Assembly (NCBI RefSeq): GCF_021117405.1
Contig: NZ_CP088251.1
Location: 1,674,001 to 1,738,000 of the forward strand
Direction: 5' to 3'
Source of the DNA: Frateuria edaphi
GTDB taxonomy: Bacteria; Pseudomonadota; Gammaproteobacteria; Xanthomonadales; Rhodanobacteraceae
Length of the DNA stretch: 64,000 bases
The position numbers and the translations under genes are program-made. Below the pieces are notes generated by a model. The model did no database searches and was not told the origin of the DNA. It saw only the letters and a program-made list of their open reading frames with translations. Shown here piece after piece: positions 1-64,000 of this stretch (its first letter is position 1; each line of letters begins with the position of its first letter).

Positions 1-813
1 CAGCGGATCGAACCGAAGGCCGGCTGGGACGACCTGAAACTGCCCGGCAACGAGCGTGCCCTGCTGCGCCAGATCGCCGACCAGGTCGCCCTGCGCAGCA
101 CCGTCTACGACGACTGGGGCTTCCGCGAGCGCATGAACCGCGGCCTGTCGATCAGCGCGCTGTTCACCGGTGAGAGCGGAACAGGCAAGACCATGGCGGC
201 CGAGGTGATAGCGCAGGAACTCGGGCTCTCGCTCTATCGCATCGACCTGTCGGCGGTGGTCAGCAAGTACATCGGCGAGACCGAAAAGAACCTGCGCAAG
301 CTTTTCGACGCGGCAGAGGAGGGCGGTTCGATCCTGTTCTTCGATGAGGCCGACGCCCTGTTCGGCCGCCGCAGCGAGGTCAAGGACAGCCACGACCGCT
401 ACGCCAACATCGAAGTGAACTATCTGCTGCAGCGGCTCGAATCCTTCCGCGGCCTGGCCATCCTGGCCACCAACATGAAAGGCGCGCTGGACAGCGCCTT
501 CCTCCGCCGCATCCGCTTCGTGGTCAATTTCCCGTTCCCCGGCATGGCCGAGCGCGAGGCGATCTGGGCTTCGGTGTTCCCGGCGCAGGCCGCCACCTCG
601 ACGCTGGACGTCGCACGCCTGGCGCGGCTCGCGCTCACCGGCGGCAGCATCCAGGGCATTGCCTTGAACGCGGCATTCATGGCCGCCAGCGCCGGTGTCC
701 AGATCACCATGCCGATCGTGCTGGAAGCCGCCCGCGCCGAATTCCGCAAGCTGGACAAGCCGGTCAACGAAGCCGACTTCCGCTGGCTGGAAAGCGCCGG
801 AGGCCGGCCATGA
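1..813 (+). CDS. eCIS AAA+ ATPase (5' end outside window)
   Basis: This is the C-terminal part of an AAA+ ATPase of the kind found in eCIS operons (Afp15/PVC15 class), which are thought to help particle assembly or cargo loading. The frame is open from base 1, so the start lies upstream; about 270 residues are visible. Walker A GESGTGKT is encoded near 172-195, Walker B ILFFDEADALF near 331-363, followed by sensor-like ATNMKGALDSAFLRRIRF with the arginine-finger region. The next gene starts inside its stop codon (ATGA), which ties it to the downstream injection-system genes. The family assignment is secure as AAA+. The eCIS role is inferred from the neighbours. Confidence 0.93.
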   Translation, partial: QRIEPKAGWDDLKLPGNERALLRQIADQVALRSTVYDDWGFRERMNRGLSISALFTGESGTGKTMAAEVIAQELGLSLYRIDLSAVVSKYIGETEKNLRKLFDAAEEGGSILFFDEADALFGRRSEVKDSHDRYANIEVNYLLQRLESFRGLAILATNMKGALDSAFLRRIRFVVNFPFPGMAEREAIWASVFPAQAATSTLDVARLARLALTGGSIQGIALNAAFMAASAGVQITMPIVLEAARAEFRKLDKPVNEADFRWLESAGGRP

Positions 814-1097
814 ACATCCGGTTGCACATCGAGCGGCTGGTACTGGACGAGTCACTCGTGGCTGGCGAGCGCCCGGCCGCCGTGAGCGAGGCGATCACGC
901 AGGAGCTGTCCCGACGGCTGGCCGATCCGGACACTGCGCAGGCGTTGCTCGGCCTTGGCAACGCGGCCTCGCGGCAACCGATCGCGCTGCCGCCGCCGTC
1001 GCATCCGGGTGATCGCCTGGGCCGGCGCATCGCCGACGCCGTCCATCAGTCGCTTGTGCCGGCCGGCCCTGGCGATGCCGGAGGACGGCGGCCATGA
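810..1097 (+). CDS. Small eCIS-linked protein of unknown function
   Basis: A 95-residue protein placed between the ATPase and the DUF4157 protein. It overlaps both neighbours by ATGA, so it is clearly translated as part of the operon. The N-terminal half is predicted helical (LHIERLVLDE, AVSEAITQELSRRL), and the C-terminal third is proline, glycine and arginine rich. No catalytic motif is visible. eCIS loci often carry a short protein at this place, so an adaptor or ATPase partner is possible, but this is inference only. Confidence 0.75.
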   Translation: MNIRLHIERLVLDESLVAGERPAAVSEAITQELSRRLADPDTAQALLGLGNAASRQPIALPPPSHPGDRLGRRIADAVHQSLVPAGPGDAGGRRP

Positions 1098-2764
1098 AAA
1101 CGGCTTTCAAACCAGCCGCCGGAAGTCCCTCGACGCGCAGTGGCATGACCCTGCAGCGCAAGTGCGCATGCGGTGCCCACCGTCCAGGCGGCGGGGCGTG
1201 CCCCGAGTGCAGCAGGAAGCGCCAGCTTGCTCAGCGCAAAACCTCCAGTCAGGACGGCGGGCGCGACGCGCCCGCGAGCGTGCACGACATCATCGGCTCG
1301 CCCGGACAACCTCTCGGCAGCTCGGCGCGCGCATTCATGGAACCCCGCTTCGGGCACGACCTGAGCCAGGTACGCGTCAACCATCCGGCACCCAACGCGA
1401 CGTCGGCGCTCACGGTGGGTTCGGCGCACGATCCGCTCGAGCGCGAGGCCGATGCCGTGGCCGGCCGCGTCGTCGGGATGTCATCGCCGGATCGCGCAAC
1501 ACGCCTCGACTTTTCCGGGGTGCGCATCCACACCGACGAGGCGGCGGCGGCATCGGCCCGGGAACTGCATGCTCGCGCCTACACGGTCGGCAATCACATC
1601 GCCTTCGACAGCCAGGCCTATGCGCCCGACACCCGGGATGGACGGTTGCTGCTGGCCCACGAGCTCGCCCATACCGTCCAGCAGGCGCAGACCGGCGTGG
1701 CGCTGCAGCGTTTCGTTCCCTGCACGCGCGCCCGGCTGTCCACCGAGGACTGTCCGAAACGGGATCCGGACGAGGACCGCACCACGCGCGCCCAGCCGAT
1801 GATCCTCGAATACGTCACCGCGCCCGAGGCGGGCTTCCTGGTGGCGAACTTCGATATCGACAAGACCACGGTCAAGAGCGACCTCAAGCGCCATCCTCTA
1901 TGGCCTACGCTGGTCAAGGCGATTTCCGAGCCCAAGAGTCAGTGGGAAATCATCGGCCTTTCGGATTGCCACGGCGACGAGCCGCTCAACACCGGCTTGC
2001 GCAAGCAGCGCGCCGATGCCGTGCGTGCGTTCCTGCCGGCCAGCCTTGCACCGGGCATCACCGCTACCTCGGGCGCGGCGCTCAACGACTGCATGACCGA
2101 CAACGGCAACGCGGTCGCCCGGCAATGGAACCGTGCCGCCCTGATCACGCCGGTCAGCCGAGAGGTGCAGTTCGAGGAGGAAGATCCCATCCAGGGCAAG
2201 CGGCCGGTGCCAAAGCCGATCGACCCGGACGTGGTCGATTGCAGCGACGCGCAGAAGAAGGCCGTCGCGCAAGCACAGCCCATCGCCAAGGACATGCTGC
2301 AGGTGGCGCTGTTCCGCCTTCGCGACCAGAGCGACCCGGAGATCAAGTCGCTGCTGCGCGCGTACTTCGGGGACGACAGCAAGACCACCTTCGAGCACGT
2401 CCACGATGGCCTCCTGGCCACGCTGATGGGCCTGTCCTCGGACCTCACGGTCGAATGCGAGCGCAAGGGGTCCTGGTTCTACGGCCACTTCTGCAAGGAC
2501 GGGGACGTCGTCACGCAGGGATACACCAGGAACAGCCTGTTCGCCCTGCACATCCACCTTTGCGAAGCGGTGTTCACTCATCCGGACATCGATATCGCCG
2601 AAACCATCATTCACGAATCCAGCCATCTCTACGACGGCACGGCCGACAAGGGCTATTGCTGGCAGGGCGGCGGTGGCGCCTGCGCAACGATGGGACCTGC
2701 CAACGCCTACAACAATGCCGATTCCTACTCCAACTTCGCCAAAGAGGCGTGGCTGCGCAAATAG
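1094..2764 (+). CDS. DUF4157 (eCIS core domain) protein with OmpA-like and M35-like metallopeptidase regions
   Basis: A 556-residue protein and the best cargo/effector candidate of the eCIS. The N-terminus has a cysteine motif (CACG...CPEC). It is followed by a degenerate eCIS motif (FGHDLSQVRVNHP, about 80-95) and a full DUF4157 domain (about 135-205) that ends in HELAH at 189-193, a zinc-type HExxH. Residues about 250-365 look like an OmpA-family domain (FDIDKTTV, then GLSDCHGDEPLNTGLRKQRA and NRAALI). The C-terminus carries a second HExxH, HESSH at 507-511, followed by GTADKGY. That matches the GTxDxxY signature of M35 aspzincin peptidases, with Asp518 as candidate third ligand. DUF4157 is known to mark eCIS-associated proteins. 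The combination of three regions is read from motifs only. It starts by ATGA overlap with the gene before. Confidence 0.9.
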   Translation: MKTAFKPAAGSPSTRSGMTLQRKCACGAHRPGGGACPECSRKRQLAQRKTSSQDGGRDAPASVHDIIGSPGQPLGSSARAFMEPRFGHDLSQVRVNHPAPNATSALTVGSAHDPLEREADAVAGRVVGMSSPDRATRLDFSGVRIHTDEAAAASARELHARAYTVGNHIAFDSQAYAPDTRDGRLLLAHELAHTVQQAQTGVALQRFVPCTRARLSTEDCPKRDPDEDRTTRAQPMILEYVTAPEAGFLVANFDIDKTTVKSDLKRHPLWPTLVKAISEPKSQWEIIGLSDCHGDEPLNTGLRKQRADAVRAFLPASLAPGITATSGAALNDCMTDNGNAVARQWNRAALITPVSREVQFEEEDPIQGKRPVPKPIDPDVVDCSDAQKKAVAQAQPIAKDMLQVALFRLRDQSDPEIKSLLRAYFGDDSKTTFEHVHDGLLATLMGLSSDLTVECERKGSWFYGHFCKDGDVVTQGYTRNSLFALHIHLCEAVFTHPDIDIAETIIHESSHLYDGTADKGYCWQGGGGACATMGPANAYNNADSYSNFAKEAWLRK

Positions 2765-2934
2765 ACGGTAATCGCGATGTCCTGCCTACCCGACAAGAGA
2801 CAGTGCTTCAGTGCGGCATCGCTCGTCCCGGGACGCCGTGCCAAGGGAGCCGTGCGCCGCATCGATCCCGGGATCAGGATCCATCCCAAGGTGCATCGCG
2901 CGGCTCGCACCCGCGCAGCGCCGGGAATCCAGCC

Positions 2935-3693
2935 ATGAACGATGCACTGCGCAAGGGCGATCACGGCCCGCCGGTTCGCCAGCTGCAACAGCGGCTCGCG
3001 CAGCGCGGCTACGCGGTGGCCGACAGCGGCAGCTTCGATGCGGCGACCTGGCGCGCCGTGCGCGCCTTCCAGGCGCAGAACCTCGACCAGCACGGCCAGC
3101 CGCTGGTGGTCGATGGCGCGGTCGGGCCGTTGACGCAGTGGAGCCTCGAGCATCCGAAGCCGCTGATCGACACGCCCTCGGCCGTCGACTACGCGGCCAT
3201 GCCCGCGGACGGGGGCAGCGCCCGTGGCCGCGCCGCGCTGGCGGCGGCCATCGGCGAACTGAAGTCGGGCGCCTGCGAATCCGGCGGCAACAACTGCGGC
3301 GCCTTCATCCGCAAATACCTGGCGCCGGCGGGCGTGGCGGAAGGCAACTCGTGGTGCGCCTCGTTCGTGAGTTGGTGCTTCCTGCAGGCCGCCGGCGGCG
3401 ACACGGCGGCGATGCCGTTCGCCTACGTACCGGGCGCACGCGCGATGCTCGCGGAATTCAAGGCGCAGGACTGGGCGCGTGCGCCCGGCAGCGGCTACCC
3501 GCCGCAACCAGGCGACATCGTGGTGTGGTGGCGGGTGAACCTGCGGGGCTGGCTTGGCCACGTCGGACTGGTCCACTCGGTGCGCGACGGCATGCTCTAC
3601 ACCATCGAGGGCAACCGCAGCCCGCGCGTGCAGGGCTTCTCGTATGTGCTCAGCCGCATGGACCGGTTGCTCGGCTTCGGACACGTGCCATGA
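2935..3693 (+). CDS. Peptidoglycan-binding and CHAP-type hydrolase
   Basis: A 252-residue protein with an N-terminal PG_binding_1-like repeat (residues about 8-65: GPPVRQLQQRLAQRGYAV...VVDGAVGPLTQWSL) and a C-terminal CHAP/NlpC-like amidase region. The candidate nucleophile is Cys141 in WCASFVSWC, the histidine is His209 in LGHVGLVH, and EGN follows. No signal peptide is visible, so export would need the injection particle or lysis. The preceding gap is 170 bases with only a weak GGGAA ribosome site. The next gene overlaps its stop by ATGA. It is probably a cell-wall hydrolase used for particle release or carried as cargo; the two cannot be separated from sequence. Confidence 0.88.
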   Translation: MNDALRKGDHGPPVRQLQQRLAQRGYAVADSGSFDAATWRAVRAFQAQNLDQHGQPLVVDGAVGPLTQWSLEHPKPLIDTPSAVDYAAMPADGGSARGRAALAAAIGELKSGACESGGNNCGAFIRKYLAPAGVAEGNSWCASFVSWCFLQAAGGDTAAMPFAYVPGARAMLAEFKAQDWARAPGSGYPPQPGDIVVWWRVNLRGWLGHVGLVHSVRDGMLYTIEGNRSPRVQGFSYVLSRMDRLLGFGHVP

Positions 3694-4628
3694 ATGCATT
3701 GGCGCCACGCCGGCTTTCCTTGCCGCACGTTCCCGCGCCGATCGTCGGCCTGAAGCGATCGTGCGGCTGCGGCCCGCATGGCAGCGGCTGCCCGCGGTGC
3801 CGCGCGAATCTGCAGCGCTCGCGTGCCATCGCGCCCTACGCTGGCGACCATCAGTCCGCGCAGGCGCACGCGCGGGCGAGGAGCGATCCCCGATCACCAC
3901 TCGCCCAGGACTTCACGCGCATGCCGCTGCGCGTGTCACACGAATCCCTGGACGGCACCGCCGATGACGAAGGCATGGAGTCGGTCGATGCGCCCGGACC
4001 CGGCACCGATGGCGGTACGCAGCCAACGCCGACCGTGCGACCGGCCAGCACCCGGGTCGACACCACCACCAGCTACACCCAGGTGGCGCTGCAGGCCGGC
4101 TACCTCTCGGGCCTGGGAATCATCGCGCGCATGCAGGTCCTGCCCGACAGTACGACCTGGGACGGCAAGGAGGTCGTCGAGTCGTTGCAGCAGACCTCCT
4201 CGACCTGTCCGGACACGCTCACCCAGCCGGGCCCCTGCAACGGGCACTCGCATTTCCCGATCGGCAGCGCGATGCGCGGCCGCGGCGTGCGGCCGGAGCA
4301 GCCGGCAATGCGCAACCGCTTCTACGACATCCATACCTCGCAGTCGCAGAGTCTGAGCTTCCTGCACGATGCCGCGCGCAATCCCAAGGGCATCGACGCC
4401 TGTGAATCGGTGTGCCGGCAGGAGTACGCCTTTGACGGCGTGGTGATTGGAACGCACAGCATCCGGCGGCAGTTCCGCAAGGGCAAAGTCGATGGGCACG
4501 ACGTCACCATCATCGACGTGACCAAGTCCGATCTCGCTCCCGCGACGAGCGGCGGAAGCGGGCAGCCGCCTTCGGGCGGGCAGGGCGACGCAGGCGCTCC
4601 GCCACGGCCCGACGGAGGTGGCCCATGA
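3690..4628 (+). CDS. eCIS cargo-like protein with N-terminal cysteine tag
   Basis: A 312-residue protein of unknown activity. Its N-terminus (LKRSCGCGPHGSGCPRC) resembles that of the DUF4157 protein (LQRKCACG...CPEC). Near residue 70 it has AQDFTRMPLRVSHES, a relic of the motif that begins DUF4157 regions, but no HExxH follows. The middle (about 120-290) has paired cysteines (CPDTLTQPGPCNGH, ACESVCRQE) and a histidine-rich stretch; no known enzyme motif was recognised. The C-terminus is low-complexity Gly/Pro. ATGA overlaps with both neighbours place it firmly in the operon. The shared tag suggests it is packaged in the particle (inference). Confidence 0.78.
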   Translation: MNALAPRRLSLPHVPAPIVGLKRSCGCGPHGSGCPRCRANLQRSRAIAPYAGDHQSAQAHARARSDPRSPLAQDFTRMPLRVSHESLDGTADDEGMESVDAPGPGTDGGTQPTPTVRPASTRVDTTTSYTQVALQAGYLSGLGIIARMQVLPDSTTWDGKEVVESLQQTSSTCPDTLTQPGPCNGHSHFPIGSAMRGRGVRPEQPAMRNRFYDIHTSQSQSLSFLHDAARNPKGIDACESVCRQEYAFDGVVIGTHSIRRQFRKGKVDGHDVTIIDVTKSDLAPATSGGSGQPPSGGQGDAGAPPRPDGGGP

Positions 4629-5284
4629 GCGGGTTCCCCGGCTCACCGCGCATCCTCAAGGGCGGCATCGTGCTGATCGATCCCGACAGCTCGGCGGTGC
4701 TGCGCGTGATCGCACTGCAGTACAACCCCGACTCGCTCACCCGCTCGCTGCAGGTGCAGCCCGTGGGCGCCGACGGTGGTGACCGCTCCGAGCTGCTGCG
4801 GTTGAAGGGGCCGCCCGTGGAAACGCTGAAGCTGGAAGCGGAAATCGACGCGACCGATCAACTCGAGTCGCCGGACCAGAACGCCGCCACGGCCCAGTCC
4901 GGCCTGTTCGCCCAGCTCGCGGCGCTGGAAACGATGGTCTACCCGACCAGTGCACAGCTGCACGCCAACGACGCGCTGGCGCGGATTGGCACGCTGGAGA
5001 TCGTGCCGATGGAAACACCGCTGGCGCTGTTCGTGTGGAGCGCCACGCGCATCCTGCCGGTGCGCATCACCGAGTTCAGCATTACCGAGGAGGCGTTCGA
5101 CACGGCGCTGCACCCGATCCGCGCCAAGGTGAGCCTGGGGCTGCGCGTGCTGTCGGTGAACGACGTGCCCACCGGCCACAAGGCGGCCGCCCTGTTCATG
5201 AACTACCTGCAGCAGAAGGAGCGCCTGGCCGGCACCGCGGCCAGCCAGCCGCTGTCCGCACTGGGGGTTGCCGGAGTGCCGTAA
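4625..5284 (+). CDS. CIS tube-adaptor protein (Afp7/gp53-type N-terminal family)
   Basis: A 219-residue protein matching the contractile injection system tube/baseplate adaptor family. It has the typical start (GGIVLIDP...VIALQYNPDSLTRSL), the ETLKLEAEIDATDQ segment, and the C-terminal VRITEFSITEEAFDTALHPIRAKVSLGLRVL strand pair in which the family adopts a gp53/tube-like fold. In Afp7-type proteins a LysM domain is often fused at the C-terminus; here it is a separate gene directly downstream. It probably sits between the inner tube and the hub. The stop overlaps the next ATG by one base (TAATG). Confidence 0.9.
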   Translation: MSGFPGSPRILKGGIVLIDPDSSAVLRVIALQYNPDSLTRSLQVQPVGADGGDRSELLRLKGPPVETLKLEAEIDATDQLESPDQNAATAQSGLFAQLAALETMVYPTSAQLHANDALARIGTLEIVPMETPLALFVWSATRILPVRITEFSITEEAFDTALHPIRAKVSLGLRVLSVNDVPTGHKAAALFMNYLQQKERLAGTAASQPLSALGVAGVP

Positions 5285-5604
5285 TGAACACGATCTTCCC
5301 GCCCACCAGCCGCTACGCGTTGACGCCGACCGCCACCTGGACACGCGCCGACGGCACGCCGGTGGTCTACCTCACGCGGCGCTTCGTGCCGGCGCCCGAG
5401 AACTACGCCACGCTGCAATGGCACCGGGTACTGCAGAACGAGCGGCTGGACACCATCGCCGCGCAATACCTGGGCGATCCGGAACAGTTCTGGCGCCTGT
5501 GCGACGCCAACCGGGCGCTGCGTCCGCAAGACCTGACCGGCACGATCGGACGGGCGTTGCGCATCACCTTGCCCGAAGGCATCCCGGGGGTACCGCATGC
5601 TTAA
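5284..5604 (+). CDS. LysM-like baseplate protein
   Basis: A 106-residue protein with a LysM-like core (WHRVLQNERLDTIAAQYLGDPEQFWRLCDANRAL, about 44-78) ending in ITLPEGIPG. Tail LysM proteins (gp53/Afp7 C-terminus) stabilise the tube-hub joint; this one has no signal peptide and lies between the tube adaptor and hub genes, fitting that role. The start at 5284 shares its A with the upstream stop (TAATG). Its 3' end overlaps the hub gene by 8 bases. Confidence 0.82.
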   Translation: MNTIFPPTSRYALTPTATWTRADGTPVVYLTRRFVPAPENYATLQWHRVLQNERLDTIAAQYLGDPEQFWRLCDANRALRPQDLTGTIGRALRITLPEGIPGVPHA

Positions 5605-6733
5605 GGGCGTGCACCTGACGTTGCTGGTCGGCCCGGTGGTGCCGGCGCCGGTGCCGCAGATCGTGCTCGACGCGCTGACCCAGGTCGAGGTGGTCGCGCC
5701 GGACGAAGCGGCCGGGGCGTTCACCCTGCAATTTTCCCTGAGCGTGCGCTCGCCGCTGCACACGCTGTTCCTGCTGAGCGGCGGCGGTGTGGTGCCGCTG
5801 TTGCGGGTGATCTTGGTAGTCACCTTGAATGGCATGCCACAGGTGCTGATCGACGGCGTGGTGACCCGCACCCAGATCGTGCCGGGCGCCGATCAGCGCC
5901 ACGCGACGCTGCAGGTCACCGGCGATGACCTGACCACGGTGATGCAGAAACTGGAATTCTCCGGTCTCCCGGGCATGCCGTATCCGGCGATGCCGGCCGA
6001 GGCGATCGTGCTGGCGATCCTGGCCAAGTACGCCTTCCTGGGCATCGTGCCGATGATCGTGCCGAGCGTGGCGATCGACGTGCCGATCCCGACCCATCGC
6101 ATACCGACCCAGCAGGGCAACGACCTGGACTACGTGCGTCTGCTGGCGCAGCGCGTGGGCTACGTTTTCTACCTGGACCCCGGCCCGGCACCCGGCATGA
6201 GCGTGGCGTATTGGGGGCCGAAGGTGAAGATCGGCATCCCGCAGCCGGCGTTGAACGGGGACATGGACGCGGCCGGCAACGTGGAAAGCCTCAATTTCAC
6301 CTACGACGGAAACGCGCGCAGCCTGCCGGTGGTCTACATCCAGAACGAGCAGACCAAGGTGCCGCTGCCGCTGCCGATCCCCGATGTCGGCCCGCTCAAT
6401 CCGCCGCTGGGCCTGCTCGATCCGCCACCCCAAAAGTTCAATCCGCTTGCCGAGACGGCGAAGTACTCGCCGTTGCGGGCGATGCTGCTGGGCATGGCCG
6501 AGGCGGCGAGGTCCGCCGATACCGTGACCGGCACCGGCACGCTCGATGTCACCCGCTACGGTCGCGTGCTCAGGTCGCGGCAGCTGGTAGGGGTGCGCGG
6601 CGTCGGCCCCGCGTTCGATGGCCTGCACTACGTCAGCGAGGTGCGCCACACGATCAAGCGCGGCGAGTACAAGCAGAGCTTCAGCCTGTCGCGCAAGGGA
6701 TTGCTCTCGACGCTGCCGGTGGTGCCGGCATGA
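5597..6733 (+). CDS. gp27/VgrG-N-like baseplate hub protein
   Basis: A 378-residue hub protein of the phage late-control-D/VgrG N-terminal type. Recognisable are the first strands (QIVLDALTQVEVVAPDEAAGAFTLQFSL), the ligand-like turn DGVVTRTQIVPG, and the long central LLAQRVGYVFYLDPG...VAYWGPKV. A C-terminal YVSEVRHTIKRGEYKQSFSLSRKG closes the fold, as in VgrG hub domains. It would form a trimer at the centre of the baseplate. The spike OB-fold, often fused in Afp8, is encoded by the next gene, which starts in its stop codon. Confidence 0.88.
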   Translation: MLKGVHLTLLVGPVVPAPVPQIVLDALTQVEVVAPDEAAGAFTLQFSLSVRSPLHTLFLLSGGGVVPLLRVILVVTLNGMPQVLIDGVVTRTQIVPGADQRHATLQVTGDDLTTVMQKLEFSGLPGMPYPAMPAEAIVLAILAKYAFLGIVPMIVPSVAIDVPIPTHRIPTQQGNDLDYVRLLAQRVGYVFYLDPGPAPGMSVAYWGPKVKIGIPQPALNGDMDAAGNVESLNFTYDGNARSLPVVYIQNEQTKVPLPLPIPDVGPLNPPLGLLDPPPQKFNPLAETAKYSPLRAMLLGMAEAARSADTVTGTGTLDVTRYGRVLRSRQLVGVRGVGPAFDGLHYVSEVRHTIKRGEYKQSFSLSRKGLLSTLPVVPA

Positions 6734-7236
6734 AAACCTACTTCGGCAAATACCGCGGCACGGTGCTCCAGAACGTGGATCCCGAACAGCGCGGCCGCAT
6801 CCAGGCGATGGTGCCGGACGTGGCCGGCCTGCTTCCCTCGAGCTGGGCGATGCCCTGCGTGCCGATCGCCGGCAAGCAGAGCGGCAGCTGGGTGGTGCCG
6901 CAGATCGGCGCCGGGGTGTGGATCGAGTTCGAGCAGGGCGATCCGGATTACCCCGTCTGGACCGGCGGCTTCTGGGGGCTCGCCGCCGAAGTGCCGGCGC
7001 TGGCGCTGGCCGGCAACCCGGCCAGCCCGAGCATCGTGCTGCAGAGCGGACTGCAGAACGCACTGGTGATCAGCGACGTGCCCGGACCCACCGGCGGCAT
7101 CCTGCTCAAGAGCACGACCGGGGCGATGATCCTGGTCAACGACATCGGCATCACCATCTCCAACGGCAAGGGCGCAACCATCGTGCTCGCCGGGCCGACG
7201 GTGACCATCAACAACGGCGCGCTGGTCGTGACGTAG
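6730..7236 (+). CDS. gp5/base-V-like spike protein
   Basis: A 168-residue spike protein. The N-terminal half is a gp5/phage-base-V OB-fold (YRGTVLQNVDPEQRGRIQAMVPDV...WVVPQIGAGVWIEFEQGDPDYPVWTGGF). The C-terminal part has short repeating beta units (GILLKSTTGAMILVNDIGITISNGKGATIVLAGPTVTINNG) typical of the trimeric beta-helix needle. There is no lysozyme domain. It overlaps the hub by ATGA and is followed by the PAAR-like tip protein, giving hub, needle and tip as three consecutive genes. Confidence 0.92.
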   Translation: MKTYFGKYRGTVLQNVDPEQRGRIQAMVPDVAGLLPSSWAMPCVPIAGKQSGSWVVPQIGAGVWIEFEQGDPDYPVWTGGFWGLAAEVPALALAGNPASPSIVLQSGLQNALVISDVPGPTGGILLKSTTGAMILVNDIGITISNGKGATIVLAGPTVTINNGALVVT

Positions 7237-7247
7237 GGAGATGCACG

Positions 7248-7571
7248 ATGCCCGGCTTCGTCCTCCATGTCGGCGCCAGCGTGCTCTGTTCGCACGCCGG
7301 GCAGGCGCAGCCGACGACGCCGAACCCGCGCGTGATGGTCAGCGGCCAGCCGACGGTGACGATCGCCGCGCCGTGGTTGATCGTCGGCTGCGCGCTGCCG
7401 CCACCACCGGGTGCGAACGGACCCTGCGTGAGCGCGCAGTTCGTCACCGCGGCCACCCGGGTCACCTCCAACGGGCAGCCGTTGCTGTTGTTCGATAGCC
7501 AGGCGATCTGCGTGCCCACCGGCACGCCGTTGCTCGTCGTCGCCAGCCAGATGCGCGCCACCGCGATGTGA
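7248..7571 (+). CDS. PAAR-like spike tip protein
   Basis: A 107-residue protein that would cap the spike. It has the eCIS PAAR-like pattern: PRVMVSGQPTVTIAAPWLIVGCALP, then PCVSAQFVTAATRVTSNGQPLLLFDSQAICVPTGTPLLV. Cysteines in GCALPPPPGANGPC and AICVPTG may help metal or disulfide stabilisation. The start at 7248 is chosen because GGAG lies about 8 bases upstream; an ATG at 7241 is in another frame. It is transcribed with the spike (11-base gap) and with gp25 downstream. Confidence 0.88.
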   Translation: MPGFVLHVGASVLCSHAGQAQPTTPNPRVMVSGQPTVTIAAPWLIVGCALPPPPGANGPCVSAQFVTAATRVTSNGQPLLLFDSQAICVPTGTPLLVVASQMRATAM

Positions 7572-7580
7572 GGCGAAGTC

Positions 7581-7940
7581 ATGAACATCGACTATCCGTT
7601 CCAGTTCGACAACCGTGGCCGGAGCGCGGAAACAGGCGACGACGAGCATGTGCGCGACATGATCGAGCAACTGCTTTTCACCAGCCCGGGTGAGCGCGTG
7701 AACCGCCCGGACTTCGGCAGCGGCCTGCTGCAACTGGTGTTCGCACCGAACAGCCCGGAGCTGGCTGCCGCGTTGCAGTTCACGGTGCAGGCGGCGCTGC
7801 AGCGCTGGCTGGGCGATGTCATCGACGTCGGCACGCTGCAGGTGAGCACCGACGACGCCACCTTGCGCGTGGAGCTCAGCTACACCGTTCGCGCCAGCGG
7901 CGCGGCGCGCAGCGACAGTTTCGAGCGGAGCCTGCCATGA
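7581..7940 (+). CDS. gp25-like baseplate wedge protein (GPW/gp25 family)
   Basis: A 119-residue member of the GPW/gp25 family. Diagnostic segments are HVRDMIEQLLFTSPGERVNRPDFGSGLLQLVF and the central TVQAALQRWLGDVIDV, followed by the two C-terminal strands LQVSTDDATLRVELSYTVR. gp25 anchors the first sheath ring to the baseplate. Length and position just before the J-like proteins are standard. The following gene overlaps by ATGA. Confidence 0.95.
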   Translation: MNIDYPFQFDNRGRSAETGDDEHVRDMIEQLLFTSPGERVNRPDFGSGLLQLVFAPNSPELAAALQFTVQAALQRWLGDVIDVGTLQVSTDDATLRVELSYTVRASGAARSDSFERSLP

Positions 7941-10777
7941 ACACGCTCCCGTCCGCCCGCATCGGTTGCACGCTGCCGCCGTCCTGCAGCGTTCCCGCGC
8001 GGCGCGAACGGCTGCGCCTGTCAGGCACGTTGAACGGCATCGACTACATCGAAGCGGGCGAGGATGGCGTCACCCTCTGCGTGCATCTGTTCGGCGATAT
8101 CCCCGGCGACATCGGGGTGGCCAACGTGCGGGTCAGTGGTGGCGATCGCATCACCGGCCTGCGCGTGCTGAGCGTGCAGGAAGAGCACGAGCCGGACATG
8201 CACGACGATGCCTGCCTGCGCGTGCGGCTGGACCGCGAAGGCGACCACACCGTGTATTGCCTGTGCCTGGTCGAGGCATCCTCCGGCAGCGACCCGTCGG
8301 ACTGGCGCGCGTACCGCGGCTTCGACCCGCGGTATGCGTGCGCCTCGCTCCGCTTCAGGCTCGATTGCGCGAAAGACCTCGATTGCGCCACGCCCACGCC
8401 GTGCGTGCAGCCGCCGATGCCCGTGCCCGAGATCAACTACCTGGCCAAGGACTACGCCAGCTTCCGGCAGTTGTTCCTCGATCGCATGGCGCTGGACATG
8501 CCGGCCTGGCAGGAAAGCCACGTGCCGGACATCGGCATCGCGCTGGTCGAGGTGCTTGCCTACACCGCCGACTATCTGAGCTACTACCAGGACGCCGTCG
8601 CTACCGAGGCCTACCTCGCCACGGCGCGCCGGCGCATCTCGGTGCGGCGGCATGCGCGACTGGTCGATTACCGCATGCACGAGGGCTGCAACGCGCGCGC
8701 ACTGGTGACGCTGGGGCTGGCCGAAGGCGAAGTCGAGCTGCAACTGGATCAGCTGCTCCTGCTGGTGCCACCGCCGGGGCAGGGCAACGTCGCACCCGGC
8801 GCGATCGACGCGCGGCAGCTGGAGACGGCTCGCGGGCAAGGCGCGCTGGTGTTCGAATCCATGCCCCGCGACGGTGCGGCCACGCAGCTCGTGGTCGCGG
8901 CGCACAGCGCGATCCGCCTGCATACGTGGGGAGACGAACTGTGCTGCCTGCCGCGGGGCAGCATCCGCGCCACACTGGTCGATGCACCACTCGATGCGAA
9001 GCCCGAGTCCGGTTCCGAGGCGTCGTCACCCGATGCATCCGGGCGCGGCGCCGATGCGCGGTCGTCCGATGGACGGCCGTCCGATGCGCGACCGGACTCC
9101 GCCGCCCACGCCCCGCCGCCCGACCCGCGCCACGCCGTTGCCGCTGCATCCGGGCAGCCGCAACGCGCACTCAAGCTCGTCGTCGGTGACTTTCTGATCT
9201 TCGAGGAGGTGCTGGGACCGGGGACCGGCAACCCGGCCGACGCCGATCCCACGCACCGGCACGCGGTGCGCCTGACCCAGGTGCAGCCCGGCGTCGATCC
9301 GCTGGATGGCCGCCTGCTGCTGGAGGTTGCCTGGGACGCCTGCGACGCGCTGCCGTTCGACCTGTGCCTGTCGGTACGCAAGCCGGCGCCCGACTGCGCA
9401 TGGCTGCACGATGTCAGTCTCGCGCGTGGCAACGTGCTGCTGGTCGACCACGGCGAACACGTGGCCGGGCAATGCCGTTGCGATCCTTTGTGCGCACCCT
9501 CCGCCAACGACGGCGACTATCCCGGACTGGCCGGCGAACTGGCCGCCATGCCCGATGCCTGCCAACGCTGCCAGGCGCTGGTCGAGGATTGCTGGCTGGT
9601 TCCCGGCACTGCGCAGTACGCGTGCTGCCGTTGCGAAGGGGCAGTGCAGGACACCACACGCGTGCCGGCCGACACCGGCCACGTGGTGCCTGGCGCGCCG
9701 CTGACGTGGGCCGAACCCTTGCCTCCGCAGGCGCCTGTCCGTCGCCTGTTCGAGCGCGACCCACGGTCGGCGCTGCCGCAGCTGCGCGTCCATGGCGGCA
9801 CGCTGGCCGGCGTGCTGGTGGGTGGCACTCCTCCGGCGCAGTGGCGCTGGGAAGCTCGGCACGACCTGCTGCAAAGCGGCCCGGACGATCGTCATTTCGT
9901 GGTCGAGATCGACGACGACGGCGCCGCGCACCTGCGCTTCGGCGATGGCGTGCTGGGGCGCCAGCCGCAGGCGGGCGAGTTCTTCCGCGCCGCCGTGCGC
10001 GTGGGCAACGGGCCGGCAGGCAATGTTGGCCGGGACAGCATCGTGTGGCTCGCGTTCAAGTCGGACGAGGCGCCGGCCGACCTGCATCCGCGCAACCCGC
10101 TGCCGGCCAGCGGCGGCATGGCAGCGGAAAGCCTGGCCGAGGTGAAGCTGTATGCACCTGGCGCGTTCCGCGCCAACCCGTTGCGGGCCATCGTCGCCGA
10201 CGACTACGCGATGTTCGCCCGGCGCGCGCCGGAACTGCAGGGCGCCGCAGCCAGCCTGGACTGGAATGGCAGCTGGTACGAAGCCGATGTGGTGGTCGAC
10301 CCGCGAGGCCGCGAGAGCCTGCCCGATGGACTGGGCGCGCGCATCGCCGGCGAACTCGAGCGCTATCGGCGCATCGGCCACGACCTGGCCGTTCGCGCGG
10401 CCTGTTACGTGCCGCTTCGCGTAGAGCTGTTCGTCTGCGTGCTGCCGGATTTCCTCGTCGCGCACGTCAAGGCGGAACTTGCCGACCGCTTCGGTGCGGG
10501 CTTGCGCCGCGATGGTGCGCCCGGCTTTTTCCATCCCGACCGATTGCAACTGGGAGCACCGGTTTTCGCCAGCGTGCTGATGGCCGAAGCGCAGGCGATC
10601 ACCGGCGTGGCGCACGTGGAGCTCCGGACGCTGGCGCGCATGCAGGGTGGACGGTCGGGCGAGGTGCCCGCCGATGGCGTGCTTCACCTGGGCGGCCGCG
10701 AGATCGCCCAGCTGGACAACGACCCCGACCATCCGGACCGCGGAACCCTCGTCTTCACTCTTGGAGGTGGCCGATGA
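7937..10777 (+). CDS. Large baseplate J-like assembly protein (first copy)
   Basis: A 946-residue baseplate assembly protein of the J/gp6-like family, expected to form the wedge arms. Family-typical text includes INYLAKDYASFRQLFLDRMAL, VPDIGIALVEVLAYTADYLSYYQDAVATEAYLATARRRISVRRHARLVDY, HLRFGDGVLGRQPQAGEFFRA and NPLRAIVADDYAMFARRAPELQGA. Two inserts are unusual. Residues about 355-410 are a low-complexity Asp/Ser/Arg/Pro/Ala segment, and residues about 510-575 hold a dense cysteine cluster (CRCDPLC, CQRC, CCRC). The inserts may be surface decorations or metal sites. It overlaps both neighbours by ATGA. Confidence 0.93.
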   Translation: MNTLPSARIGCTLPPSCSVPARRERLRLSGTLNGIDYIEAGEDGVTLCVHLFGDIPGDIGVANVRVSGGDRITGLRVLSVQEEHEPDMHDDACLRVRLDREGDHTVYCLCLVEASSGSDPSDWRAYRGFDPRYACASLRFRLDCAKDLDCATPTPCVQPPMPVPEINYLAKDYASFRQLFLDRMALDMPAWQESHVPDIGIALVEVLAYTADYLSYYQDAVATEAYLATARRRISVRRHARLVDYRMHEGCNARALVTLGLAEGEVELQLDQLLLLVPPPGQGNVAPGAIDARQLETARGQGALVFESMPRDGAATQLVVAAHSAIRLHTWGDELCCLPRGSIRATLVDAPLDAKPESGSEASSPDASGRGADARSSDGRPSDARPDSAAHAPPPDPRHAVAAASGQPQRALKLVVGDFLIFEEVLGPGTGNPADADPTHRHAVRLTQVQPGVDPLDGRLLLEVAWDACDALPFDLCLSVRKPAPDCAWLHDVSLARGNVLLVDHGEHVAGQCRCDPLCAPSANDGDYPGLAGELAAMPDACQRCQALVEDCWLVPGTAQYACCRCEGAVQDTTRVPADTGHVVPGAPLTWAEPLPPQAPVRRLFERDPRSALPQLRVHGGTLAGVLVGGTPPAQWRWEARHDLLQSGPDDRHFVVEIDDDGAAHLRFGDGVLGRQPQAGEFFRAAVRVGNGPAGNVGRDSIVWLAFKSDEAPADLHPRNPLPASGGMAAESLAEVKLYAPGAFRANPLRAIVADDYAMFARRAPELQGAAASLDWNGSWYEADVVVDPRGRESLPDGLGARIAGELERYRRIGHDLAVRAACYVPLRVELFVCVLPDFLVAHVKAELADRFGAGLRRDGAPGFFHPDRLQLGAPVFASVLMAEAQAITGVAHVELRTLARMQGGRSGEVPADGVLHLGGREIAQLDNDPDHPDRGTLVFTLGGGR

Positions 10778-13700
10778 GTTGCTGCAGTGCCTGCGGTTCG
10801 CATGCCTGCGCCTGCGGTTGCGGCGCCGGCACCCGCACGCCGCGTTCCCTCTACAACCGTCCCGGCCTCGCCAGCCTCGCCTATCGCGTGGGCAGCTGGG
10901 CCGACTTCCACGCCACCATGCAGATGGACCTGAGCGACGGCGCGCGGCCGGCGTTGGCCAGACTGCGTACCCGCGAGCCGGACGATCCGGCGCTGGCGTT
11001 GCTGGACGCCTGGGCGATCGGCGCCGACGTGCTGAGCTTCTACCAGGAGCGCATCGCCAACGAGGGCTACCTGCGCACGGCCACCGAACGGCGCTCGGTG
11101 CTGGAGCTTGGCCGCCTGGTGGACTACCGCCTGCGTCCTGGCGTGGCCGCCAGCGTGTACCTTGCCTACACCATCGAGAAGGACTCGCCGCCGGTAACCA
11201 TCCCGGCTGGCGCCCGCGCGCAGTCGATCCCCGCGCCCGGCGAGCAGATGCAGACCTTCGAGACCGCCGAGCCGCTGGAATCACGCTACGAATGGAACGC
11301 CATGTGTCCGCGTCTGACGCGGCCGCAAGAGATCTCGCTCGAAACCGTTGCCGACCTGTCCGAGCTGTGGATCGCCACACTCGCCAGCCAGCTCAAGCCC
11401 AACGACCTGCTGCTGTTCCTGTTCGGCGATCTTCCCGCCGGCGTGCCGGCCATCCGGCGGGTGCAGTCGCTGGAAGTGGAACAGGCCAGCGCGCGCAGCC
11501 GCGTGCTGCTGCAGCCGCTGGACAAGCTGGCGCATGCGGTCGTCGCCGCGGCGCATGTCGCCGTCGCGACCATCGAGAGCGTCGCCTACGAGGGCGACGT
11601 GGCCACCCAGGCCACCGCGTTGCGCGACGAGCTGGTCGCCTACCGCAACCAGGCCCTGCTGGGCCTGCCGGAGAGCTGGTACACCGCCCACAAGCGGGAA
11701 GGGCCGCTGTCGGTGGCGCATCTCGATCCGGCCCTGCAACCGGTCGGCATGCGGTTCTGGGACGACCTTGCGCACGCCCAGGGCGACGATGCACCGGCAC
11801 CTTCGCGGGGCGGCGGAAGTTTCAGGTCCTTGATCGAAGCGCTGGCGCGGCAGCCCGCGCCACAGCCGGCAAGCAGCCTCCACCTGCACCGCTCGATCGC
11901 CGGCGCACTGGGGCCATCCAGCGACGCCCGCCCGCAGCTGCTGGTCAACCTTCGCACGCATCTGGCCGACAGCTTCTATCGCGCCTGGACCAGCGTGCCG
12001 CGCGGCATGCCGTCGCCTGCGCTCACTGGCGTCCATGCACTGCGCCTGGCCGCGCCGTTGTTCGGCTACAACGCGCCGCGCATCATGGGGCTGGGCCTCA
12101 ACACCGACGATGCCACCAGGGACAGCGTGCCTTACATATCCCGTCCGGACGGCGACTGGGCCGCGCATGAGCAATCCGGGCACGTACAACTGGACAATGC
12201 CTACGACGGCGTTCTGGCCGACAGCTACCTGGTGATCCAGTCCGCGGGCGAGGTGCCGCTGGTCGCGAAGGCGCGAAGCGTGCAGATCCATCCGCGCAGC
12301 GATTACGGCATCAGCGGCAAGACCACCGACATCGCGCTCTATCCCGCCGCCGGCGACGAGGACAGCTGGCCGGCACCATCGATGACGGCGGTGCGCAGCG
12401 TCCAGGTCCATGCGCAGAGCGAGCCGCTGCGGCTGGCGGAGCAGGTGATCGACGAGCCGGTTGGCAAGGTCGGCGCTGACGAAGCCGGCCCACGCAGCAG
12501 CGCGGACACGGCCACGCGGCTGACCCTCGATACCGCCGTGGACGGGCTCAAGCCGGGTCGCTGGATCCTCGTCGAAGGTCAGCGTACCGATGTCCCCGGC
12601 ACCGACGCGGTCCGCGCCGCCGAGGCGGTGATGCTGACTGCGGTGGAGCAGGGCGTGGACACCCGGCTCCCTGGCGATACCGTGCACAGCACGCTGGTGT
12701 TCGCCAACCAGGGCCTGGCCTATCGCTATCGCCGCGACAGCGTCCTGGTGTACGCCAACGTGGTGCGTGCCACCCATGGCGAGACGCGCAACGAGGTGCT
12801 CGGCAGCGGCAATGGAGCGGCGGCGATGCAGGCATTCGCGCTGAAGCAGCCACCCCTGACCTACGTCTCCGCGCCTACCGTCGATGGCGTGCAGAGCACG
12901 CTGGTGGTGCGCGTCAACGCGCTTCAGTGGCACGAAATCGACAACCTGGCCTTTGCCGACGCACGCGCGCGAAGTTTCGTTACCGCAACCGACGACGAGG
13001 GCAAGACCCGAGTGCTGTTCGGCGACGGCATCCACGGTGCGCGACTGCCCACCGGCATCGAGAACATCGTGGCGAGCTATCGCAACGGCATCGGCCTGCC
13101 GGGCAATGTGCAAGCGCGACAGATCAGCCTGCTCGGCACCCGGCCGCTGGGCGTGAAGGAGGTCATCAACCCGTTGCACGCCTCCGGCGGTGCCGACGCG
13201 GAGACGCGCGACCAGGCGCGCGGCAACGTGCCGCTGGCGGTGCGGGCGCTGGACCGGCTGGTCTCGGTACCGGACTACGCGGATTTCGCGCGCATGTTCG
13301 GCGGTGTGGGGAAGGCGGTCGCCAACCGGCTTGGCGCGCACGTGCTGGTGACCATCGCCGGCGCCGCCGACGCGCCCGTCGAAACCACCTCCGACCTCTA
13401 CCGCAACCTGTTGCAGGCGTTACAGCGCTACGGCGACCCGTCATTGCCGGTAAGCCTCGCAGTGCGCGAGCGCTTGGCGCTGACCATGAGCGCGCGGGTC
13501 GGGCTGGTGGAGGACTACGCCTGGGTGGACGTGGAGCCGCGACTGCGTGGCGCGTTGCTCGACCGCTTCGGCTTCGAACGGCGCGCGCTCGCCCAGGATG
13601 CGTACCTGAGCGAAGTGGTGGGGTGCCTGCAGGCCATTCCCGGCGTCGCCTGGATCGACGTGGATGCCTTCGACAGCCTGAGCGCCGCCGCGCTCGAAGC

Positions 13701-13872
13701 GGCGTTCGAACAGGACGAAGACAAATCAGCGCCCGACGCGCCGCGGCTGATGCAACGCATCCAGGCCTTGCCTGCGCGCTACGGCGCCGATGGGCTGGCC
13801 TTGCCGGCACAACTTGCCTGCTTCCTGCCCGCCGTGCCGGACACGTTGCTGCTGCAGGAGGCCACGCCATGA
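10774..13872 (+). CDS. Large baseplate J-like assembly protein (second copy)
   Basis: A 1032-residue protein, the second tandem J-like baseplate protein. It shares LRTREPDDPALALLDAWAIGADVLSFYQERIANEGYLRTATERRSVLELGRLVDYRL with the first in pattern, and later VLFGDGIHGARLPTGIENIVASYRNGIGLPGNV and ALDRLVSVPDYADFARMFGGVGKA. It opens with a cysteine-rich tip (CCSACGSHACACGC in the first 16 residues), a possible metal-binding or cross-linking patch. Paired J-like proteins (Afp11/Afp12-type) are usual in eCIS. It starts in the stop of the previous gene and is overlapped by the next, all ATGA. Confidence 0.92.
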   Translation: MSCCSACGSHACACGCGAGTRTPRSLYNRPGLASLAYRVGSWADFHATMQMDLSDGARPALARLRTREPDDPALALLDAWAIGADVLSFYQERIANEGYLRTATERRSVLELGRLVDYRLRPGVAASVYLAYTIEKDSPPVTIPAGARAQSIPAPGEQMQTFETAEPLESRYEWNAMCPRLTRPQEISLETVADLSELWIATLASQLKPNDLLLFLFGDLPAGVPAIRRVQSLEVEQASARSRVLLQPLDKLAHAVVAAAHVAVATIESVAYEGDVATQATALRDELVAYRNQALLGLPESWYTAHKREGPLSVAHLDPALQPVGMRFWDDLAHAQGDDAPAPSRGGGSFRSLIEALARQPAPQPASSLHLHRSIAGALGPSSDARPQLLVNLRTHLADSFYRAWTSVPRGMPSPALTGVHALRLAAPLFGYNAPRIMGLGLNTDDATRDSVPYISRPDGDWAAHEQSGHVQLDNAYDGVLADSYLVIQSAGEVPLVAKARSVQIHPRSDYGISGKTTDIALYPAAGDEDSWPAPSMTAVRSVQVHAQSEPLRLAEQVIDEPVGKVGADEAGPRSSADTATRLTLDTAVDGLKPGRWILVEGQRTDVPGTDAVRAAEAVMLTAVEQGVDTRLPGDTVHSTLVFANQGLAYRYRRDSVLVYANVVRATHGETRNEVLGSGNGAAAMQAFALKQPPLTYVSAPTVDGVQSTLVVRVNALQWHEIDNLAFADARARSFVTATDDEGKTRVLFGDGIHGARLPTGIENIVASYRNGIGLPGNVQARQISLLGTRPLGVKEVINPLHASGGADAETRDQARGNVPLAVRALDRLVSVPDYADFARMFGGVGKAVANRLGAHVLVTIAGAADAPVETTSDLYRNLLQALQRYGDPSLPVSLAVRERLALTMSARVGLVEDYAWVDVEPRLRGALLDRFGFERRALAQDAYLSEVVGCLQAIPGVAWIDVDAFDSLSAAALEAAFEQDEDKSAPDAPRLMQRIQALPARYGADGLALPAQLACFLPAVPDTLLLQEATP

Positions 13873-16112
13873 GCGCACCGGACCGGCTTTACGACCTGCT
13901 GCCCGCCATCTATCGCATGCGCGACGCGGACGCGGGCTATCCGCTGCGTGACCTGCTGCGCGTGCTCGGCGCCCAGGCGGACGTGCTGGAACAGGACATC
14001 GCCCGGCTCTACGACAACTGGTTCATCGAGACCTGCGATGACTGGGTCGTGCCGTACATCGGCGACCTGCTGGGCTACGCGCTGTTGCCCGAAGCGGCGA
14101 CGCTGGACCCGCAGGGCACGACGTGCGCCGGGACCCTGGGCCGGGTGCTGGCGCCGCGCGCCGACGTGGCCGGCACGATCGACGCGCGCCGGCGCAAGGG
14201 CACGCTGTCGCTGCTGGAGGACTTGCTGCGCAACGCCGCCGGCTGGCCTGCGCGCGCGGTCGAATTCCAGCGATTGCTCGGCCGGATGCAGCACCTGGAT
14301 CACCCTCACCCCTCGCGCGGCGGCACCGCCGATCTGCGCAGCCCGGGTGCCTTGCAGTTGCTTGGCTGGGAGCAGGGCGCCTTCGACACCTGCGCGCACA
14401 GTCCCGATCTGCGCCGCCTGGCCAGTCCGCGCCGACGCGGCCGCCACCACATTCCCAACGTCGGCGTGTTCACCTTCCGCCTGCGCAGCTACCCCGTCAC
14501 CACCACGCCGGCCTATTGCGTGGAAGAGCGCGGACCGCATTGTTTCAGCTTCAGCGTGCTGGGCAACGACACGCCGCTGTTCCAGCGCCCCGTGGCCGAG
14601 CCCGTGCCGACGCATATCGCCGAGGAAGACAACCTGCCGGTACCGCTGCGTCGCTACCGGTTCGCCGAGCGCGGTCCATCGGCGCGGTGGGACGAGGTCT
14701 CCGACGCGCTCTACGGCGACGGTCGCAGCGTGCAGATTTTCGCGCCCGACTGGCCGGCGAAAGGGCAGGGCGTGCCGGTGCCGCGCGAGACGCTGATCCC
14801 GGCCGATCTGTCAGGCTGGCGCTACCCGATCCCGCGCGGTCGCGTGGCGGTCGATCCCGAGCGCGGCCGGATGATGTTCCCCGCCGGCCACCGTCCCAAG
14901 CGTGGGGTGTGGGTGTCCTATCAATACGGCTTTGCGGCCAACCTGGGCGGCGGCGAGTACGCGCGGGTGACGCCCGAACCGGATGGCGCGACGCGCTACA
15001 TCGTGCATGTCGCCTTGCCCGCCCGCGACCCGGCCACGGTCGTCTGGCCGCCCGGCCATTTCGCCAGCATCGCCGCCGCACTCGATGCGTGGAAACAGGC
15101 GCGGACCGCCACGCCCGGCCTGCGCGCGCTGGTCATCGAGCTGGCCGAGAGCGGCGTCTACGAGGGCCGCCTCGACCTGCAGCTCGACGCGGGCGAGGCG
15201 ATCCAGCTGCGCGCCGCCGAGCGCACGCGACCGGTGCTGCGTCTGCTCGACGTGCGCGCCAGCCAGCCGGATGCGCTTTCCGTCGGCGGCGGCGCCGGCA
15301 GCCGCCTGGTGCTGGACGGCCTGCTGATCGTCGGCCGCGGCATCGAGGTGCATGGGCCCGAGGAAGACGAGGAGCGATCCGGACACGAGGACCTGTGCGA
15401 GCTGTTGATCCGCCACTGCACGCTGGTACCGGGCTGGGCGCTGCATTGCGACTGCGACCCCAAGCGCCCGGGCGAGCCAAGCATCACGCTGGATGGCACG
15501 CGCGCCTCGCTGCGCGTCGAGCACAGCATCCTTGGCGCCATCGCGGTGACGAGTCCCGTGCATCGCGGCGAGACGCCGGCCGTGCAGTTGTGCGACAGCA
15601 TCCTCGATGCCACTGGTCCGGAGCGCGTCGCCCTGGGCGCACCGGACGAGGCGGTGGCCTACGTCGAGGCGAGCTTCCTGCGCTGCACGGTGATCGGCGA
15701 GGTGCAGGCGCACGGCCTCGCACTCGCCGAGGACTCGATCTTCGCCAGTCCGCTGCGCGTGTTGCGCCGACAGGCTGGTTGCGTGCGCTTCTGCTTCGTT
15801 CCGCGCGGATCGCGTACGCCGCAGCGCTTCCATTGCCAGCCGGACCTGGCCTGGGCGGCGGCCGGGGTGTCGCAACGCGAGCGCGAGGTGCTGCGCGTGC
15901 TCCCCCGGTTCCGCAGCACGCGCTACCCCTCGCCGAACTACCTGCGCCTGGCCGATACGTGCTGCGACGAGATCGGGCGCGGCGCGTCCGACGGCTCGGC
16001 GATGGGCGTCTACCACGATCTGTTCGAACCGCAGCGGGAAGCAAATGCGGCGGCACGCCTGCAGGAGTGCGTGCCCGCCGGCAGCGACGCCGGCGTCATC
16101 CACGCCAATTAG
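13869..16112 (+). CDS. Phage-tail/baseplate protein (P2 gpI-like N-terminus)
   Basis: A 747-residue protein. The start (RLYDLLPAIYRMRDADAGYPLRDLLRVLGAQADVLEQDIARLYDNWFIETCDDWVVPYIGDLLGY) is typical of tail proteins near the J-like genes of eCIS. The middle and C-terminal half are rich in regular beta segments (for example LVIELAESGVYEGRLDLQL, VLRLLDVRASQPDALSV, RLVLDGLLIVGRGIEVHG). These suggest a beta-helix like tail spikes. It could sit at the baseplate rim and contribute to target contact (inference). It overlaps the previous gene by ATGA and is followed after 10 bases by the DUF6519 gene. Confidence 0.88.
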   Translation: MSAPDRLYDLLPAIYRMRDADAGYPLRDLLRVLGAQADVLEQDIARLYDNWFIETCDDWVVPYIGDLLGYALLPEAATLDPQGTTCAGTLGRVLAPRADVAGTIDARRRKGTLSLLEDLLRNAAGWPARAVEFQRLLGRMQHLDHPHPSRGGTADLRSPGALQLLGWEQGAFDTCAHSPDLRRLASPRRRGRHHIPNVGVFTFRLRSYPVTTTPAYCVEERGPHCFSFSVLGNDTPLFQRPVAEPVPTHIAEEDNLPVPLRRYRFAERGPSARWDEVSDALYGDGRSVQIFAPDWPAKGQGVPVPRETLIPADLSGWRYPIPRGRVAVDPERGRMMFPAGHRPKRGVWVSYQYGFAANLGGGEYARVTPEPDGATRYIVHVALPARDPATVVWPPGHFASIAAALDAWKQARTATPGLRALVIELAESGVYEGRLDLQLDAGEAIQLRAAERTRPVLRLLDVRASQPDALSVGGGAGSRLVLDGLLIVGRGIEVHGPEEDEERSGHEDLCELLIRHCTLVPGWALHCDCDPKRPGEPSITLDGTRASLRVEHSILGAIAVTSPVHRGETPAVQLCDSILDATGPERVALGAPDEAVAYVEASFLRCTVIGEVQAHGLALAEDSIFASPLRVLRRQAGCVRFCFVPRGSRTPQRFHCQPDLAWAAAGVSQREREVLRVLPRFRSTRYPSPNYLRLADTCCDEIGRGASDGSAMGVYHDLFEPQREANAAARLQECVPAGSDAGVIHAN

Positions 16113-16122
16113 GAGATCGACC

Positions 16123-17640
16123 ATGAAAGGCGACTTCGCCCGCGTCACCTTCGACCCCGCGCTGCACTACAGCCAGGTTTTCCAGCAGCAGGGAAGGGTG
16201 CTGCTGGAGGCGGACTGGAATGAACAGGCAAGCATCCAGCTCGATCTGCTGCGCACGCTGGCGAGGGACCTTGTCGGACCGTGCTGGGCAGCGGGTTCCG
16301 GCTTCGTGGTCACCCTGCAGGCGCATGCCGGGGACTGGCAACTGGGCGCCGGCCATTTCTACGTGGACGGTATCCTCTGCGTGAACGAAAGCACCTGCAC
16401 CCTGGCGACCCAACCCCACGCGCCGATACCCGATGCCGGGCTGATCGACGACCCGCCGGCAAGCGTCGCGCTGTACCTGGATGTATGGGAGCGGCACCTG
16501 TCTTCGCTCGAAGCTCCCGGCGTCAACGACATCGCGTTGAACGGTGTCGACACGGCCTCGCGTTCCCAGGTGATCTGGCAGGCGCGCCTGCTCGATACCG
16601 ATGCCGAACACGTCGGTGCGCCGCTGGACGACACCCGCGCCGCCATCGAGCTGCGCTTGCAGGCTGCCGCGACCGACGCCGAAAAGGCGATCTGCAAGCA
16701 GCAGCTCGCCGACCTCGACAAGCTGCGCGATCGACTTGGCGGACAGCGGGCAGGGGATGACCCGTGCGTGCTGCTCGGTCAGGTGCTCGGTGCCCGCGAG
16801 TCCTACGCCTGGCCTCGCATGCGTGCGCAACTGGGGCCGGTCGAAGCGGACAGCGACCCGTGCGTGATTGCCGCCGACGCCCGCTATCGCGGTTGCGAGA
16901 ACCAGCTTTACCGGGTCGAGGTGCACCAGGGCGGGCTCGCCGGCAGCGAGGACGCACCCGGCGGCGCCAGCTTCAAGTGGTCGCGCGAGAATGGTTCGGT
17001 GATTTTCCCGGTGCTTGGCGCAGCTTCCAGCCAGAACGCCGACGGCAGCGCACAACTCACGGTCACGCTAGGCCACCTGGGCCGCGACCAGCGCCTGGGG
17101 CTTGCGGTCAACGACTGGGTCGAACTGATCGACGACAGCTACACGCTGGCCCAGCGCGCACTGCCGCTGTTGCAGGTGGGCGCGATCGACGCGACCAACC
17201 GCATCCTCACCCTCGCCGTGCCGAAGAACCTCGCCCCGTATCTCCCGGGCGCCGATGCCCATCCGCTGCTGCGCCGGTGGGACCAGCGCAACGATCTGAC
17301 AGAGCAGGGCACCGTGGCGCTGGCCGAAGGCGAAGCGATCGACCTGGAGGACGGCATCCAGATCACCTTCGAGCCGGGCGGCCAGTACGCCACGGGCGAT
17401 TACTGGCTGATTCCCGCCCGCGTCGGTGGCAACGGCACGCTCGACTGGCCGCAGACCGCCGGTACGGCCGCCGCGATGAGATCCCGCGGCATGCACCACC
17501 GGGCGGTACTGGGCACGACCGGCGACGACGGCGCGTACCACGAATGCTGCTGCCGCTTCGACTCGCTCTGCGCACTGCTCAAGGGCAACACCAGGCGTCT
17601 TGCCCCCAACCGTGCGGGAAGACCGCGCAGAGAACCCTGA
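16123..17640 (+). CDS. DUF6519-type eCIS-associated protein
   Basis: A 505-residue protein starting KGDFARVTFDPALHYSQVFQQQGRVLLEADWNEQASIQLDLLRTLARDLVGP, the recognisable opening of DUF6519 proteins found at the distal end of contractile injection loci. Further segments (YRVEVHQGG, ASFKWSRENGSVIFPV, YATGDYWLIPAR) are conserved in the family. The function is unknown; a structural or fibre-like role is plausible since no catalytic motif is seen. A good AGGAG ribosome site lies 8 bases before the ATG. The C-terminus is short and basic. Confidence 0.85.
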   Translation: MKGDFARVTFDPALHYSQVFQQQGRVLLEADWNEQASIQLDLLRTLARDLVGPCWAAGSGFVVTLQAHAGDWQLGAGHFYVDGILCVNESTCTLATQPHAPIPDAGLIDDPPASVALYLDVWERHLSSLEAPGVNDIALNGVDTASRSQVIWQARLLDTDAEHVGAPLDDTRAAIELRLQAAATDAEKAICKQQLADLDKLRDRLGGQRAGDDPCVLLGQVLGARESYAWPRMRAQLGPVEADSDPCVIAADARYRGCENQLYRVEVHQGGLAGSEDAPGGASFKWSRENGSVIFPVLGAASSQNADGSAQLTVTLGHLGRDQRLGLAVNDWVELIDDSYTLAQRALPLLQVGAIDATNRILTLAVPKNLAPYLPGADAHPLLRRWDQRNDLTEQGTVALAEGEAIDLEDGIQITFEPGGQYATGDYWLIPARVGGNGTLDWPQTAGTAAAMRSRGMHHRAVLGTTGDDGAYHECCCRFDSLCALLKGNTRRLAPNRAGRPRREP

Positions 17641-17663
17641 AGGCCGCGCTGCGGAGCACACCC

Positions 17664-19289
17664 ATGCCCAACCCATCGCAAGACCCGGAAAAGGCCCGCT
17701 ACCCGATCATCTACGTTCGCGGATACGCGATGACCGACGGCGAAAAGGACGAAACCGCCGCCGACCCGTTCTGCGGATTCAATGCAGGGTCCACCGTCTA
17801 CCGTGCGGTTTCCGATCGCACCAAGCCGGCGCAGCGATTCGTGTTCGAATCACCGGTGGTGCGGCTGATGAAGGACTTCGGCTACAGCAACGTCTATGAG
17901 AATGGCCTGGATATCCTCGATGACGGATACGAAGGCCAGATTCCTCCCACCTCGATCATCATCTACCGCTATTACGACGACACCGCGCCGCTGCTGGGCG
18001 GCAAGCAGGCGCCCTCGCTGGAGCGCTTCGCCAAGGGCCTGTCCGACCTCATCCTGCGCCTGCGCGACCAGGTCTGTGCCAACGCGCTCAACTGCATGCC
18101 CCCGGAAAACTTCCGCTGCTACCTGGTGGCGCACTCGATGGGCGGCCTGGTCTGCCGCGCCTTCCTGCAGAACCCCGACCTCGGCGACGGCAAGGCACGC
18201 GCGACGGTGGACAAGTTCTTCACCTACGCCACGCCGCACAACGGCATCGACATGGCCGGCATGAACGTGCCCAGCTGGCTCAGCGCCTGGGACATGAACA
18301 CCTTCAACCGCTACAAGCTGATGGGCCTGTTCGGCTACGACGAGGCGTTGCGGAAGAGGGGACGCTCGGACTATCTGCGGAACGGACAGGACTTCGATGC
18401 AAGGCGGTGCTTCTGCATGGTCGGCAGCAACCGCAGCGACTACCACACCGCCATGGGCCTGTCGCGCACGTTCGCCGGACATGGCAGCGACGGCCTGGTG
18501 CGCATCGAGAACGCCTGCCTGTGCGACATCGACCGGACCGGCATGGAAACGCCGGTGGCGACCGCCTACACCTACCGCTCCCACTCGGGATTCTTCGGCA
18601 TCGTCAACAGCGAAGAGGCCTACCAGAACCTAACGCGCTTCCTCTTCGGCGACGTGCGGGTCGACATCTTCGCCCGGGTAGACCGGGTGACGCTTCCGCC
18701 GGCCATCCAGGGCAAGGACGTCGACGCCCTTTACCAGTTCGAAGTGCTGGCCTCCCCACGGGGCAAACCCTGGTTCCTGACCCGGCGCGTGGCCGAAGAA
18801 GACTCCGTCGCCTGCCGCAGCCACGCGGAACTCACCGGTGCGCCGGGCGACGCGCGCCGGACCGTGTACCTCTCCAGCGTCTTCCTCGCCAACCGCTCGC
18901 GCGTGGACAAGAACCGCGCATCGCTTTCCTACAGCATCACCTTCGGCGCGCGCGTCCCAGACTACAAAGTAGACCGCATCCTCTGGCTCGACCAGCACTA
19001 CGAAGGCAGCTACCTCTACCGCGACACACTGATCGTCGAACTGCTGCCGCCCGCGACACCCGACGACAGCTGGAAAGTGCGTTACCGCTGGCAAAGCCAG
19101 GCAGCCGCACCCATCGAAGACGACTACAAGCCGATGCCGCTGGTCGACGGCAAGGCCGTCCTGGAAGTCGGCTTCGCCAGCGCAAGCAATCCCGGCATCG
19201 CGGGCACGCTGGTGTTCAACGTAAGCGCCTGGAACGATTGGGGCGCTCCAGCGCCAGGAAGGGTGGTGGCGATGGGGCATGATGGATAA
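17664..19289 (+). CDS. Lipase-like alpha/beta hydrolase at the end of the eCIS operon
   Basis: A 541-residue protein. The N-terminal half is an alpha/beta hydrolase of the lipase/PGAP1-like type: YPIIYVRGYAMTD as the oxyanion strand, nucleophile elbow AHSMGG with Ser158, then TYATPHNGIDMAGM, and a late SHSGFFGIVNSEEAY containing the candidate catalytic His. Residues about 330-541 form a second, beta-rich domain (VFLANRSRVDKNRASLSYSITFGARV...LDQHYEGSYLYRDTLIVEL). There is no signal peptide. Being the last gene of the injection operon, it may be a lipolytic effector or an accessory enzyme; both are inference. The downstream dif-like site marks the end of the unit. Confidence 0.87.
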   Translation: MPNPSQDPEKARYPIIYVRGYAMTDGEKDETAADPFCGFNAGSTVYRAVSDRTKPAQRFVFESPVVRLMKDFGYSNVYENGLDILDDGYEGQIPPTSIIIYRYYDDTAPLLGGKQAPSLERFAKGLSDLILRLRDQVCANALNCMPPENFRCYLVAHSMGGLVCRAFLQNPDLGDGKARATVDKFFTYATPHNGIDMAGMNVPSWLSAWDMNTFNRYKLMGLFGYDEALRKRGRSDYLRNGQDFDARRCFCMVGSNRSDYHTAMGLSRTFAGHGSDGLVRIENACLCDIDRTGMETPVATAYTYRSHSGFFGIVNSEEAYQNLTRFLFGDVRVDIFARVDRVTLPPAIQGKDVDALYQFEVLASPRGKPWFLTRRVAEEDSVACRSHAELTGAPGDARRTVYLSSVFLANRSRVDKNRASLSYSITFGARVPDYKVDRILWLDQHYEGSYLYRDTLIVELLPPATPDDSWKVRYRWQSQAAAPIEDDYKPMPLVDGKAVLEVGFASASNPGIAGTLVFNVSAWNDWGAPAPGRVVAMGHDG

Positions 19290-19319
19290 CCCCGGTAGGG
19301 ATCCGTAGGTGGCTCTTTA

Positions 19320-19347
19320 ATTTCGCATAATGTCTATTATGTCAAAT
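19320..19347 (+). other. dif-like XerCD site, left prophage junction (attL)
   Basis: A near-canonical dif sequence: XerC arm ATTTCGCATAA, central TGTCTA, XerD arm TTATGTCAAAT. The E. coli dif arms are GGTGCGCATAA and TTATGTTAAAT around TGTATA. It directly borders the filamentous prophage. An intact host-type XerC arm on this side suggests this was the chromosomal dif, so the eCIS operon would lie next to the replication terminus. Confidence 0.88.
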
Positions 19348-19420
19348 CTCACGCGGTGGGCGCGGAGCCTTCACGCGGCGGCTGTTGCCCTGTTGGCCCG
19401 CCTGCATGGAGGCGCGCAGC

Positions 19421-19762
19421 ATGGGCCGTCGCCGGCAGCGGCTTGACTGGGACTGGAATGATCAGCGGCAGGAATTCACCACGCCATCCGGCCGCGTGGT
19501 CTCGCTCCAAGAGATCGCGCAACTTCTTCACGACCAGGCGGAATGCCGCTTTGATTTCGCCGGACCATGGGCCGGCTGGCGCATGCGCGGCGCGGCGCTC
19601 TTTCCGCCTCACGCAGTGCGCGGTGGCCCATGCCTAAAGCCAGATACGGGAAAGCACCTGTGTCGCTGGATCGCAGAGGCTAGCGCCGGTACTGGCCCGA
19701 ACACGCAACCGGCCGGCCGTCAGGCCCTAAGGCTTGTGTATAGCTCGCGCCTTCGACCCTGA
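19421..19762 (+). CDS. Small phage protein, DUF3653-like
   Basis: A 113-residue basic protein. The recognisable core is DWDWNDQRQEFTTPSGRVVSLQEIAQLLHDQ followed by WAGWRMRGAALFPP; the GWR-x-R-x-L-x-P pattern is reminiscent of DUF3653 proteins of xanthomonad phages, though the match is by eye. The start is ATG 19421, with GGAGG about 8 bases upstream. The last 83 bases overlap the convergent gene ending at 19680, so the true C-terminus could be doubtful. In the circular phage form it would directly follow the repressor gene. Confidence 0.6.
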   Translation: MGRRRQRLDWDWNDQRQEFTTPSGRVVSLQEIAQLLHDQAECRFDFAGPWAGWRMRGAALFPPHAVRGGPCLKPDTGKHLCRWIAEASAGTGPNTQPAGRQALRLVYSSRLRP

Positions 19763-20033
19763 TGACGGTCCCGCCAACGCAGCGCTCACTTGCAGCAAGC
19801 CGCCGAGCATCCAGCGCCCGCTGTCGCGCCTCCGCCCGCTGCCTCGCGTCCAAGGCACTCTGACGCTGGCCCTCCTGCAACGCCTGCTGAGCATAGCCCG
19901 TGAGGCTTTGGATAAGTTCTTGTGCCTCGGCAATGTCGCGCCGGCGTTCGAATTCCCGATAGCTGACGAACCCGACCACCAGCAGCAAAGCGGCTGCGAC
20001 GATTCCTAGCGCGATTTTTCCTGCTCCGTCCAT
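19680..20033 (-). CDS. Small membrane-anchored coiled-coil protein
   Basis: A 117-residue protein with one N-terminal membrane helix (IALGIVAAALLLVVGFVSY, about 7-25). It continues as a charged coiled coil (about 26-80, many Ala/Gln/Arg) and ends in a short domain CVGGTVIRVEGASYTQALGPDGRPVACSG with two cysteines. The arrangement suggests an inner-membrane protein with a periplasmic or cytoplasmic C-terminal domain. It is transcribed in the same direction as the phage structural genes but behind a plus-strand cargo gene. The function is unknown. Confidence 0.68.
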   Translation of the reverse strand: MDGAGKIALGIVAAALLLVVGFVSYREFERRRDIAEAQELIQSLTGYAQQALQEGQRQSALDARQRAEARQRALDARRLAASERCVGGTVIRVEGASYTQALGPDGRPVACSGQYRR

Positions 20034-20161
20034 GTTCCACGCCCCTGTTGCTTGCCGGCATCGTAGCAGCGCGCGAGGCGCTCAAATTGATGCGGCGTGT
20101 TTGACCTCGCAGCCGCGAACGATGGAGCATCCAGAAATATCAAATGAAAGGGGGCATGAGA

Positions 20162-20800
20162 ATGATCGAAGGTATCGATCCACGCGAGGCGAGTTGGGTA
20201 GCCGAAAAACTGTTCCATTCGGCGATAGCAGACGGCCACCTAACCTCAGATGACCTAAAGGATCCCCATCGCGCGATCAAAAAGCTTCAAACGCTCGTCA
20301 AGGTAGGAGACTTCGAACTGACTTTTGTCATCGATCATAGGGGTTCGCTTTTAGACCTTGCGCTTGAATATATGAAAGCCACCAAGTACGAACTTAGCGT
20401 CCTTTTCTTCGCCACATTTTTCGAGCATTCGATAAACCATGTAATTGACGCATCGCTTAAGCGGAAAAATTTCGGGAATGACGTAGCGAAAGGCCTGATT
20501 CGGGCTTGCGCCATCCGTGACAAATTCGGCTGGGTGCTGGAACTTCTCTCCCTTCCCTCTTTCAATGCGGCGCATAGAAAAACCATCGAGCGTGTGGCCG
20601 AGGAACGTAACCAGTTCGCTCATTACAAATGGACTGGTTTCAAGGAGCCGAAGGCGGCAGATTTGAGCTTGCTAGCTAGCGCTAAGAAGGCGGCTACGTA
20701 CGCAAGAACTTATGAGTCCAGGTTGATTTATAACGGGAACAAGACACGCATCAATAAGCTGTTCCCGGCAAAGTCACCTAAGTCCCGCAAACCCGTCTAA
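20162..20800 (+). CDS. HEPN-like protein, probable phage cargo gene
   Basis: About 212 residues, helical, with ERNQFAHYKW near residue 155; the RNQFAH part fits the R-x4-H motif of HEPN ribonucleases. Base composition is visibly more AT-rich than the surrounding phage genes, a sign of separate acquisition. Orientation is opposite to the structural module. Start 20162 is preferred because AAAGGGGG lies 7 bases upstream; ATGs at 20144 and 20156 are in frame but less well placed. The role may be anti-phage or superinfection exclusion (inference). It could also be a non-catalytic HEPN-like protein. Confidence 0.72.
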   Translation: MIEGIDPREASWVAEKLFHSAIADGHLTSDDLKDPHRAIKKLQTLVKVGDFELTFVIDHRGSLLDLALEYMKATKYELSVLFFATFFEHSINHVIDASLKRKNFGNDVAKGLIRACAIRDKFGWVLELLSLPSFNAAHRKTIERVAEERNQFAHYKWTGFKEPKAADLSLLASAKKAATYARTYESRLIYNGNKTRINKLFPAKSPKSRKPV

Positions 20801-20867
20801 CCGAAGATGGGAGTAGTAGAAGCGGGTCGGCGGGGAGGCGTGAGGGGTCAAGATGAAGACTTGCCAT

Positions 20868-20889
20868 GCAGCCCCCGGGAGGGGGCTGT
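20868..20889. other. GC-rich hairpin in the phage intergenic region
   Basis: A perfect inverted repeat CAGCCCCC / GGGGGCTG with a GGGA loop, in the non-coding stretch between the HEPN-like gene and the end of zot. There is no T-tract, so it is a weak candidate for a terminator. A packaging signal or replication-origin hairpin of the filamentous phage is possible. Confidence 0.5.
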
Positions 20890-20964
20890 GGGTGCGTCTG
20901 CGGCTTCACCGAAAGCAGAAGGGCGTATCCGCAGGGGTTCCCCCTGCACCCCACCCGGCTACGA

Positions 20965-22128
20965 TCAACCGTTATCGCCGGCGATGGCATCCGGGTTCCA
21001 TGACCCAGGTTCACCCGGCGCAACGTAGGTCTGTGCACCAACGCCGTTTTGCCAGCGGCCGGACGCCTGGGGCTGAGCGGGTGCAGACCAGCCCACCGGC
21101 TGGCGCGCCTGCGGCGTGCCCGCCGCCGCTTGGCTGGTCTGTCCCCTTCCCGCCTCGGCGCGGTCGGCCGACTGGAACGGGTTGTACAGCCCATCGTGCA
21201 CGATCTGCCGGCACATCTTCACCGACATTTCGTAACGCGTGCCCTGCTCCGTCATGCAATGGCAGTCGCCCGTTTCTATCGCTGCGCAGAACACGCGGGG
21301 CTGCGCCTGAACCTGCAACCCGTCGAACATAGGAGCGGACCAGGGGATGCCTTCAATACGCGGACGTTGCCACTTGGCGTAGTCCTGCGTTCGCAGCGTT
21401 TCAGACTCGGTTGCCGAGCTATGGCCCATGCGGTCCAGAGCATCCACGCCCTGGTCAACATGCGTAGCAGCTTGCACCTTGGCAGGGTCTTTGAGGCCAA
21501 AGACGAAGTACAACGCGGTAGGGATAAGCACCGCCGCGCCGACGACCATGGCCACGAAGAAATACAGCTTGCGCGGAATCTTCCGCTTCATGTTGTGCAA
21601 CTGGGCGGACTTGTAGTCATCGAACACCGCAGCAGGCAACGTGCCGATTTCTTCGGTCGCGCTTTTTTGCTGGCTTGGGCGTTCGGGCTGGTCCATGCAC
21701 CGGCCCCAGGTGTAGCGAATCACAAGGTTCGTGTTCCACTTCCGCACGCAATGCACGTGCTCGTCGACCAGCTTGCGGACGTAGGCGCTCATCAACGAGG
21801 GGTGCTGCGTGGTCAGCAGGAAGTGGCAGCCATCGTGCCGCACCTTGGAGATGGATTTCACCCAGGACTTCGGCAGGCCCTTGTCCAACGGCATCAAGTG
21901 ATCTTCCTGGCACTCGTCCAGGCAGATAATCGAACCGGGCGGAAGCTCCTCGCGCCAGTTCTGTAGCTGCTCCATCGTCAGCGTATGCGCCAAGCCTTCG
22001 CGCAGCCCGTTGATGCCCATTTGAAAAATGGGCCGGTCGGGCGAACTCTCGCGCAACTTCTGGATTTCGTGCACGAGGCACGCCGTCTTGCCCGCACCCG
22101 GCAGGCCCGTGAAAAGCTTAACCGGCAT
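20965..22128 (-). CDS. zot: Zot/pI-type assembly ATPase
   Basis: A 387-residue zonular-occludens-toxin-like protein, the inner-membrane assembly/extrusion ATPase of filamentous phages. It starts with Walker A GLPGAGKT (residues about 7-14), has Walker B-like SIICLDECQEDH and LLTTQHP. One membrane helix follows (LYFFVAMVVGAAVLIPTALYFVF, about 200-222) and then a periplasmic tail rich in Gln, Ala and Pro with cysteine pairs (CAAIETGDCHC). The ATG at 22128 overlaps the DUF2523 gene by 11 bases. No separate secretin (pIV) is in the prophage, so a host secretin is probably used. Confidence 0.95.
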   Translation of the reverse strand: MPVKLFTGLPGAGKTACLVHEIQKLRESSPDRPIFQMGINGLREGLAHTLTMEQLQNWREELPPGSIICLDECQEDHLMPLDKGLPKSWVKSISKVRHDGCHFLLTTQHPSLMSAYVRKLVDEHVHCVRKWNTNLVIRYTWGRCMDQPERPSQQKSATEEIGTLPAAVFDDYKSAQLHNMKRKIPRKLYFFVAMVVGAAVLIPTALYFVFGLKDPAKVQAATHVDQGVDALDRMGHSSATESETLRTQDYAKWQRPRIEGIPWSAPMFDGLQVQAQPRVFCAAIETGDCHCMTEQGTRYEMSVKMCRQIVHDGLYNPFQSADRAEAGRGQTSQAAAGTPQARQPVGWSAPAQPQASGRWQNGVGAQTYVAPGEPGSWNPDAIAGDNG

Positions 22129-22432
22129 TGCCGCCTGCCCCCTTCGCCCGACGCGACACCAACATGGCGTGCGCGCTGTCCGTGATCGCCCTGCCCATCC
22201 AGGCGCTGCAAATGATCGTGATCGCTTGATCGATCCCAAACCAGCCGACGTAATCGACCATCGGCCCCGCGGTGCCGAGCATGGCTTTAATCTGCGCCTC
22301 GCCCGGGACCACGCTCGAGCCGGCGATCGCGCTCGTGGCGAAGCCGATACCAAGGCTGACCAAGCCGCTTATCACCATCTGCCCGACCGTGCTGAGCAGC
22401 ATTTCACCGATCCACGCAACCAGAACTGGCAT
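22118..22432 (-). CDS. DUF2523-type minor coat/assembly protein (pVI-like)
   Basis: A 104-residue membrane protein of the DUF2523 kind always found just before Zot in inoviruses. It has hydrophobic helices (VAWIGEMLLSTVGQMVISGLVSLGIGFA; GWFGIDQAITIICSAWMGRA) and a basic end. It is thought to correspond to the pVI minor coat protein. Start 22432 overlaps the stop of the adsorption-protein gene, giving tight coupling. Confidence 0.9.
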   Translation of the reverse strand: MPVLVAWIGEMLLSTVGQMVISGLVSLGIGFATSAIAGSSVVPGEAQIKAMLGTAGPMVDYVGWFGIDQAITIICSAWMGRAITDSAHAMLVSRRAKGAGGNAG

Positions 22433-23925
22433 CAGCCGATCCCCTTCATGCCGGCGCCCTTGGTGATTTGCCAAGCCGCATAGAGCGCCATTGCGAGGAT
22501 CAGGCCCCGCACCCAATCGCCCACGACGCACGCGTTGGAGAACGGGACAACGAACTGCCCGAGCTTGCCAGCGTCAACCGTCAGATCAACGAGCGGGCAC
22601 GTGGTGCCGTAGCCGAACCCGCTCATGTCGTAATTGCCGGCGTTGGCCGCGTCGCCTGCGCCGCCGTCGCCGGTGGGCGGCGTATCGCTCCATACATCGC
22701 TCTGCGCATACTTCGTCTTGAGCGAGTCGAAGTCGCTCGGCGGACCATCCCCGGTCAGGTCTTTGTGCAGCTGCGCGGAATCCTTCTTGGCCTGACACAT
22801 CGCAGTCCACTCCTGGCGCGCAACGCCGCACATCACGGCATCGCCAGCACAAACGGGAGGACTGCCGCAGTCGCCGCCGCCGCTGTAGCTCCCTGGCGGG
22901 CTCGCCGTGCTGCTACCGGGTGCAGGGTCGCCCCCAGTCGCAGGCGGGCCGCTGTCGCCCGCAGATTGGCCGCTGGTGGACTGCGTGCCGCCTTGGTTCG
23001 TGTAGCTGATGACGGTGACGTTCTGGTTGGTGCCGGTGGACGGGTCCGCCTGCGTGTAACTGTCGTTGTTCGTCACCGCCGTAGGCGGGTCAGGCACCTG
23101 CGCGGCTGGCGGAGTGGGTGCGGAAGGCGAGCCCGCGCAGATCGTGGAATCACCGGAACTAGCACAGCCGCCGCCAGGCTGGCGCGCGGTGTTGCCGGGG
23201 ATGCAGATTTGCACGCCGTCACTGACCGCGCAGAAGTTGTCGTTGTTCGGGTCGTAGCAGCTTCCGCCGCCGCACGCCTTCGGAGGCGGGTTCGTCGGCG
23301 GTGTCGTGGTGGGATCGGGAGGCGTGGGGACCGGCGTGCTTCCGTTCGGCGCTTTCCAGCCGCCGTTACCGGGAGAGCCGTCGCACGTGGAACCGCTGGA
23401 GGTCGATGACCCTGGGGTGTGCCAGCTTCCCCACTGGTTCATAGTCGGAGGGCCGCTAACGCTGACGTTCATACGGCACATAACGGTCGCGCCGCCGCTG
23501 GTGACCGGCGTGCAGAACGAGTAGCCCTGCAACACCTTGCCCGCGAGCGACCCGCTCACGGTAGGCGCGCTATCGCACGGGTTGATCGGCGTGGTGTAGA
23601 TATAGTCCTGGCGCTTGGCCCAGGGGGAATACACCTGCGAAGTCCGAACGCCACCGGAAATGTAGTAGATGATTTCCCAGCCCTGCACCTCCGGCCTGCC
23701 ATCGGTGTAAGTGCCCTCACGGCACTCCGCATCCTTGGCGACGTTCGTTTCTTCGTTGGCGGCCCACGCCTGACACGCGGCCATCGCTTGAGTGTGCGTG
23801 GTGTAGGTGGTGGCCGCGTGCGACGCCACGGGAGCGCCCAGCAGCACCAGGAGCAGCAGCGCCCTCAGTCGCCCCGCGAGGGCGAGAACATGATCCAACC
23901 GGCACCGAGCCACGCGACGATACAT
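22432..23925 (-). CDS. pIII-like adsorption/attachment protein
   Basis: A 497-residue secreted tip protein. It has an N-terminal signal sequence (LRALLLLVLLGAPVASHA, cleavage before ATTY), a cysteine-containing N-terminal domain, long Pro/Gly/Ser/Thr linkers in the middle (PVPTPPDPTTTPPTNPPP and others), and a C-terminal cysteine domain. It ends in a membrane anchor (VRGLILAMALYAAWQI). This is the usual layout of pIII, which binds host pili and releases the virion. Start 23925 is preferred since GGAAGG sits 6 bases upstream; ATG 23931 is also in frame. Sequence identity to other phages is expected to be low here because of host adaptation. Confidence 0.9.
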   Translation of the reverse strand: MYRRVARCRLDHVLALAGRLRALLLLVLLGAPVASHAATTYTTHTQAMAACQAWAANEETNVAKDAECREGTYTDGRPEVQGWEIIYYISGGVRTSQVYSPWAKRQDYIYTTPINPCDSAPTVSGSLAGKVLQGYSFCTPVTSGGATVMCRMNVSVSGPPTMNQWGSWHTPGSSTSSGSTCDGSPGNGGWKAPNGSTPVPTPPDPTTTPPTNPPPKACGGGSCYDPNNDNFCAVSDGVQICIPGNTARQPGGGCASSGDSTICAGSPSAPTPPAAQVPDPPTAVTNNDSYTQADPSTGTNQNVTVISYTNQGGTQSTSGQSAGDSGPPATGGDPAPGSSTASPPGSYSGGGDCGSPPVCAGDAVMCGVARQEWTAMCQAKKDSAQLHKDLTGDGPPSDFDSLKTKYAQSDVWSDTPPTGDGGAGDAANAGNYDMSGFGYGTTCPLVDLTVDAGKLGQFVVPFSNACVVGDWVRGLILAMALYAAWQITKGAGMKGIG

Positions 23926-23954
23926 AGCCATCCTTCCATCACTCGCCTCCACAG

Positions 23955-23987
23955 GAAAAAGGCCCCGGAGCTTGCTCGCGGGGCCTT
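23955..23987 (-). terminator. Rho-independent terminator after the major coat gene
   Basis: On the minus strand a stem AGGCCCC / GGGGCCT is followed by TTTTT. It lies just past the coat protein stop. Filamentous phages use such a terminator to keep coat mRNA abundant relative to the downstream adsorption and assembly genes. Confidence 0.88.
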
Positions 23988-23996
23988 GCTTGCCGA

Positions 23997-24206
23997 TCAG
24001 TTCGGCTTGAGCCACTGGTACGCCTTCTTGCCGTACAGCACGGCCAGGATGGCGAGCATCAGCGTACCGACCGCGATGCCGGCGTCGGTCATGTTGGTGG
24101 TCAGGCTGGTGACGTCGATGGCAGCGGCCTGGGACGAGGCAGCGGCCAGGAACGCACCGAGGCCGATGCCGTAGGCAACGGGCTTGCTGTTGTTGAACTT
24201 GCGCAT
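23997..24206 (-). CDS. Major coat protein (pVIII-like)
   Basis: A 69-residue preprotein. The leader (about 1-28, VAYGIGLGAFLAAASSQAAA) is cleaved, leaving a mature coat of about 41 residues: an acidic start (AIDVTSLTTNMTDAG), one membrane helix (IAVGTLMLAILAVLYG) and a basic end (KKAYQWLKPN) that would face the DNA. This is the classic inovirus coat design. It is preceded by the small membrane gene and followed by a strong terminator. Confidence 0.95.
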   Translation of the reverse strand: MRKFNNSKPVAYGIGLGAFLAAASSQAAAIDVTSLTTNMTDAGIAVGTLMLAILAVLYGKKAYQWLKPN

Positions 24207-24208
24207 GG

Positions 24209-24412
24209 TTAATCATCTCCTGACGGTTTGAGGGTTCGAAGGCTGTAGGCGATGGCCCAAACCGCCAGAATGCTCAGGCCTACAGTGTTTCCTTCCGCAA
24301 TGGTCATCGGCGGAAGAAGGGACGGCGGTTGACCCCAGTACGGCTGATCGCAGACGCCCGTTTGGACGTCCAAATGATCGACCGGGCACATCTGCACATA
24401 GTCAGCGGGCAT
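24209..24412 (-). CDS. Small single-helix membrane protein, minor coat candidate
   Basis: A 67-residue protein with a cysteine-bearing N-terminal part (VQMCPVDHLDVQTGVCDQ) and one membrane helix (TVGLSILAVWAIAYSL), ending in a short charged tail. It ends 2 bases before the coat gene start, so it is co-expressed. Position and size fit the pVII/pIX class of minor coat proteins, although no specific signature is visible. Confidence 0.8.
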   Translation of the reverse strand: MPADYVQMCPVDHLDVQTGVCDQPYWGQPPSLLPPMTIAEGNTVGLSILAVWAIAYSLRTLKPSGDD

Positions 24413-24554
24413 GGGGTATCCAAGGCACCAATTCCCCCGGGAAAAGATGAAGCTATTTCCCGGTGAAATCGGTCGTAGAGCCTTGTCCTAGCCGGACCGG
24501 CCGAAGCCGAGAGCGGAAAGGTACGAAGGCGGAAAGGCGGAAAAGCGGAAGATC

Positions 24555-24580
24555 GAAAGGGGGTCTGAAAACCCCCTTTC
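24555..24580. terminator. Hairpin between replication and coat modules
   Basis: Stem GAAAGGGGG / CCCCCTTTC with an 8-base loop. It lies just past the ssDNA-binding protein stop on the minus strand, and splits the early replication unit from the coat unit. A T-run on either strand makes it possibly bidirectional. Confidence 0.8.
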
Positions 24581-24591
24581 ATCCCCCGTTA

Positions 24592-24885
24592 TCAGGCTGC
24601 TTTCGCAGCCTGGGTCTGAGGCTTGACGGGTTCGAACTCGCGGCCGATCTGCAAACGGCCGTCGCGGTCCAGGTACATGCCGGTCGCCTTGACTTCGTAG
24701 TCACCGGGCGGCAGGAAGTGCGGATTCTTGGCGGCGTCGAAATACTGTTCGAACTCCTCCACCCGGCCCTCACCCTTGACGATGCCGCAGACCTGGAAGC
24801 CGTGAACCTGCCCCGGCTTCTTGCCCTCGCGGGTCTTGATTTCGTTGTAAGCGCGCAGTCGCGTGTAGTTGACTTGATTGGACAT
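24592..24885 (-). CDS. Phage single-stranded DNA-binding protein (pV-like)
   Basis: A 97-residue protein with a KPGQVHGFQVCGIVKGEG and FLPPGDYEVKATGMYLDRDGRLQIG pattern typical of filamentous-phage ssDNA-binding proteins of the xanthomonad type. They coat the single-stranded genome before extrusion. It has no signal or membrane segment. It lies between the replication initiator (22-base gap) and a terminator, which is the normal order. Confidence 0.85.
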   Translation of the reverse strand: MSNQVNYTRLRAYNEIKTREGKKPGQVHGFQVCGIVKGEGRVEEFEQYFDAAKNPHFLPPGDYEVKATGMYLDRDGRLQIGREFEPVKPQTQAAKAA

Positions 24886-24907
24886 GACGATGCCTCCGTT
24901 TGGCCGT

Positions 24908-25939
24908 CTATATGGCGAGTTGATGGGTTGCGAACGCGACCCCGAGTGATTCCCCCGACAGGGGGTTTTCTTGCACCCAGCGCGGCACAACGGCACGCGC
25001 GATGCGTTGGCGGACGAACGCGCCCAGCGCGTAGTCGTCCATGCTCAGCTTCGCGACCAGATGCAGCAGCCCGCCGTACTGGCGCTTGCAATGCCTGACC
25101 GCGCTCGCGAAGTTGCCCTTCGCGGTTTCGACCGCCGTGCGCATCAGCGACATGACGGCGCTCATCCAGTCCATGCAGGGGAACTCCCCCACCACGTATT
25201 CCCAGGGCGCGACGAGCACAGCGGTGGGAATCTCGCGGTTGCGTGCGTAGAAGCGCGCTTCCCAGCGCACCCAATCCACGCCCTCGTCCCCGTCCCGCAG
25301 CCCCTGTTCCCTGCCCTTCTCGTAGACGACCATCTGCCGCGTCGCGGTCTTCTTGCCGATGTACAGGGTTTGGCCGCTGCCATCGTTCCAGCCGACGCGT
25401 TGCATGGCCGGGCGCTTGAACGCGCCGTCAAAGGCTCCCGCCTCGTACATCTCCCGGGCGGTGTCCAGGTTGCGCATGCCGCTGTAGTCGTCGTGAGCGG
25501 CGTGATACTCCGTGATCCTGGCCCCCACCGTGTCCAGGCAATCGCGCACGTGACCCCACGCGTCCGCGAAGGGTCGCGAGCGCGCAACGAGGGCGCATGC
25601 TGCGCCCGTCAATTCCACGGACACGGTTCCCCGCTGGCGGTCGCCGCCATAAGCCACGTCGCCGCAGGAAACGCCGTCCGGCGTCAGCAGTTGGAAGTGG
25701 TGCGTGTAGCCACGACGCCCGCCCTTGGCTTCGCCTTCCAGCACGAGGCCCGACGCCGGGAAGAACCAGTCGAGGAAGGCCAGGACCTTGCGCACCCGCG
25801 CGGCATCATCGAACGCGTCTTCGAACACGACCGCTTCGCGGGTCGTGAAGCGCAGGAAGTCCGCGACGCACGGGAGTTGTTCGTTCAGGTTGGTAGGTCC
25901 CCTGTTAGCCGACGGGACCTTCGGTTCGCGGCGGGTCAC
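24908..25939 (-). CDS. Phage replication initiation protein (RstA/Rep_trans-like)
   Basis: A 343-residue replication initiation factor of the RstA/pII functional class that starts rolling-circle replication of the phage. Recognisable text: VADFLRFTT start, GDVAYGGDRQRGTVSVELTGAAC, RITEYHAAHDDYSGM, QTLYIGKKTATRQMVVYEKG and VRWEARFYARNREIP. These belong to the replication initiation factor family that includes RstA. Possible catalytic tyrosines lie in the YIGKK and YEKG segments. Its start overlaps the 50-residue gene by 4 bases. Confidence 0.92.
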   Translation of the reverse strand: MTRREPKVPSANRGPTNLNEQLPCVADFLRFTTREAVVFEDAFDDAARVRKVLAFLDWFFPASGLVLEGEAKGGRRGYTHHFQLLTPDGVSCGDVAYGGDRQRGTVSVELTGAACALVARSRPFADAWGHVRDCLDTVGARITEYHAAHDDYSGMRNLDTAREMYEAGAFDGAFKRPAMQRVGWNDGSGQTLYIGKKTATRQMVVYEKGREQGLRDGDEGVDWVRWEARFYARNREIPTAVLVAPWEYVVGEFPCMDWMSAVMSLMRTAVETAKGNFASAVRHCKRQYGGLLHLVAKLSMDDYALGAFVRQRIARAVVPRWVQENPLSGESLGVAFATHQLAI

Positions 25940-26088
25940 GGGAACATCTCAAGCTGTTCGCCCGCAAGCTGCGCATGCAGGGCTTCGTTAGCGAGGCGCA
26001 GCCACACGGCAGCGCGGTCGGGCTGGCCACGGTCGCAGGCCGCGAGACACTCGGCCAAGGCGATGCTCTCGGCTTCGACGGCGCTCAC
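25936..26088 (-). CDS. 50-residue phage protein of unknown function (GTG start)
   Basis: A short acidic, helical protein (SAVEAESIALAECLAACDRGQ...RLANEALHAQLAGEQLEMF). It has no ATG; the GTG at 26088 overlaps the stop of the preceding membrane gene (GTGA), and its stop overlaps the replication gene start. The double coupling argues that it is real. The function is unknown, possibly modulating replication. Confidence 0.7.
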   Translation of the reverse strand: MSAVEAESIALAECLAACDRGQPDRAAVWLRLANEALHAQLAGEQLEMFP

Positions 26089-26204
26089 AGGCGCACGCCT
26101 TCCAGCGTCTGGCGCTGGCGGCGGTTGAGGGTCACGAGGACAGTCGCGACGCGGTACGCGATCAGCGGCAAGGCGAGGTAGATCAGCCCGGCAAGAATTT
26201 CCAT
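26085..26204 (-). CDS. 39-residue single-helix membrane protein
   Basis: First gene of the minus-strand phage unit. It starts MEILAGLIYLALPLIAYRVATVLV, a membrane helix, then a basic tail (NRRQRQ). AAGGGG lies 6 bases upstream of ATG 26204; a further ATG at 26222 would lengthen it by six residues. Its role is unknown. Confidence 0.68.
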   Translation of the reverse strand: MEILAGLIYLALPLIAYRVATVLVTLNRRQRQTLEGVRL

Positions 26205-26216
26205 TTGAGGCCCCTT

Positions 26217-26273
26217 TGTCATCAGGCCGATGACATGGGCGCTTGTATACTCCCCGATGACAACTGCTGTCAA
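26217..26273. promoter_or_regulatory. Early promoter and palindromic operators of the prophage
   Basis: On the minus strand a promoter reads TTGACA (26273-26268), an 18-base spacer, then TATACA (26249-26244). Two inverted repeats overlap it: TGTCATC-N5-GATGACA at 26217-26235 just past the start point, and TGACA-N5-TGTCA at 26258-26272 over the -35. A partial third copy, GATGACATGTC, overlaps the repressor start codon. This fits negative control of replication genes and self-control by the divergent repressor. Confidence 0.78.
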
Positions 26274-26285
26274 CAAGGTGATGAC

Positions 26286-26681
26286 ATGTCGCACACGACC
26301 GATTTGCTAGACGCCTACAAGCAAGCGCTTGGGCTGCGCACGGACATGGCTGCGGCTGAAGCCCTAGGAATAACGCGCGGCGCAGTGAGTGCTTGGCGCA
26401 GCGATACGAACCGCCGACACGCCGAGCCTGAGAGCGTCGAGACGATGGCGAAGGCATGCGGACTGGACCCGGAGGAGTGGGTTCTCCGAGTCCAGGCGGA
26501 CCGGGAGGCACAGGTGAACCCGCGCCGCGCACAGGTGTGGGTTCGATGTGCTGACCGGCTGGCAAAGACTGCGGCAGCCGTCGTCCTCATGCTCGCGTTT
26601 GGACGTCTAGGCGTCTACGCGTCACCTGCCCCGGGCGTGCATTCTTTCGCTCATAACCCGGGCACACTGTCTATTATGTAA
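26286..26681 (+). CDS. Phage HTH repressor (DUF3693-like)
   Basis: 131 residues as integrated. The N-terminal half is a helix-turn-helix domain (LLDAYKQALGLRTDMAAAEALGITRGAVSAWRSD) with CGLDPEEWVLRVQADREA after it, typical of DUF3693-like phage regulators. A hydrophobic segment (TAAAVVLMLAFGRLGVYA) suggests membrane tethering. It is divergent from the replication unit, with operators between. The last codons and the TAA stop are made by the right dif-like site itself, so the C-terminus differs between the integrated and circular phage. The start ATG 26286 has AAGGTG upstream. Confidence 0.88.
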   Translation: MSHTTDLLDAYKQALGLRTDMAAAEALGITRGAVSAWRSDTNRRHAEPESVETMAKACGLDPEEWVLRVQADREAQVNPRRAQVWVRCADRLAKTAAAVVLMLAFGRLGVYASPAPGVHSFAHNPGTLSIM

Positions 26682-26684
26682 AAA
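26657..26684 (+). other. dif-like XerCD site, right prophage junction (attR)
   Basis: XerC arm CCCGGGCACAC (poor match to dif), central TGTCTA identical to the left site, XerD arm TTATGTAAAAA (8 of 11 positions as in the left site). A degenerate XerC arm is typical of the phage-derived half in dif-integrating filamentous phages. Confidence 0.82.
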
Positions 26685-26929
26685 TCCGGAAGTCCCAAGA
26701 GTGTCGCGTTTGTTCCGCTACCCAGCTGGCAGCCGCACGGCCTCGTGCTTGGACCGCAGCCAGCCTACGAAATCTAAAAAAGGCACTGGCGTGGGTCTCG
26801 TCAGTGCGACCGAATCGACGACCGGTATCAACAGGCGGACACGTGCACGTGGTGCTGCGCGTGTTGCAGCCAGACTTGGACCGGGCACATTGCCTCCGAA
26901 CCCGGCGGAGTACCGCTCTGTTGGCAGCG

Positions 26930-26965
26930 TAAAGAAAGCCGGGCTATGCCCGGCCTTCCCTTTAC
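26930..26965 (-). terminator. Terminator hairpin after the 49-residue gene
   Basis: Stem GCCGGGC-tat-GCCCGGC (26938-26954). On the minus strand it is followed by TTTCTTT. It sits directly beyond the stop of the 49-residue gene. Confidence 0.8.
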
Positions 26966-27111
26966 GAGCGACGTTTACTGCCCTTGTTCGGGGCTTGCGT
27001 GAGTGCCGACGCTGCAACGCGCTTCACCGGCGCCGGGGTTTTGGGGTTGGACAGGAGCTTACCGGCGGTCGAAGCGACTGATTTGCTAGTTTGTTCGTTA
27101 CGCTTAGTCAT
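26962..27111 (-). CDS. 49-residue basic protein
   Basis: A small Lys/Ser/Ala-rich protein (TKRNEQTSKSVASTAGKLLS...VKRVAASALTQAPNKGSKRRS). Similar short basic proteins beginning NEQTSK occur widely on bacterial genomic islands and prophages; their function is not known. A terminator directly follows, supporting real expression. The region before it is AT-richer than the eCIS block. Confidence 0.72.
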   Translation of the reverse strand: MTKRNEQTSKSVASTAGKLLSNPKTPAPVKRVAASALTQAPNKGSKRRS

Positions 27112-27706
27112 GGGGCGGGTCTCTTGCAGTGCGGGTCCGAGGCGGCTTTCGCCAACCTGTTCGAGCCACCTGCCGCCACCCCCTGAAGACGGCAACGTGC
27201 TCAACCGCAACATATGCCTGTGTTCACGCGACGTCAACACAACAAATGGTAAGCGCACATCGCTCTGGCCCCAAGCGATGGGTCGTATCCGGTCGGACCC
27301 GGCATTGCTACCGGCCTCAGGGGTCTTAGTAACCTCGAAAAGTCGAAGGGGCGCGATTTCGCCAGCTATCGCGGTCGGGACCGAGCCGTGACCAGGCCTT
27401 CTACGCGAACGATCTCACCCGCGCCACCTAGCGAGCCGTCCAAGCGGCAAGGATTGCCGACGACATCTGACCGTCGCTGCCCTGAAGTGCAGGAAGTACG
27501 TGCGGAGGTAGCCGTTGAGGATCGAGCAGTCCCAAAACGCGGTCGCGACTCAAATAGAAAGCCACAAGCCTCGCAGCCCTTGGCAGCGCCGCTATTGGTT
27601 CTCGCCTCGGACTCATTGTCATCGACAAGGCCTCATGATCTCGCGGCGCCCGGCGCCAGCAGTGCGATAAGTTGATCCGCCCGCCCTTCCGGTCGAGCTG
27701 GCAACT
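27112..27706. other. Intergenic, no supported gene
   Basis: About 600 bases with only short, unconvincing open frames on both strands. No motif, repeat or RNA gene was recognised. It is probably decayed mobile DNA at the edge of the accessory region. Confidence 0.6.
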
Positions 27707-28339
27707 TTAGTCAAATGTATTGCCGCGAGCCGCCTTCATTGCATCGAACTGCTCCCGCGAAATGTTTTTGGTCAGAACCCAGCCTGACAGGTAATAAATC
27801 AGGGCCCTGGTGGCTTCTCGAGCACAGTCCATGATCTCGATCCAGCTCGATTCTGGATAGTGCTCATCGAACTCGCTAAGCTCCACAGCAATGCGTCCAC
27901 CGGAATCCACTTCTTTGATGGCACCGGTAACGTGACTACCTGAGAAGTGCACGAAGCTTGACAGAGTGTCGTAGACCTTCGGGAGCCATGGGAGCATCGG
28001 TGTAAGCAGCTCCACCAGGCGAGCGTCTAGGAGAAGCCTCCCTTCCCTATCCTTAATCTTCCGAATGTGCTCGCCACTGTGTACTCGAGTTGCGAAAACA
28101 TGGGGGTCATCGACGAACCAGGCAGCAGCGTATCGAAGTGCAGTATCGATGTGTACCCGAAGCATCGACCTAACTCCAAGCATATTGGAGGCTTCGGTTA
28201 ATGTAATAAGTGCTGCGCTGGTGCTCAGGTTCCGCTTGACCGCGCCATACGTATAGAGGTCCATCGGGAAGATGGCGCCACCTCCTGCCTCCGCCATCTG
28301 TTTAGCGAGAGCGAGGATTCTTTTCCTATCTTCGCGCAA
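27707..28339 (-). CDS. Hypothetical protein beside the defence-like pair
   Basis: About 210 residues, mostly helical, soluble. Visible segments are LITLTEASNMLGVRSMLRVHIDTALRYAAAWFVDDPH, TLSSFVHFSGSHV and the C-terminal REATRALIYYLSGWVLTKN. The Fv-HFS-x-SH stretch and helix content recall HEPN-like or DUF-type helical proteins without a clear R-x4-6-H motif. No ATG starts the frame; TTG 28339 is the most upstream reasonable start before a TAG 54 bases further up. It may be 5'-truncated. It is transcribed in the same direction as the HNH/ATPase pair. Confidence 0.6.
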   Translation of the reverse strand: MREDRKRILALAKQMAEAGGGAIFPMDLYTYGAVKRNLSTSAALITLTEASNMLGVRSMLRVHIDTALRYAAAWFVDDPHVFATRVHSGEHIRKIKDREGRLLLDARLVELLTPMLPWLPKVYDTLSSFVHFSGSHVTGAIKEVDSGGRIAVELSEFDEHYPESSWIEIMDCAREATRALIYYLSGWVLTKNISREQFDAMKAARGNTFD

Positions 28340-28481
28340 TCCCTTAATGCGGCTCTCGATTTCAGTTTGCGTTACGGTGTTATACCTTTTCTAACCAGCG
28401 CGAACGGCATCACGCCGTTCCACCAAGATAATCCCTCATAAGGTATGAGCCTCGCCTACGTCAAACTGATCGCCCGCAGCT

Positions 28482-28838
28482 CTAAGATACATGAACGAGG
28501 TCTCGATCGTCTAAGTCAAGGTTGGAACTAAGGCCCTTCTCCTCGATGCGAGCGCGCCACCATTCGACGTTGCCCGGATGCTTGTTCTTTACAATTTGAT
28601 AGACGAACACGACAGAAACTGCGGTCTGAATCATTGACTGCGGCCAACTTCTAATTTGGTTGGCAAGCAGGGTGCATCGCTCTTGACCCATTGCGAGCAG
28701 AACCTGTTCGATTATAGGTGCTTTAACGCGCAGCGCTTTCCCAACGGTCATGCCGACATATCGAACATCCTTGGTTCCGGCTCGGACAGCCGCCCAGGTT
28801 GCGACGACGATGATGGTCGCGCCAACTCCCCACCACAT
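28482..28838 (-). CDS. Hypothetical protein with N-terminal membrane helix
   Basis: 118 residues. WWGVGATIIVVATWAAVRAG is a clear membrane helix; the rest is a soluble alpha-helical region containing a hydrophobic MIQTAVSVVFVYQIV and ending WWRARIEEKGLSSNLDLDDRDLV. It lies between the HNH gene and the hypothetical gene at 27707, same strand, with gaps of 128 and 142 bases. No family was recognised. Confidence 0.6.
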   Translation of the reverse strand: MWWGVGATIIVVATWAAVRAGTKDVRYVGMTVGKALRVKAPIIEQVLLAMGQERCTLLANQIRSWPQSMIQTAVSVVFVYQIVKNKHPGNVEWWRARIEEKGLSSNLDLDDRDLVHVS

Positions 28839-28966
28839 ACAATGGCTCCTAGTCCTGTTGGTTGGTGTCGGCCAAAACGATGGCGATTTGACGCTCAGCA
28901 GCGGAGTCTAGTTGACATGTAAAGATTGCGATTGGCGTCATGCTAGTAGCCCAGACGAAGTAGCCG

Positions 28967-29908
28967 TCACTTGCGGCCTTGATTCCCGTCCTGAGGTAGG
29001 TGTTCCAACAGCAACCGATTGGCTGGTTCGGTCACGTTTTCAATGGCAGGTAGCTGTCCAATTGTCGTAATTATCAAAGCGGTAGATGAAACATCAACTT
29101 CGATTGTGCTTTTCCGGCGAGCCGTTGCCGCTTGCTTTTGCTTGCCTCGCTCAGCGGCAAGCTGGGTGGCTTCCATCAAAGCTAGCCCGGGAATCCTTTT
29201 CGCAGCTTTTTTGCTAAGAGAGTCCAACTTCTTGGCCAACGGTACAAGCAACATATCCCGCCGCCTGTTTTCCATACTTTCCGTCAGATGCGCCATGCGT
29301 TCCAGAATCTCGTGATCCGCTAAAGTCGGAGGAACGGCCCCGGCTACAATCTTAAAGAAGTCTGACTTCACTGCGGCCACGACATCTTCGTATTTTAGGC
29401 CGGCATGCTTGATGGCTGGTTCGTTCAATTTGCAGACCCGCATCAATTCGGTGCCCTTGCCGTTCTTTGCCGTATAGATCTGGTAGTTGACGTGAGACAA
29501 ACAACTGGCCCAGCTGTCCAGGCGCGGATGGGGTATGGCGTAATTTACCGGGTCGGTGGGTAGGTCAGGTAACATATGGCCCAGCGTGGGCTTGGGCAGG
29601 AGCACGTCTTGGTTTCCCTTGGCGCCGTTGCATCGCTTGCAAGCAATGGCAAGGTTGCCTTCCTTTGCGAAGAACTGGGGGTAATGGTCTTCGCTGAGTA
29701 CGTGTTCTAGATCCCAGTAGTTACTGTGAGTCGAGTCTCCGTATTTTTGGCAATAACAGCACCTCAACTGCTGAGCATACATGCATGCCTTCTTGAAGCG
29801 CGCCTTTGCTTCCGACTGATCAAACCAAGCGTTGAGGTCCTCTTGACTGCAGGCGTTCCCTACTTCGTCAATCTCAGTTTGTTCGCAAGCCAGGAATGTG
29901 GCGTTCAT
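28967..29908 (-). CDS. HNH nuclease, PtuB-like partner of the ATPase
   Basis: A 313-residue protein with an HNH nuclease core: CCYC (50-53), DLEHV with His69, then NLAIACKRCNGAKGN (85-99) holding the second cysteine pair and the Asn. The C-terminal part is helical and basic. It starts inside the stop codon of the upstream ATPase (TAATG), so the two are translationally coupled. This gene order, an SMC-like ATPase followed by an HNH nuclease, is that of Septu (PtuA/PtuB) anti-phage systems. Retron-linked pairs look similar, but no reverse transcriptase is here. Confidence 0.85.
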   Translation of the reverse strand: MNATFLACEQTEIDEVGNACSQEDLNAWFDQSEAKARFKKACMYAQQLRCCYCQKYGDSTHSNYWDLEHVLSEDHYPQFFAKEGNLAIACKRCNGAKGNQDVLLPKPTLGHMLPDLPTDPVNYAIPHPRLDSWASCLSHVNYQIYTAKNGKGTELMRVCKLNEPAIKHAGLKYEDVVAAVKSDFFKIVAGAVPPTLADHEILERMAHLTESMENRRRDMLLVPLAKKLDSLSKKAAKRIPGLALMEATQLAAERGKQKQAATARRKSTIEVDVSSTALIITTIGQLPAIENVTEPANRLLLEHLPQDGNQGRK

Positions 29909-31287
29909 TAGTGAAGTATGGCTAAGCAGACGTTCCGGACGAGGTCTGCAAGCGGCTCGCTGCTTGGGATGCTGTCCTGGAAGCTGGCTAAGAATTCGGC
30001 GATCTGCTGAGCGCGATCTTCATCTTGAAGCCCCTGCTCGATGAGCGTGAGTGCTTCCAGAACTAGCTGTTTGAGATAGTTGTTATCAGGCGTAAGGACA
30101 TTGAACGCACTAACCAAAGTCGCATCAGGCGAGGTGTTCGCCACCACATCGTCCTTGACCCGAACGGGTTCCTGGTCAAGCCGCAGAATGGCGCACCCCC
30201 TCCCCGCGAATCCGCTAACAATCAACGGAGAATGGGTCGCCAGCACGTAATGGCAGCCGCTGCGGCTCTTCAGCACGGCGTCTAGCATTTCCACGTAGCT
30301 CAGCTGCCACTCGGGGTGAAGGCTGTTTTCCGGTTCATCGATGAGGACAACACACCCGTCCTCAAGATTGGCCGCTAGCCCCAAGAAGCCCGAGAGTAGG
30401 TTCAACTCCCCTGACGATAGGTCGAGAAGTTCGACTTCATCGCCGTTTTGACGCTCAAGAGTTGCGGATATCATTCGCAGCACATTGGCGCGAACCAACT
30501 GGCGAAGCGTGTCGTACTCTATCTTGTTGGATGCAAAATTCGCCGCGTGCCCCTTCGCAAAATCGAAACGATATGGGATGGTGGAGGCCGTTCTCCCTGG
30601 GCCCGCTTGCAGTAGTGGTTGCAGGTCCGCCATCTGCGCCTCAACCCGTTCGCGATTGATGTGCTCGGATGCAAGAACGTTGTGCAAACGATTCAATTGG
30701 TAGTTAATCGTCAGGACAGGCCGATATCCGATCGCGGCCAGCACACCAGCGACGCGTTGATCTGGTATAGGGCTAGAGGCCGCGAGGGCCAATTGGTCAA
30801 TAGACTGGCGTAGCAAGGCTCGCGGAGAGTTCCGCACACTGCCCTTGAATCCGAGATACACGTACGCATTCGCGGATTCGTTTGGGGAGCCTTTCCGGTT
30901 GCCAGGCACATTGATAGGAAACTTATCAAACGGCGTGAACGATAGGGCGATGATCTTGCTCGGCCCCTTACCCCTGCCCCGGGCCAAGCTGCGCTCATTG
31001 AAGAGTCTGCCGTTGGGCTCGCTTCGATCGAGCACATCAAGATGGCCGTCACTTTCGATCTTCAGTCCGACTACTCTTCCGCTACCTCGACGACTACGTG
31101 GTCGCCCGGAAAAGTACTCGCGCATAGCGTTCGTTAAGTCACGAAGCACGGTGGATTTCCCACTGCCGTTCCGCCCGATGAGGATGGTCACGCACGATGG
31201 CTGTGAGTGAGCTGGCGCGAACGATAGCCGTTGCCTGCCAAGGATAGGCAGGTCTGCAACGACTTCCTTGATCAAAACTTTAGACAC
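29908..31287 (-). CDS. ABC/SMC-type ATPase, PtuA-like
   Basis: A 459-residue ATPase with Walker A IGRNGSGKST (37-46), ABC signature LSSGELNLLSG (about 288), Walker B GCVVLIDEPENSLHPEWQ (about 310) and H-loop LATHSPLIVSG (about 348). Between them lies a helical insert of some 150 residues. The layout is that of AAA_21/OLD-like nucleases without a TOPRIM domain; the nuclease is supplied by the coupled HNH protein. Such pairs act in phage defence, with the ATPase holding the nuclease until infection. Surrounding decayed integrase genes point to arrival by horizontal transfer. Confidence 0.87.
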   Translation of the reverse strand: MSKVLIKEVVADLPILGRQRLSFAPAHSQPSCVTILIGRNGSGKSTVLRDLTNAMREYFSGRPRSRRGSGRVVGLKIESDGHLDVLDRSEPNGRLFNERSLARGRGKGPSKIIALSFTPFDKFPINVPGNRKGSPNESANAYVYLGFKGSVRNSPRALLRQSIDQLALAASSPIPDQRVAGVLAAIGYRPVLTINYQLNRLHNVLASEHINRERVEAQMADLQPLLQAGPGRTASTIPYRFDFAKGHAANFASNKIEYDTLRQLVRANVLRMISATLERQNGDEVELLDLSSGELNLLSGFLGLAANLEDGCVVLIDEPENSLHPEWQLSYVEMLDAVLKSRSGCHYVLATHSPLIVSGFAGRGCAILRLDQEPVRVKDDVVANTSPDATLVSAFNVLTPDNNYLKQLVLEALTLIEQGLQDEDRAQQIAEFLASFQDSIPSSEPLADLVRNVCLAILH

Positions 31288-31481
31288 TCGATCATTCCCT
31301 GTATCCCCCTCACGGACATTCGGGATTCAGCGGAGCATTGTCAATAGAGATCGTGCGCAAGCTCGGACCGTCGCTTCGCGGAGCCGGAACGTTTCGGGAC
31401 GAGGCTGTCTTTGGGTTAGTACCGCCTGCTCTTTTTTTGCCGGCGTACACGCTGGCTTTGTGGCTATCGATATGCCTAGAT

Positions 31482-31786
31482 TCAAGCTTCTACCACTAGC
31501 AACTGGTCCCAGTTGGTGGTGTACGCAGGAGAAAGCCGTCCTCGGCGCATAGTCCAGTCCTTGGTGGCTTTCACCCCGGCGTGGCCCATGCCAAATTGCT
31601 CGCGCCCGAAACGGGCCTGGATTTGATCGACCGTATGAGTGATTGGCGCCGCGTGCTCATCTGGGCTACGTCGAACAGTGCCCCCTGCGCGTGGGTTCGC
31701 TCCTCTAAGTCCTCGAGCATGACGCCTGCCTGGTGTAGCGATAACCATCCTTGAAAGTTCGGGCCAGTATCCGCTCCGCTGCGCAC
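31482..31786 (-). pseudogene. umuC (DNA polymerase V) 3' remnant
   Basis: Two minus-strand frames together encode the C-terminal end of a UmuC-like protein. In one frame lies HQAGVMLEDLEERTHAQGALFDV; after a frameshift near 31670 the other frame gives ITHTVDQIQARFGREQF, then WTMRRGRLSPAYTTNWDQL and VVEA followed by stop. The PxYTTxWxxL ending is typical of UmuC. The polymerase catalytic part is absent, so it is a fragment left by rearrangement. Confidence 0.75.
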
Positions 31787-31953
31787 GTCAGGACGGCTGG
31801 ATCATGGATGCGGATCCATCACCACGGTGTTGAGGTCGATCGGGCTCTCTTCATAGTCCTCGGCGGGGGGGGACGCAAATCCACATGGCACTTCGGTAAA
31901 GTGCCTCAGCAGCCAGGCTGAGTACCACCGGCACATGGGGTTCGGGGACGCGA

Positions 31954-32692
31954 ATGCGCTGGGTGGGAGCGCCGGACACAGAGTCGCGCGAATTGAAGAT
32001 GGTTGCCCATTCTATTAGACATCTACAAAATGCGGAGCTCTTTAGAGCCGGCGTTTCGGACGCCATTATTATAAAACGCTTCGGTCGTCGGAGTATTGCG
32101 CAGAGCCATTGTTACGATCATCGTAGCCTTGCTGAGGACCTAGCGCATATTGACCTACCGGAGGCCGCGAACGTTCTTGGTGATCGGACAAAGGAGCTAG
32201 CGAAGCTAATCCAAGCCCGAAGGGTCAGCGGTCCGATTATTGAGGAGTTTCTTTCTATTCAGGCGCCGGGAGGGTGACCAAGCGGCATTCGCATATCTCG
32301 AAGCAGAAGCTGATGGATTGCACGTGACCCCCTAAGGTTTGTGCGTCAACAGCTTCGTCGTGGACCCGTGCCCGAAGCATCTGGAGTGCTTCAACGGCTG
32401 CAGACACCTTACCCGTACCGAAGTAAGCTCGGAGAGGGAAAATCTACAGAAGCTTCTTGACGCTACAAAGCGTATAGAGACGGCTATTAAGGCCGTTCCT
32501 GAAACCGAGAGAAACATTGGCTGGGAAAACCAGTTGCAATCGGCGGCTTTGAGAATAGCCAATATTCAGATCGCTTTGAATACTGAGCCAAACAGTAAGC
32601 CATTTCCGGATGGCCGGGATCTCTTCACTTCGGTTGACAGCCAGTCAGGAACCTCCGTTCTGGACGCTCGACCTCCTAGAGAGCGAGTTTGA
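31954..32692 (+). pseudogene. Tyrosine recombinase, C-terminal remnant with frameshift and stop
   Basis: The first frame (to 32277) has HSIRHLQNAELFRAGVSDAII and SIAQSHCYDHRSLAEDL, the H-x-x-R-H to Tyr region of a tyrosine recombinase of the large Tn554 TnpB-like type found on genomic islands. A shift of frame near 32270 then continues GDQAAFAYLEAEADGLHVTP, a TAA at 32335-32337, and GLCVNSFVVDPCPKHLECFNGC, the cysteine-rich C-terminal finger of this family. It ends ERENLQKLLDAT...KPFPDGRDLF. The N-terminal two thirds are missing and two lesions are present, so it is inactive. Confidence 0.82.
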
Positions 32693-33170
32693 TGAAAGCC
32701 TCTGGCGACATTGACAGGCTTCGAGAGGTGTTGGAGCGCATGCTCTCGTCCAATGACACCATCTCAGCAAGGGCCGTTGCGCGAGATCCGCGTGTGCCGT
32801 TCAAGAATGCATCCGACATCACGCGCCATGTGGCGCGACGTGCGCTACTGGAGGACTCAAGGAGCGGCAGAACGAAGCCAGGCGCTTAGCGGCAGATGTC
32901 GATAAAAATTCGGTGAAAAGCTTGCGGCTGAGGGTTGCGCAATTGGAGGAAAAGTGTGAAGCGCTTCAGCGATCTCGAGACCTGTTGGCTGCGTCGCACA
33001 AAGCTATGCTTCTTGCCATAGGTGAAATAGGAGGGATGCGCGCTTGGGAGAAGTTCTTCCCGCAATGGGACCAGGTGCGGCGCTCATTGATCGAAGTAGG
33101 AGCTTTCCCAGCTGATAATCCTGGTACAGGTTGGTGCCCTCGGGGTGGCAAGGGTCCCCCTGCAATGTAG
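32692..33170 (+). pseudogene. Small integrase-partner gene (TnpC/DUF6262-like), frameshifted
   Basis: It follows the recombinase remnant with a TGATG overlap, the usual arrangement of the third gene in these integrase clusters. The first frame (IDRLREVLERMLSSNDTISARAVAR) stops at 32889. Shifting frame near 32850 restores a continuous coiled coil (LKERQNEARRLAADVD, LRLRVAQLEEKCEALQRSRDLL) and the end MRAWEKFFPQWDQVRRSL. It is read as a single gene broken by one frameshift. Confidence 0.68.
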
Positions 33171-33693
33171 CTTGCCCCTCCTGCTCGAGTGCTGATCGCA
33201 CCTCAGCTGTTGCTGCTCCTCAGCTGACAATTCCGGCGAATGCAACACCAATGCTGCCCCTCGGCGCAACAGACTGCAGGATGCGTAGTGCAGGCGCGCA
33301 CCCTCAAGTTATTGATGTTTCGGCCGATTACTGTCTTTGTGTGTCTGCAACATAAGTAAGAACGTCTCACTCTGTCAAATTCGATGGCAGGCCTTGATTG
33401 CAAGGAGTCAGGCTTTTGTGTCGCAACCCAGTTAACCGTGACAGTCGACCGGTTAACCTTGTCATCCCACGTAAATGTGTCGTGTTCAGACAGAACTGGT
33501 ACTCCTGTCGCGCCCATTTCGGCTCTCGTCTCGAGGATCGTGTCGCGGGAGAGAACAATGTTCTTTCCGGGAGGATCCTCGCGGGCAACCTAACGACGCA
33601 CCGCAGCGCCGGCAGGCCCCCCCTAATCCTCAAATTGAGTGGTTTTTGCTACACCCCAGGCAGCGCCGATACGCGCCCCAGCGCCCCTGACGT
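33171..33693. other. Intergenic, no supported gene
   Basis: About 520 bases behind the decayed integrase module. Only short overlapping frames are seen on both strands, and no family, repeat or structured RNA was recognised. Confidence 0.6.
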
Positions 33694-33840
33694 TCACGGC
33701 TTAACAGGCAACCCACAGACATAGCACGAGTCCGTGTGGCCCCGTCGCCACTGCAGCAGCCGTGCGAATTGAACGAGGTAATACAACGCGCTGGCACCTA
33801 CCCCCAACGCCACGAGTGCGTCCGGAAGTTCGGGCCACAT
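33694..33840 (-). CDS. 48-residue membrane protein with CxxC end
   Basis: Small protein starting MWPELPDALVALGVGASALYYLVQFARLLQW, one membrane helix, then RRGHTDSCYVCGLPVKP with a CxxC pair. A GGGGGG ribosome-site-like run lies 7 bases before the ATG. It is isolated, and its function is unknown. The CxxC could bind metal or be redox active. Confidence 0.5.
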   Translation of the reverse strand: MWPELPDALVALGVGASALYYLVQFARLLQWRRGHTDSCYVCGLPVKP

Positions 33841-34154
33841 TGGCAAGCCCCCCCCATAGAGGCTGGTAGATCCGACAATGTCTTGGCCACTATTGCGACG
33901 AGTAGCGAGGCCAGCAACGGCACCACACTTGGTATCAATAGCCGAGCGCACATTCGAGAGACATACGACATCGGAGCTTCCCTCCCTGCAATCTCGCCGG
34001 CATTGTCCTAGATGGCGATCTCATAATCTCCCTTCCCTGCGCCGAAAACTATGAGCGGGCGCGCCATCTATCACAGGCACTGATTAAATGCCAAAAGCTA
34101 ACGGGCTGCGTGAATGGTCTCCGCCATCAAGGCTTTTGGAAATATCTGGGGCAT
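33841..34154. other. Intergenic, no supported gene
   Basis: About 310 bases, AT-richer than average, between the 48-residue gene and the immunity-like gene. Nothing recognisable was found. Confidence 0.6.
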
Positions 34155-34634
34155 TTACTTATCGCCCTGTAGCAACCTTGGCGGAGGCACCTCAGAATAG
34201 CCCCAAGGGTGATCAGCCTTTGATACCCACTTGATATCGGTTATTGTTCCGGCCGTCTCAAAACCATGGTAATCGCTCGTATCACTTCCTCGCGCATTGA
34301 ATCGACCAACCAGTTCGACATAAGAATGGTTTAACCCATATAAGCTTGAAACTTGCTTTACGCTCGCGGGAAGTACTACCGCAATGCCGTCCGAAACGCT
34401 GCTTGCCTCGAACATGTCCCGGCTCGTGAATAATATGGGAATCTCGCCGTAAGCGAAAAAGCCGGTCACCGCAACGACCTTATTATCGTAGTCGGCTCCT
34501 TTTGTAATCAGCGAGTAGAGGCTCACCGGGCATACACCCTCGTCGACTCCGGCAACCCTTCTTTTGCACTCACTCGCTTGAACCAAGGGCGCTAGAACTA
34601 AAAGGAATGTCGAAAAGAGTATTTTCTTGATCAC
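34155..34634 (-). CDS. Secreted protein, probable immunity partner of the RHS C-terminal domain
   Basis: A 159-residue protein with a signal peptide (IKKILFSTFLLVLAPLVQAS, cleavage near ASEC) and two early cysteines (ECKRRVAGVDEGVC). The body is a beta-rich OB-like fold (VVAVTGFFAYGEIPILFTSRDMFE, SYVELVGRF). The start overlaps the stop of the RHS-core gene by ATGA, the standard coupling of toxin and immunity genes. Export of the immunity protein fits a toxin that is itself exported by a signal peptide. The base composition is low in GC. The immunity role is inferred from position. Confidence 0.68.
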   Translation of the reverse strand: MIKKILFSTFLLVLAPLVQASECKRRVAGVDEGVCPVSLYSLITKGADYDNKVVAVTGFFAYGEIPILFTSRDMFEASSVSDGIAVVLPASVKQVSSLYGLNHSYVELVGRFNARGSDTSDYHGFETAGTITDIKWVSKADHPWGYSEVPPPRLLQGDK

Positions 34635-35638
34635 TTTGATCTCCGCACTTGATAGATCGGCTCACTCAGGAAATGATAACCCCCTGAATAGTCAACGTTT
34701 GTTCTGAAGGGCTGAACACGCCAACCATAGACCGCTCCGTTCGGTAGCGCTACGTAGCCATTGATGTTGTTATTAAAGTATCTGACGAGGTCACCGGTCC
34801 CATTCGATCCAGAGACGTGGGCGTTTCGGTCGCCGGGAAACGCGTAAGCCGTAGTCCCAGAAAAGCCATGGTTGTCCGGGTGTGTATGGATTTCCGCAAC
34901 TGTCGTTGGAAAATATACTCCAGCGACCTCCATGTCGATCGTGTTTCGATCGCCCGAGCTATAGGTGGCCGTGCAAGTAAAGCCTGAGTCTTTTAGATAC
35001 ATTATGCTCGAGCCAATCTCCACGTTTAGTTTTATAGTGACAGGGACCACTGCATCCGCCCAGGCCATTGCTAATTGGTCGGACGTTGTATAGGCATGAC
35101 CCAAGACCCCCGCGTTCGTTAGCGCACTATCTGCCAATCTAGTCGCGCGCGCAGCCATTTGCGCCCTGGAAGTATCTCCGCTGCCGGATGTCTCACATCG
35201 ATAGACCTCACAAGTTATTTGTGACGCGCTCATGTGCTCCGGGAACGCACCGCTAGGATCCACAGCAACTATTGGATTGTTCAATACATATGCGTATCTG
35301 TTGAACTCAAATCCAGCTTTCGCGCCCATTCCGACCAAGTCTACGCTTAAAAAGCGACCCAAGCTTGAATCATAGTACCGAGCCTCCATATAGACGAGTC
35401 CGGAATCAGGGTCGTTCACGTGCCCCGTGAACCCAGGTCCATTATCTACGCCTCCAAGTATCTGTTTACCGTATGGGCGGTACTCGTAAGTTGATGTGAC
35501 GGCTCCACTGCTATCCGCTTCGGCAAGGGGAGTGCCTTGAGGATCAGTGTAGATGTACGTGACAGTGCCCGCGTGAGCGACACCAAATGCGTCGGGCACG
35601 AGTAACAAACAAATGAATTTCGAAAAGTTCCGCGTCAT
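34631..35638 (-). CDS. Secreted RHS-core protein with HTHP C-terminal domain
   Basis: 335 residues. A signal peptide (FICLLLVPDAFGVAHA) is followed by an RHS-associated core (TYEYRPYGKQILGG, DSGLVYMEARYYDSSLGRFLSVD, NRYAYVLNNPIVAVDPSG, about 25-130). A variable C-terminal domain follows with AEIHTHPDNHGFSG near residue 250. The HTHP motif and following GDRNAH/GTGDLV recall JAB/DUF4329-type metallo domains attached to RHS cores. The upstream 1802-residue RHS gene ends 14 bases before, so the core with its toxin-like end is a separate polypeptide. Alternatively it was created by a split of one RHS gene. Confidence 0.8.
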   Translation of the reverse strand: MTRNFSKFICLLLVPDAFGVAHAGTVTYIYTDPQGTPLAEADSSGAVTSTYEYRPYGKQILGGVDNGPGFTGHVNDPDSGLVYMEARYYDSSLGRFLSVDLVGMGAKAGFEFNRYAYVLNNPIVAVDPSGAFPEHMSASQITCEVYRCETSGSGDTSRAQMAARATRLADSALTNAGVLGHAYTTSDQLAMAWADAVVPVTIKLNVEIGSSIMYLKDSGFTCTATYSSGDRNTIDMEVAGVYFPTTVAEIHTHPDNHGFSGTTAYAFPGDRNAHVSGSNGTGDLVRYFNNNINGYVALPNGAVYGWRVQPFRTNVDYSGGYHFLSEPIYQVRRSK

Positions 35639-35652
35639 ATCGCATCCTTGCC

Positions 35653-38600
35653 CTAAAGACTTGGAGCCACAGTGCCGGAGCCGTACGCGCTCCAACCCGA
35701 ACAGCCCACCGAATTACAAGCGCGGACCCTGAACTTCCAGGTACCACCGTCGAACGCCAGCATGCTGAAAGTCGTGGAAGACCCGTTGTCGTTGATGTCG
35801 CCAGTCGTAGCGCCTGGTTCCACCACATTGACTTGGTAGCTTGTGGCCCGCGATACGGCAGTCCAGCTGACGGTAAGAGTTTGCTTCCAATCCACGCCGC
35901 TGACGGAGACATGCGGCGCGGCGGGAGTGGCTGGTACAACTCCTACGGTCACTGACTTTGCTGCGCTGACCGGGCCACAGCCGTTGGCGTTACATGCCAT
36001 GACGCGGTATCCATACGTGCCGTTGGCCTTTCCGCTCAAGGCGAAACTGGTCCCGGTGGTGTTTGTGATGCTCGTCCAGGTGGTGCTGCCATTAACCTGC
36101 TCCTGCAGCTTGTAGCTGCTGGCCGCGCTAACGGCGGTCCAGCTCACGGTGTAGCTACCAGTACTACTTGAGGTCGGAACACTGATCGTCGGCGCGCTGG
36201 TCGGCGCAGAACCACCATGGGTCGTATAGGGGCTCCAGGGCGAGCATCCGTAGTTGCTGCACGCTTTCACATGGAACTGGACCATGCCCTCATCCAGCAC
36301 CATGATGGAGGCGGAGGTGTTCGGGCCGTCATAGATGACCACGGTGTCTTCCCCGACCATTTCAGCGACGTATCGGGTCGCCCACGGAACGGAGCCCCAC
36401 GAGACCGCGAACACCGGCTTCCAGTCGTTTCCGCTGATACTGATGTGGGGTGCCGCAGGGGCGACGGGGATGCGCCCCACCACGGTCTCGGCAATGGTGC
36501 TCCACGGCCCCGGACCGCCTTTGTTCTCGCCGCGGACGCGGTAATGATAGGTGCCGTTACCGGCATCGCTCACGGCAAGGCTGAGAGCGCTCCCATCCTG
36601 GGCCCTCATCCATGTGCCACCGTTCAACTGCTTATCGACGGCGTAGCTAGTCGCTGCAGCTACTGCGTTCCAGGTCACCGTGTAATTGCCAGTGCTGTTG
36701 GTTGGCGGAGCTGTCACGGTTGGTGCGGCTGTGGGAGGTAAAGTAACTTCCACTACGCCGCTTACCGCATAGGCGCTGTACCCTTTAACGTTGGACGCCT
36801 TCACGCGGTACTGGTAGCTGCCATTGGCCGTCGGATAGAACGTCAAGCCAGTTGTTGAACCCTTGTAAATGAACGACCACGTGACTCCGCCGTCCTTGCT
36901 TTGTTCCAGTACGTACGCCGCTGCGTTGGCGGACTCCGACCAGCTCACGCGATAGCTCGTACCTGCGCTCGCTGGTGCAGAGATCGAAGCGGGTGGGTCA
37001 GGAATGGTGAGCAAAATGGTGTCCTTAGCAATGAGCTTGTTGCCAAGGTAGATGTAGCTTGTGGCTTGATTGCTAGCAGCGTCGTACTGATGCAGGAGTT
37101 GGCCGGCTTGGCTGTAGAAATAGAAGGTGCTCGTCCCTCCCGCAGTGGTCTTCATCACCCGCCGGCCTGCGGCTTCATAGGCGTAGCTCGCTATGCCGTC
37201 GATTTGAAGTAGCTGATTCTTCTGGTCGAACTGGAGCGTCGTGCCGTTCTTGCTTGCGACGTTGCCGCGATTGTCGTAGCCAAAACTGCTGTTGATGGCG
37301 CCCGTGATACTGACCAGACGATTGGTCGAGTCGTAGTTGTAGGTCGCAGTACCGGTACCGACCTTGCTCCTGATGTTGTTGAGCGGGTCGTAGCTATACG
37401 TCTCAGTCCCCCACAGGTTCGAGGCTGTCGCACTGTCGAGCCGGTTCAGGTCGTCATAGTGGAAGTCCTTCGTTCGCCGTCCGTCGACGAAATCTTCCAC
37501 ATGAGTGATATTTCCATTCGGGTCGTAGGTCAGCTCCTGACTTATGTCCCAGGTGCTGGCGTTGCGCTCATAGGTGAAATTGCTCAGTAACTGGCGTGCG
37601 TTCTGGTCGGCTGAGTAAAGCGTGTTGTTACCTAAGGTGAACGCTTGCACTTCGCCGTTAGGGTAGTAGTGCACGCCTGTGGCATAGGCATCTACCTGGG
37701 TCGCGCGCCCTAATGCGTCGGGTGCATAGTTGACCACCGTCCCATCAGGGTAGGTCAGGCTCTGTAGATTGCCGTAAGCATCATGGGCGTACCCGATCTT
37801 CCAGGCATCCTGGCCAGTGACTTGCAACGTTTCGCTAACCAGCTGCCCCAGCTTGTTGCGCTTCGCGCTCCACGTGCTGATGCCGGAGATCGCACTGTCA
37901 GGATTGCCCAGAGGGTCATAGTGGTAGGTCGTGTCCTGTGTGCCCTCTGGGGCATCTACAACGAGCACTCGGTTCATTTCGTCGTAATGACGCACCGTCT
38001 TGCCGGCATCGGCGACCTGCTCCAAGCCGCAGCCGCTACCGGTCAAGCTCAGACCCGCCGCGCTCCACCACAGGTTGTTGGCCCCGTCGTAAGCCATCAC
38101 CTCACTGCCGCTTTCCGGTTCGGTGGTGCGGCACAACCGGTGATAGCTGTCGTAGGTCAGCGTCTTGGTGAGGCTCACCGTGCCGGTGCCATAAGGTCCG
38201 GCCTGGTTGATCCACAGCGGATTGCCATACTGGTCACGCGCGATAGTCTGGACTAGCCCGGTCGGAGCCTCGACTTTGATCGGGCGCTCATTCGAGGGTT
38301 CGTCGAAGACCTGGAAGGTGGTCGTGGTGACCTTGTTTCGCGGATCGGTAACCGCGGTGCTCGCTCCTGGTTCATAAGCGCTCAGTGTCTTCAAGAGGCC
38401 GCCTTGGGCCGTCTGGTCGGTTTCGGTCACTCTGCCCAAGACGTCGTAGTACGACCTGAAGCCCGCCGTGATACTGGCAAGATCGGGAGTACCCGGGACC
38501 GAATAGGACGAGAAAACCGTCCTTCCACGATAGTCATAGTCCTTACGCTGGCTTATGTGTGAATCGTCGGCACCGGCGATAGAGGTATCCACCAATACCG

Positions 38601-41061
38601 GCTGAAGCATGGCGTTGAAGTGCGTGACCTGAAGCTGGTTGCCCTTTGAAACCGTGCGCTTCCAATGCAGGCTGCTTAGGACATCGCCGCTGACAGGGGC
38701 ATAACTGAATGTCTTCGGATACCAAGCGCGCTCGTCGCCGCCCGGATAGTCGATGCGGGTCAACCGGCCGACATCGTCGTACCGATAGGAGGTCGTTGCC
38801 TCGGCCTGGTCTGTGATGCTCGTGATCTGGCCAAACTCGTCCACCACCAAGCTCTGGGAACGTAGGTCCGGGTAGCTGATCGCCTGCGGTACGCCCCGCA
38901 TGTAGCCGCTGAGCGTCGTAGTGTGGGAATTCCCGTCGGTGAAACTCTTGAGCTGCCCTCTCAGCTGGGCGTTTGGATCTGCGCTGGAATAGAAGGCATA
39001 GCTCATTACTAGCTGGCCGAAGTGCCAGCGCTCGGCCAGAGTGTCGTCGGGAGTGCTGTAGCGATACTCGTCGACCACCTCTGAGGTAGTACCGCATGAA
39101 GGCATGCCGGCAACCTGCGCAGGCAATCGGGACACCTTAGCGGGCAGACCTAAAACCCAGTTGGTGGTGTCATTGAGGTAGGTGGTCTGTTCCGCGATGG
39201 CGCACCGACCCGCGGTCGCGCTATAGCGCTGCACTTTTGTCGCTTGCGCCAACGCGTCGAACGCATCGGCTTCCCAAGTGTATGTGTCCTGATCCTGGGC
39301 GATGATCCGTTTAGTGAGGGGGGTCAGTCGGGTGGTCTGGGCCTGATTGATGTATGCCTGCGGATTTCTTCCAAGACGCGCCGGCCAGGGCCCGGCATCG
39401 GAGGGCGAGTATGTGTTGATCACCGACTGCACAAGGAAGCCGTCCTTGTCATAGCGGTCGGTCCGGATTAGCCGGCTCTCAGTTTCGTCATAGCGATTGC
39501 TGAAGGTCTGACGTGTGCGCGTCCGATCGGGCGCCGTTTCGTCCGTCCAGACAGTGGTAGTGCATGTGCCAGCGGCAGCGCAGCTGTCCTGCGTCCAGCT
39601 TTCGTTTGACGAAGAGTAGCTGTAGGACCATGTACGGCCCGACGGGATTCCCGCGCCGGTGTACTGGCGGGCCGTAATCGACATCGAGTTCCACGCGTTG
39701 GGCGTCAACGCAAACGTGCTGGGACTGGTCGGCGTTATGGGAATACCCGCCTCGCCGATCCAGCACTCGCGATAAACGTACGAGCGCCCCCGCTTTACAG
39801 GAGTTACCGTGAACGAACCCGTCAGGCCAGACGGATGAGTGATGGTGCCCGTGTAGCTGGTTCCGAGGTTATGCGGGGTAGCAATCGAATCACAGTTTGA
39901 ATAGGTTTCCTCGGTATCGACCCACGCCTTGTTGGTAAGGTCGGAAAGGTTGAACGTCCAGTGACCTTTGCCGTCAGGCAAGTCGACCGAAGTCAATTCG
40001 ACCGCGCTCGCACGGTCATCGGGTAGATGGGCGTAGCTGTACACCCACGTTCGCGGGCGATCGCCTTTGGGCTGCAGCGTCACCGAACGGATTAGCGGGG
40101 TCTCATCGGTGTACTGCACGGAGAGCTCTCGACCATCGCTCGCCGTTATGGAGGTCAGTCGGTCATACCGGTCGTAGCTATAGGTGATCGAGTTGTGGAA
40201 CCGGTCTTCAATTCGGGTCACCAGCATCGAAGCTTCGCGCCGCAACAGGAAATCCGACGGCGCAAGCATCGGATGCATCTCGCCGGCGACCAACGCGTCC
40301 GGCATCAGGACCGAATCGAGTTGGCGGTCCATGTTCGGCGCCCAGCGATAGGCCAGGTGAGCGAATGTGTACTTGGTTCCATCCGGTGCAACCGCGAGGA
40401 AGGCCTCACGCGTGCTGTCATTCTCCGCGGGCCCGGGGCAACCGATGGCCCAGTTCTGCTTGGTGACGATGGGAAAGCTCAAGCCGCCGATCTGCGGCGC
40501 CACCGGGTTCTCGGCTGTTCGCTCGAGCAGGTCTTGGCTACCCTGCCCTGGGATCACGAGCTGATAGCCGTGCCACCATTGCGAGGGGCTCCACGGCCGG
40601 CGCGCGCTGTCGCCAATGGGCGGATCAACCGTCGGCGGTGCGTCGAACTGGCTGCAGATTGCAAGCGGGTTGGGGCTGGCCACCATCCAACCCGTCACGT
40701 TTTGCTGGTTGGCCGTCATCGTGGTGATGCGCGGCAGGTCAATGTCCCAATTGCCGAACGCGCTGTCCAGAAGGTTCGTGTGGTCCTTCTGGGCAGGCAG
40801 GTCGAACCGACGACTGAGGGACAACGTAGGGCCGTTGCCGGACAGGCTTACGTCAGTCTGCTCGAATGAGAGACTGCCACTGTAGAGGCTGATGTTCTCG
40901 CCGAACGGGTTCTCCCCCAGCGGCTGGAGGTCCTCGCTGACGCGAATGAGCTTCTTGTACTCGCCTTCCGGCGTCACCGACTGCGCGTGCAACACGCAGC
41001 CAAACGAGCACAAACCAAGCACGACAAGACGGGCCCACCGTCCCTGTGGCGACAAATTCAT
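35653..41061 (-). CDS. Secreted RHS/YD-repeat protein with five FN3-like domains
   Basis: 1802 residues. It has a signal peptide (about 1-26, LVVLGLCSFGCVLHA) and a long N-terminal beta region (SLYSGSLSFEQTDVSLSGNGPTLSLSRRFDLPA). Many RHS/YD repeats follow (YSYDRYDRLTSI, RYDDVGRLTRIDYPGG, HYDEMNRVLVV, YSYDPLNNIRSK, GYDNRGNVASKNGTTLQFDQKNQLLQI, YIYLGNKLIAKD). From about residue 1358 five FN3-like domains run to the end, each with a YRV or FRV-A-N strand. RHS repeats form a hollow shell that can enclose a toxin. Here the shell carries FN3 modules, not its own toxin, and the core with the variable domain is the next gene. There is no visible T6SS N-terminal PAAR; Sec export is suggested. Confidence 0.9.
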   Translation of the reverse strand: MNLSPQGRWARLVVLGLCSFGCVLHAQSVTPEGEYKKLIRVSEDLQPLGENPFGENISLYSGSLSFEQTDVSLSGNGPTLSLSRRFDLPAQKDHTNLLDSAFGNWDIDLPRITTMTANQQNVTGWMVASPNPLAICSQFDAPPTVDPPIGDSARRPWSPSQWWHGYQLVIPGQGSQDLLERTAENPVAPQIGGLSFPIVTKQNWAIGCPGPAENDSTREAFLAVAPDGTKYTFAHLAYRWAPNMDRQLDSVLMPDALVAGEMHPMLAPSDFLLRREASMLVTRIEDRFHNSITYSYDRYDRLTSITASDGRELSVQYTDETPLIRSVTLQPKGDRPRTWVYSYAHLPDDRASAVELTSVDLPDGKGHWTFNLSDLTNKAWVDTEETYSNCDSIATPHNLGTSYTGTITHPSGLTGSFTVTPVKRGRSYVYRECWIGEAGIPITPTSPSTFALTPNAWNSMSITARQYTGAGIPSGRTWSYSYSSSNESWTQDSCAAAGTCTTTVWTDETAPDRTRTRQTFSNRYDETESRLIRTDRYDKDGFLVQSVINTYSPSDAGPWPARLGRNPQAYINQAQTTRLTPLTKRIIAQDQDTYTWEADAFDALAQATKVQRYSATAGRCAIAEQTTYLNDTTNWVLGLPAKVSRLPAQVAGMPSCGTTSEVVDEYRYSTPDDTLAERWHFGQLVMSYAFYSSADPNAQLRGQLKSFTDGNSHTTTLSGYMRGVPQAISYPDLRSQSLVVDEFGQITSITDQAEATTSYRYDDVGRLTRIDYPGGDERAWYPKTFSYAPVSGDVLSSLHWKRTVSKGNQLQVTHFNAMLQPVLVDTSIAGADDSHISQRKDYDYRGRTVFSSYSVPGTPDLASITAGFRSYYDVLGRVTETDQTAQGGLLKTLSAYEPGASTAVTDPRNKVTTTTFQVFDEPSNERPIKVEAPTGLVQTIARDQYGNPLWINQAGPYGTGTVSLTKTLTYDSYHRLCRTTEPESGSEVMAYDGANNLWWSAAGLSLTGSGCGLEQVADAGKTVRHYDEMNRVLVVDAPEGTQDTTYHYDPLGNPDSAISGISTWSAKRNKLGQLVSETLQVTGQDAWKIGYAHDAYGNLQSLTYPDGTVVNYAPDALGRATQVDAYATGVHYYPNGEVQAFTLGNNTLYSADQNARQLLSNFTYERNASTWDISQELTYDPNGNITHVEDFVDGRRTKDFHYDDLNRLDSATASNLWGTETYSYDPLNNIRSKVGTGTATYNYDSTNRLVSITGAINSSFGYDNRGNVASKNGTTLQFDQKNQLLQIDGIASYAYEAAGRRVMKTTAGGTSTFYFYSQAGQLLHQYDAASNQATSYIYLGNKLIAKDTILLTIPDPPASISAPASAGTSYRVSWSESANAAAYVLEQSKDGGVTWSFIYKGSTTGLTFYPTANGSYQYRVKASNVKGYSAYAVSGVVEVTLPPTAAPTVTAPPTNSTGNYTVTWNAVAAATSYAVDKQLNGGTWMRAQDGSALSLAVSDAGNGTYHYRVRGENKGGPGPWSTIAETVVGRIPVAPAAPHISISGNDWKPVFAVSWGSVPWATRYVAEMVGEDTVVIYDGPNTSASIMVLDEGMVQFHVKACSNYGCSPWSPYTTHGGSAPTSAPTISVPTSSSTGSYTVSWTAVSAASSYKLQEQVNGSTTWTSITNTTGTSFALSGKANGTYGYRVMACNANGCGPVSAAKSVTVGVVPATPAAPHVSVSGVDWKQTLTVSWTAVSRATSYQVNVVEPGATTGDINDNGSSTTFSMLAFDGGTWKFRVRACNSVGCSGWSAYGSGTVAPSL

Positions 41062-41252
41062 TCCTGGATTCCCTGACGGGCCGTACGGCCCTGCGGCATT
41101 GATCCAAAACAGGCCGTTCCCGTCAACCCCTATAATGGAAGGCGTTTTGGGTGTACGGCCTCACGCAGCCTACGAACGTTAGCTCGACGGAGATGTCCGC
41201 TTCGGGTCGAGAGCGGACGCGCGCCCTACCCCCGATAACCGGCCCTTATCGC

Positions 41253-41843
41253 CTAATAGGGCGGCGCCTTGCGTTGGCGCTGTGCCTTCGCCGCCTCTGT
41301 CCACCAGGTTAGGTCGTCCGCGAAGCGGGAGAAGGACCGCTCCAGGAACTTTCCGGCCTCGCCCATGGGCTCGCCGGCCGGGTCCAGCGTCTGTGAGATG
41401 GGCCCCACGGTCACCGTGCTGGAGATGACGATCATGCCCATCTCCGAGAGCGTGCCATGCCAGAGCAGGTTGGAGCGGGCACCGCCGATGCGGCCGGCCG
41501 AGTAGCTGACGATGCCGGCCGGGCGCCAGAACCACTCTTCGAGGAAGTGATCGGTCAGGTTCTTCAGGCCCGGCTGTACGCCCCAGTTGTACTCGCCGGC
41601 GACGAACACGAACCCGTCGGCTGACCGGATCTGTCGTGCAAGCGACTCCATGGCCGCAGGCGCTTCGCCCGGTGGGTACTCCTTGTACATGCGGTCCAGC
41701 ATCGGCAGGCCGATGCGCTGGGCGTCGATCAGTTGCGCATCTGCCCCTCGAGCGGCCAGGCGACGGGTGACGTAGTCCGCGAGCCGGATGCCTGCACGGT
41801 CGGCGCGATAGGAACCATAGAAGACGAGGATGCGATCGGGCAT
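41253..41843 (-). CDS. NADPH-dependent FMN reductase
   Basis: A 196-residue flavodoxin-fold reductase. The N-terminal FMN-phosphate loop is YGSYRADRAG (about 9-18), the second flavin loop is VAGEYNWGVQPGLKNLTDH, and YSAGRIGGARS lies later, typical of the NADPH_FMN_red family. It supplies reduced flavin or reduces quinones or azo compounds. The start is taken at 41843; a longer frame extends upstream but lacks conservation. It stands alone behind a REP-like repeat and is followed by the RHS promoter region. Confidence 0.9.
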   Translation of the reverse strand: MPDRILVFYGSYRADRAGIRLADYVTRRLAARGADAQLIDAQRIGLPMLDRMYKEYPPGEAPAAMESLARQIRSADGFVFVAGEYNWGVQPGLKNLTDHFLEEWFWRPAGIVSYSAGRIGGARSNLLWHGTLSEMGMIVISSTVTVGPISQTLDPAGEPMGEAGKFLERSFSRFADDLTWWTEAAKAQRQRKAPPY

Positions 41844-42094
41844 GGCGTATGGCTCCCGGGACCGGTGCGCCTCGGCAGGCAGGCGGGCGCCCATGATGGG
41901 CACCACCACATACGAAGGCGTTCCGGCGACCGATGGTTGATTGGGCATCAGGCCGCTGACGAGCATGTTACGACCGCTGTTTCTTCCTGTATGCGCTGGG
42001 GGATAAGAAGATCGCCTGAAGCCCGGGGCAAGCGCTGCAAGGCACCCGTCCACCCTTCAGCTGAACCCCAAAACCATTTCTTCGCTCGTCGTTT

Positions 42095-42163
42095 GTCATT
42101 CCTGCGAACGGACCCTGATTGCTCTCTAGCGAGCTACAGAGGATTCCGCTTCGCGGGAACGAC
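42095..42163. repeat. REP-like inverted repeat, copy 1
   Basis: GTCATTCCTGCGAA and its opposite half TTCGCGGGAACGAC about 50 bases later. The halves match those at 59942-60010 with some changes. It belongs to the dispersed GTCATTCCCGCGAAAG palindrome type. Confidence 0.7.
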
Positions 42164-42193
42164 CCGGTGGAAGGCATCCTTCGAGGTTGTCCT

Positions 42194-43180
42194 TCAGGGC
42201 CCGAGACGCGGAGGGGTGGCTTCCGCCAATACGACGCTGAAGAGGCGCTGCGGGTCGGTCCACTCCGCGACCGGTGTCCAGCCGCCGGCACGCAGCAGGA
42301 CGCGAACGTCGCGCGTGCCGTACTTGATGCTGTTCTCGGTATGGATCGTTTCGCCCGCACGCATGTGGAAAATGCGGTCCGCGACCTCGAAGGTCACGTC
42401 GTGAACTGCCAGCAGATGCATTTCGATGCGCGCTTCGTGGTCGTTCCAGATAGCGCGATGGCGAAATGAGTCGACCGGAATCGTCCCGCCAAGCTCACGG
42501 TTGATCCGGGTGAGCAGGTTCAGGTTGAACCGTGCCGTCACGCCAGCGGCATCGTCATAGGCGGGAACGAGAACCTGCGGCTCTTTTATCCGGTCCACCC
42601 CGATCAGCAACTGTGCGGCATCGCCAAGTGTGGTGGCCATCGTCCGCAGCAGATCCACCGCATCGGGAGCCACGAAGTTGCCAATGGTCGAGCCGGGAAA
42701 GAACCCCAGCCGCAGCGAGCGCCCCAACCGGGGAAGTTGCAACGGCTTGGTGAAGTCACCGACGACCGGGTGTACCGGCAGCGCCGGAAACGAGCGCGCA
42801 AGTACCTGCACGGATTCGTGGAGAAATTCGCCGGAGACGTCGATGGGCACATAGGCTTCCGGCTCGATGGCCGAGAGCAGCAAGGGTGTCTTCGTGGACG
42901 CGCCCGATCCGAACTCGATCACCACCCGGCCGCGCCCTACCCTTTGGGCCATGTCCTTGGCGTGCCGTTCCAGGATGGATCGTTCCGTGCGCGTCGGGTA
43001 GTACTCCGGCAACGCCGTGATGGCTTCGAAGAGCTCGGAGCCCCGATGGTCGTACAACCATCTCGCCGGCACGGTTTTCTGCCGGGCGGACAGGCCGGCG
43101 AGCACGTCCGCGAGAAAGGCCGGATCGGCCTTGGCAGCAGTATTCAATTCCAGGTTGCGTTCGGTGCAGGCAAGATTCAT
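42194..43180 (-). CDS. egtD: L-histidine N-alpha-methyltransferase EgtD
   Basis: A 328-residue SAM-dependent methyltransferase that trimethylates histidine to hercynine, the first step of ergothioneine synthesis. It shows the EgtD pattern: LYDHRGSELFEAITALPEYYPTRTERSIL, SAM loop EFGSGASTKT (89-98), YVPIDVSGEFL, GFFPGSTIGNF, then the C-terminal FRHRAIWN and EIHTENSIKY-type segment (HTENSIKYG) where histidine is bound. Length is normal (about 320). EgtB is encoded in the same window at 56103, on the other strand. The gene follows the PoxB-like gene in the same direction after a 190-base gap. Confidence 0.95.
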   Translation of the reverse strand: MNLACTERNLELNTAAKADPAFLADVLAGLSARQKTVPARWLYDHRGSELFEAITALPEYYPTRTERSILERHAKDMAQRVGRGRVVIEFGSGASTKTPLLLSAIEPEAYVPIDVSGEFLHESVQVLARSFPALPVHPVVGDFTKPLQLPRLGRSLRLGFFPGSTIGNFVAPDAVDLLRTMATTLGDAAQLLIGVDRIKEPQVLVPAYDDAAGVTARFNLNLLTRINRELGGTIPVDSFRHRAIWNDHEARIEMHLLAVHDVTFEVADRIFHMRAGETIHTENSIKYGTRDVRVLLRAGGWTPVAEWTDPQRLFSVVLAEATPPRLGP

Positions 43181-43370
43181 ATCGGTCACAAGACCCGGCG
43201 TTGGTCGACCGCCGGTATAGCGAGGGGCAGACGTCTTGCCTGCCGGTGGTAGAGCGCAAGCGGATGCGCAGCGGTGGACTTCGACGATGTGGTCAGTCGA
43301 TCCGTCTTCCCGGGTCACCGAAGCGATGGAGGATTCCGCAAAGACCGCAGTGCCCCGTAGTTGAGTGCAG

Positions 43371-45065
43371 CTAAACCCCCATGACCGAGAGCAGCGCCTC
43401 CTTGATCCTGGCGATCGCGTAGTGGTCGATCTGCTCGAAGTCCAGATGGGGCAGATTGGGGATCTCGTCGGCCGCCACGACAGCGTCCACGATGACGGGG
43501 CCCTCGGTCGCGAATGCCTCGCGCAGTGTCGACTCCAGGCGAGCCGGATCACGAACGGTGAAGCCCACGCCGCCGCAGGCACGGGCAAGCATGGCGTAGT
43601 CGGGGTTGGGGTACTCGATGGCTTCCCGGAACGCGGCGATGCCGATGCTTTCGGCTTCGAGGGAAATCAGGCCCAGCGAGCCGTTGTTGTACACGACCAC
43701 CTTGACCGGCAGCTTGTGGTGCACCGCGGTCAGGAACTCGCTCATCAGCATGTTGAAGCCGCCGTCGCCCGTCAGCACGATCACCTGCCTCGACCGGTCG
43801 AGCGCCTGGATGCCATTGCCCTGCCCCAGCGCGGTTCCGACGGCCGCATTGTTGAACGAGCCGATGATCCGCTGGCGCCCGTGCTGGCGAATCCAGTTGG
43901 CCGACCACAACGTGTTGAGTCCCGTATCCAGGACGAAGACCGCATCGTTGTCGGCCAGTTCGCCGGCGAGGCGGGCAACCGCCTGGGGATGGATGCGATC
44001 GTCGCTTCGGGCAACGTCCGCCTGCCTGTCGAGCATCTCGTTCCAGCGCATGCGGCCATGCGCGATCTCGTCGAAGAAGTCGGTATCTTTCTTCGCCGAC
44101 ACGCGCTCCAGGATGGCCTTCAGGCTCGGCCTGACCGAGCCCAGCAAGCCCAGCGCGGTCGGCGTACGACGGCCGAGCGCTTCGGAGCGATGGTCGATCT
44201 GGATGACGTTTCCGTCGACCGGAAGATAGTCGGCATAGGGGTAGTCGGTGCCGACCATGACCAGGAGGTCGCATTGCTGGACGGCGTCGTAGCTGGCGCG
44301 CGTCCCGATCATGCCCAGGCCGCCCATCCACCGGGGATCGTCGAACGGCATCAGCTCCTTGCCGCGCACGGTATGGATCAGTGGAGCGGCCAGCCGATCC
44401 GACAAGGCCGCCAGAAGATCACTGCTGTCGCGACAGCCAGCGCCGCACAGGAACACGATGTTCGACGCCGCATCGATGCGGCGCACCGCTTCTTCGACAT
44501 CCCACTCCTGCGGCGATACCTCGAAGCGCGGCTGTAGCGTCGCCAGGCTTGGCGTCGCGTGGCCTGCGGAATCGGACAGCACGTCCTGCGGCAAGGTCAG
44601 GTGGGCGACGCCCGGACCCGCGTACGCCGCGGCGATGGCCTGGTGGATGAGTCCCGGCGCCTGCTCGCCCACCGAAACCGTCTCGGTATAAAGCGCCACG
44701 TCGCGAAAGAGCAGATCAGGCGACGTCGACTGGATGTAGTCCATGCCTCTGAGCTTCCGTGGCATGTCTCCCGACAACGCCAGGACGGGCGCGTGATCGC
44801 GGGCCGCCTCGTACAGACCGGCAACCAGATGGGTGCTGCCCGGGCCGGTCGTGCCACAGCACACGGCCAGCCGGCCGGTGAGCTTGGCTTGGCCGGCGGC
44901 GGCCAGCGCGGCGCCTTCTTCGTGGCGCACGCCGACCCATTCGATCGAGCTGTGGCGCACGATGTCCGCCAGTGGATTGAGGGAATCGCCGATCAACCCG
45001 AAGATCTGCCGTACGCCCAATTGCTCGAGTGTTTCCACCAGCACGCCCGCAACTGTCTTTCCCAT
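43371..45065 (-). CDS. poxB: Pyruvate dehydrogenase (quinone)/pyruvate-oxidase-like TPP enzyme
   Basis: A 564-residue thiamine-diphosphate enzyme. The N-terminal PYR domain starts GVLVETLEQLGVRQIFGLIGDSLNPLADIVR with the catalytic Glu in VGVRHEEGAALAA. A central FAD/nucleotide domain (GRDSSDLL-type, DLLVMVGTDYPYADYLP) and the C-terminal PP domain follow with the TPP motif GDGGFNMLMSEFLTAVHH...NN. Length and wording are those of PoxB, which oxidises pyruvate to acetate and CO2 and gives electrons to ubiquinone at the membrane. Acetolactate-type relatives are the main alternative. Confidence 0.88.
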   Translation of the reverse strand: MGKTVAGVLVETLEQLGVRQIFGLIGDSLNPLADIVRHSSIEWVGVRHEEGAALAAAGQAKLTGRLAVCCGTTGPGSTHLVAGLYEAARDHAPVLALSGDMPRKLRGMDYIQSTSPDLLFRDVALYTETVSVGEQAPGLIHQAIAAAYAGPGVAHLTLPQDVLSDSAGHATPSLATLQPRFEVSPQEWDVEEAVRRIDAASNIVFLCGAGCRDSSDLLAALSDRLAAPLIHTVRGKELMPFDDPRWMGGLGMIGTRASYDAVQQCDLLVMVGTDYPYADYLPVDGNVIQIDHRSEALGRRTPTALGLLGSVRPSLKAILERVSAKKDTDFFDEIAHGRMRWNEMLDRQADVARSDDRIHPQAVARLAGELADNDAVFVLDTGLNTLWSANWIRQHGRQRIIGSFNNAAVGTALGQGNGIQALDRSRQVIVLTGDGGFNMLMSEFLTAVHHKLPVKVVVYNNGSLGLISLEAESIGIAAFREAIEYPNPDYAMLARACGGVGFTVRDPARLESTLREAFATEGPVIVDAVVAADEIPNLPHLDFEQIDHYAIARIKEALLSVMGV

Positions 45066-45172
45066 AGGTACGTTCCTCGTTTTTGCCTGGGATGCCCGGC
45101 ATCCATCACGTCGGAATGCCGCCCATCGAACGGCGCACGCGAGGCCACCGTGTTCGGGTAACGCACGGCGGC

Positions 45173-46186
45173 CTAAAGAGAGCTGGGCGAACCGCGCAGG
45201 GATCCCGCATCGCCATTTGCCGATCGCAACCATCCGAGCCTGCGGAACCGCCAGTAAAGCGACACGCAAAGCAGCCCCATGACACCGAGGGCTGCGAGAT
45301 AGCCCCAACCGGCGCGCGTTCCGGGCATGTTGATGAAGTTCATCCCGTAGATGCCCGCGATCGCGGTGGGCACGCCAAGAATGCCCGCCCATGCCGCCAG
45401 TTGCCGGGTAATGGCGGACTGTCGCTGCTGCTCGAGGAGGCTGCTCGCTTCCAGCGCCGTGCGGATGACGTCGATGAGGCCCGTACTCATGGCCTCGATG
45501 CGCATGAGGTTGTCCAGGACATCCCGGAAATAGGGCCGGGACGCGCTGGAGACGCAAGGCACCTCGAGCGTCGACAACTTGTTGCACACCTCCATCATCC
45601 GGGTGATGGCGTGCTGGAAATGGATCACCTCGCGCCTGAGCTGGAAGATGCGCGCGATGTCCGCGCTGCCGAGCGAGTCGCACAGGAGCCGTTTCTCCAT
45701 GAGCAGGATTTCGTCGGCGATCATCTGCACGACGGGGAAGTAGTTGTCCACGATGCGATCGAGCACCTCGTGGACAACGAACTCGGGCCCTCTCACGTGG
45801 CGCAGCGCGATCCGGTGGATGCCTTCCCTCAGCCGATGACCGAACGTGGTTTCCATCCGGCACACCGTGATGACCCGCCGTTCGGTGAGGAAGATGCCCA
45901 CGTCGGCATACTGGATTTCGCTGGGGCCGAGCTCCGCCGCCTTCGCGATGATGAAGATGTGATCCGCATAGAGGTCGACCTTGGCCACCTGCGCGTCGCT
46001 CATCGAATCCTCGACGGCAAGCTCATGCAGCCCGAACACGCGCTGGATCGACCCGATTTCCTCGCCTCCCGCATCGACCACGTCGATCCAGGCAAAAGTC
46101 CTTCCGGGCAGGCAAAGCGCCGTGCCATCCCATGGGATCCACGTTGGCGCGTCTTGCCTGCCCAGAATCGCCGCGACGATGCTCAT
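45173..46186 (-). CDS. corA: CorA-family Mg2+/divalent cation channel
   Basis: 337 residues: a soluble N-terminal domain (TFAWIDVVDAGGEEIGSIQRVFGLHELAVEDSM), the long stalk helices, and two C-terminal membrane helices. The first ends with the diagnostic YGMNF, then a MPGTRAGWGY loop and LGVMGLLCVSLYWRF. It is a pentameric channel of the inner membrane. The MPEL-type loop acidic residue is replaced by MPGT, as in ZntB/CorA variants, so specificity could differ from Mg2+. It lies 73 bases after msrA on the same strand. Confidence 0.93.
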   Translation of the reverse strand: MSIVAAILGRQDAPTWIPWDGTALCLPGRTFAWIDVVDAGGEEIGSIQRVFGLHELAVEDSMSDAQVAKVDLYADHIFIIAKAAELGPSEIQYADVGIFLTERRVITVCRMETTFGHRLREGIHRIALRHVRGPEFVVHEVLDRIVDNYFPVVQMIADEILLMEKRLLCDSLGSADIARIFQLRREVIHFQHAITRMMEVCNKLSTLEVPCVSSASRPYFRDVLDNLMRIEAMSTGLIDVIRTALEASSLLEQQRQSAITRQLAAWAGILGVPTAIAGIYGMNFINMPGTRAGWGYLAALGVMGLLCVSLYWRFRRLGWLRSANGDAGSLRGSPSSL

Positions 46187-46259
46187 GTTCGATGCTCCCC
46201 CGGGCACATGCGCCCCCTTCGCTCCCATGCGACCGGAAAATCGGAAGCGCAGCGACGGC

Positions 46260-46772
46260 TCAGCCCGTCGCTCTCTTGCGGCGAGGCAGCACCCAGCCCG
46301 GGCGCACGAAATGGCAGGTGTAGCCGTGCGGGATCCGTTCCAGGTAGTCCTGGTGCTCGGCTTCCGCTTTCCAGAAATCGCCGGCCGGGGCGACCTCGGT
46401 CACCACTTTTCCAGGCCACAGGCCCGAGGCCTCGACATCGGCGATCGTGTCCAGGGCCACGGCCTTTTTCTCGTGGCTTGTGTAGAAAATGGCCGAACGA
46501 TAGCTGGTGCCACGGTCGTTTCCCTGCCGGTTGAGCGTGGTCGGATCGTGGATCTGGAAAAAGAACTCGAGCAGGTGCCGATAGGTGGTCTGGGCAGGAT
46601 CGAAAATGATCTCGATGGCCTCCGCGTGGGTACCGTGGTTGCGATAGGTGGCATGCGGCACGTCGCCCCCGGTGTAGCCGACACGGGTCGAGACAACCCC
46701 GGGAAGCTTGCGGATCAGGTCCTGCATGCCCCAGAAGCAGCCGCCTGCGAGAACAGCGCGTTCGGTCGTCAC
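46260..46772 (-). CDS. msrA: Peptide methionine-S-sulfoxide reductase MsrA
   Basis: 170 residues. The catalytic Cys12 lies in [67 protein letters not shown] and AEAEHQDYL are the family signature. It reduces S-methionine sulfoxide in oxidised proteins. It overlaps msrB by ATGA, so both stereo-specific enzymes are made together. There is no signal peptide, so it acts in the cytoplasm. Confidence 0.97.
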
Positions 46773-47218
46773 TGGATATCCTCCACTTGATCGAGATAGT
46801 CGCCGTAGCCCTGGGCCTCCATCTCCGCGCGAGGCACGAAACGGAGCGAGGCCGAATTGATGCAGTAGCGCAAACCGCCCCTGTCGGGCGGACCGTCCGG
46901 AAAGACATGACCGAGGTGGCTGTCGCCATGGGCCGAACGCACTTCGGTGCGGATCATGCCGTAGGTGGTATCGCGCAGTTCGCTGACGTGCGCGGGCTCG
47001 ATCGGCTTGGTGAAGCTCGGCCAGCCGCAGCCGGACTCGAACTTATCGGACGACGCGAACAACGGTTCACCCGACACGACATCCACGTAGATGCCCGCTT
47101 CCTTGTTGTGGAGGTAAGCGCCGGTTCCCGGGCGCTCCGTCGCACTTTGCTGGGTGACACGGAATTGCTCGGGCGACAGCTTGGCGATCGCGTCGGGGTT
47201 CTTGTGATAGTTGGCCAT
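46769..47218 (-). CDS. msrB: Peptide methionine-R-sulfoxide reductase MsrB
   Basis: 149 residues. It has GCGWPSF with the candidate resolving Cys64, the [10 protein letters not shown] strand, and the catalytic Cys119 in [14 protein letters not shown]. The CxxC zinc pairs of other MsrBs are lacking, so it is the zinc-free type. It reduces R-methionine sulfoxide. It is the first gene of the msrB-msrA-corA run. Confidence 0.97.
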
Positions 47219-47366
47219 CGGTCCTCCTTCGATCCGTGGGGATCGGCATCGGGTTCATCCTTACGCCACCGGACGGGCATCCGGCGTTTTCTCCAAAGTG
47301 GTTCGTTCCGACATCGGTGTTCGTTACCTCGTGCACACGCCGACCGGGACGATCACCGTTGTCGCA

Positions 47367-48632
47367 TCACACCCGTTCGAGCAAGGTCACGGTCCCCTGC
47401 CCGCCGTCCGCGCAGATGCTGACGACGGCCAGCGAGCCCACGGGGTGCGACCACAGTTCCTTCACTGCCTGACTCAGGTCTCGGGCGCCGGTCGCGCCGA
47501 ACGGATGACCGATCGCGACGGACCCGCCATTGGGATTGACCCGCTCCCAAGGAAAAGCCCCGAGGTCGGCCTGGACACCCGTCTTGGTTCGCACCCAGTC
47601 CGGTCGCTCGATGGCGGCGACGTTGGCCAGAACCTGGGCCGCAAACGCCTCGTGGATTTCCCACAGGTCGATGTCTCCGTAACCGAGGCCATGGCGCGCA
47701 AGCAGTCGCGGGATCGCATAGGACGGCGCCATCAGCAGGCCTTCCGTGTGGTGGTCGACGGCCGCCATCTCGAAGTCCACCAGGCGCAAATGCGGCGTGC
47801 CGTCCGGCAGCCGGGCAAGCCCTGCCTCGTTCGCGATCCAGCAGCCGGCGGCCCCGTCGGTAATCGGCGAGGAGTTGCCGGCGGTCAGGCTGCCCTGCCC
47901 GCTCGTCCTGTCGAACGCGGGCTTGAGCGCCGCAAGCTTTTCGGACGAAGTATCGGCGCGCGGATTGGCGTCGCGCTCGAGCTCGGGGAGCTTGATGACC
48001 AGATCGTCGAAGAAGCCGCTGTCCCAGCCCGCCACCGCACGCCGGTGGCTCTGCAGCGCCCAGTCGTCCTGCGCCTGGCGACTGATGTGCCACGCCTTCG
48101 CCGTCTCCTCCATGTGGTCGCCCATGGTGCGCCCCGTGATGCGGTTGGCCCAGCCCTTGACCGGGAGCACGTAGTCCCGTGGCGTCAGCGCCTGCAGCGC
48201 GGCCAGGGCGGCCGAGGGATCGACGCCGAACAGGGCGGTGAGCCGCTTCGACGCTTCCGCCGTCAGTGCGATCGGCGGGCGGCTCATGACTTCGCCACCA
48301 CCGACCATCGCCAGATCGATGCCGCCGCCGAGCATGCCGGCCGCTGCGAACGCGGCGGTCATGCTGGTCGAGCAGGCCAGCACGACCGAGAATGCGGGCA
48401 CGTTCGGATTGAGCCCGGCATCGAGCCAGATTTCCCGTGCGATGTTGCTCCAGCCGAGGTTCGGGATCACCGTCCCCCAGACCACCAGATCCGGCTCGGC
48501 GTGCGCGGCCATCGCTTTGACCACCGGTACCGAGAGGCTGATCGCGTCATCGTTGGCGAGCGCGCCGCCGCCGCGCCCGAATGGCGTACGGAGTCCGGCG
48601 GCAACGAAAACGGTTTGCGGGAAATGCTGCAT
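47367..48632 (-). CDS. Thiolase-family acetyl-CoA acyltransferase
   Basis: A 421-residue thiolase. The acyl-accepting Cys87 is in VVLACSTSM. Later motifs are WEIHEAFAAQ (His), NPNGGSVAIGHPFGATGAR (His) and ICADGGQGTV with the second catalytic Cys. This enzyme could act in beta-oxidation or acetoacetyl-CoA metabolism; the FadI-type is the nearest subgroup by pattern (RTPFGR, KGWANRITGRTMGDHME). No fadB/J partner is next to it. Confidence 0.9.
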   Translation of the reverse strand: MQHFPQTVFVAAGLRTPFGRGGGALANDDAISLSVPVVKAMAAHAEPDLVVWGTVIPNLGWSNIAREIWLDAGLNPNVPAFSVVLACSTSMTAAFAAAGMLGGGIDLAMVGGGEVMSRPPIALTAEASKRLTALFGVDPSAALAALQALTPRDYVLPVKGWANRITGRTMGDHMEETAKAWHISRQAQDDWALQSHRRAVAGWDSGFFDDLVIKLPELERDANPRADTSSEKLAALKPAFDRTSGQGSLTAGNSSPITDGAAGCWIANEAGLARLPDGTPHLRLVDFEMAAVDHHTEGLLMAPSYAIPRLLARHGLGYGDIDLWEIHEAFAAQVLANVAAIERPDWVRTKTGVQADLGAFPWERVNPNGGSVAIGHPFGATGARDLSQAVKELWSHPVGSLAVVSICADGGQGTVTLLERV

Positions 48633-48843
48633 GGGGAATGCCCGGTGGTCGATTGATCTGTTTTGAATCAGGGAAGCGTCGGCATCTGCATTCGCCGCTC
48701 TTCCGGTGCAGCCTGACCATCGGTGGGCGATCACAACGGCTCAGGCTGCCGCCCGGGGGAAGGTCGACAGCCAGGATGCCCGGATGTCCGCGGAGGACTG
48801 ATCGGCAGTAGCCGGAAAATCGATGCGCTTCAGTGCTGCTTTC

Positions 48844-49275
48844 TCAGTGCCTCGACTGGCTGGCCGTGCGCGAGTCTCCTGACGCGGCCGGCAGGGAAAC
48901 CGATTGCAGATAGGTGATGATCAATCGGCGCGCGGTGGCATCGTCCAACGCCAGATACATCCTGCTTCCGGGCGCCATCTTCTGCGTGCCGCTCAGCCAC
49001 TGGTCGAGCCTGGCGGGAGTCCAGGTGCCACCGAGTTTCTTCAAGGCCGGCGAGTAGTCGTATCCCGGGACACTGGCCACCACCCTGCCGACCACGTTGC
49101 GATGGCGCGGGCCGATGCGGTCGGTGTCGACCGAGTGGCAACCGCCGCACGTGTTGACGTACAGCGTCTGCCCGGCAGCGACATCGTCCGGCGGCGTCTG
49201 CGCCCGAGCGGCCACGGCCAGCAAACCGGCAAACAGCAGGCCACCCAGTCGGATCGAAGCGCGGAACAGCGTCAT
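48844..49275 (-). CDS. Exported class I cytochrome c
   Basis: 143 residues with a signal peptide (LGGLLFAGLLAVAARA), haem motif CGGCH (43-47), a GPRHRNVVGRVVASVPGYDYSPALK stretch typical of cytochrome c550/c2-like proteins, and KMAPGSRM with Met100 as likely axial ligand. It is a periplasmic electron carrier. It ends the pair formed with the ferritin-like protein (11-base gap, same direction), suggesting a shared role. Confidence 0.93.
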   Translation of the reverse strand: MTLFRASIRLGGLLFAGLLAVAARAQTPPDDVAAGQTLYVNTCGGCHSVDTDRIGPRHRNVVGRVVASVPGYDYSPALKKLGGTWTPARLDQWLSGTQKMAPGSRMYLALDDATARRLIITYLQSVSLPAASGDSRTASQSRH

Positions 49276-49286
49276 GCCCTGCCCGC

Positions 49287-49850
49287 TCAGCCGAATACGT
49301 AAGCCGAGGTGGGGATCGGCGTTCCTGCTGCGTTGTTGAGCGTGGTCCAATGAATGGCCTCGTCGGCGGAAATCGAGGCGAACAGCTTCGCGAGGCCAGG
49401 ATCCTTGAGTGCCTGGATCTGGCCGATGTACGCGCTGGCTGCACCGCGCTCGAGCATGGTTGCCAGCGCGACGACATCACCCTCGGACTTGAGCGATCCA
49501 AGCTTGAGCTCGGCGATGTACTGGGAGTCCGTCTTGGGCTCGACGGGCTTGCCACCGGCCGTTGCGACGAGTCTCGCCAACGAATCGCGATGCGCCTGGT
49601 GGTGGCCCATGAAGACGAGCGCGAGCTTGAGCGTTCCAGGGGAAAGCAACCCGCTTTTGCCCGCGATGCGGTAGGCGGCGATCCCTTCATGCTCGAGCGC
49701 CAGTGCGGTCTGGATGACCCCGACGTCGCCCGGACGAACCGTCGTGGCCGCCACTGCCTTGCCGGTGAAAAGCCCCGCGGTAGCGACGCCGAGCGTCGCG
49801 ACGCCTGCCTGGGTCAGGAAGTTCCGCCGGCCACCCTTCAACTGATTCAT
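49287..49850 (-). CDS. Tat-exported ferritin-like protein
   Basis: 187 residues. The start carries a twin-arginine signal (GRRNFLTQAGVATLGVATAG). The mature part is a four-helix ferritin-like domain: ALALEHEGIAAYRIAG, FMGHHQAHRDSLARLV, MLERGAASAYIGQIQAL and ISADEAIHWTTL, which supply Glu and His candidates for a di-iron site. It resembles DUF4439/rubrerythrin-like proteins. The likely job is periplasmic peroxide or metal handling. It is expressed with the cytochrome c. Confidence 0.88.
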   Translation of the reverse strand: MNQLKGGRRNFLTQAGVATLGVATAGLFTGKAVAATTVRPGDVGVIQTALALEHEGIAAYRIAGKSGLLSPGTLKLALVFMGHHQAHRDSLARLVATAGGKPVEPKTDSQYIAELKLGSLKSEGDVVALATMLERGAASAYIGQIQALKDPGLAKLFASISADEAIHWTTLNNAAGTPIPTSAYVFG

Positions 49851-50300
49851 GCGCTTGCCCTCCTCGCGTTTTCGATCTCGAACCTGCCACGCGTGACGCT
49901 CATCGAGCACCACTGGTTATCGAGGAACGTCGACAGTGTGAGCGCGCCGGATGGCCGGTTGCCAGCGTTCCTGGACGTCCCGGCGCAATCTCGGACGGGC
50001 AGGCACGGCAATTGGACGAAGCCGCACGCGCATGCGGCGAAGCCGGGTTGTCTGGCCTCTGGCGCCGCGACAGACTAGCCAGGTCGAAGATCCCTGCCCG
50101 CTCGATGAACGCCGGACGTGCGCCATCCATGCGCAGCACTCCGCTTCGAGCGCGCAACATTCCGTTCGCGCACCGCAAACCCGACGATCGCTCCAGGCTC
50201 CTTCCCCGGGAAGCATCTGCGACGATGGCGTGGCTGCACGCCCGGGCTACCCAACCCCTGCAACATTCCCCAATAGAGAACGGCCGAGGAGGCAATGCTC
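49851..50300. other. Divergent intergenic region
   Basis: 450 bases between the ferritin-like gene (minus) and the MDR oxidoreductase (plus). It must hold both promoters. GAGGAGG lies 8 bases before ATG 50301. No other motif was seen. Confidence 0.7.
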
Positions 50301-51218
50301 ATGAAGGCGATAGTGGTGACGGACCAGGCCGCCGGAACGGCGGGGATGACACTCGTGGAGCGGCCGGAACCGCAGCCGGCGATCAACGACGTGGTCGTCG
50401 AGGTTCACGCCTCGGGATTCGTCCCGACCGAGTTGGCGTGGCCCTCGACATGGACCGATCGCCACGGCCGGGGGCGGACACCGTCGATCCCAGGGCACGA
50501 GCTGGCCGGCGTGGTCACGGCCCTGGGTTATGGCACCACCGGCCTGTCGGTGGGACAGCGCGTCTTCGGACTCGCAGACTGGTATCGCGACGGCACCCTG
50601 GCCGAGTACGTCGCCATGGAAGCACGCAACCTTGCGCCACTGCCGGGCGATGTCGACTTCACGTTGGGCGCGAGTCTGCCGATCTCGGGCCTGACCGCGT
50701 GGCAGGGACTGTTCCAGCACGGCCGCCTCCAGGCGGGCCAGAGCGTTCTTGTACACGGTGCGGCCGGCGCCGTCGGGTCGATGGTGGCGCAACTCGCGCG
50801 GGAGGCCGGCGCCTACGTCATCGGCACCGGGCGCGCCGCCGACCGCCAGACGGCGCTCGACTTCGGCGCGAAGGAATTCGTCGATCTCGAAAACGACAAG
50901 CTCGAAGACGTCGGCAAGGTCGACCTGGTGTTCGATCTCATCGGCGGCGACATCGGGAAGCGATCCGCGGGCCTGGTTCGCGCGGGCGGAACACTGGTCT
51001 CGATCGTCGGACCGGTGGAAGCCATGCCCAGCGAGGGCCTGGCCATCGACTTCGTCGTCGAGTCCGATCGCTCCCAGCTGATCGAAATCGTCCAGCGGGT
51101 GCGGAGCGGACGGCTGCGGACGAACATCGGTACCGTCTCGACCCTCGGCAACGCCGTCTCTGCCTTCAACCCGACCGTGCGACACACGGGGAAGACGATC
51201 ATCCGCATGCGCCCGTGA
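50301..51218 (+). CDS. Quinone-oxidoreductase-type MDR enzyme (NADP-dependent)
   Basis: A 305-residue medium-chain reductase. The start is EVHASGFVPTELAW...IPGHELAGVVTALG, with no structural zinc cysteines. The Rossmann motif is VHGAAGAVGSMVAQLAREAGAYVIGTGRA, then DFGAKEFVDLENDKLEDVGKVDLVFDLIGGD. It belongs to the quinone reductase/zeta-crystallin branch that reduces quinones or enones. ATG 50301 is chosen over 50295 by the ribosome-site distance. The AraC gene follows on the same strand and may control it. Confidence 0.9.
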   Translation: MKAIVVTDQAAGTAGMTLVERPEPQPAINDVVVEVHASGFVPTELAWPSTWTDRHGRGRTPSIPGHELAGVVTALGYGTTGLSVGQRVFGLADWYRDGTLAEYVAMEARNLAPLPGDVDFTLGASLPISGLTAWQGLFQHGRLQAGQSVLVHGAAGAVGSMVAQLAREAGAYVIGTGRAADRQTALDFGAKEFVDLENDKLEDVGKVDLVFDLIGGDIGKRSAGLVRAGGTLVSIVGPVEAMPSEGLAIDFVVESDRSQLIEIVQRVRSGRLRTNIGTVSTLGNAVSAFNPTVRHTGKTIIRMRP

Positions 51219-51479
51219 GGGCGCCGAACGTTCCTGGCGAGAGATCGCGGGATGACGTCCGTCGCGTCCGGGAGCATCCTGCTCGAGCGCGGCGGAGGGT
51301 GGCCGGGCCAGCCTCATCTGTACCGGTCCAGCCCCGCTCGATGAGCACCCATGCGTCGAGCGCGTCGAAGCAGCACCTCGACGACGGCGCGGTCCAACGC
51401 CCGGCTCGCCCTGCCCGCGCGTCGGCTGCGGGCTAAACCCGAAAGGGTCCGATCAATCCAAACGCACGATTGCGCTCTT

Positions 51480-52520
51480 ATGAGAAGCACCGATTTCGAC
51501 AAATTGTTCAGGCGCGATCCGGCCGCGTCGCTTCCGCCGTACCCGCCCGCATCGTTGGCGGAACGGCTCCTCGATTCGATGGATGTGCGCATCGAGGCCT
51601 TCGCCATATGCCGGATCGCGCGGGATGCGGCGCTCGTCATCCCGGCGATTTCCGACCTGAAGATCATGTATGTGCTCAAGGGCACGTTGCACCTGTCCGT
51701 CGACGGCAGCGAACCCCTGGTATCGCCACCGGGGAGCATCGTCCTGCTGCCCAAGAACCTGTCGCGCACGCTGACAGGCAAGGAACCGGTCATCCGCACG
51801 TACAGCGCCCAGGAGACCATCCGCATGGGGATCCACAACCTCATGTATCTGGATGCCTTCGCCGGCGACGAGTACGAGATCCGCGTGTTGTGCGGTCGGA
51901 TCCAGATCGGCTTCGCCAACGGTTTCGACGCGTTCGACGGGCTGGTCCGCCCCATCAGCGCCAGGCCGGACAACGACGTGTTCATCAGGAGCGCGTTCGA
52001 AACCATGCTCGACGAGAGCAGGTTCCGCACCGCCGGCTCCCAGACGCTCGCCAACACCCTGATGAAGGCCTGCCTGGTCGAGCTGCTGCGGCACGATCTG
52101 GATCAACTGCACCGCCCGGGCAGCTCGCCGGCGATCCTCGTCAAGCCCGGCGTCGGCCGGGCGGTCATCGCGATCTTCTCGCAGCCGGCGGCGATGCACA
52201 CGGTGGCATCGCTGGCGAAGGCCGCCTGCATGAGCCGATCCGCGTTCGCCAAGGCATTCGTTGAAACCACCGGCACGACACCGATCGAGTTCGTGACGCG
52301 CGCTCGCCTTGCCAAGGCACGCGACCTGATCGCCACCACCGAGGCTTCCATCGCATCGATCACAACGGCCGTGGGCTTTGCCAGCCGCAGCCATTTCAGT
52401 TCGCGATTCCGGCAGCGCTATGGCGTGGACCCCACGGCATACCGCCGGCGAACCCGGCAGGAAGCGGCGCCGATGCCCGATGGCGATCCCGCGACGCTCG
52501 CGACCGGCGATCAGCCATGA
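51480..52520 (+). CDS. AraC-family transcriptional regulator (cupin N-terminus)
   Basis: 346 residues. The N-terminal half is a cupin-like sensor domain (LKIMYVLKGTLHLSVDGSEPLVSPPGSIVLLP). The C-terminal half has two helix-turn-helix motifs (MHTVASLAKAACMSRSAFAKAFVETTGTTPIEFVTRARLAKARDLI; ITTAVGFASRSHFSSRFRQRYGVDPTAYR). It matches the cupin_6/AraC type that controls redox and aldehyde genes. It is placed between the MDR enzyme and OsmC/GST genes, all on the plus strand, and is a likely local regulator (inference). Confidence 0.93.
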   Translation: MRSTDFDKLFRRDPAASLPPYPPASLAERLLDSMDVRIEAFAICRIARDAALVIPAISDLKIMYVLKGTLHLSVDGSEPLVSPPGSIVLLPKNLSRTLTGKEPVIRTYSAQETIRMGIHNLMYLDAFAGDEYEIRVLCGRIQIGFANGFDAFDGLVRPISARPDNDVFIRSAFETMLDESRFRTAGSQTLANTLMKACLVELLRHDLDQLHRPGSSPAILVKPGVGRAVIAIFSQPAAMHTVASLAKAACMSRSAFAKAFVETTGTTPIEFVTRARLAKARDLIATTEASIASITTAVGFASRSHFSSRFRQRYGVDPTAYRRRTRQEAAPMPDGDPATLATGDQP

Positions 52521-52575
52521 CCACGTCCGGGCACGCGACCGGGCATCTGTCTCACAAACCATCGAGGTCGTCCGC

Positions 52576-53064
52576 ATGACTAGGCATCCCGTGATCATCG
52601 AAGACACCGGGCTGGGACTGTTCCAGGTAGAAGTACGCGCGCAGGGGGCCTCATTTCTTTCCGACGAGCCGATCGCGTCGGGTGGCATGGCTTCCGGCCC
52701 GGGACCGTTCGATCTGCTCGGCGCCGCACTTGGAGCGTGCACGGTCATGACCATCAAGCTCTACGCCCGGCGGAAGTCGATCGGCGTGTCACACGTGCAG
52801 GTCATGGTCACGCACCATCGCGACGGTGCCTCGCAACGCGACGTGTTCGAGCGCTCGATTTTCATCGACGGAGCGATAACCGAGGACCAGAGGAAACTAC
52901 TGCTGATCGCGGCGGATCGCTGCCCGGTGAGCCGGACGCTGTGCAAGGGCTCGGACATTGTCACGAATCGCAGCGAGACCGCGATCGCCACCGCCCGGCG
53001 GGTCGATGACGCCACCCACATCCGCGCCATGGAGAAGGCCTGCGACGAACTCGAAACCGGCTGA
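52576..53064 (+). CDS. OsmC/Ohr-family peroxidase
   Basis: 162 residues with the OsmC fold. The peroxidatic Cys55 lies in LLGAALGACTVMTIKLYA and the resolving Cys116 in LIAADRCPVSRTL, both at expected places. It reduces organic hydroperoxides. The start is ATG 52576, after the regulator gene by 55 bases. It is followed by the GST gene after 3 bases, so the two are co-translated. The PF02566 pattern is clear; assignment to OsmC or Ohr subgroup is open. Confidence 0.92.
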   Translation: MTRHPVIIEDTGLGLFQVEVRAQGASFLSDEPIASGGMASGPGPFDLLGAALGACTVMTIKLYARRKSIGVSHVQVMVTHHRDGASQRDVFERSIFIDGAITEDQRKLLLIAADRCPVSRTLCKGSDIVTNRSETAIATARRVDDATHIRAMEKACDELETG

Positions 53065-53067
53065 TCC

Positions 53068-53697
53068 ATGCTCGTCGTCCACCACCTCAGCAATTCGCGC
53101 TCCCAACGCATCCTCTGGCTGCTGGAAGAACTGGACGTGCCCTACGAGATCAGGTTCTACGAACGCGAAGGGCGAAGCCACCTCGCCCCGGAGGAACTGA
53201 AGTCGGTCCATCCGCTTGGGAAATCTCCCGTGATAACCGACGAGGACCGCCCGGTGGCCGAGTCCGGCGCGATCGTCGACTACATCGTCCGCCGCCATGG
53301 CCGGGGCAGGCTCGCGCCCCCACCGGACAGCTGGCTCTACGACCAGTACGTGCAATGGCTGCACTACGCCGAAGGATCGGCGGCACTGCCCCTGATCATG
53401 AAAGGGTTGACCTCGTACCTGGGAGGCATGTGGCGCCCGCTCAAGGAGCGCGTCGATACCGAGCTGGACACCCACTTGAATTACATCGACCGGAGTCTCG
53501 CGGAGCGCGACTACCTGGTGGGAAACGCATTCTCCGCCGCGGACGTGCAGATGAGCTTCATCGGCGAACTGGCGGCGGTCCGGACCGACAGGAGCCGGTT
53601 CCCGAACCTCGATGCATGGGTACGCCGGCTCCAGAGCCGCCCGGCCTACCGAGCCGCCATCCGGCGGGGAGGACCCTATGCGCTCGAAGGCGGATGA
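53068..53697 (+). CDS. Glutathione S-transferase
   Basis: 209 residues. Thioredoxin-like N-terminal domain: VVHHLSNSRSQRILWLLEELDVPYEIRFYERE (catalytic Ser/Tyr near the start), HPLGKSPVITDEDRPVAESGAIVDYIV as the glutathione site. The all-helical C-terminal domain ends DRSLAERDYLVGNAFSAADVQMSFIGEL. It belongs to the bacterial GST class that starts with the SNSRSQR stretch. It adjoins osmC; together they deal with organic peroxides and electrophiles. Confidence 0.93.
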   Translation: MLVVHHLSNSRSQRILWLLEELDVPYEIRFYEREGRSHLAPEELKSVHPLGKSPVITDEDRPVAESGAIVDYIVRRHGRGRLAPPPDSWLYDQYVQWLHYAEGSAALPLIMKGLTSYLGGMWRPLKERVDTELDTHLNYIDRSLAERDYLVGNAFSAADVQMSFIGELAAVRTDRSRFPNLDAWVRRLQSRPAYRAAIRRGGPYALEGG

Positions 53698-53785
53698 TGA
53701 AAAACCGCTGTCTCCGTTCCCGGCAGCGTTTGAAAGTCCACGGCCGTCAACCGGGTGTTCCGGCCATCCAATCGAGAGACTTCCG

Positions 53786-54832
53786 ATGTCCAGCAACATG
53801 TATGACGACACGGTCCCCGCGCTGTTGCGGGGGCTTGGCGTCCTTCAGTCGTATCTGCACAAGATGCAGGCGGCCGTGGACGCCGGCCAGTTCAGCGCCG
53901 AAGAACTGCTTCAGGCACGCCTGGCGGACGACATGCTTCCCCTCGGCCGCCAGTTCCAGATCGCCAGCGACAACGCGAAGAACGGTCCCGCCCGCCTGGT
54001 CGGCCAGGACGCGCCCTGGTTTGCCGACGACGAACGGACGATCGGGGAATACAGCCACCGGATCGAAAAGACGATCGCGTACCTGCGCACATTGACGCCG
54101 GAGCTGTTCGAAGGCAGCCAGGCGCGGATGATCGACCAGTCATACCGGCACGCGGGCTCCGCCATGTCCGGAGGGGACTACCTGCGCGCCCTGCTGCTGC
54201 CCAACTTCTATTTCCATGTCGCGGTGGCCCACTCGATCCTGCGCCACGAGGGCCTGCGGCTGGGCAAGAGCGACTATCTCGGCGCACTGCCCGGACAGAC
54301 CACGACTCCGGCCGGCGATGCCCTCGCGATACGGTTCCTGACCCGCCCCGAAAGCATCCAGTGGCTCGCTGACAACGGCCTGCCGGAGGTGCCATCGACT
54401 GAAGAGCTTGGAAAGAGCCACTTCCAGTTCGACCTGCAGCCGCTTCCGGTGAGGCTGTCAGACCTGGTCGGCTCGCTGATGGAAGACCTCGGCGCATTCG
54501 AGGGCGGATTGCTGCTGCTGGATGACTGGATCTGGGACGACGAGTACGAGGGCGACCCATCTGAACCGTATCGGCAGGCGCACAACGAAGCCCGCCCTCT
54601 GAACGAAGTGCCGGGGCTGCTGCTGGGCAAGTCGGCTCGCCAGGACACCGTGGCACTTTTGACCTTGCTCGTGGAGCGCAAGTGGTCCGGCCAGCTCTAT
54701 TTCGCGCCCGGCGCCACGATCCTGAGGATCGTCGGGGGTGACCGTGCGCATGTATCCACCGCCAATCCGGAAGCAGAACGACTCGTGCGATATCGGCTCG
54801 CCGTTTCGGGTGGCGACATTGTGCCGATCTGA
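53786..54832 (+). CDS. DUF1993-domain protein with C-terminal extension
   Basis: 348 residues. The N-terminal about 170 residues match DUF1993 (DinB-like helical bundle): YDDTVPALLRGLGVLQSYLHKMQAAVDAG, LADDMLPLGRQFQIASDNAKNGPARL, LLLPNFYFHVAVAHSILRHEGLRLGKSDYLG. The rest, about 175 residues, has no known domain. It has a beta-rich, acidic stretch (LLLLDDWIWDDEYEGDPSEPYRQAH) and ends GGDRAHVSTANPEAERLVRYRL. Two-domain DUF1993 proteins are not common in my experience, so the fusion deserves attention. It could be a metal-dependent thiol-binding protein as for other DinB-like folds (inference). Confidence 0.8.
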   Translation: MSSNMYDDTVPALLRGLGVLQSYLHKMQAAVDAGQFSAEELLQARLADDMLPLGRQFQIASDNAKNGPARLVGQDAPWFADDERTIGEYSHRIEKTIAYLRTLTPELFEGSQARMIDQSYRHAGSAMSGGDYLRALLLPNFYFHVAVAHSILRHEGLRLGKSDYLGALPGQTTTPAGDALAIRFLTRPESIQWLADNGLPEVPSTEELGKSHFQFDLQPLPVRLSDLVGSLMEDLGAFEGGLLLLDDWIWDDEYEGDPSEPYRQAHNEARPLNEVPGLLLGKSARQDTVALLTLLVERKWSGQLYFAPGATILRIVGGDRAHVSTANPEAERLVRYRLAVSGGDIVPI

Positions 54833-54863
54833 CGAGCTTTACCCATGCCTACAGGAGGCGACC

Positions 54864-55241
54864 ATGAACAAGCACGAGAACCTCGACGAAGCCTTTATTG
54901 CGCGCCAGCGCGAGCGCCTGCTCCAGCTGCGCGCACAGCTCATTGCCGGTGGCGACGCAGCCGGTGAGGAGGAAGACACCTTGCAGATGGCCGCGGGCAG
55001 CGAACCCCGGGATTCCGTCGACGACGGCGACCGACTCGAACAGCAGGCCAACGACGAAGCGATACTGGCCCACGACCTGCAGCGGATCGCCTCCATCGAC
55101 CGGGCGCTGCAAAAAATACGGGAACACACCTATGGCGTATCCGATGGCAATGGCGAACCCATCGATCGCGCGCATCTGGAGGCCGTGCCCGAGGCGGTGT
55201 TTACGGTGGAGGAACTGAACGCACGAGCGCGCCAACAATGA
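54864..55241 (+). CDS. DksA/TraR-like protein lacking zinc cysteines
   Basis: 125 residues: a coiled coil (IARQRERLLQLRAQLIAG...EEDTLQMAAG) and then ALQKIREHTYGVSDGNGEPIDRAHLEAVPEAVFTVEEL, which is the DksA globular region. The family has four Cys (CxxC pairs) there; all are replaced (GVSD, VFTVEE). Binding in the RNA-polymerase secondary channel without zinc is known for some DksA paralogues. A strong AGGAGG ribosome site precedes the ATG. The next gene overlaps its stop by ATGA. Confidence 0.85.
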   Translation: MNKHENLDEAFIARQRERLLQLRAQLIAGGDAAGEEEDTLQMAAGSEPRDSVDDGDRLEQQANDEAILAHDLQRIASIDRALQKIREHTYGVSDGNGEPIDRAHLEAVPEAVFTVEELNARARQQ

Positions 55242-55609
55242 AACGCCCGGACGAGCATTCGGGCGTGACCCAGGCCGACGTTGCCGAGGCGGCAGACATG
55301 CTCCTGGTCGCCGGGGAACGCCCGAGCCCCGACCGTGTGCGAGCGTTGATCGGCACGGGGTCGCATGACGTTGTCGCGGGGCTCCTGGACGCCTGGTGGG
55401 AAGACCTGGGGCGACGCATCATCGGCCCATCGACTGACCCGTGGGCGCCGCCGCCGGAGATCCAGCAGATTGCCGCGACGCTTTGGGTACGGGCCATCGC
55501 GCGCTCACGCGCCATGCTGGCCGCTTCTCATGAGGAAGAGCGCGATCGTTTGCTCGGAACGATCGCCCAACTGGAAGCGAGGCTGATGGATGGCGCTTCC
55601 GGAAGCTAA
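55238..55609 (+). CDS. KfrA-N-like DNA-binding protein
   Basis: 123 residues. The start is VTQADVAEAADMLLVAGERPSPDRVRALIGTGSHDVVAGLLDAWWEDLGRRI. This is a KfrA N-terminal helix-turn-helix pattern, as in plasmid-replication and partition regulators. A helix with ARSRAMLAASHEEERDRLLGTIAQLEARL follows, ending early without the long KfrA coiled coil. It is coupled to the DksA-like gene by ATGA and is probably a small DNA-binding regulator. Confidence 0.75.
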   Translation: MKRPDEHSGVTQADVAEAADMLLVAGERPSPDRVRALIGTGSHDVVAGLLDAWWEDLGRRIIGPSTDPWAPPPEIQQIAATLWVRAIARSRAMLAASHEEERDRLLGTIAQLEARLMDGASGS

Positions 55610-55865
55610 CGTCGGGACCTCCACCGGAACCTTAGGCATCGCTAGGAAACGCCTCGCGGTGACGGCCGAAATAGCCGACCCGTTGATCCGGCTTCACGGG
55701 GGAGCAGAGGTGATTTTCGAGGAGGATTTTTCCGATCGCCTCGAAGGCATGTCCAAGCGCCGCCGCAAGAAATGGCTCGCACGCCGATCGATCCTGTTGC
55801 TGGATGAATACGACGACGGCGCGTTCGATACCAACGGCGAACTCGACCCTTGGGAACCCGACTAG
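55590..55865 (+). CDS. Hypothetical 91-residue acidic/basic protein
   Basis: A short protein overlapping the KfrA-like gene by 20 bases. It has a basic middle (RLEGMSKRRRKKWLARRS) and an acidic end (LLLDEYDDGAFDTNGELDPWEPD). No family was recognised. Its co-orientation and overlap suggest that it belongs to the same small operon. The start at 55590 is the only ATG before the conserved-looking part except for internal Met. Confidence 0.55.
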   Translation: MALPEANVGTSTGTLGIARKRLAVTAEIADPLIRLHGGAEVIFEEDFSDRLEGMSKRRRKKWLARRSILLLDEYDDGAFDTNGELDPWEPD

Positions 55866-56102
55866 GGACGTGCGCCACCGTGGCGGGACGCCACGAAAGG
55901 CTGGTGTCCCGGCAAGGACAGGGCGGCCACTGTGGGCCACGCGGTAGTCATCCACCCGCACATGAGGGAACTGTGCGCTTCCAGCATTCTCACGCAGTGT
56001 CCAGGAGCCCAAGGTGGTCGTGCCTGGGGTTCTGCCGACCTGATGAAATCCGCGGTCAATCCGGGCGGGCCGACGCCTTCGATGGGGCGAGCGCGCAACC
56101 TG

Positions 56103-57386
56103 ATGGAGATGGCGTTTGTGCTTGACTTGAGTGCGGCAAAAGGACTGCTTGAGCAGTTCGCCAGCGTGCGTTCGAAGACGGAGCAACTGGCCGAAGGGCT
56201 TTCGGATGCCGATGCCAGCGTACAGTCGATGCCCGATGCCTCGCCCACGAAGTGGCATCTTGCGCACACGACCTGGTTCTTCGAGACCTTTGTGCTGCGT
56301 ACAGGGGTTGCCGGATACGTGCCGTTTGACCACCGGTATCACTATCTCTTCAACAGCTATTACGAAGCGGAGGGACCACGCCTGGCGCGGCATCTGCGCG
56401 GTCTGCTGACGCGGCCGTCCCTTGCCGAGATCATGCAGTACCGGTCCCACGTGACCCAGGCGATCAAGGTCCATTTCGCTTGCCTTCCGCCAAGTCTGCT
56501 CGAGCTCATCGAGCTGGGTTGCCACCATGAGCAGCAGCACCAGGAACTGTTGCAAACGGACATCCTCCACCTCTTTGGCAGCAACCCGCTGCTTCCGGCC
56601 TGGCATCCCGGGGACATGAGTGCGTCCGGCAACAGCAGCGAGCCTCATGAGCTGCGCTGGGTAACCGGGCGATGTGGCCCGGTGGAAATCGGCCACGATG
56701 GTCCAGGCTTCGCCTTCGACTGCGAAACTCCCAGACACACGACATGGCTCTCGCCGCACGCACTCTCCAGCCGGCTGGTGACCAATGCCCAATGGCGCGC
56801 GTTCGTGGACGCGGGTGGCTACCGGGATCCGGATCTGTGGTTGTCCGATGGTTGGGCCTGGGTGAAGCAGGATCACATCGAAGCGCCCCTGTACTGGCAG
56901 CGCGCCGCCGATGGGCACTGGGGCAGCCAGTTCGGGCCACGAGGTACCGTGGGGCTCGCCGAGCACGCGCCGGTGCGGCATGTCAGCTATTACGAGGCAG
57001 ATGCCTTTGCACGTTGGGCCGGGGCACGCCTGCCGACCGAGGCGGAATGGGAAGCCGCGGCTGCGCTTCTTGATCCCTTGAAGGGGCCTTTTCTCGAATC
57101 CGTGGCACCGGGCATTCCAGAGGACGATACCTCCGACGCGCCCCTTCGCCAGATGTATGGCGAGCTATGGCAGTGGACAGCCTCTGCCTACCTGCCCTAT
57201 CCGGGATTTCGCCCGGCTGCGGGAGCGGTTGGCGAGTACAACGGCAAGTTCATGTCCGGGCAGTTCGTCCTTCGTGGAGGAAGTTGCGCCACGCCTCGCG
57301 GCCACGTAAGGCCGAGCTATCGCAATTTCTTCTACCCCCACCAGCGATGGCAATTCACCGGCGTGCGCCTGGCCAGGAATCTATAG
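56103..57386 (+). CDS. egtB: Ergothioneine sulfoxide synthase EgtB
   Basis: About 427 residues. The N-terminal DinB-like domain holds the iron site: WHLAHTTWFFETFVL (His52/His55 region) and HHEQQHQELLQTDILHLF, an H-x3-H-x-E pattern with His142, His146 and Glu148. The C-terminal formylglycine-generating-enzyme-like domain has VTNAQWRAFVDAGGY, VKQDHIEAPLYWQRAADGHW, HVSYYEADAFARWAGARLPTEAEWEAAA and ends NFFYPHQRWQFTGVRLARNL. It joins cysteine or gamma-Glu-Cys to hercynine using oxygen. The EgtD partner is at 42194. ATG 56103 is used; 56109 and GTG 56118 are other possible starts. Confidence 0.94.
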   Translation: MEMAFVLDLSAAKGLLEQFASVRSKTEQLAEGLSDADASVQSMPDASPTKWHLAHTTWFFETFVLRTGVAGYVPFDHRYHYLFNSYYEAEGPRLARHLRGLLTRPSLAEIMQYRSHVTQAIKVHFACLPPSLLELIELGCHHEQQHQELLQTDILHLFGSNPLLPAWHPGDMSASGNSSEPHELRWVTGRCGPVEIGHDGPGFAFDCETPRHTTWLSPHALSSRLVTNAQWRAFVDAGGYRDPDLWLSDGWAWVKQDHIEAPLYWQRAADGHWGSQFGPRGTVGLAEHAPVRHVSYYEADAFARWAGARLPTEAEWEAAAALLDPLKGPFLESVAPGIPEDDTSDAPLRQMYGELWQWTASAYLPYPGFRPAAGAVGEYNGKFMSGQFVLRGGSCATPRGHVRPSYRNFFYPHQRWQFTGVRLARNL

Positions 57387-57521
57387 CTGCGCCTGAAGCC
57401 AGCTGCCCTCGAGAACACCACCTTATCGAGGGCGGCTGCCTTCCCCGCCCCTGCGCATCGCTCGGGAACGCGCGTGCCCCGGCCCTGCGACAAATCGCCC
57501 ACTCCCCCGCGCCCTTCCCGC

Positions 57522-57535
57522 CTGACCTGAATCAA
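57522..57535 (+). promoter_or_regulatory. FNR/DNR-like box upstream of norB
   Basis: CTGAC-CTGA-ATCAA: the right half is a perfect ATCAA, the left half has three of five of TTGAT. It lies 53 bases before the norB start, a distance that fits class II activation near -41.5. This would tie NO-reductase expression to low oxygen or NO. Confidence 0.55.
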
Positions 57536-57588
57536 GAGCGCTCCCTGCCCTGCCCCTGACCATGCGCGCGTCCTCAAGGAGACGCGCA

Positions 57589-59871
57589 ATGAGCACCACC
57601 CGAAAACTCTGGCTGGGGCTGGCGGCTTTGCTGCTGGCCTCGTTCGCTGTCCTGCTATGGGTCGGCAAGGAAGTCCATCAGCAGGCGCCGCCGCTGCCTT
57701 CGGCGGTCGTCACCGCGGACGGCCATACGCTCTACACGCGGGCCGACATCGAGCTTGGCCGGCAGGTGTGGCAGAGCATCGGCGGCCAGCAGCTGGGTTC
57801 GATCTGGGGCCACGGCGCGCTGGTCGCGCCGGACTGGAGCGCGGACTGGCTGCACCGCGAAGCGACCACCATGCTCGAGCTGCTTGCCCGTGACGAAGGC
57901 GCCGCCTCGTTCGCCTCGCTCGATGCCGGCCGCCAGGCCGCGCTGAAGGCCCGCGTGCAACAGGAAGAGCGCACCAACACCTACGACGCGGCGCACGGCA
58001 CGATCACCGTGTCGCCGCTGCGCGCGCAGGCGATGGAAGTGGTCGCGCGGCACTACGACAGCCTGTTCAGTAACGACCCGGCCACGCACAAGCTGCGCGA
58101 GGGCTACGCGATGCGCGAGAACACCATCGCCGAGATGGAGCATCGCCGCGTCGTCACCGCGTTCTTCTTTTGGACCAGCTGGGCCGCCGCGGCCGAGCGT
58201 CCCGGGCACAGCGTGAGCTACACGCAGAACTGGCCATTCGATCCGCTGGTGGGCAACCAGCCCAGCGGCACCACCTTCATCTGGTCGATCTTCAGCATCC
58301 TGTTCCTGATCCTCGGCATCGGCCTGCTCGGCTGGCACCATGCGGTGCAGAGCCACAAGGAAAGCCCGGCGGTGCCGCCGGCGCGCGATCCGCTGGCCGA
58401 CTTCAAGCCCACGCCCTCGATGAAGGCGACCGCCAAGTATTTCTGGACGGTGATGGGCCTTTTCCTCACGCAGATCCTGCTTGGCGCGACCACCGCGCAC
58501 TACCAGGTGGAAGGCCAGCAGGCCTACGGCTTCGCGCTGGCCAACATCCTGCCCTATGCGCTCACGCGCACCTGGCACACCGAGCTGGCCGTGCTGTGGA
58601 TCGCCACCGCGTGGCTCGCCACGGGCCTGTACATCGCGCCGGTGATCGGCGGACATGAACCGAAGTTCCAGCGCCTGGGCGTCAATTTCCTGTGGGTGTG
58701 CCTGATCCTGATCGTGGTCGGCTCCTTCGCCGGCCAATGGTTCGCGGTGATGGACAAGATGGGCCTGAAGTACAACTTCTGGTTCGGCCACCAGGGCTGG
58801 GAATACACCGACATCGGCCGCTTCTGGCAGATCTTCCTGTTCATCGGGCTGATGCTGTGGCTGTTCCTGGTCGGCCGTGCACTGTGGCCGGCGATCAAGC
58901 GCCGCGACGAGACCTCCAACATCGTGGGCCTGTTGTTCCTCTCCACCATCGCGATCGGCCTGCTCTATGGCGCCGGCCTGATGTGGGGCGAGCACACCCA
59001 CATCGCGATGGTCGAGTACTGGCGCTGGTGGGTGGTGCACTTGTGGGTGGAAGGCTTCTTCGAGGTGTTCGCCACCGCGGTGATCAGCTACCTGTTCGTG
59101 CGCCTTGGCTTGCTGCGCGTGCACAGCGCGACGGTGAACGTGCTCTTCGCCACCATCGTGTTCATGGCGGGTGGCGTGCTCGGCACCCTGCACCACCTGT
59201 ACTTCACCGGCACGACCACGGCGGTCATCGCGCTGGGTGCGAGCTTCTCCGCGCTGGAAGTGGTGCCGCTGGCGCTCATTGGACTTGAGGCCTACGACAA
59301 CTGGAAGAAGCAGCACGCCGCGCCGTGGATGGCGCGCTATCGCTGGCCGATCATCTTCTTCGTGGCGGTGAGTTTCTGGAACCTGATCGGTGCCGGCCTG
59401 TTCGGCTTCCTGGTCAACACGCCGATCGCGCTGTACTACATGCAGGGCCTGAACCTGACGGCCACGCACGGCCACACCGCACTGATGGGCGTGTACGGCA
59501 TGCTCGGACTGGGCCTGATGCTGTTCTGCCTGCGCGGCATCAAGCCGGAGGCGCACTGGCGCGAAGGCTGGCTGAAAGGTGCGTTCTGGTCGCTCAACAT
59601 CGGCCTGTCGATGATGGCCCTGCTGACCTTGTTGCCGCTGGGCATCCTGCAGCTCGACGCGGTGCTCGACCACGGCTACTGGTTCGCCCGCTCGGAGCAC
59701 TTCATGGACCGCCCGCTGATCCACCTTCTGGTGTGGATGCGCGTGCCGGGCGACACGCTGTTCGCGGTGGGTGCACTGCTGACCTCCGTGTTCGTGGCCT
59801 CGCTGTGGCTCCGTGGGAAACGCGAGCCCAGGGTGGTGCCGCTGCCGCAGGCGGCGAGCGAGAACGCTTGA
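57589..59871 (+). CDS. norB: Quinol-dependent nitric oxide reductase (qNorB type)
   Basis: A 760-residue membrane enzyme reducing NO to N2O with quinol electrons. The N-terminal extension (VVTADGHTLYTRADIELGRQVWQSIGGQQLGSIWGHGALVAPDWSADWLHREA) is the hydrophilic cytochrome-like domain fused in the quinol type. Then come 12-14 membrane helices with His clusters for haems and non-haem iron: TRTWHTELAVLWIATAWLATGLYIAP, WWVVHLWVEGFFEVFATAVISYLF and GTLHHLYFTGTTTAV. No norC is nearby, as expected for the single-subunit type. ATG 57589 is preferred over 57562 because AAGGAGA lies 6 bases upstream. Confidence 0.93.
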   Translation: MSTTRKLWLGLAALLLASFAVLLWVGKEVHQQAPPLPSAVVTADGHTLYTRADIELGRQVWQSIGGQQLGSIWGHGALVAPDWSADWLHREATTMLELLARDEGAASFASLDAGRQAALKARVQQEERTNTYDAAHGTITVSPLRAQAMEVVARHYDSLFSNDPATHKLREGYAMRENTIAEMEHRRVVTAFFFWTSWAAAAERPGHSVSYTQNWPFDPLVGNQPSGTTFIWSIFSILFLILGIGLLGWHHAVQSHKESPAVPPARDPLADFKPTPSMKATAKYFWTVMGLFLTQILLGATTAHYQVEGQQAYGFALANILPYALTRTWHTELAVLWIATAWLATGLYIAPVIGGHEPKFQRLGVNFLWVCLILIVVGSFAGQWFAVMDKMGLKYNFWFGHQGWEYTDIGRFWQIFLFIGLMLWLFLVGRALWPAIKRRDETSNIVGLLFLSTIAIGLLYGAGLMWGEHTHIAMVEYWRWWVVHLWVEGFFEVFATAVISYLFVRLGLLRVHSATVNVLFATIVFMAGGVLGTLHHLYFTGTTTAVIALGASFSALEVVPLALIGLEAYDNWKKQHAAPWMARYRWPIIFFVAVSFWNLIGAGLFGFLVNTPIALYYMQGLNLTATHGHTALMGVYGMLGLGLMLFCLRGIKPEAHWREGWLKGAFWSLNIGLSMMALLTLLPLGILQLDAVLDHGYWFARSEHFMDRPLIHLLVWMRVPGDTLFAVGALLTSVFVASLWLRGKREPRVVPLPQAASENA

Positions 59872-59877
59872 CCGATA

Positions 59878-59905
59878 TCAGGGCGCGCCGCGAGGCGCGC
59901 CCTGA
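59878..59905 (+). terminator. Terminator hairpin after norB
   Basis: Perfect 12-bp stem TCAGGGCGCGCC / GGCGCGCCCTGA with a GCGA loop, followed by TCCTTT. It sits 7 bases past the norB stop. Confidence 0.78.
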
Positions 59906-59941
59906 TCCTTTGGTCGAAGAAAAAAATCCGATCCTGCCGAG

Positions 59942-60010
59942 CGTCATCCCCGCGAAAGCGGGAACCACTTCGATCTACCTGCAAGCGATTCCGGCTTTCG
60001 CGGGAATGAC
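59942..60010. repeat. REP-like inverted repeat, copy 2
   Basis: CGTCATCCCCGCGAAAGCGG and an opposite half CTTTCGCGGGAATGAC about 30 bases later. It is of the same kind as the repeat at 42095-42163. Located between norB and the SirB2 gene. Confidence 0.8.
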
Positions 60011-60062
60011 ACCCGAAAGACCGGCAGGCCCCGCCCTTACCGAGCCCTGGTTCCGGTTTCCC

Positions 60063-60467
60063 ATGTTCGAGTTCTATCCCCAGATCAAGGCCGTCCACAT
60101 CGCCTGCGTCCTGCTCAGCGGCGCGCTGTTCGCGATGCGCGGGCTGCTGGTGCAAGCCGGCCGCGCCGGTGCGGCGCACTGGGCGCCGCTGCGCTATCTC
60201 AGCTACACGATCGACACCACGCTGCTTACCGCCGCGCTGATGCTGCTGACCATCCTTCCGCGGGGCTACTTCGCCAACGGCTGGTTGACGGTGAAGCTGG
60301 TGCTGGTGGTGGCCTACGTCGTGCTCGGCAGTCTCGCGCTCAAACGCGCGCGCACGCCGCGGGCGCGGCGCTTGTTCCTGCTCGCCGCGGTAGCGGCCTA
60401 CGTATTCGTCCTGGGGATCGCGCGCATGCATCATCCGCTCGGCTGGCTGCACGGTTGGATCGCGTGA
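60063..60467 (+). CDS. SirB2-family membrane protein
   Basis: 134 residues with four hydrophobic helices: IKAVHIACVLLSGALFAMRGLLVQ, LSYTIDTTLLTAALMLLTIL, WLTVKLVLVVAYVVLGSLAL and LFLLAAVAAYVFVLGIARMHHPLGWL. This is the SirB2/invasion-gene-expression family of small inner-membrane proteins of unknown activity; the conserved His in VHIAC and HHPLGW suggest haem or metal contact. It overlaps the decarboxylase gene by GTGA. Confidence 0.85.
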   Translation: MFEFYPQIKAVHIACVLLSGALFAMRGLLVQAGRAGAAHWAPLRYLSYTIDTTLLTAALMLLTILPRGYFANGWLTVKLVLVVAYVVLGSLALKRARTPRARRLFLLAAVAAYVFVLGIARMHHPLGWLHGWIA

Positions 60468-62407
60468 ACGCCGCCTTCGACCTGCCCCCTGAAGCGCCGC
60501 GCGACCACACGCTGGACGCCTGCTTCCTCGGCCCCTACGGCGAGAACGACACGCTGCTGGAGAAGCTGCTGGTCGAGTTTCTGCGCGACCACGTGTACTG
60601 GCGACGAAACTTCCACCCGGAAGACCCGCCGGCGATCGCCACGTCGGCCGCCAGCCATCCGGACTACCTCGCCTTCGAATCGCGCATGCGCCGCGAGCTG
60701 CACCAGCTTTCGGCGGCGCTGAAGAAGTCGGTGCCGTTCCACAGCCCGCGCTACATCGGCCACATGGCCTCGGACCTGCTGCTGCCCGGACTGGCCGCGC
60801 AGATGCTCACCCTGCCCTACAACCCCAACAACGTCAGCGAGGATGCCGCGCCGGTCACCGTCGACCTGGAAGTGCAGGCCGGCTTGCAGCTGGCGCGCAT
60901 GCTCGGCTACCCGCACGACCCCGCGCGGCCGGACTGCGCGTTCGGCCACCTCACCTCCGGCGGCACCGTCGCCAACTACCAGGCGCTGCGCCTGGCGCTG
61001 GCCCTGAAGGCGTTCCCGGTCGCGCTGCGCGCGGCACGGGTGCCGGACCTGGTCCTGCCCGAAGACGACTGGACCGCCTTCAATCTCTCGCCGGCCGCGG
61101 CGATCGGCCTGCTTGAGCAGTGGCAGCGCTGGCTGGCCACGCTGGCGTCGCCGGTACGCGCGCAATGGCGTGCATGGGTGGAGGCCGAACGCGTCGAACA
61201 CCGCGGGCTGGCCGGCTTCTTTGCCGCGCACCCGCAGTTGCGCGTGCCGCGCGTGCTGGCGCCGATCACCGCGCACTACTCCTGGAGCAAGGGCGTCAAG
61301 CTGCTGGGACTGGGCCGCGAGAACCTCGAACTGCTGCCCACGCGCGACATGCGGCTGGACGCCGATGCCCTGGGCGAGCGGCTCCAGCGGCTGGTCCGGG
61401 CGCGCGAGCCGGTGCTGCTGTGCGTGGCAGTGTTGGGCGGCACCGAATACGGCACCATCGATCCCGTACACGAGGTGTTGGAGGCACGCGAGGCGAGCCG
61501 CGCGAGCGGGCTGGATTTCGCCGTGCACGTCGATGCCGCCTGGGGCGGCTACCTCGCCACGGTGTTTCGCCACGAGGACGGCAGCCTGAGGCCACGCGAG
61601 GAAGTCGCCGCCGACTACGTGCATTTCCCGGCGCGCGACGTGCATGCCGCGTTCGCCGCGCTGGGCGGTACCGACTCGGTCACCGTCGATCCGCACAAGC
61701 TCGGCTACCTGCCCTACGGCGCCGGCGCCTTCGTCTGCCGCGACCACCGCGCCATGGCGTTGCTCGCCGAGCGTGCCGACTACGTCTTCCACGGCGCCAC
61801 GCCGGCCGACTACCTCGCCCGCTACCGCAACCTCGGCCAGTACATCCCCGAAGGCTCCAAGCCGGGCGCGACCGCCGCCGCGGTCTACGTCACGCACAAG
61901 GTGCTGCCGCTGGACCACGCCCACTTCGGCCGCCTGCCGCGCGCCACCCTGCAGGCGGCCGAGGCCTTCCACGCGCGGGCAAAGCGCTGCGCGGACGAGT
62001 TGGCCGGCTGCGTGCATGTGCTGGTGCCCTTTGCACCCGACAGCAACCTGGTGTGCCTGGCGCTCAACCCCCACGGCAACCGCGACGCGGCGGCCGCCAA
62101 CGCCTTCGTGCGCGCGCTGCACGACGAACTGCGCTGCGACGTGCACCAGCCGCTGCAGGTGAAGGAGTTCTTCGGTTCGGTCACCAGCCTGCGCCCGGAC
62201 GTGCTCGGCCAGGCGCAGACCCGGCGCATCCTGGACGCGCTGGGGCTGGAGCCCTTCGCGCTCGATGGCAACGAAGACTCCCTGCTGATCCTTCGCCACA
62301 CGTTGATGAACCCGTACCTGATCGATCACGAAAACGGCATCAGCTACATCGACCGCTATTTCGATTACCTCGGACGGCGCCTGCGTGCGCTGGCCGCAGC
62401 ACGGTGA
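60464..62407 (+). CDS. PLP-dependent group II decarboxylase-like enzyme
   Basis: A 647-residue PLP enzyme of the aromatic/glutamate decarboxylase fold. Key segments: ALKKSVPFHSPRYIGHMASDLLLPG, LTSGGTVANYQALRLALALK, VLAPITAHYSWSKGVKLLGLG, FAVHVDAAWGGYLA (cofactor Asp) and VTVDPHKLGYLPYGAG with Lys412 binding PLP. It is larger than usual because of N- and C-terminal additions (RRYFDYLGRRLRALAAA end). The substrate cannot be told; tyrosine/aspartate decarboxylase-like or L-cysteine-related acids are possible. GTG 60464 overlaps the sirB stop; TTG 60455 is the alternative. Confidence 0.88.
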   Translation: MNAAFDLPPEAPRDHTLDACFLGPYGENDTLLEKLLVEFLRDHVYWRRNFHPEDPPAIATSAASHPDYLAFESRMRRELHQLSAALKKSVPFHSPRYIGHMASDLLLPGLAAQMLTLPYNPNNVSEDAAPVTVDLEVQAGLQLARMLGYPHDPARPDCAFGHLTSGGTVANYQALRLALALKAFPVALRAARVPDLVLPEDDWTAFNLSPAAAIGLLEQWQRWLATLASPVRAQWRAWVEAERVEHRGLAGFFAAHPQLRVPRVLAPITAHYSWSKGVKLLGLGRENLELLPTRDMRLDADALGERLQRLVRAREPVLLCVAVLGGTEYGTIDPVHEVLEAREASRASGLDFAVHVDAAWGGYLATVFRHEDGSLRPREEVAADYVHFPARDVHAAFAALGGTDSVTVDPHKLGYLPYGAGAFVCRDHRAMALLAERADYVFHGATPADYLARYRNLGQYIPEGSKPGATAAAVYVTHKVLPLDHAHFGRLPRATLQAAEAFHARAKRCADELAGCVHVLVPFAPDSNLVCLALNPHGNRDAAAANAFVRALHDELRCDVHQPLQVKEFFGSVTSLRPDVLGQAQTRRILDALGLEPFALDGNEDSLLILRHTLMNPYLIDHENGISYIDRYFDYLGRRLRALAAAR

Positions 62408-62415
62408 TATCCGCC

Positions 62416-63525
62416 ATGAACCATCCCATCGCCTTGCAGCCGCACCACACCAGCCACGACCGCGCATGGGTGCACGACGCCCTCGCCTCGCTTGCGCAGG
62501 AAGCGGCGCGCTCGGCCGATACACACCTGCTCAAGCTTGCCCTGCCCGGCTTTCCCGGGATCGACTTCTACTTCAAGGACGAAGCCGCCCATCCCAGCGG
62601 CAGCCTGAAGCACCGCCTGGCCCGCTCGCTCTACCTCTACGCGTTGTGCAACGGCCGGCTGCACGAAGGCCAGCCGGTGGTCGACGCCTCCTCGGGCAGC
62701 ACCGCAATCTCCGAAGCCTGGTTCGCGCGACTGCTCGGCCTGTCGTTCACCGCGGTGATGCCCGCCTGCACCGCGCCGCGCAAGATCCGCGACGTGCAGG
62801 CGCTCGGCGGCCGCTGCGACCTGGTCGAGGATCCCGCGCAAGTGCACGCCCGCGCCGCCGAACACGCGGCGCGCGGCGCCTGCCACCTGGACCAGTTCGG
62901 ACTGGCCGAGCGCGCCACCGACTGGCGCGGCAACAACAACATCGCCGAGTCGATCATCCAGCAGATGGCGCGCGAGCCGCAGCCGATGCCGGCCTGGATC
63001 GTCTGCGGCGCAGGTACCGGCGGCACCTCCGCGACCATCGGCCGCTATCTGCGCTACCGACGCCTCGATACCCGCCTGTGCGTGGCCGAGCCGTCCGGCA
63101 GCGGCTTCGTGCAGGGCTGGCGCACGCTCGATCGCGGCGCCGTCGCCAGGCGGCCCACGGTGATCGAGGGAATTGGTCGCCCGCGGGTCGAAGCGGGCTT
63201 CCTTTTCGAGGTGGTCGACCACGTGGTCGAGGTGCCGGACACCGCCTCGGTGGCCGCGGCGTGGATGCTCGAGGACCTGCTCGGGCGTCGCTACGGCGGC
63301 TCGTCGGGCACCAACCTTGTCGCCTGCCTGCAGTTGGCCGCAGCCATGCGTGCGCGAGGCGAACGCGGCAGCATCGTCAGCCTGCTGTGCGATCCGGGCG
63401 AACGCTACACTGAAACCCTGTTCGACCCGGGCTGGCTCGCTGCCCGTTCGATCGACATCGCCCCTGCGCGCGCCGCGCTGGAACGCTGCCTGGCCACCGG
63501 TACGTGGACGCACCCACTCGCCTGA
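62416..63525 (+). CDS. PLP-dependent cysteine-synthase-family protein
   Basis: A 369-residue fold-type II PLP enzyme related to cysteine synthase, but longer. The Schiff-base lysine is Lys65 in HPSGSLKHRLARSLYLYAL; VDASSGSTAISEAWFARLLGLSFTAVMP is the substrate loop, and CGAGTGGTSATIGRYLR the phosphate loop. The C-terminal part GRRYGGSSGTNLVACL is typical of the group close to L-cysteine desulfhydrase Cds1. Located 8 bases after the decarboxylase, so the two PLP enzymes are co-expressed. It may degrade cysteine or make sulfide. Confidence 0.88.
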   Translation: MNHPIALQPHHTSHDRAWVHDALASLAQEAARSADTHLLKLALPGFPGIDFYFKDEAAHPSGSLKHRLARSLYLYALCNGRLHEGQPVVDASSGSTAISEAWFARLLGLSFTAVMPACTAPRKIRDVQALGGRCDLVEDPAQVHARAAEHAARGACHLDQFGLAERATDWRGNNNIAESIIQQMAREPQPMPAWIVCGAGTGGTSATIGRYLRYRRLDTRLCVAEPSGSGFVQGWRTLDRGAVARRPTVIEGIGRPRVEAGFLFEVVDHVVEVPDTASVAAAWMLEDLLGRRYGGSSGTNLVACLQLAAAMRARGERGSIVSLLCDPGERYTETLFDPGWLAARSIDIAPARAALERCLATGTWTHPLA

Positions 63526-64000
63526 TCACGGTTCGCGGACTCCCCGCCACACTCGCGGCCAGTGGCCGCATACCACCCGAATGCCGGACCCACGTCGAAG
63601 CACTGGTGCGCCTGCGCACCACGACCTTCGCACGGTGGCTGGCGCCGCTCACGCTGGCATGGATACCGCTGGACGTGTTGGCGCTCGGCGCTGCCGACGC
63701 TTTGCCCGCACTGGTCTTGCGCCTGGCGCTCGCCGGCGGGTTGCTCGCCTTGTCGCAACATGCCCGGCGACTGCCACGCTTCACCGCCATGTGGCTGCTG
63801 CTCGCGCTGCAGGCGGTCGGCTTTGGACTGCTGCAGTGGCGGGTACCGCCGCACGAGGACTCGCTGCGGATCGGTTATGGCCTGTTTCCTTACCTGATGG
63901 CCGCACAGCTCGCGCTGTTCCCGCTGCCGTGGTGGCGCAATCTGCTCGCGGCACTGCTCGCAGCCAGCCAGCTCGCCTTGCTGCTTGCCCTGGAAGGTGC
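63504..64000 (+). CDS. Polytopic membrane protein, 3' end outside window
   Basis: An open frame reads to the window end with about 165 residues. After a soluble start (TRLITVRGLPATLAASGR...THVEALVRLRTTTFA) come at least five hydrophobic helices (LAPLTLAWIPLDVLALGAA, LVLRLALAGGLLALSQ, FTAMWLLLALQAVGFGLLQW, GYGLFPYLMAAQLALFPL, LLAALLAASQLALLLAL). This is the usual N-terminal membrane sensor of signalling proteins (cyclase or kinase), but no catalytic part is in view. The start GTG 63504 overlaps the upstream gene; another start cannot be excluded. Confidence 0.6.
   Translation, partial: MDAPTRLITVRGLPATLAASGRIPPECRTHVEALVRLRTTTFARWLAPLTLAWIPLDVLALGAADALPALVLRLALAGGLLALSQHARRLPRFTAMWLLLALQAVGFGLLQWRVPPHEDSLRIGYGLFPYLMAAQLALFPLPWWRNLLAALLAASQLALLLALEG

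Follow-up and report, generated by a model that had tools for sequence, protein, structure and literature searches.

The window, as the whole stretch of 64,000 bp analysed here is termed (G000:C1:1674001-1738000, within one 3.77-Mb contig), contains a filamentous provirus of 7,337 bp flanked by two dif-like sites. The sites share a 12-bp core block, TGTCTATTATGT, which starts at 19331 on the left and at 26668 on the right. The left site (19321..19347, plus strand) reads TTTCGCATAA-TGTCTA-TTATGTCAAAT, with the TGTCTA core at 19331-19336; its XerC-side half is probably of host origin and its XerD-side half, TTATGTCAAAT, probably of phage origin. The right site (26660..26684, plus strand) reads GGGCACAC-TGTCTA-TTATGTAAAAA, with the core at 26668-26673; here the XerC-side half is probably the phage's, and the XerD-side half, TTATGTAAAAA, which gives a TAA triplet, is probably the host's. 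A DNA search found no second copy of the provirus in the window's genome, and no close DNA relative was found among phage records.

Judged from matches to Rep_trans and Zot together with gene position, the provirus is an inovirus. The rolling-circle replication initiator (24908..25939, minus strand) matches PF02486 Rep_trans (1.2e-17) and phrog_453 (1.5e-54), and the Zot-like assembly ATPase, or pI (20965..22128, minus strand), matches PF05707 (1.9e-12) and phrog_197 (3.3e-60). The rest of the inovirus gene set present lies on the same strand and is assigned by position and a weak match. A probable single-strand DNA-binding protein (24592..24885) follows Rep and gives a weak match to phrog_1199 (E 0.04), and a probable major coat protein of 69 aa (23997..24206) shows by eye a signal peptide and a membrane helix. 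A probable adsorption protein of pIII-like type (22432..23904) is suggested by its position; it matches phrog_4454 (1.8e-16), a family of unknown function. The dif-like sites with a common core at both ends place the element among the Xer/dif-integrating filamentous phages, and no integrase gene was detected by Pfam and PHROG in the eight larger provirus open reading frames that the scan covered.

An extra gene at 20144-20800 (plus strand) encodes a 218-aa protein with no PHROG or PADLOC match and a weak Pfam match (HTH_44, E 0.1); it is a possible cargo gene. The sequence RNQFAH in this protein resembles the HEPN-type R-x4-H motif. Three proteins were without a PADLOC match, a scan for promoters and terminators gave no result, and GC skew displays no clear switch across the window. 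To the right of the provirus, positions 28001-40000 have 54-59% GC vs 62-71% in the rest of the window, and from this GC content the segment is probably another mobile region.

The gene of main interest encodes a phage repressor. In the integrated provirus it spans 26286..26681 (plus strand) and encodes 131 aa, with a helix-turn-helix (HTH) N-terminus, a hydrophobic segment at about residues 96-112 and a C-terminal GTLSIM, after which the frame ends at a TAA within the right dif-like site. The protein matches phrog_638, a transcriptional regulator family, at 2.3e-23, PF12472 (DUF3693) at 21.9 bits (cut-off 21) and PF01381 at E 1.2e-4 (22.4 bits, slightly below the cut-off of 23). Two 21-bp inverted repeats, located with a search pattern built from the two copies themselves, are probable operators. 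The first, TGTCATCAGGCCGATGACATG (26217..26237), lies between the repressor and the leftward genes, and the second, TGTCAACAAGGTGATGACATG (26268..26288), includes the start codon of the repressor as well as AAGGTG, a probable Shine-Dalgarno sequence. A small open reading frame at 26085-26294 (minus strand), 69 aa from a GTG, is divergent from the repressor across both operators and may be the first gene that the repressor controls.

The initial annotation placed the repressor stop in the right dif-like site and proposed that, when the sites are joined in the circular phage, the frame runs on into the gene at 19421. Coordinates, peptide and lengths were all found to be correct. In the circle, the tail-coding segment (19331..19446, plus strand) extends the repressor by 34 residues to a TGA at 19444-19446, and the recomputed product has 165 aa vs 131 aa and ends in SIMSNLTRWARSLHAAAVALLARLHGGAQHGPSPAAA. 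A different crossover point, which the initial annotation named as a ground for refutation, is without effect inside the core: each of its 12 positions gives the same joined frame and 165 aa. The attachment site thus lies inside the repressor frame. The dif core falls towards the 3′ end of this phage gene for an HTH regulator, and the predicted viral product is longer than the predicted prophage product. The downstream gene (19421..19762, plus strand) encodes a DUF3653-like protein of 113 aa with the sequence FAGPWAGW (PF12375 E 0.017, below its cut-off), and a GPWAG-like stretch is also found near the start of the neighbour proteins in several relatives. In the circle the repressor tail overlaps this gene by 26 nt; in the provirus the gene is parted from the promoter of the repressor. 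In DNA of 62-66% GC, 34 codons without a stop would not in themselves be noteworthy, and it is the comparison with relatives that gives them significance.

The origin of the stop codon was approached through the dif arms of five other genomes of the same genus (G093-G097). The arms are TTATGTAAAA in G093, G094 and G095 and TTATGTCAAA in G097, where a phage remnant follows; no dif match was found in G096. Since the arms of these sites fit the left half of the left site and the right half of the right site, these halves are assigned to the host and the TAA is taken as host-derived. The phage half of dif carries TCA where the host half carries TAA. The arms and the family pattern described below are the evidence that the TAA probably comes with the host half of the site. 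A search for an empty site by synteny compared 37 flanking open reading frames with the dif regions of four genomes of the genus and matched none. In locus L152 (G093), near 3480, and in L076 (G097), near 9541-9563, a single dif site precedes what is left of a related phage's left end; these remains are scars of past proviruses in the genus.

Relatives of the repressor at E <= 0.001 are present in 32 of 233 genomes of the same family, the window's own included. Matches to phrog_638 occur in 189 of 398 genomes of the order; the weak ones are unspecific because the control was also positive in 8 of 14 well-known genomes. One weak place (G116) and the weaker phrog_638 matches were left out. With the window protein as query, no relative was confirmed in the genome-contig and viral-contig collections. 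The set of relatives, made up of the DNA around the better matches and eight viral contigs, comprises 75 loci with 72 repressor-like places. A paired dif site is located in the 3′ part of the gene in 40 of these places, and the frame continues through dif in all 40, a count that, like those of pairs and tails, retains the doubtful-looking joins L057, L067, L123, L127 and L133. The 32 places without a pair consist of 21 that have the core and no left partner by the pairing rule (tandem copies and duplicates included; L147 is the same as L066, and L144 the same as L055) and 11 that have no dif core. L118 and L134, with a core and no pair, were judged by eye.

Two side observations concern individual loci. 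The window's genome carries a second repressor relative, L059 (G000:C1:639100-658400), near 648.6 kb. In this locus and in L046, L049, L052, L053, L058 and L061 the gene ends without a nearby dif core and without an overlapping neighbour, and this group probably integrates differently. In G046, two different phages (L045 and L065), one of each of the orientation classes defined below, are found about 13 kb apart at dif, and the XerD-side half appears to pass from one phage to the next.

Circular records offer a direct view of the joined frame. Ten such records of Xanthomonas and Stenotrophomonas phages (Cf1c, XacF1, phiXv2, phiLf, Cf2, SMA9, SMA7, SMA6, phiSHP2 and PSH1) all have the dif core inside the repressor coding sequence with the frame continuing through it. 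The search for the same reading across attP in related phages, which the initial annotation had proposed, thus returned an open frame in every paired place and every circular record. The repressor coding sequence overlaps the next one in 8 of the 10 records, with a gap of 2 nt in SMA6 and phiSHP2, and the records of phiLf, phiXv2 and Cf2 annotate a recombination or attachment site within the coding sequence. Counted from the core, the tails comprise 18-71 residues over the 40 paired places and 10 records.

Tandem copies give a similar picture. One locus is present twice on a G109 contig, assembled once as a single copy (L077) and once as three copies (L043). Joining the ends of L077 predicts a protein of 162 aa, and this protein is encoded at the inner junction of L043; in the outer copy the frame runs into host DNA and ends after 144 aa. 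The tandem L110 (G491) encodes 170 aa at the junction vs 146. In one of the G109 copies the head is truncated and the tail frameshifted, and the one-copy and three-copy versions are perhaps two states in one culture. Together with the circular records and the selection on the tail described below, the junctions support well, as facts of sequence, the two alternative C-termini and the operon link to the next gene in the circle that the initial annotation had put forward.

The relatives fall into two orientation classes. In class A, which includes the window phage, the repressor frame enters dif on the XerC side and leaves it on the XerD side; the direction is the opposite in class B (Cf1c, XacF1, phiLf, SMA9, PSH1 and others). 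Class A repressors in frame 1 meet ATG-TAA in the host half, and 9 of 11 paired proviruses stop exactly there; the corresponding phage halves carry TCA (seven) or TTA (two). The unpaired L048, L050, L066 (= L147), L134 and L146 stop at the same host TAA. The host TAA is absent from L057 and L133, also in frame 1, which counts against a universal rule. Class B and the other frames enter host DNA and mostly pick up a chance tail, with a host-coded extension of up to 288 residues from the core.

Several lines of evidence indicate that the tail is under selection as a protein. In class A, the phage half contains no stop in 14 cases in frame 1 (ATG-NNN), whereas TAA is present in 5 of 9 cases in the other frames, in which it would be harmless (p 0.0037 by Fisher's test, optimistic, as is every p value given here, owing to the relatedness of the sequences); without the doubtful joins the counts are 0 of 12 vs 3 of 7 (p 0.036). 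Related tail proteins are conserved behind different dif frames, and the spacing compensates, with three frames in each of two tail families. Family T1 (ending in LTLLCALAAYHCWSLHRKRTGQ) uses frames 0, 1 and 2 with core-to-stop DNA of 93, 92 and 94 nt, and phiXv2, at 89 nt, is one residue shorter. Family T3 (WQWLGLWLGSCLRP followed by a terminal KDEIAA) is also found in all three frames, its frame-1 member L128 having lost the stop, and family T2 (LARLLP followed by a terminal HGA) in two. Of interest are SMA9 (L033) and PSH1 (L142), which share an identical 26-residue tail end, SAWQWLGLWLGSCLRPQSPAKDEIAA, and a similar neighbour start and have very different heads. Since one tail is common to such different heads, repressor heads and tails have been exchanged and kept in frame, and the exchange was probably at dif.

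The pattern of substitutions points the same way. Nine tail pairs, picked by eye and in some stretches overlapping the neighbour gene, display 129 substitutions, with 35, 29 and 65 at codon positions 1, 2 and 3 (binomial p 4.7e-5); for this test L128, which has lost its stop, was cut after DELAA. Of the substitutions, a fraction of 0.46 is synonymous vs 0.21 expected by random placement, and none of 2000 simulations reached the observed value. In T1 and T3, with 4-nt overlaps, the same bias is seen, 27 of 43 and 39 of 73 differences being at third positions (all pairs, which are not independent). The tail stop lies -45 to +5 nt from the start of an open reading frame of at least 80 aa in 35 of 40 joins, vs 10 of 40 and 8 of 40 in the shifted frames. 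Taken together, these comparisons indicate that reading through attP has been conserved in this phage group and is under selection there.

The tail ends at first pointed to an ssrA-like tag of the BPs type. Of the distinct tails, 25 of 46 end in alanine vs none of 40 distinct provirus ends, and alanine makes up 13.8% of residues inside the tails. For overlaps of more than 6 nt, 14 of 27 tails end in alanine vs 9.4 expected by synonymous re-coding from the neighbour's coding alone (for L112 and L130 the start at -37 was used in this control, and a start at -4 also exists). A degron as the main reading was therefore demoted, since re-coding of the neighbour predicts 9.4 of the 14 alanine ends; moreover, the ends RTGQ, ADAK and ILER are not degron-like. 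The window tail ends in PAAA. The most degron-like tails are those of T3 (KDEIAA, DKEIAA, KDELAA), and T1 (RTGQ) is not of this type.

In each of the 50 heads a hydrophobic stretch begins at residues 80-102, with a mean hydropathy of 1.2-2.5 over 17 residues (values given without a control set). Should this stretch before attP anchor the protein in the membrane, the tail would be on its far side, a proposal offered as a lead only. Two further features were considered and set aside. A second membrane helix in the tail is not general: hydrophobic clustering relative to shuffles is strong in T1, L060, L067 and L069, with a mean z of 0.55 over 50. An A-x-A motif after the hydrophobic stretch of the head occurs in 32 of 50 and is absent from the window repressor.

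We consider it somewhat probable that, through the position of attP in the repressor gene, integration governs both the repressor and the gene next to it, in a scheme like that of mycobacteriophage BPs. In the circle, the phage half of dif has TCA and no stop, and the frame would continue into a tail of about 30-40 residues that the phage encodes. The tail's stop overlaps the beginning of the DUF3653-like gene, such that the tailed repressor and the neighbour would share one transcript, with coupled translation probable. With integration by host XerCD, the phage half would be replaced by its host counterpart, which carries TAA; the repressor would lose its tail, and the neighbour its link to the repressor promoter. 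The short form would then be the stable repressor that keeps lysogeny, and the tailed form might be weakened, unstable or otherwise modified, as in the integration-dependent immunity of mycobacteriophages.

The sequences show the frames, the family-wide architecture and the selection on the tail, and they lend support to a host origin of the stop; expression, coupling and a difference in activity are what we infer from them, and so is the switch sensing integration state that the initial annotation had suggested. Against the scheme, a clean stop is acquired by some proviruses only, and 11 of the 72 repressor-like places are without a dif core. The proposed polarity, with the short form active, is based on XacF1, whose prophages have only the split ORF12 and are stable. 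XacF1 lacking the 5′ part of ORF12 has a titre about equal or higher, and its prophages are unstable; its authors note that changed attP flanks could also explain the delayed integration of the deletion mutant (PMC5666396).

A rather less probable account, which we do not expect to suffice, centres on the neighbour. The tail would serve mainly to couple translation to the DUF3653-like gene, integration would turn this gene off by parting it from its promoter, and both repressor forms would be equally active. Consistent with this, 35 of 40 joins have the tail stop where the following gene starts, and in all 11 circular records the repressor overlaps or abuts its downstream neighbour. The overlaps vary (-4 to -28, +2) and use both frames, as expected if it is coupling that is kept, and the last tail residues largely follow the neighbour's coding. 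This account, however, leaves unexplained the conservation of the tail protein upstream of the overlap, for example in T1 and T3, where the overlap is mostly 4 nt.

We regard as improbable the opposite polarity, in which the tailed, full-length protein would act as repressor or host regulator while the phage is free, to be disarmed or retargeted on integration. A C-terminal segment could contribute oligomerization or ligand binding, and passages of Yamada 2013 (PMC3816273) propose a regulation of host genes by the full-length form and maintenance of the prophage by the short one. The stability of XacF1 prophages that have only the split ORF12, and its loss on 5′ deletion, argue against this polarity. 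That dif was captured by chance in the gene end and the two forms are neutral by-products is disfavoured and seems very improbable: XerCD sites tolerate variable phage arms and stops are few in GC-rich DNA, but the frame-compensated tail conservation, the third-position bias, the avoidance of TAA in frame 1 and the stops at the next start speak against it.

For the BPs-like scheme, a wider form can be put forward tentatively, and we would hold it to be possible without thinking it probable. Integration-dependent immunity might be general for Xer-using filamentous phages, with a swappable, phage-coded tail by which the circle's repressor would be flagged as inactive or short-lived, a host dif stop that arms some of the repressors, and a tail that may act across the membrane. 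Filamentous phages that use XerCD and have no integrase would thereby tie the lysogeny decision to integration. If this is true, a C-terminus and an operon partner set by the att site would report the integration state directly, by way of a stop codon taken from the site at which the host resolves chromosome dimers.

Comparable arrangements are known. In the Ralstonia phage phiRSS0, integration creates a new stop in ORF13, whose product has 156 aa before and 130 aa afterwards; that the two ORF13 forms play different roles is Hypothesis 1 of Yamada 2013, according to passages of that paper (PMC3816273). As described in parts of two papers (PMC3816273, PMC4471427), phiRSS0 resembles the window phage in that attP/dif lies inside a repressor-like open reading frame and a new stop shortens the protein. 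It differs in its host class and in the loss of 26 residues vs 34 here, a comparison made by description and not by sequence. The passages of Yamada 2013 contain no comparative test (PMC3816273).

ORF12 of XacF1 is split on integration (PMC5666396, and passages of PMC4076744). In XacF1 ORF12 and Cf1c cp8, a related regulator has the same place, attP is within the open reading frame and the frame overlaps the next gene (passages of PMC4076744; PMC5666396). The window repressor shows 27.7% identity to Cf1c by tblastn (E 3e-8 in a small local set), which with DUF3693 above its cut-off supports homology of the regulators. Unlike the window phage, XacF1 and Cf1c read dif from the XerD to the XerC side, and the integrated frame enters host DNA without a stop at a dif TAA. 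VGJphi (NC_004736) has an annotated functional attP inside regulator ORF154, which overlaps the next regulator, ORF136; it is distantly homologous (30.8% identity by tblastn across 79% of the query, E 1e-4), and its tail is not recognisably related by eye.

In the literature searched, which did not extend to older Cf-phage papers (e.g. Cheng 1999, on a primary immunity determinant) or to most subscription papers, no measurement of repression or stability of the two forms was found for this phage family. Among the papers of that literature in which 'integration-dependent immunity' and 'filamentous' occur together, none is by its title about filamentous phages; 'integration-dependent' was not found in the inovirus papers searched, and DUF3693 is unmentioned.

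A parallel with reported experiments is BPs, in which gp33 has a viral form of 136 and a prophage form of 103 residues and the viral form is reported to be inactivated by an ssrA-like tag (PMC4557955). In BPs, attP is in the repressor gene, the viral form is longer by 33 residues (34 here) and the prophage form is short, as in the window phage; the BPs cassette, however, has its own integrase and a reported tag, whereas no integrase was found in the eight scanned open reading frames here and a degron would be putative. The window phage may work like BPs, but in view of the integrase it is not classed as a member of that system. The idea of an attP within the repressor is already published for phiRSS0 and XacF1. 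What is added here is evidence, drawn from sequence comparison, that the group as a whole conserves the read-through under selection, and such comparative tests turn a published suggestion on single phages into a testable group-wide claim.
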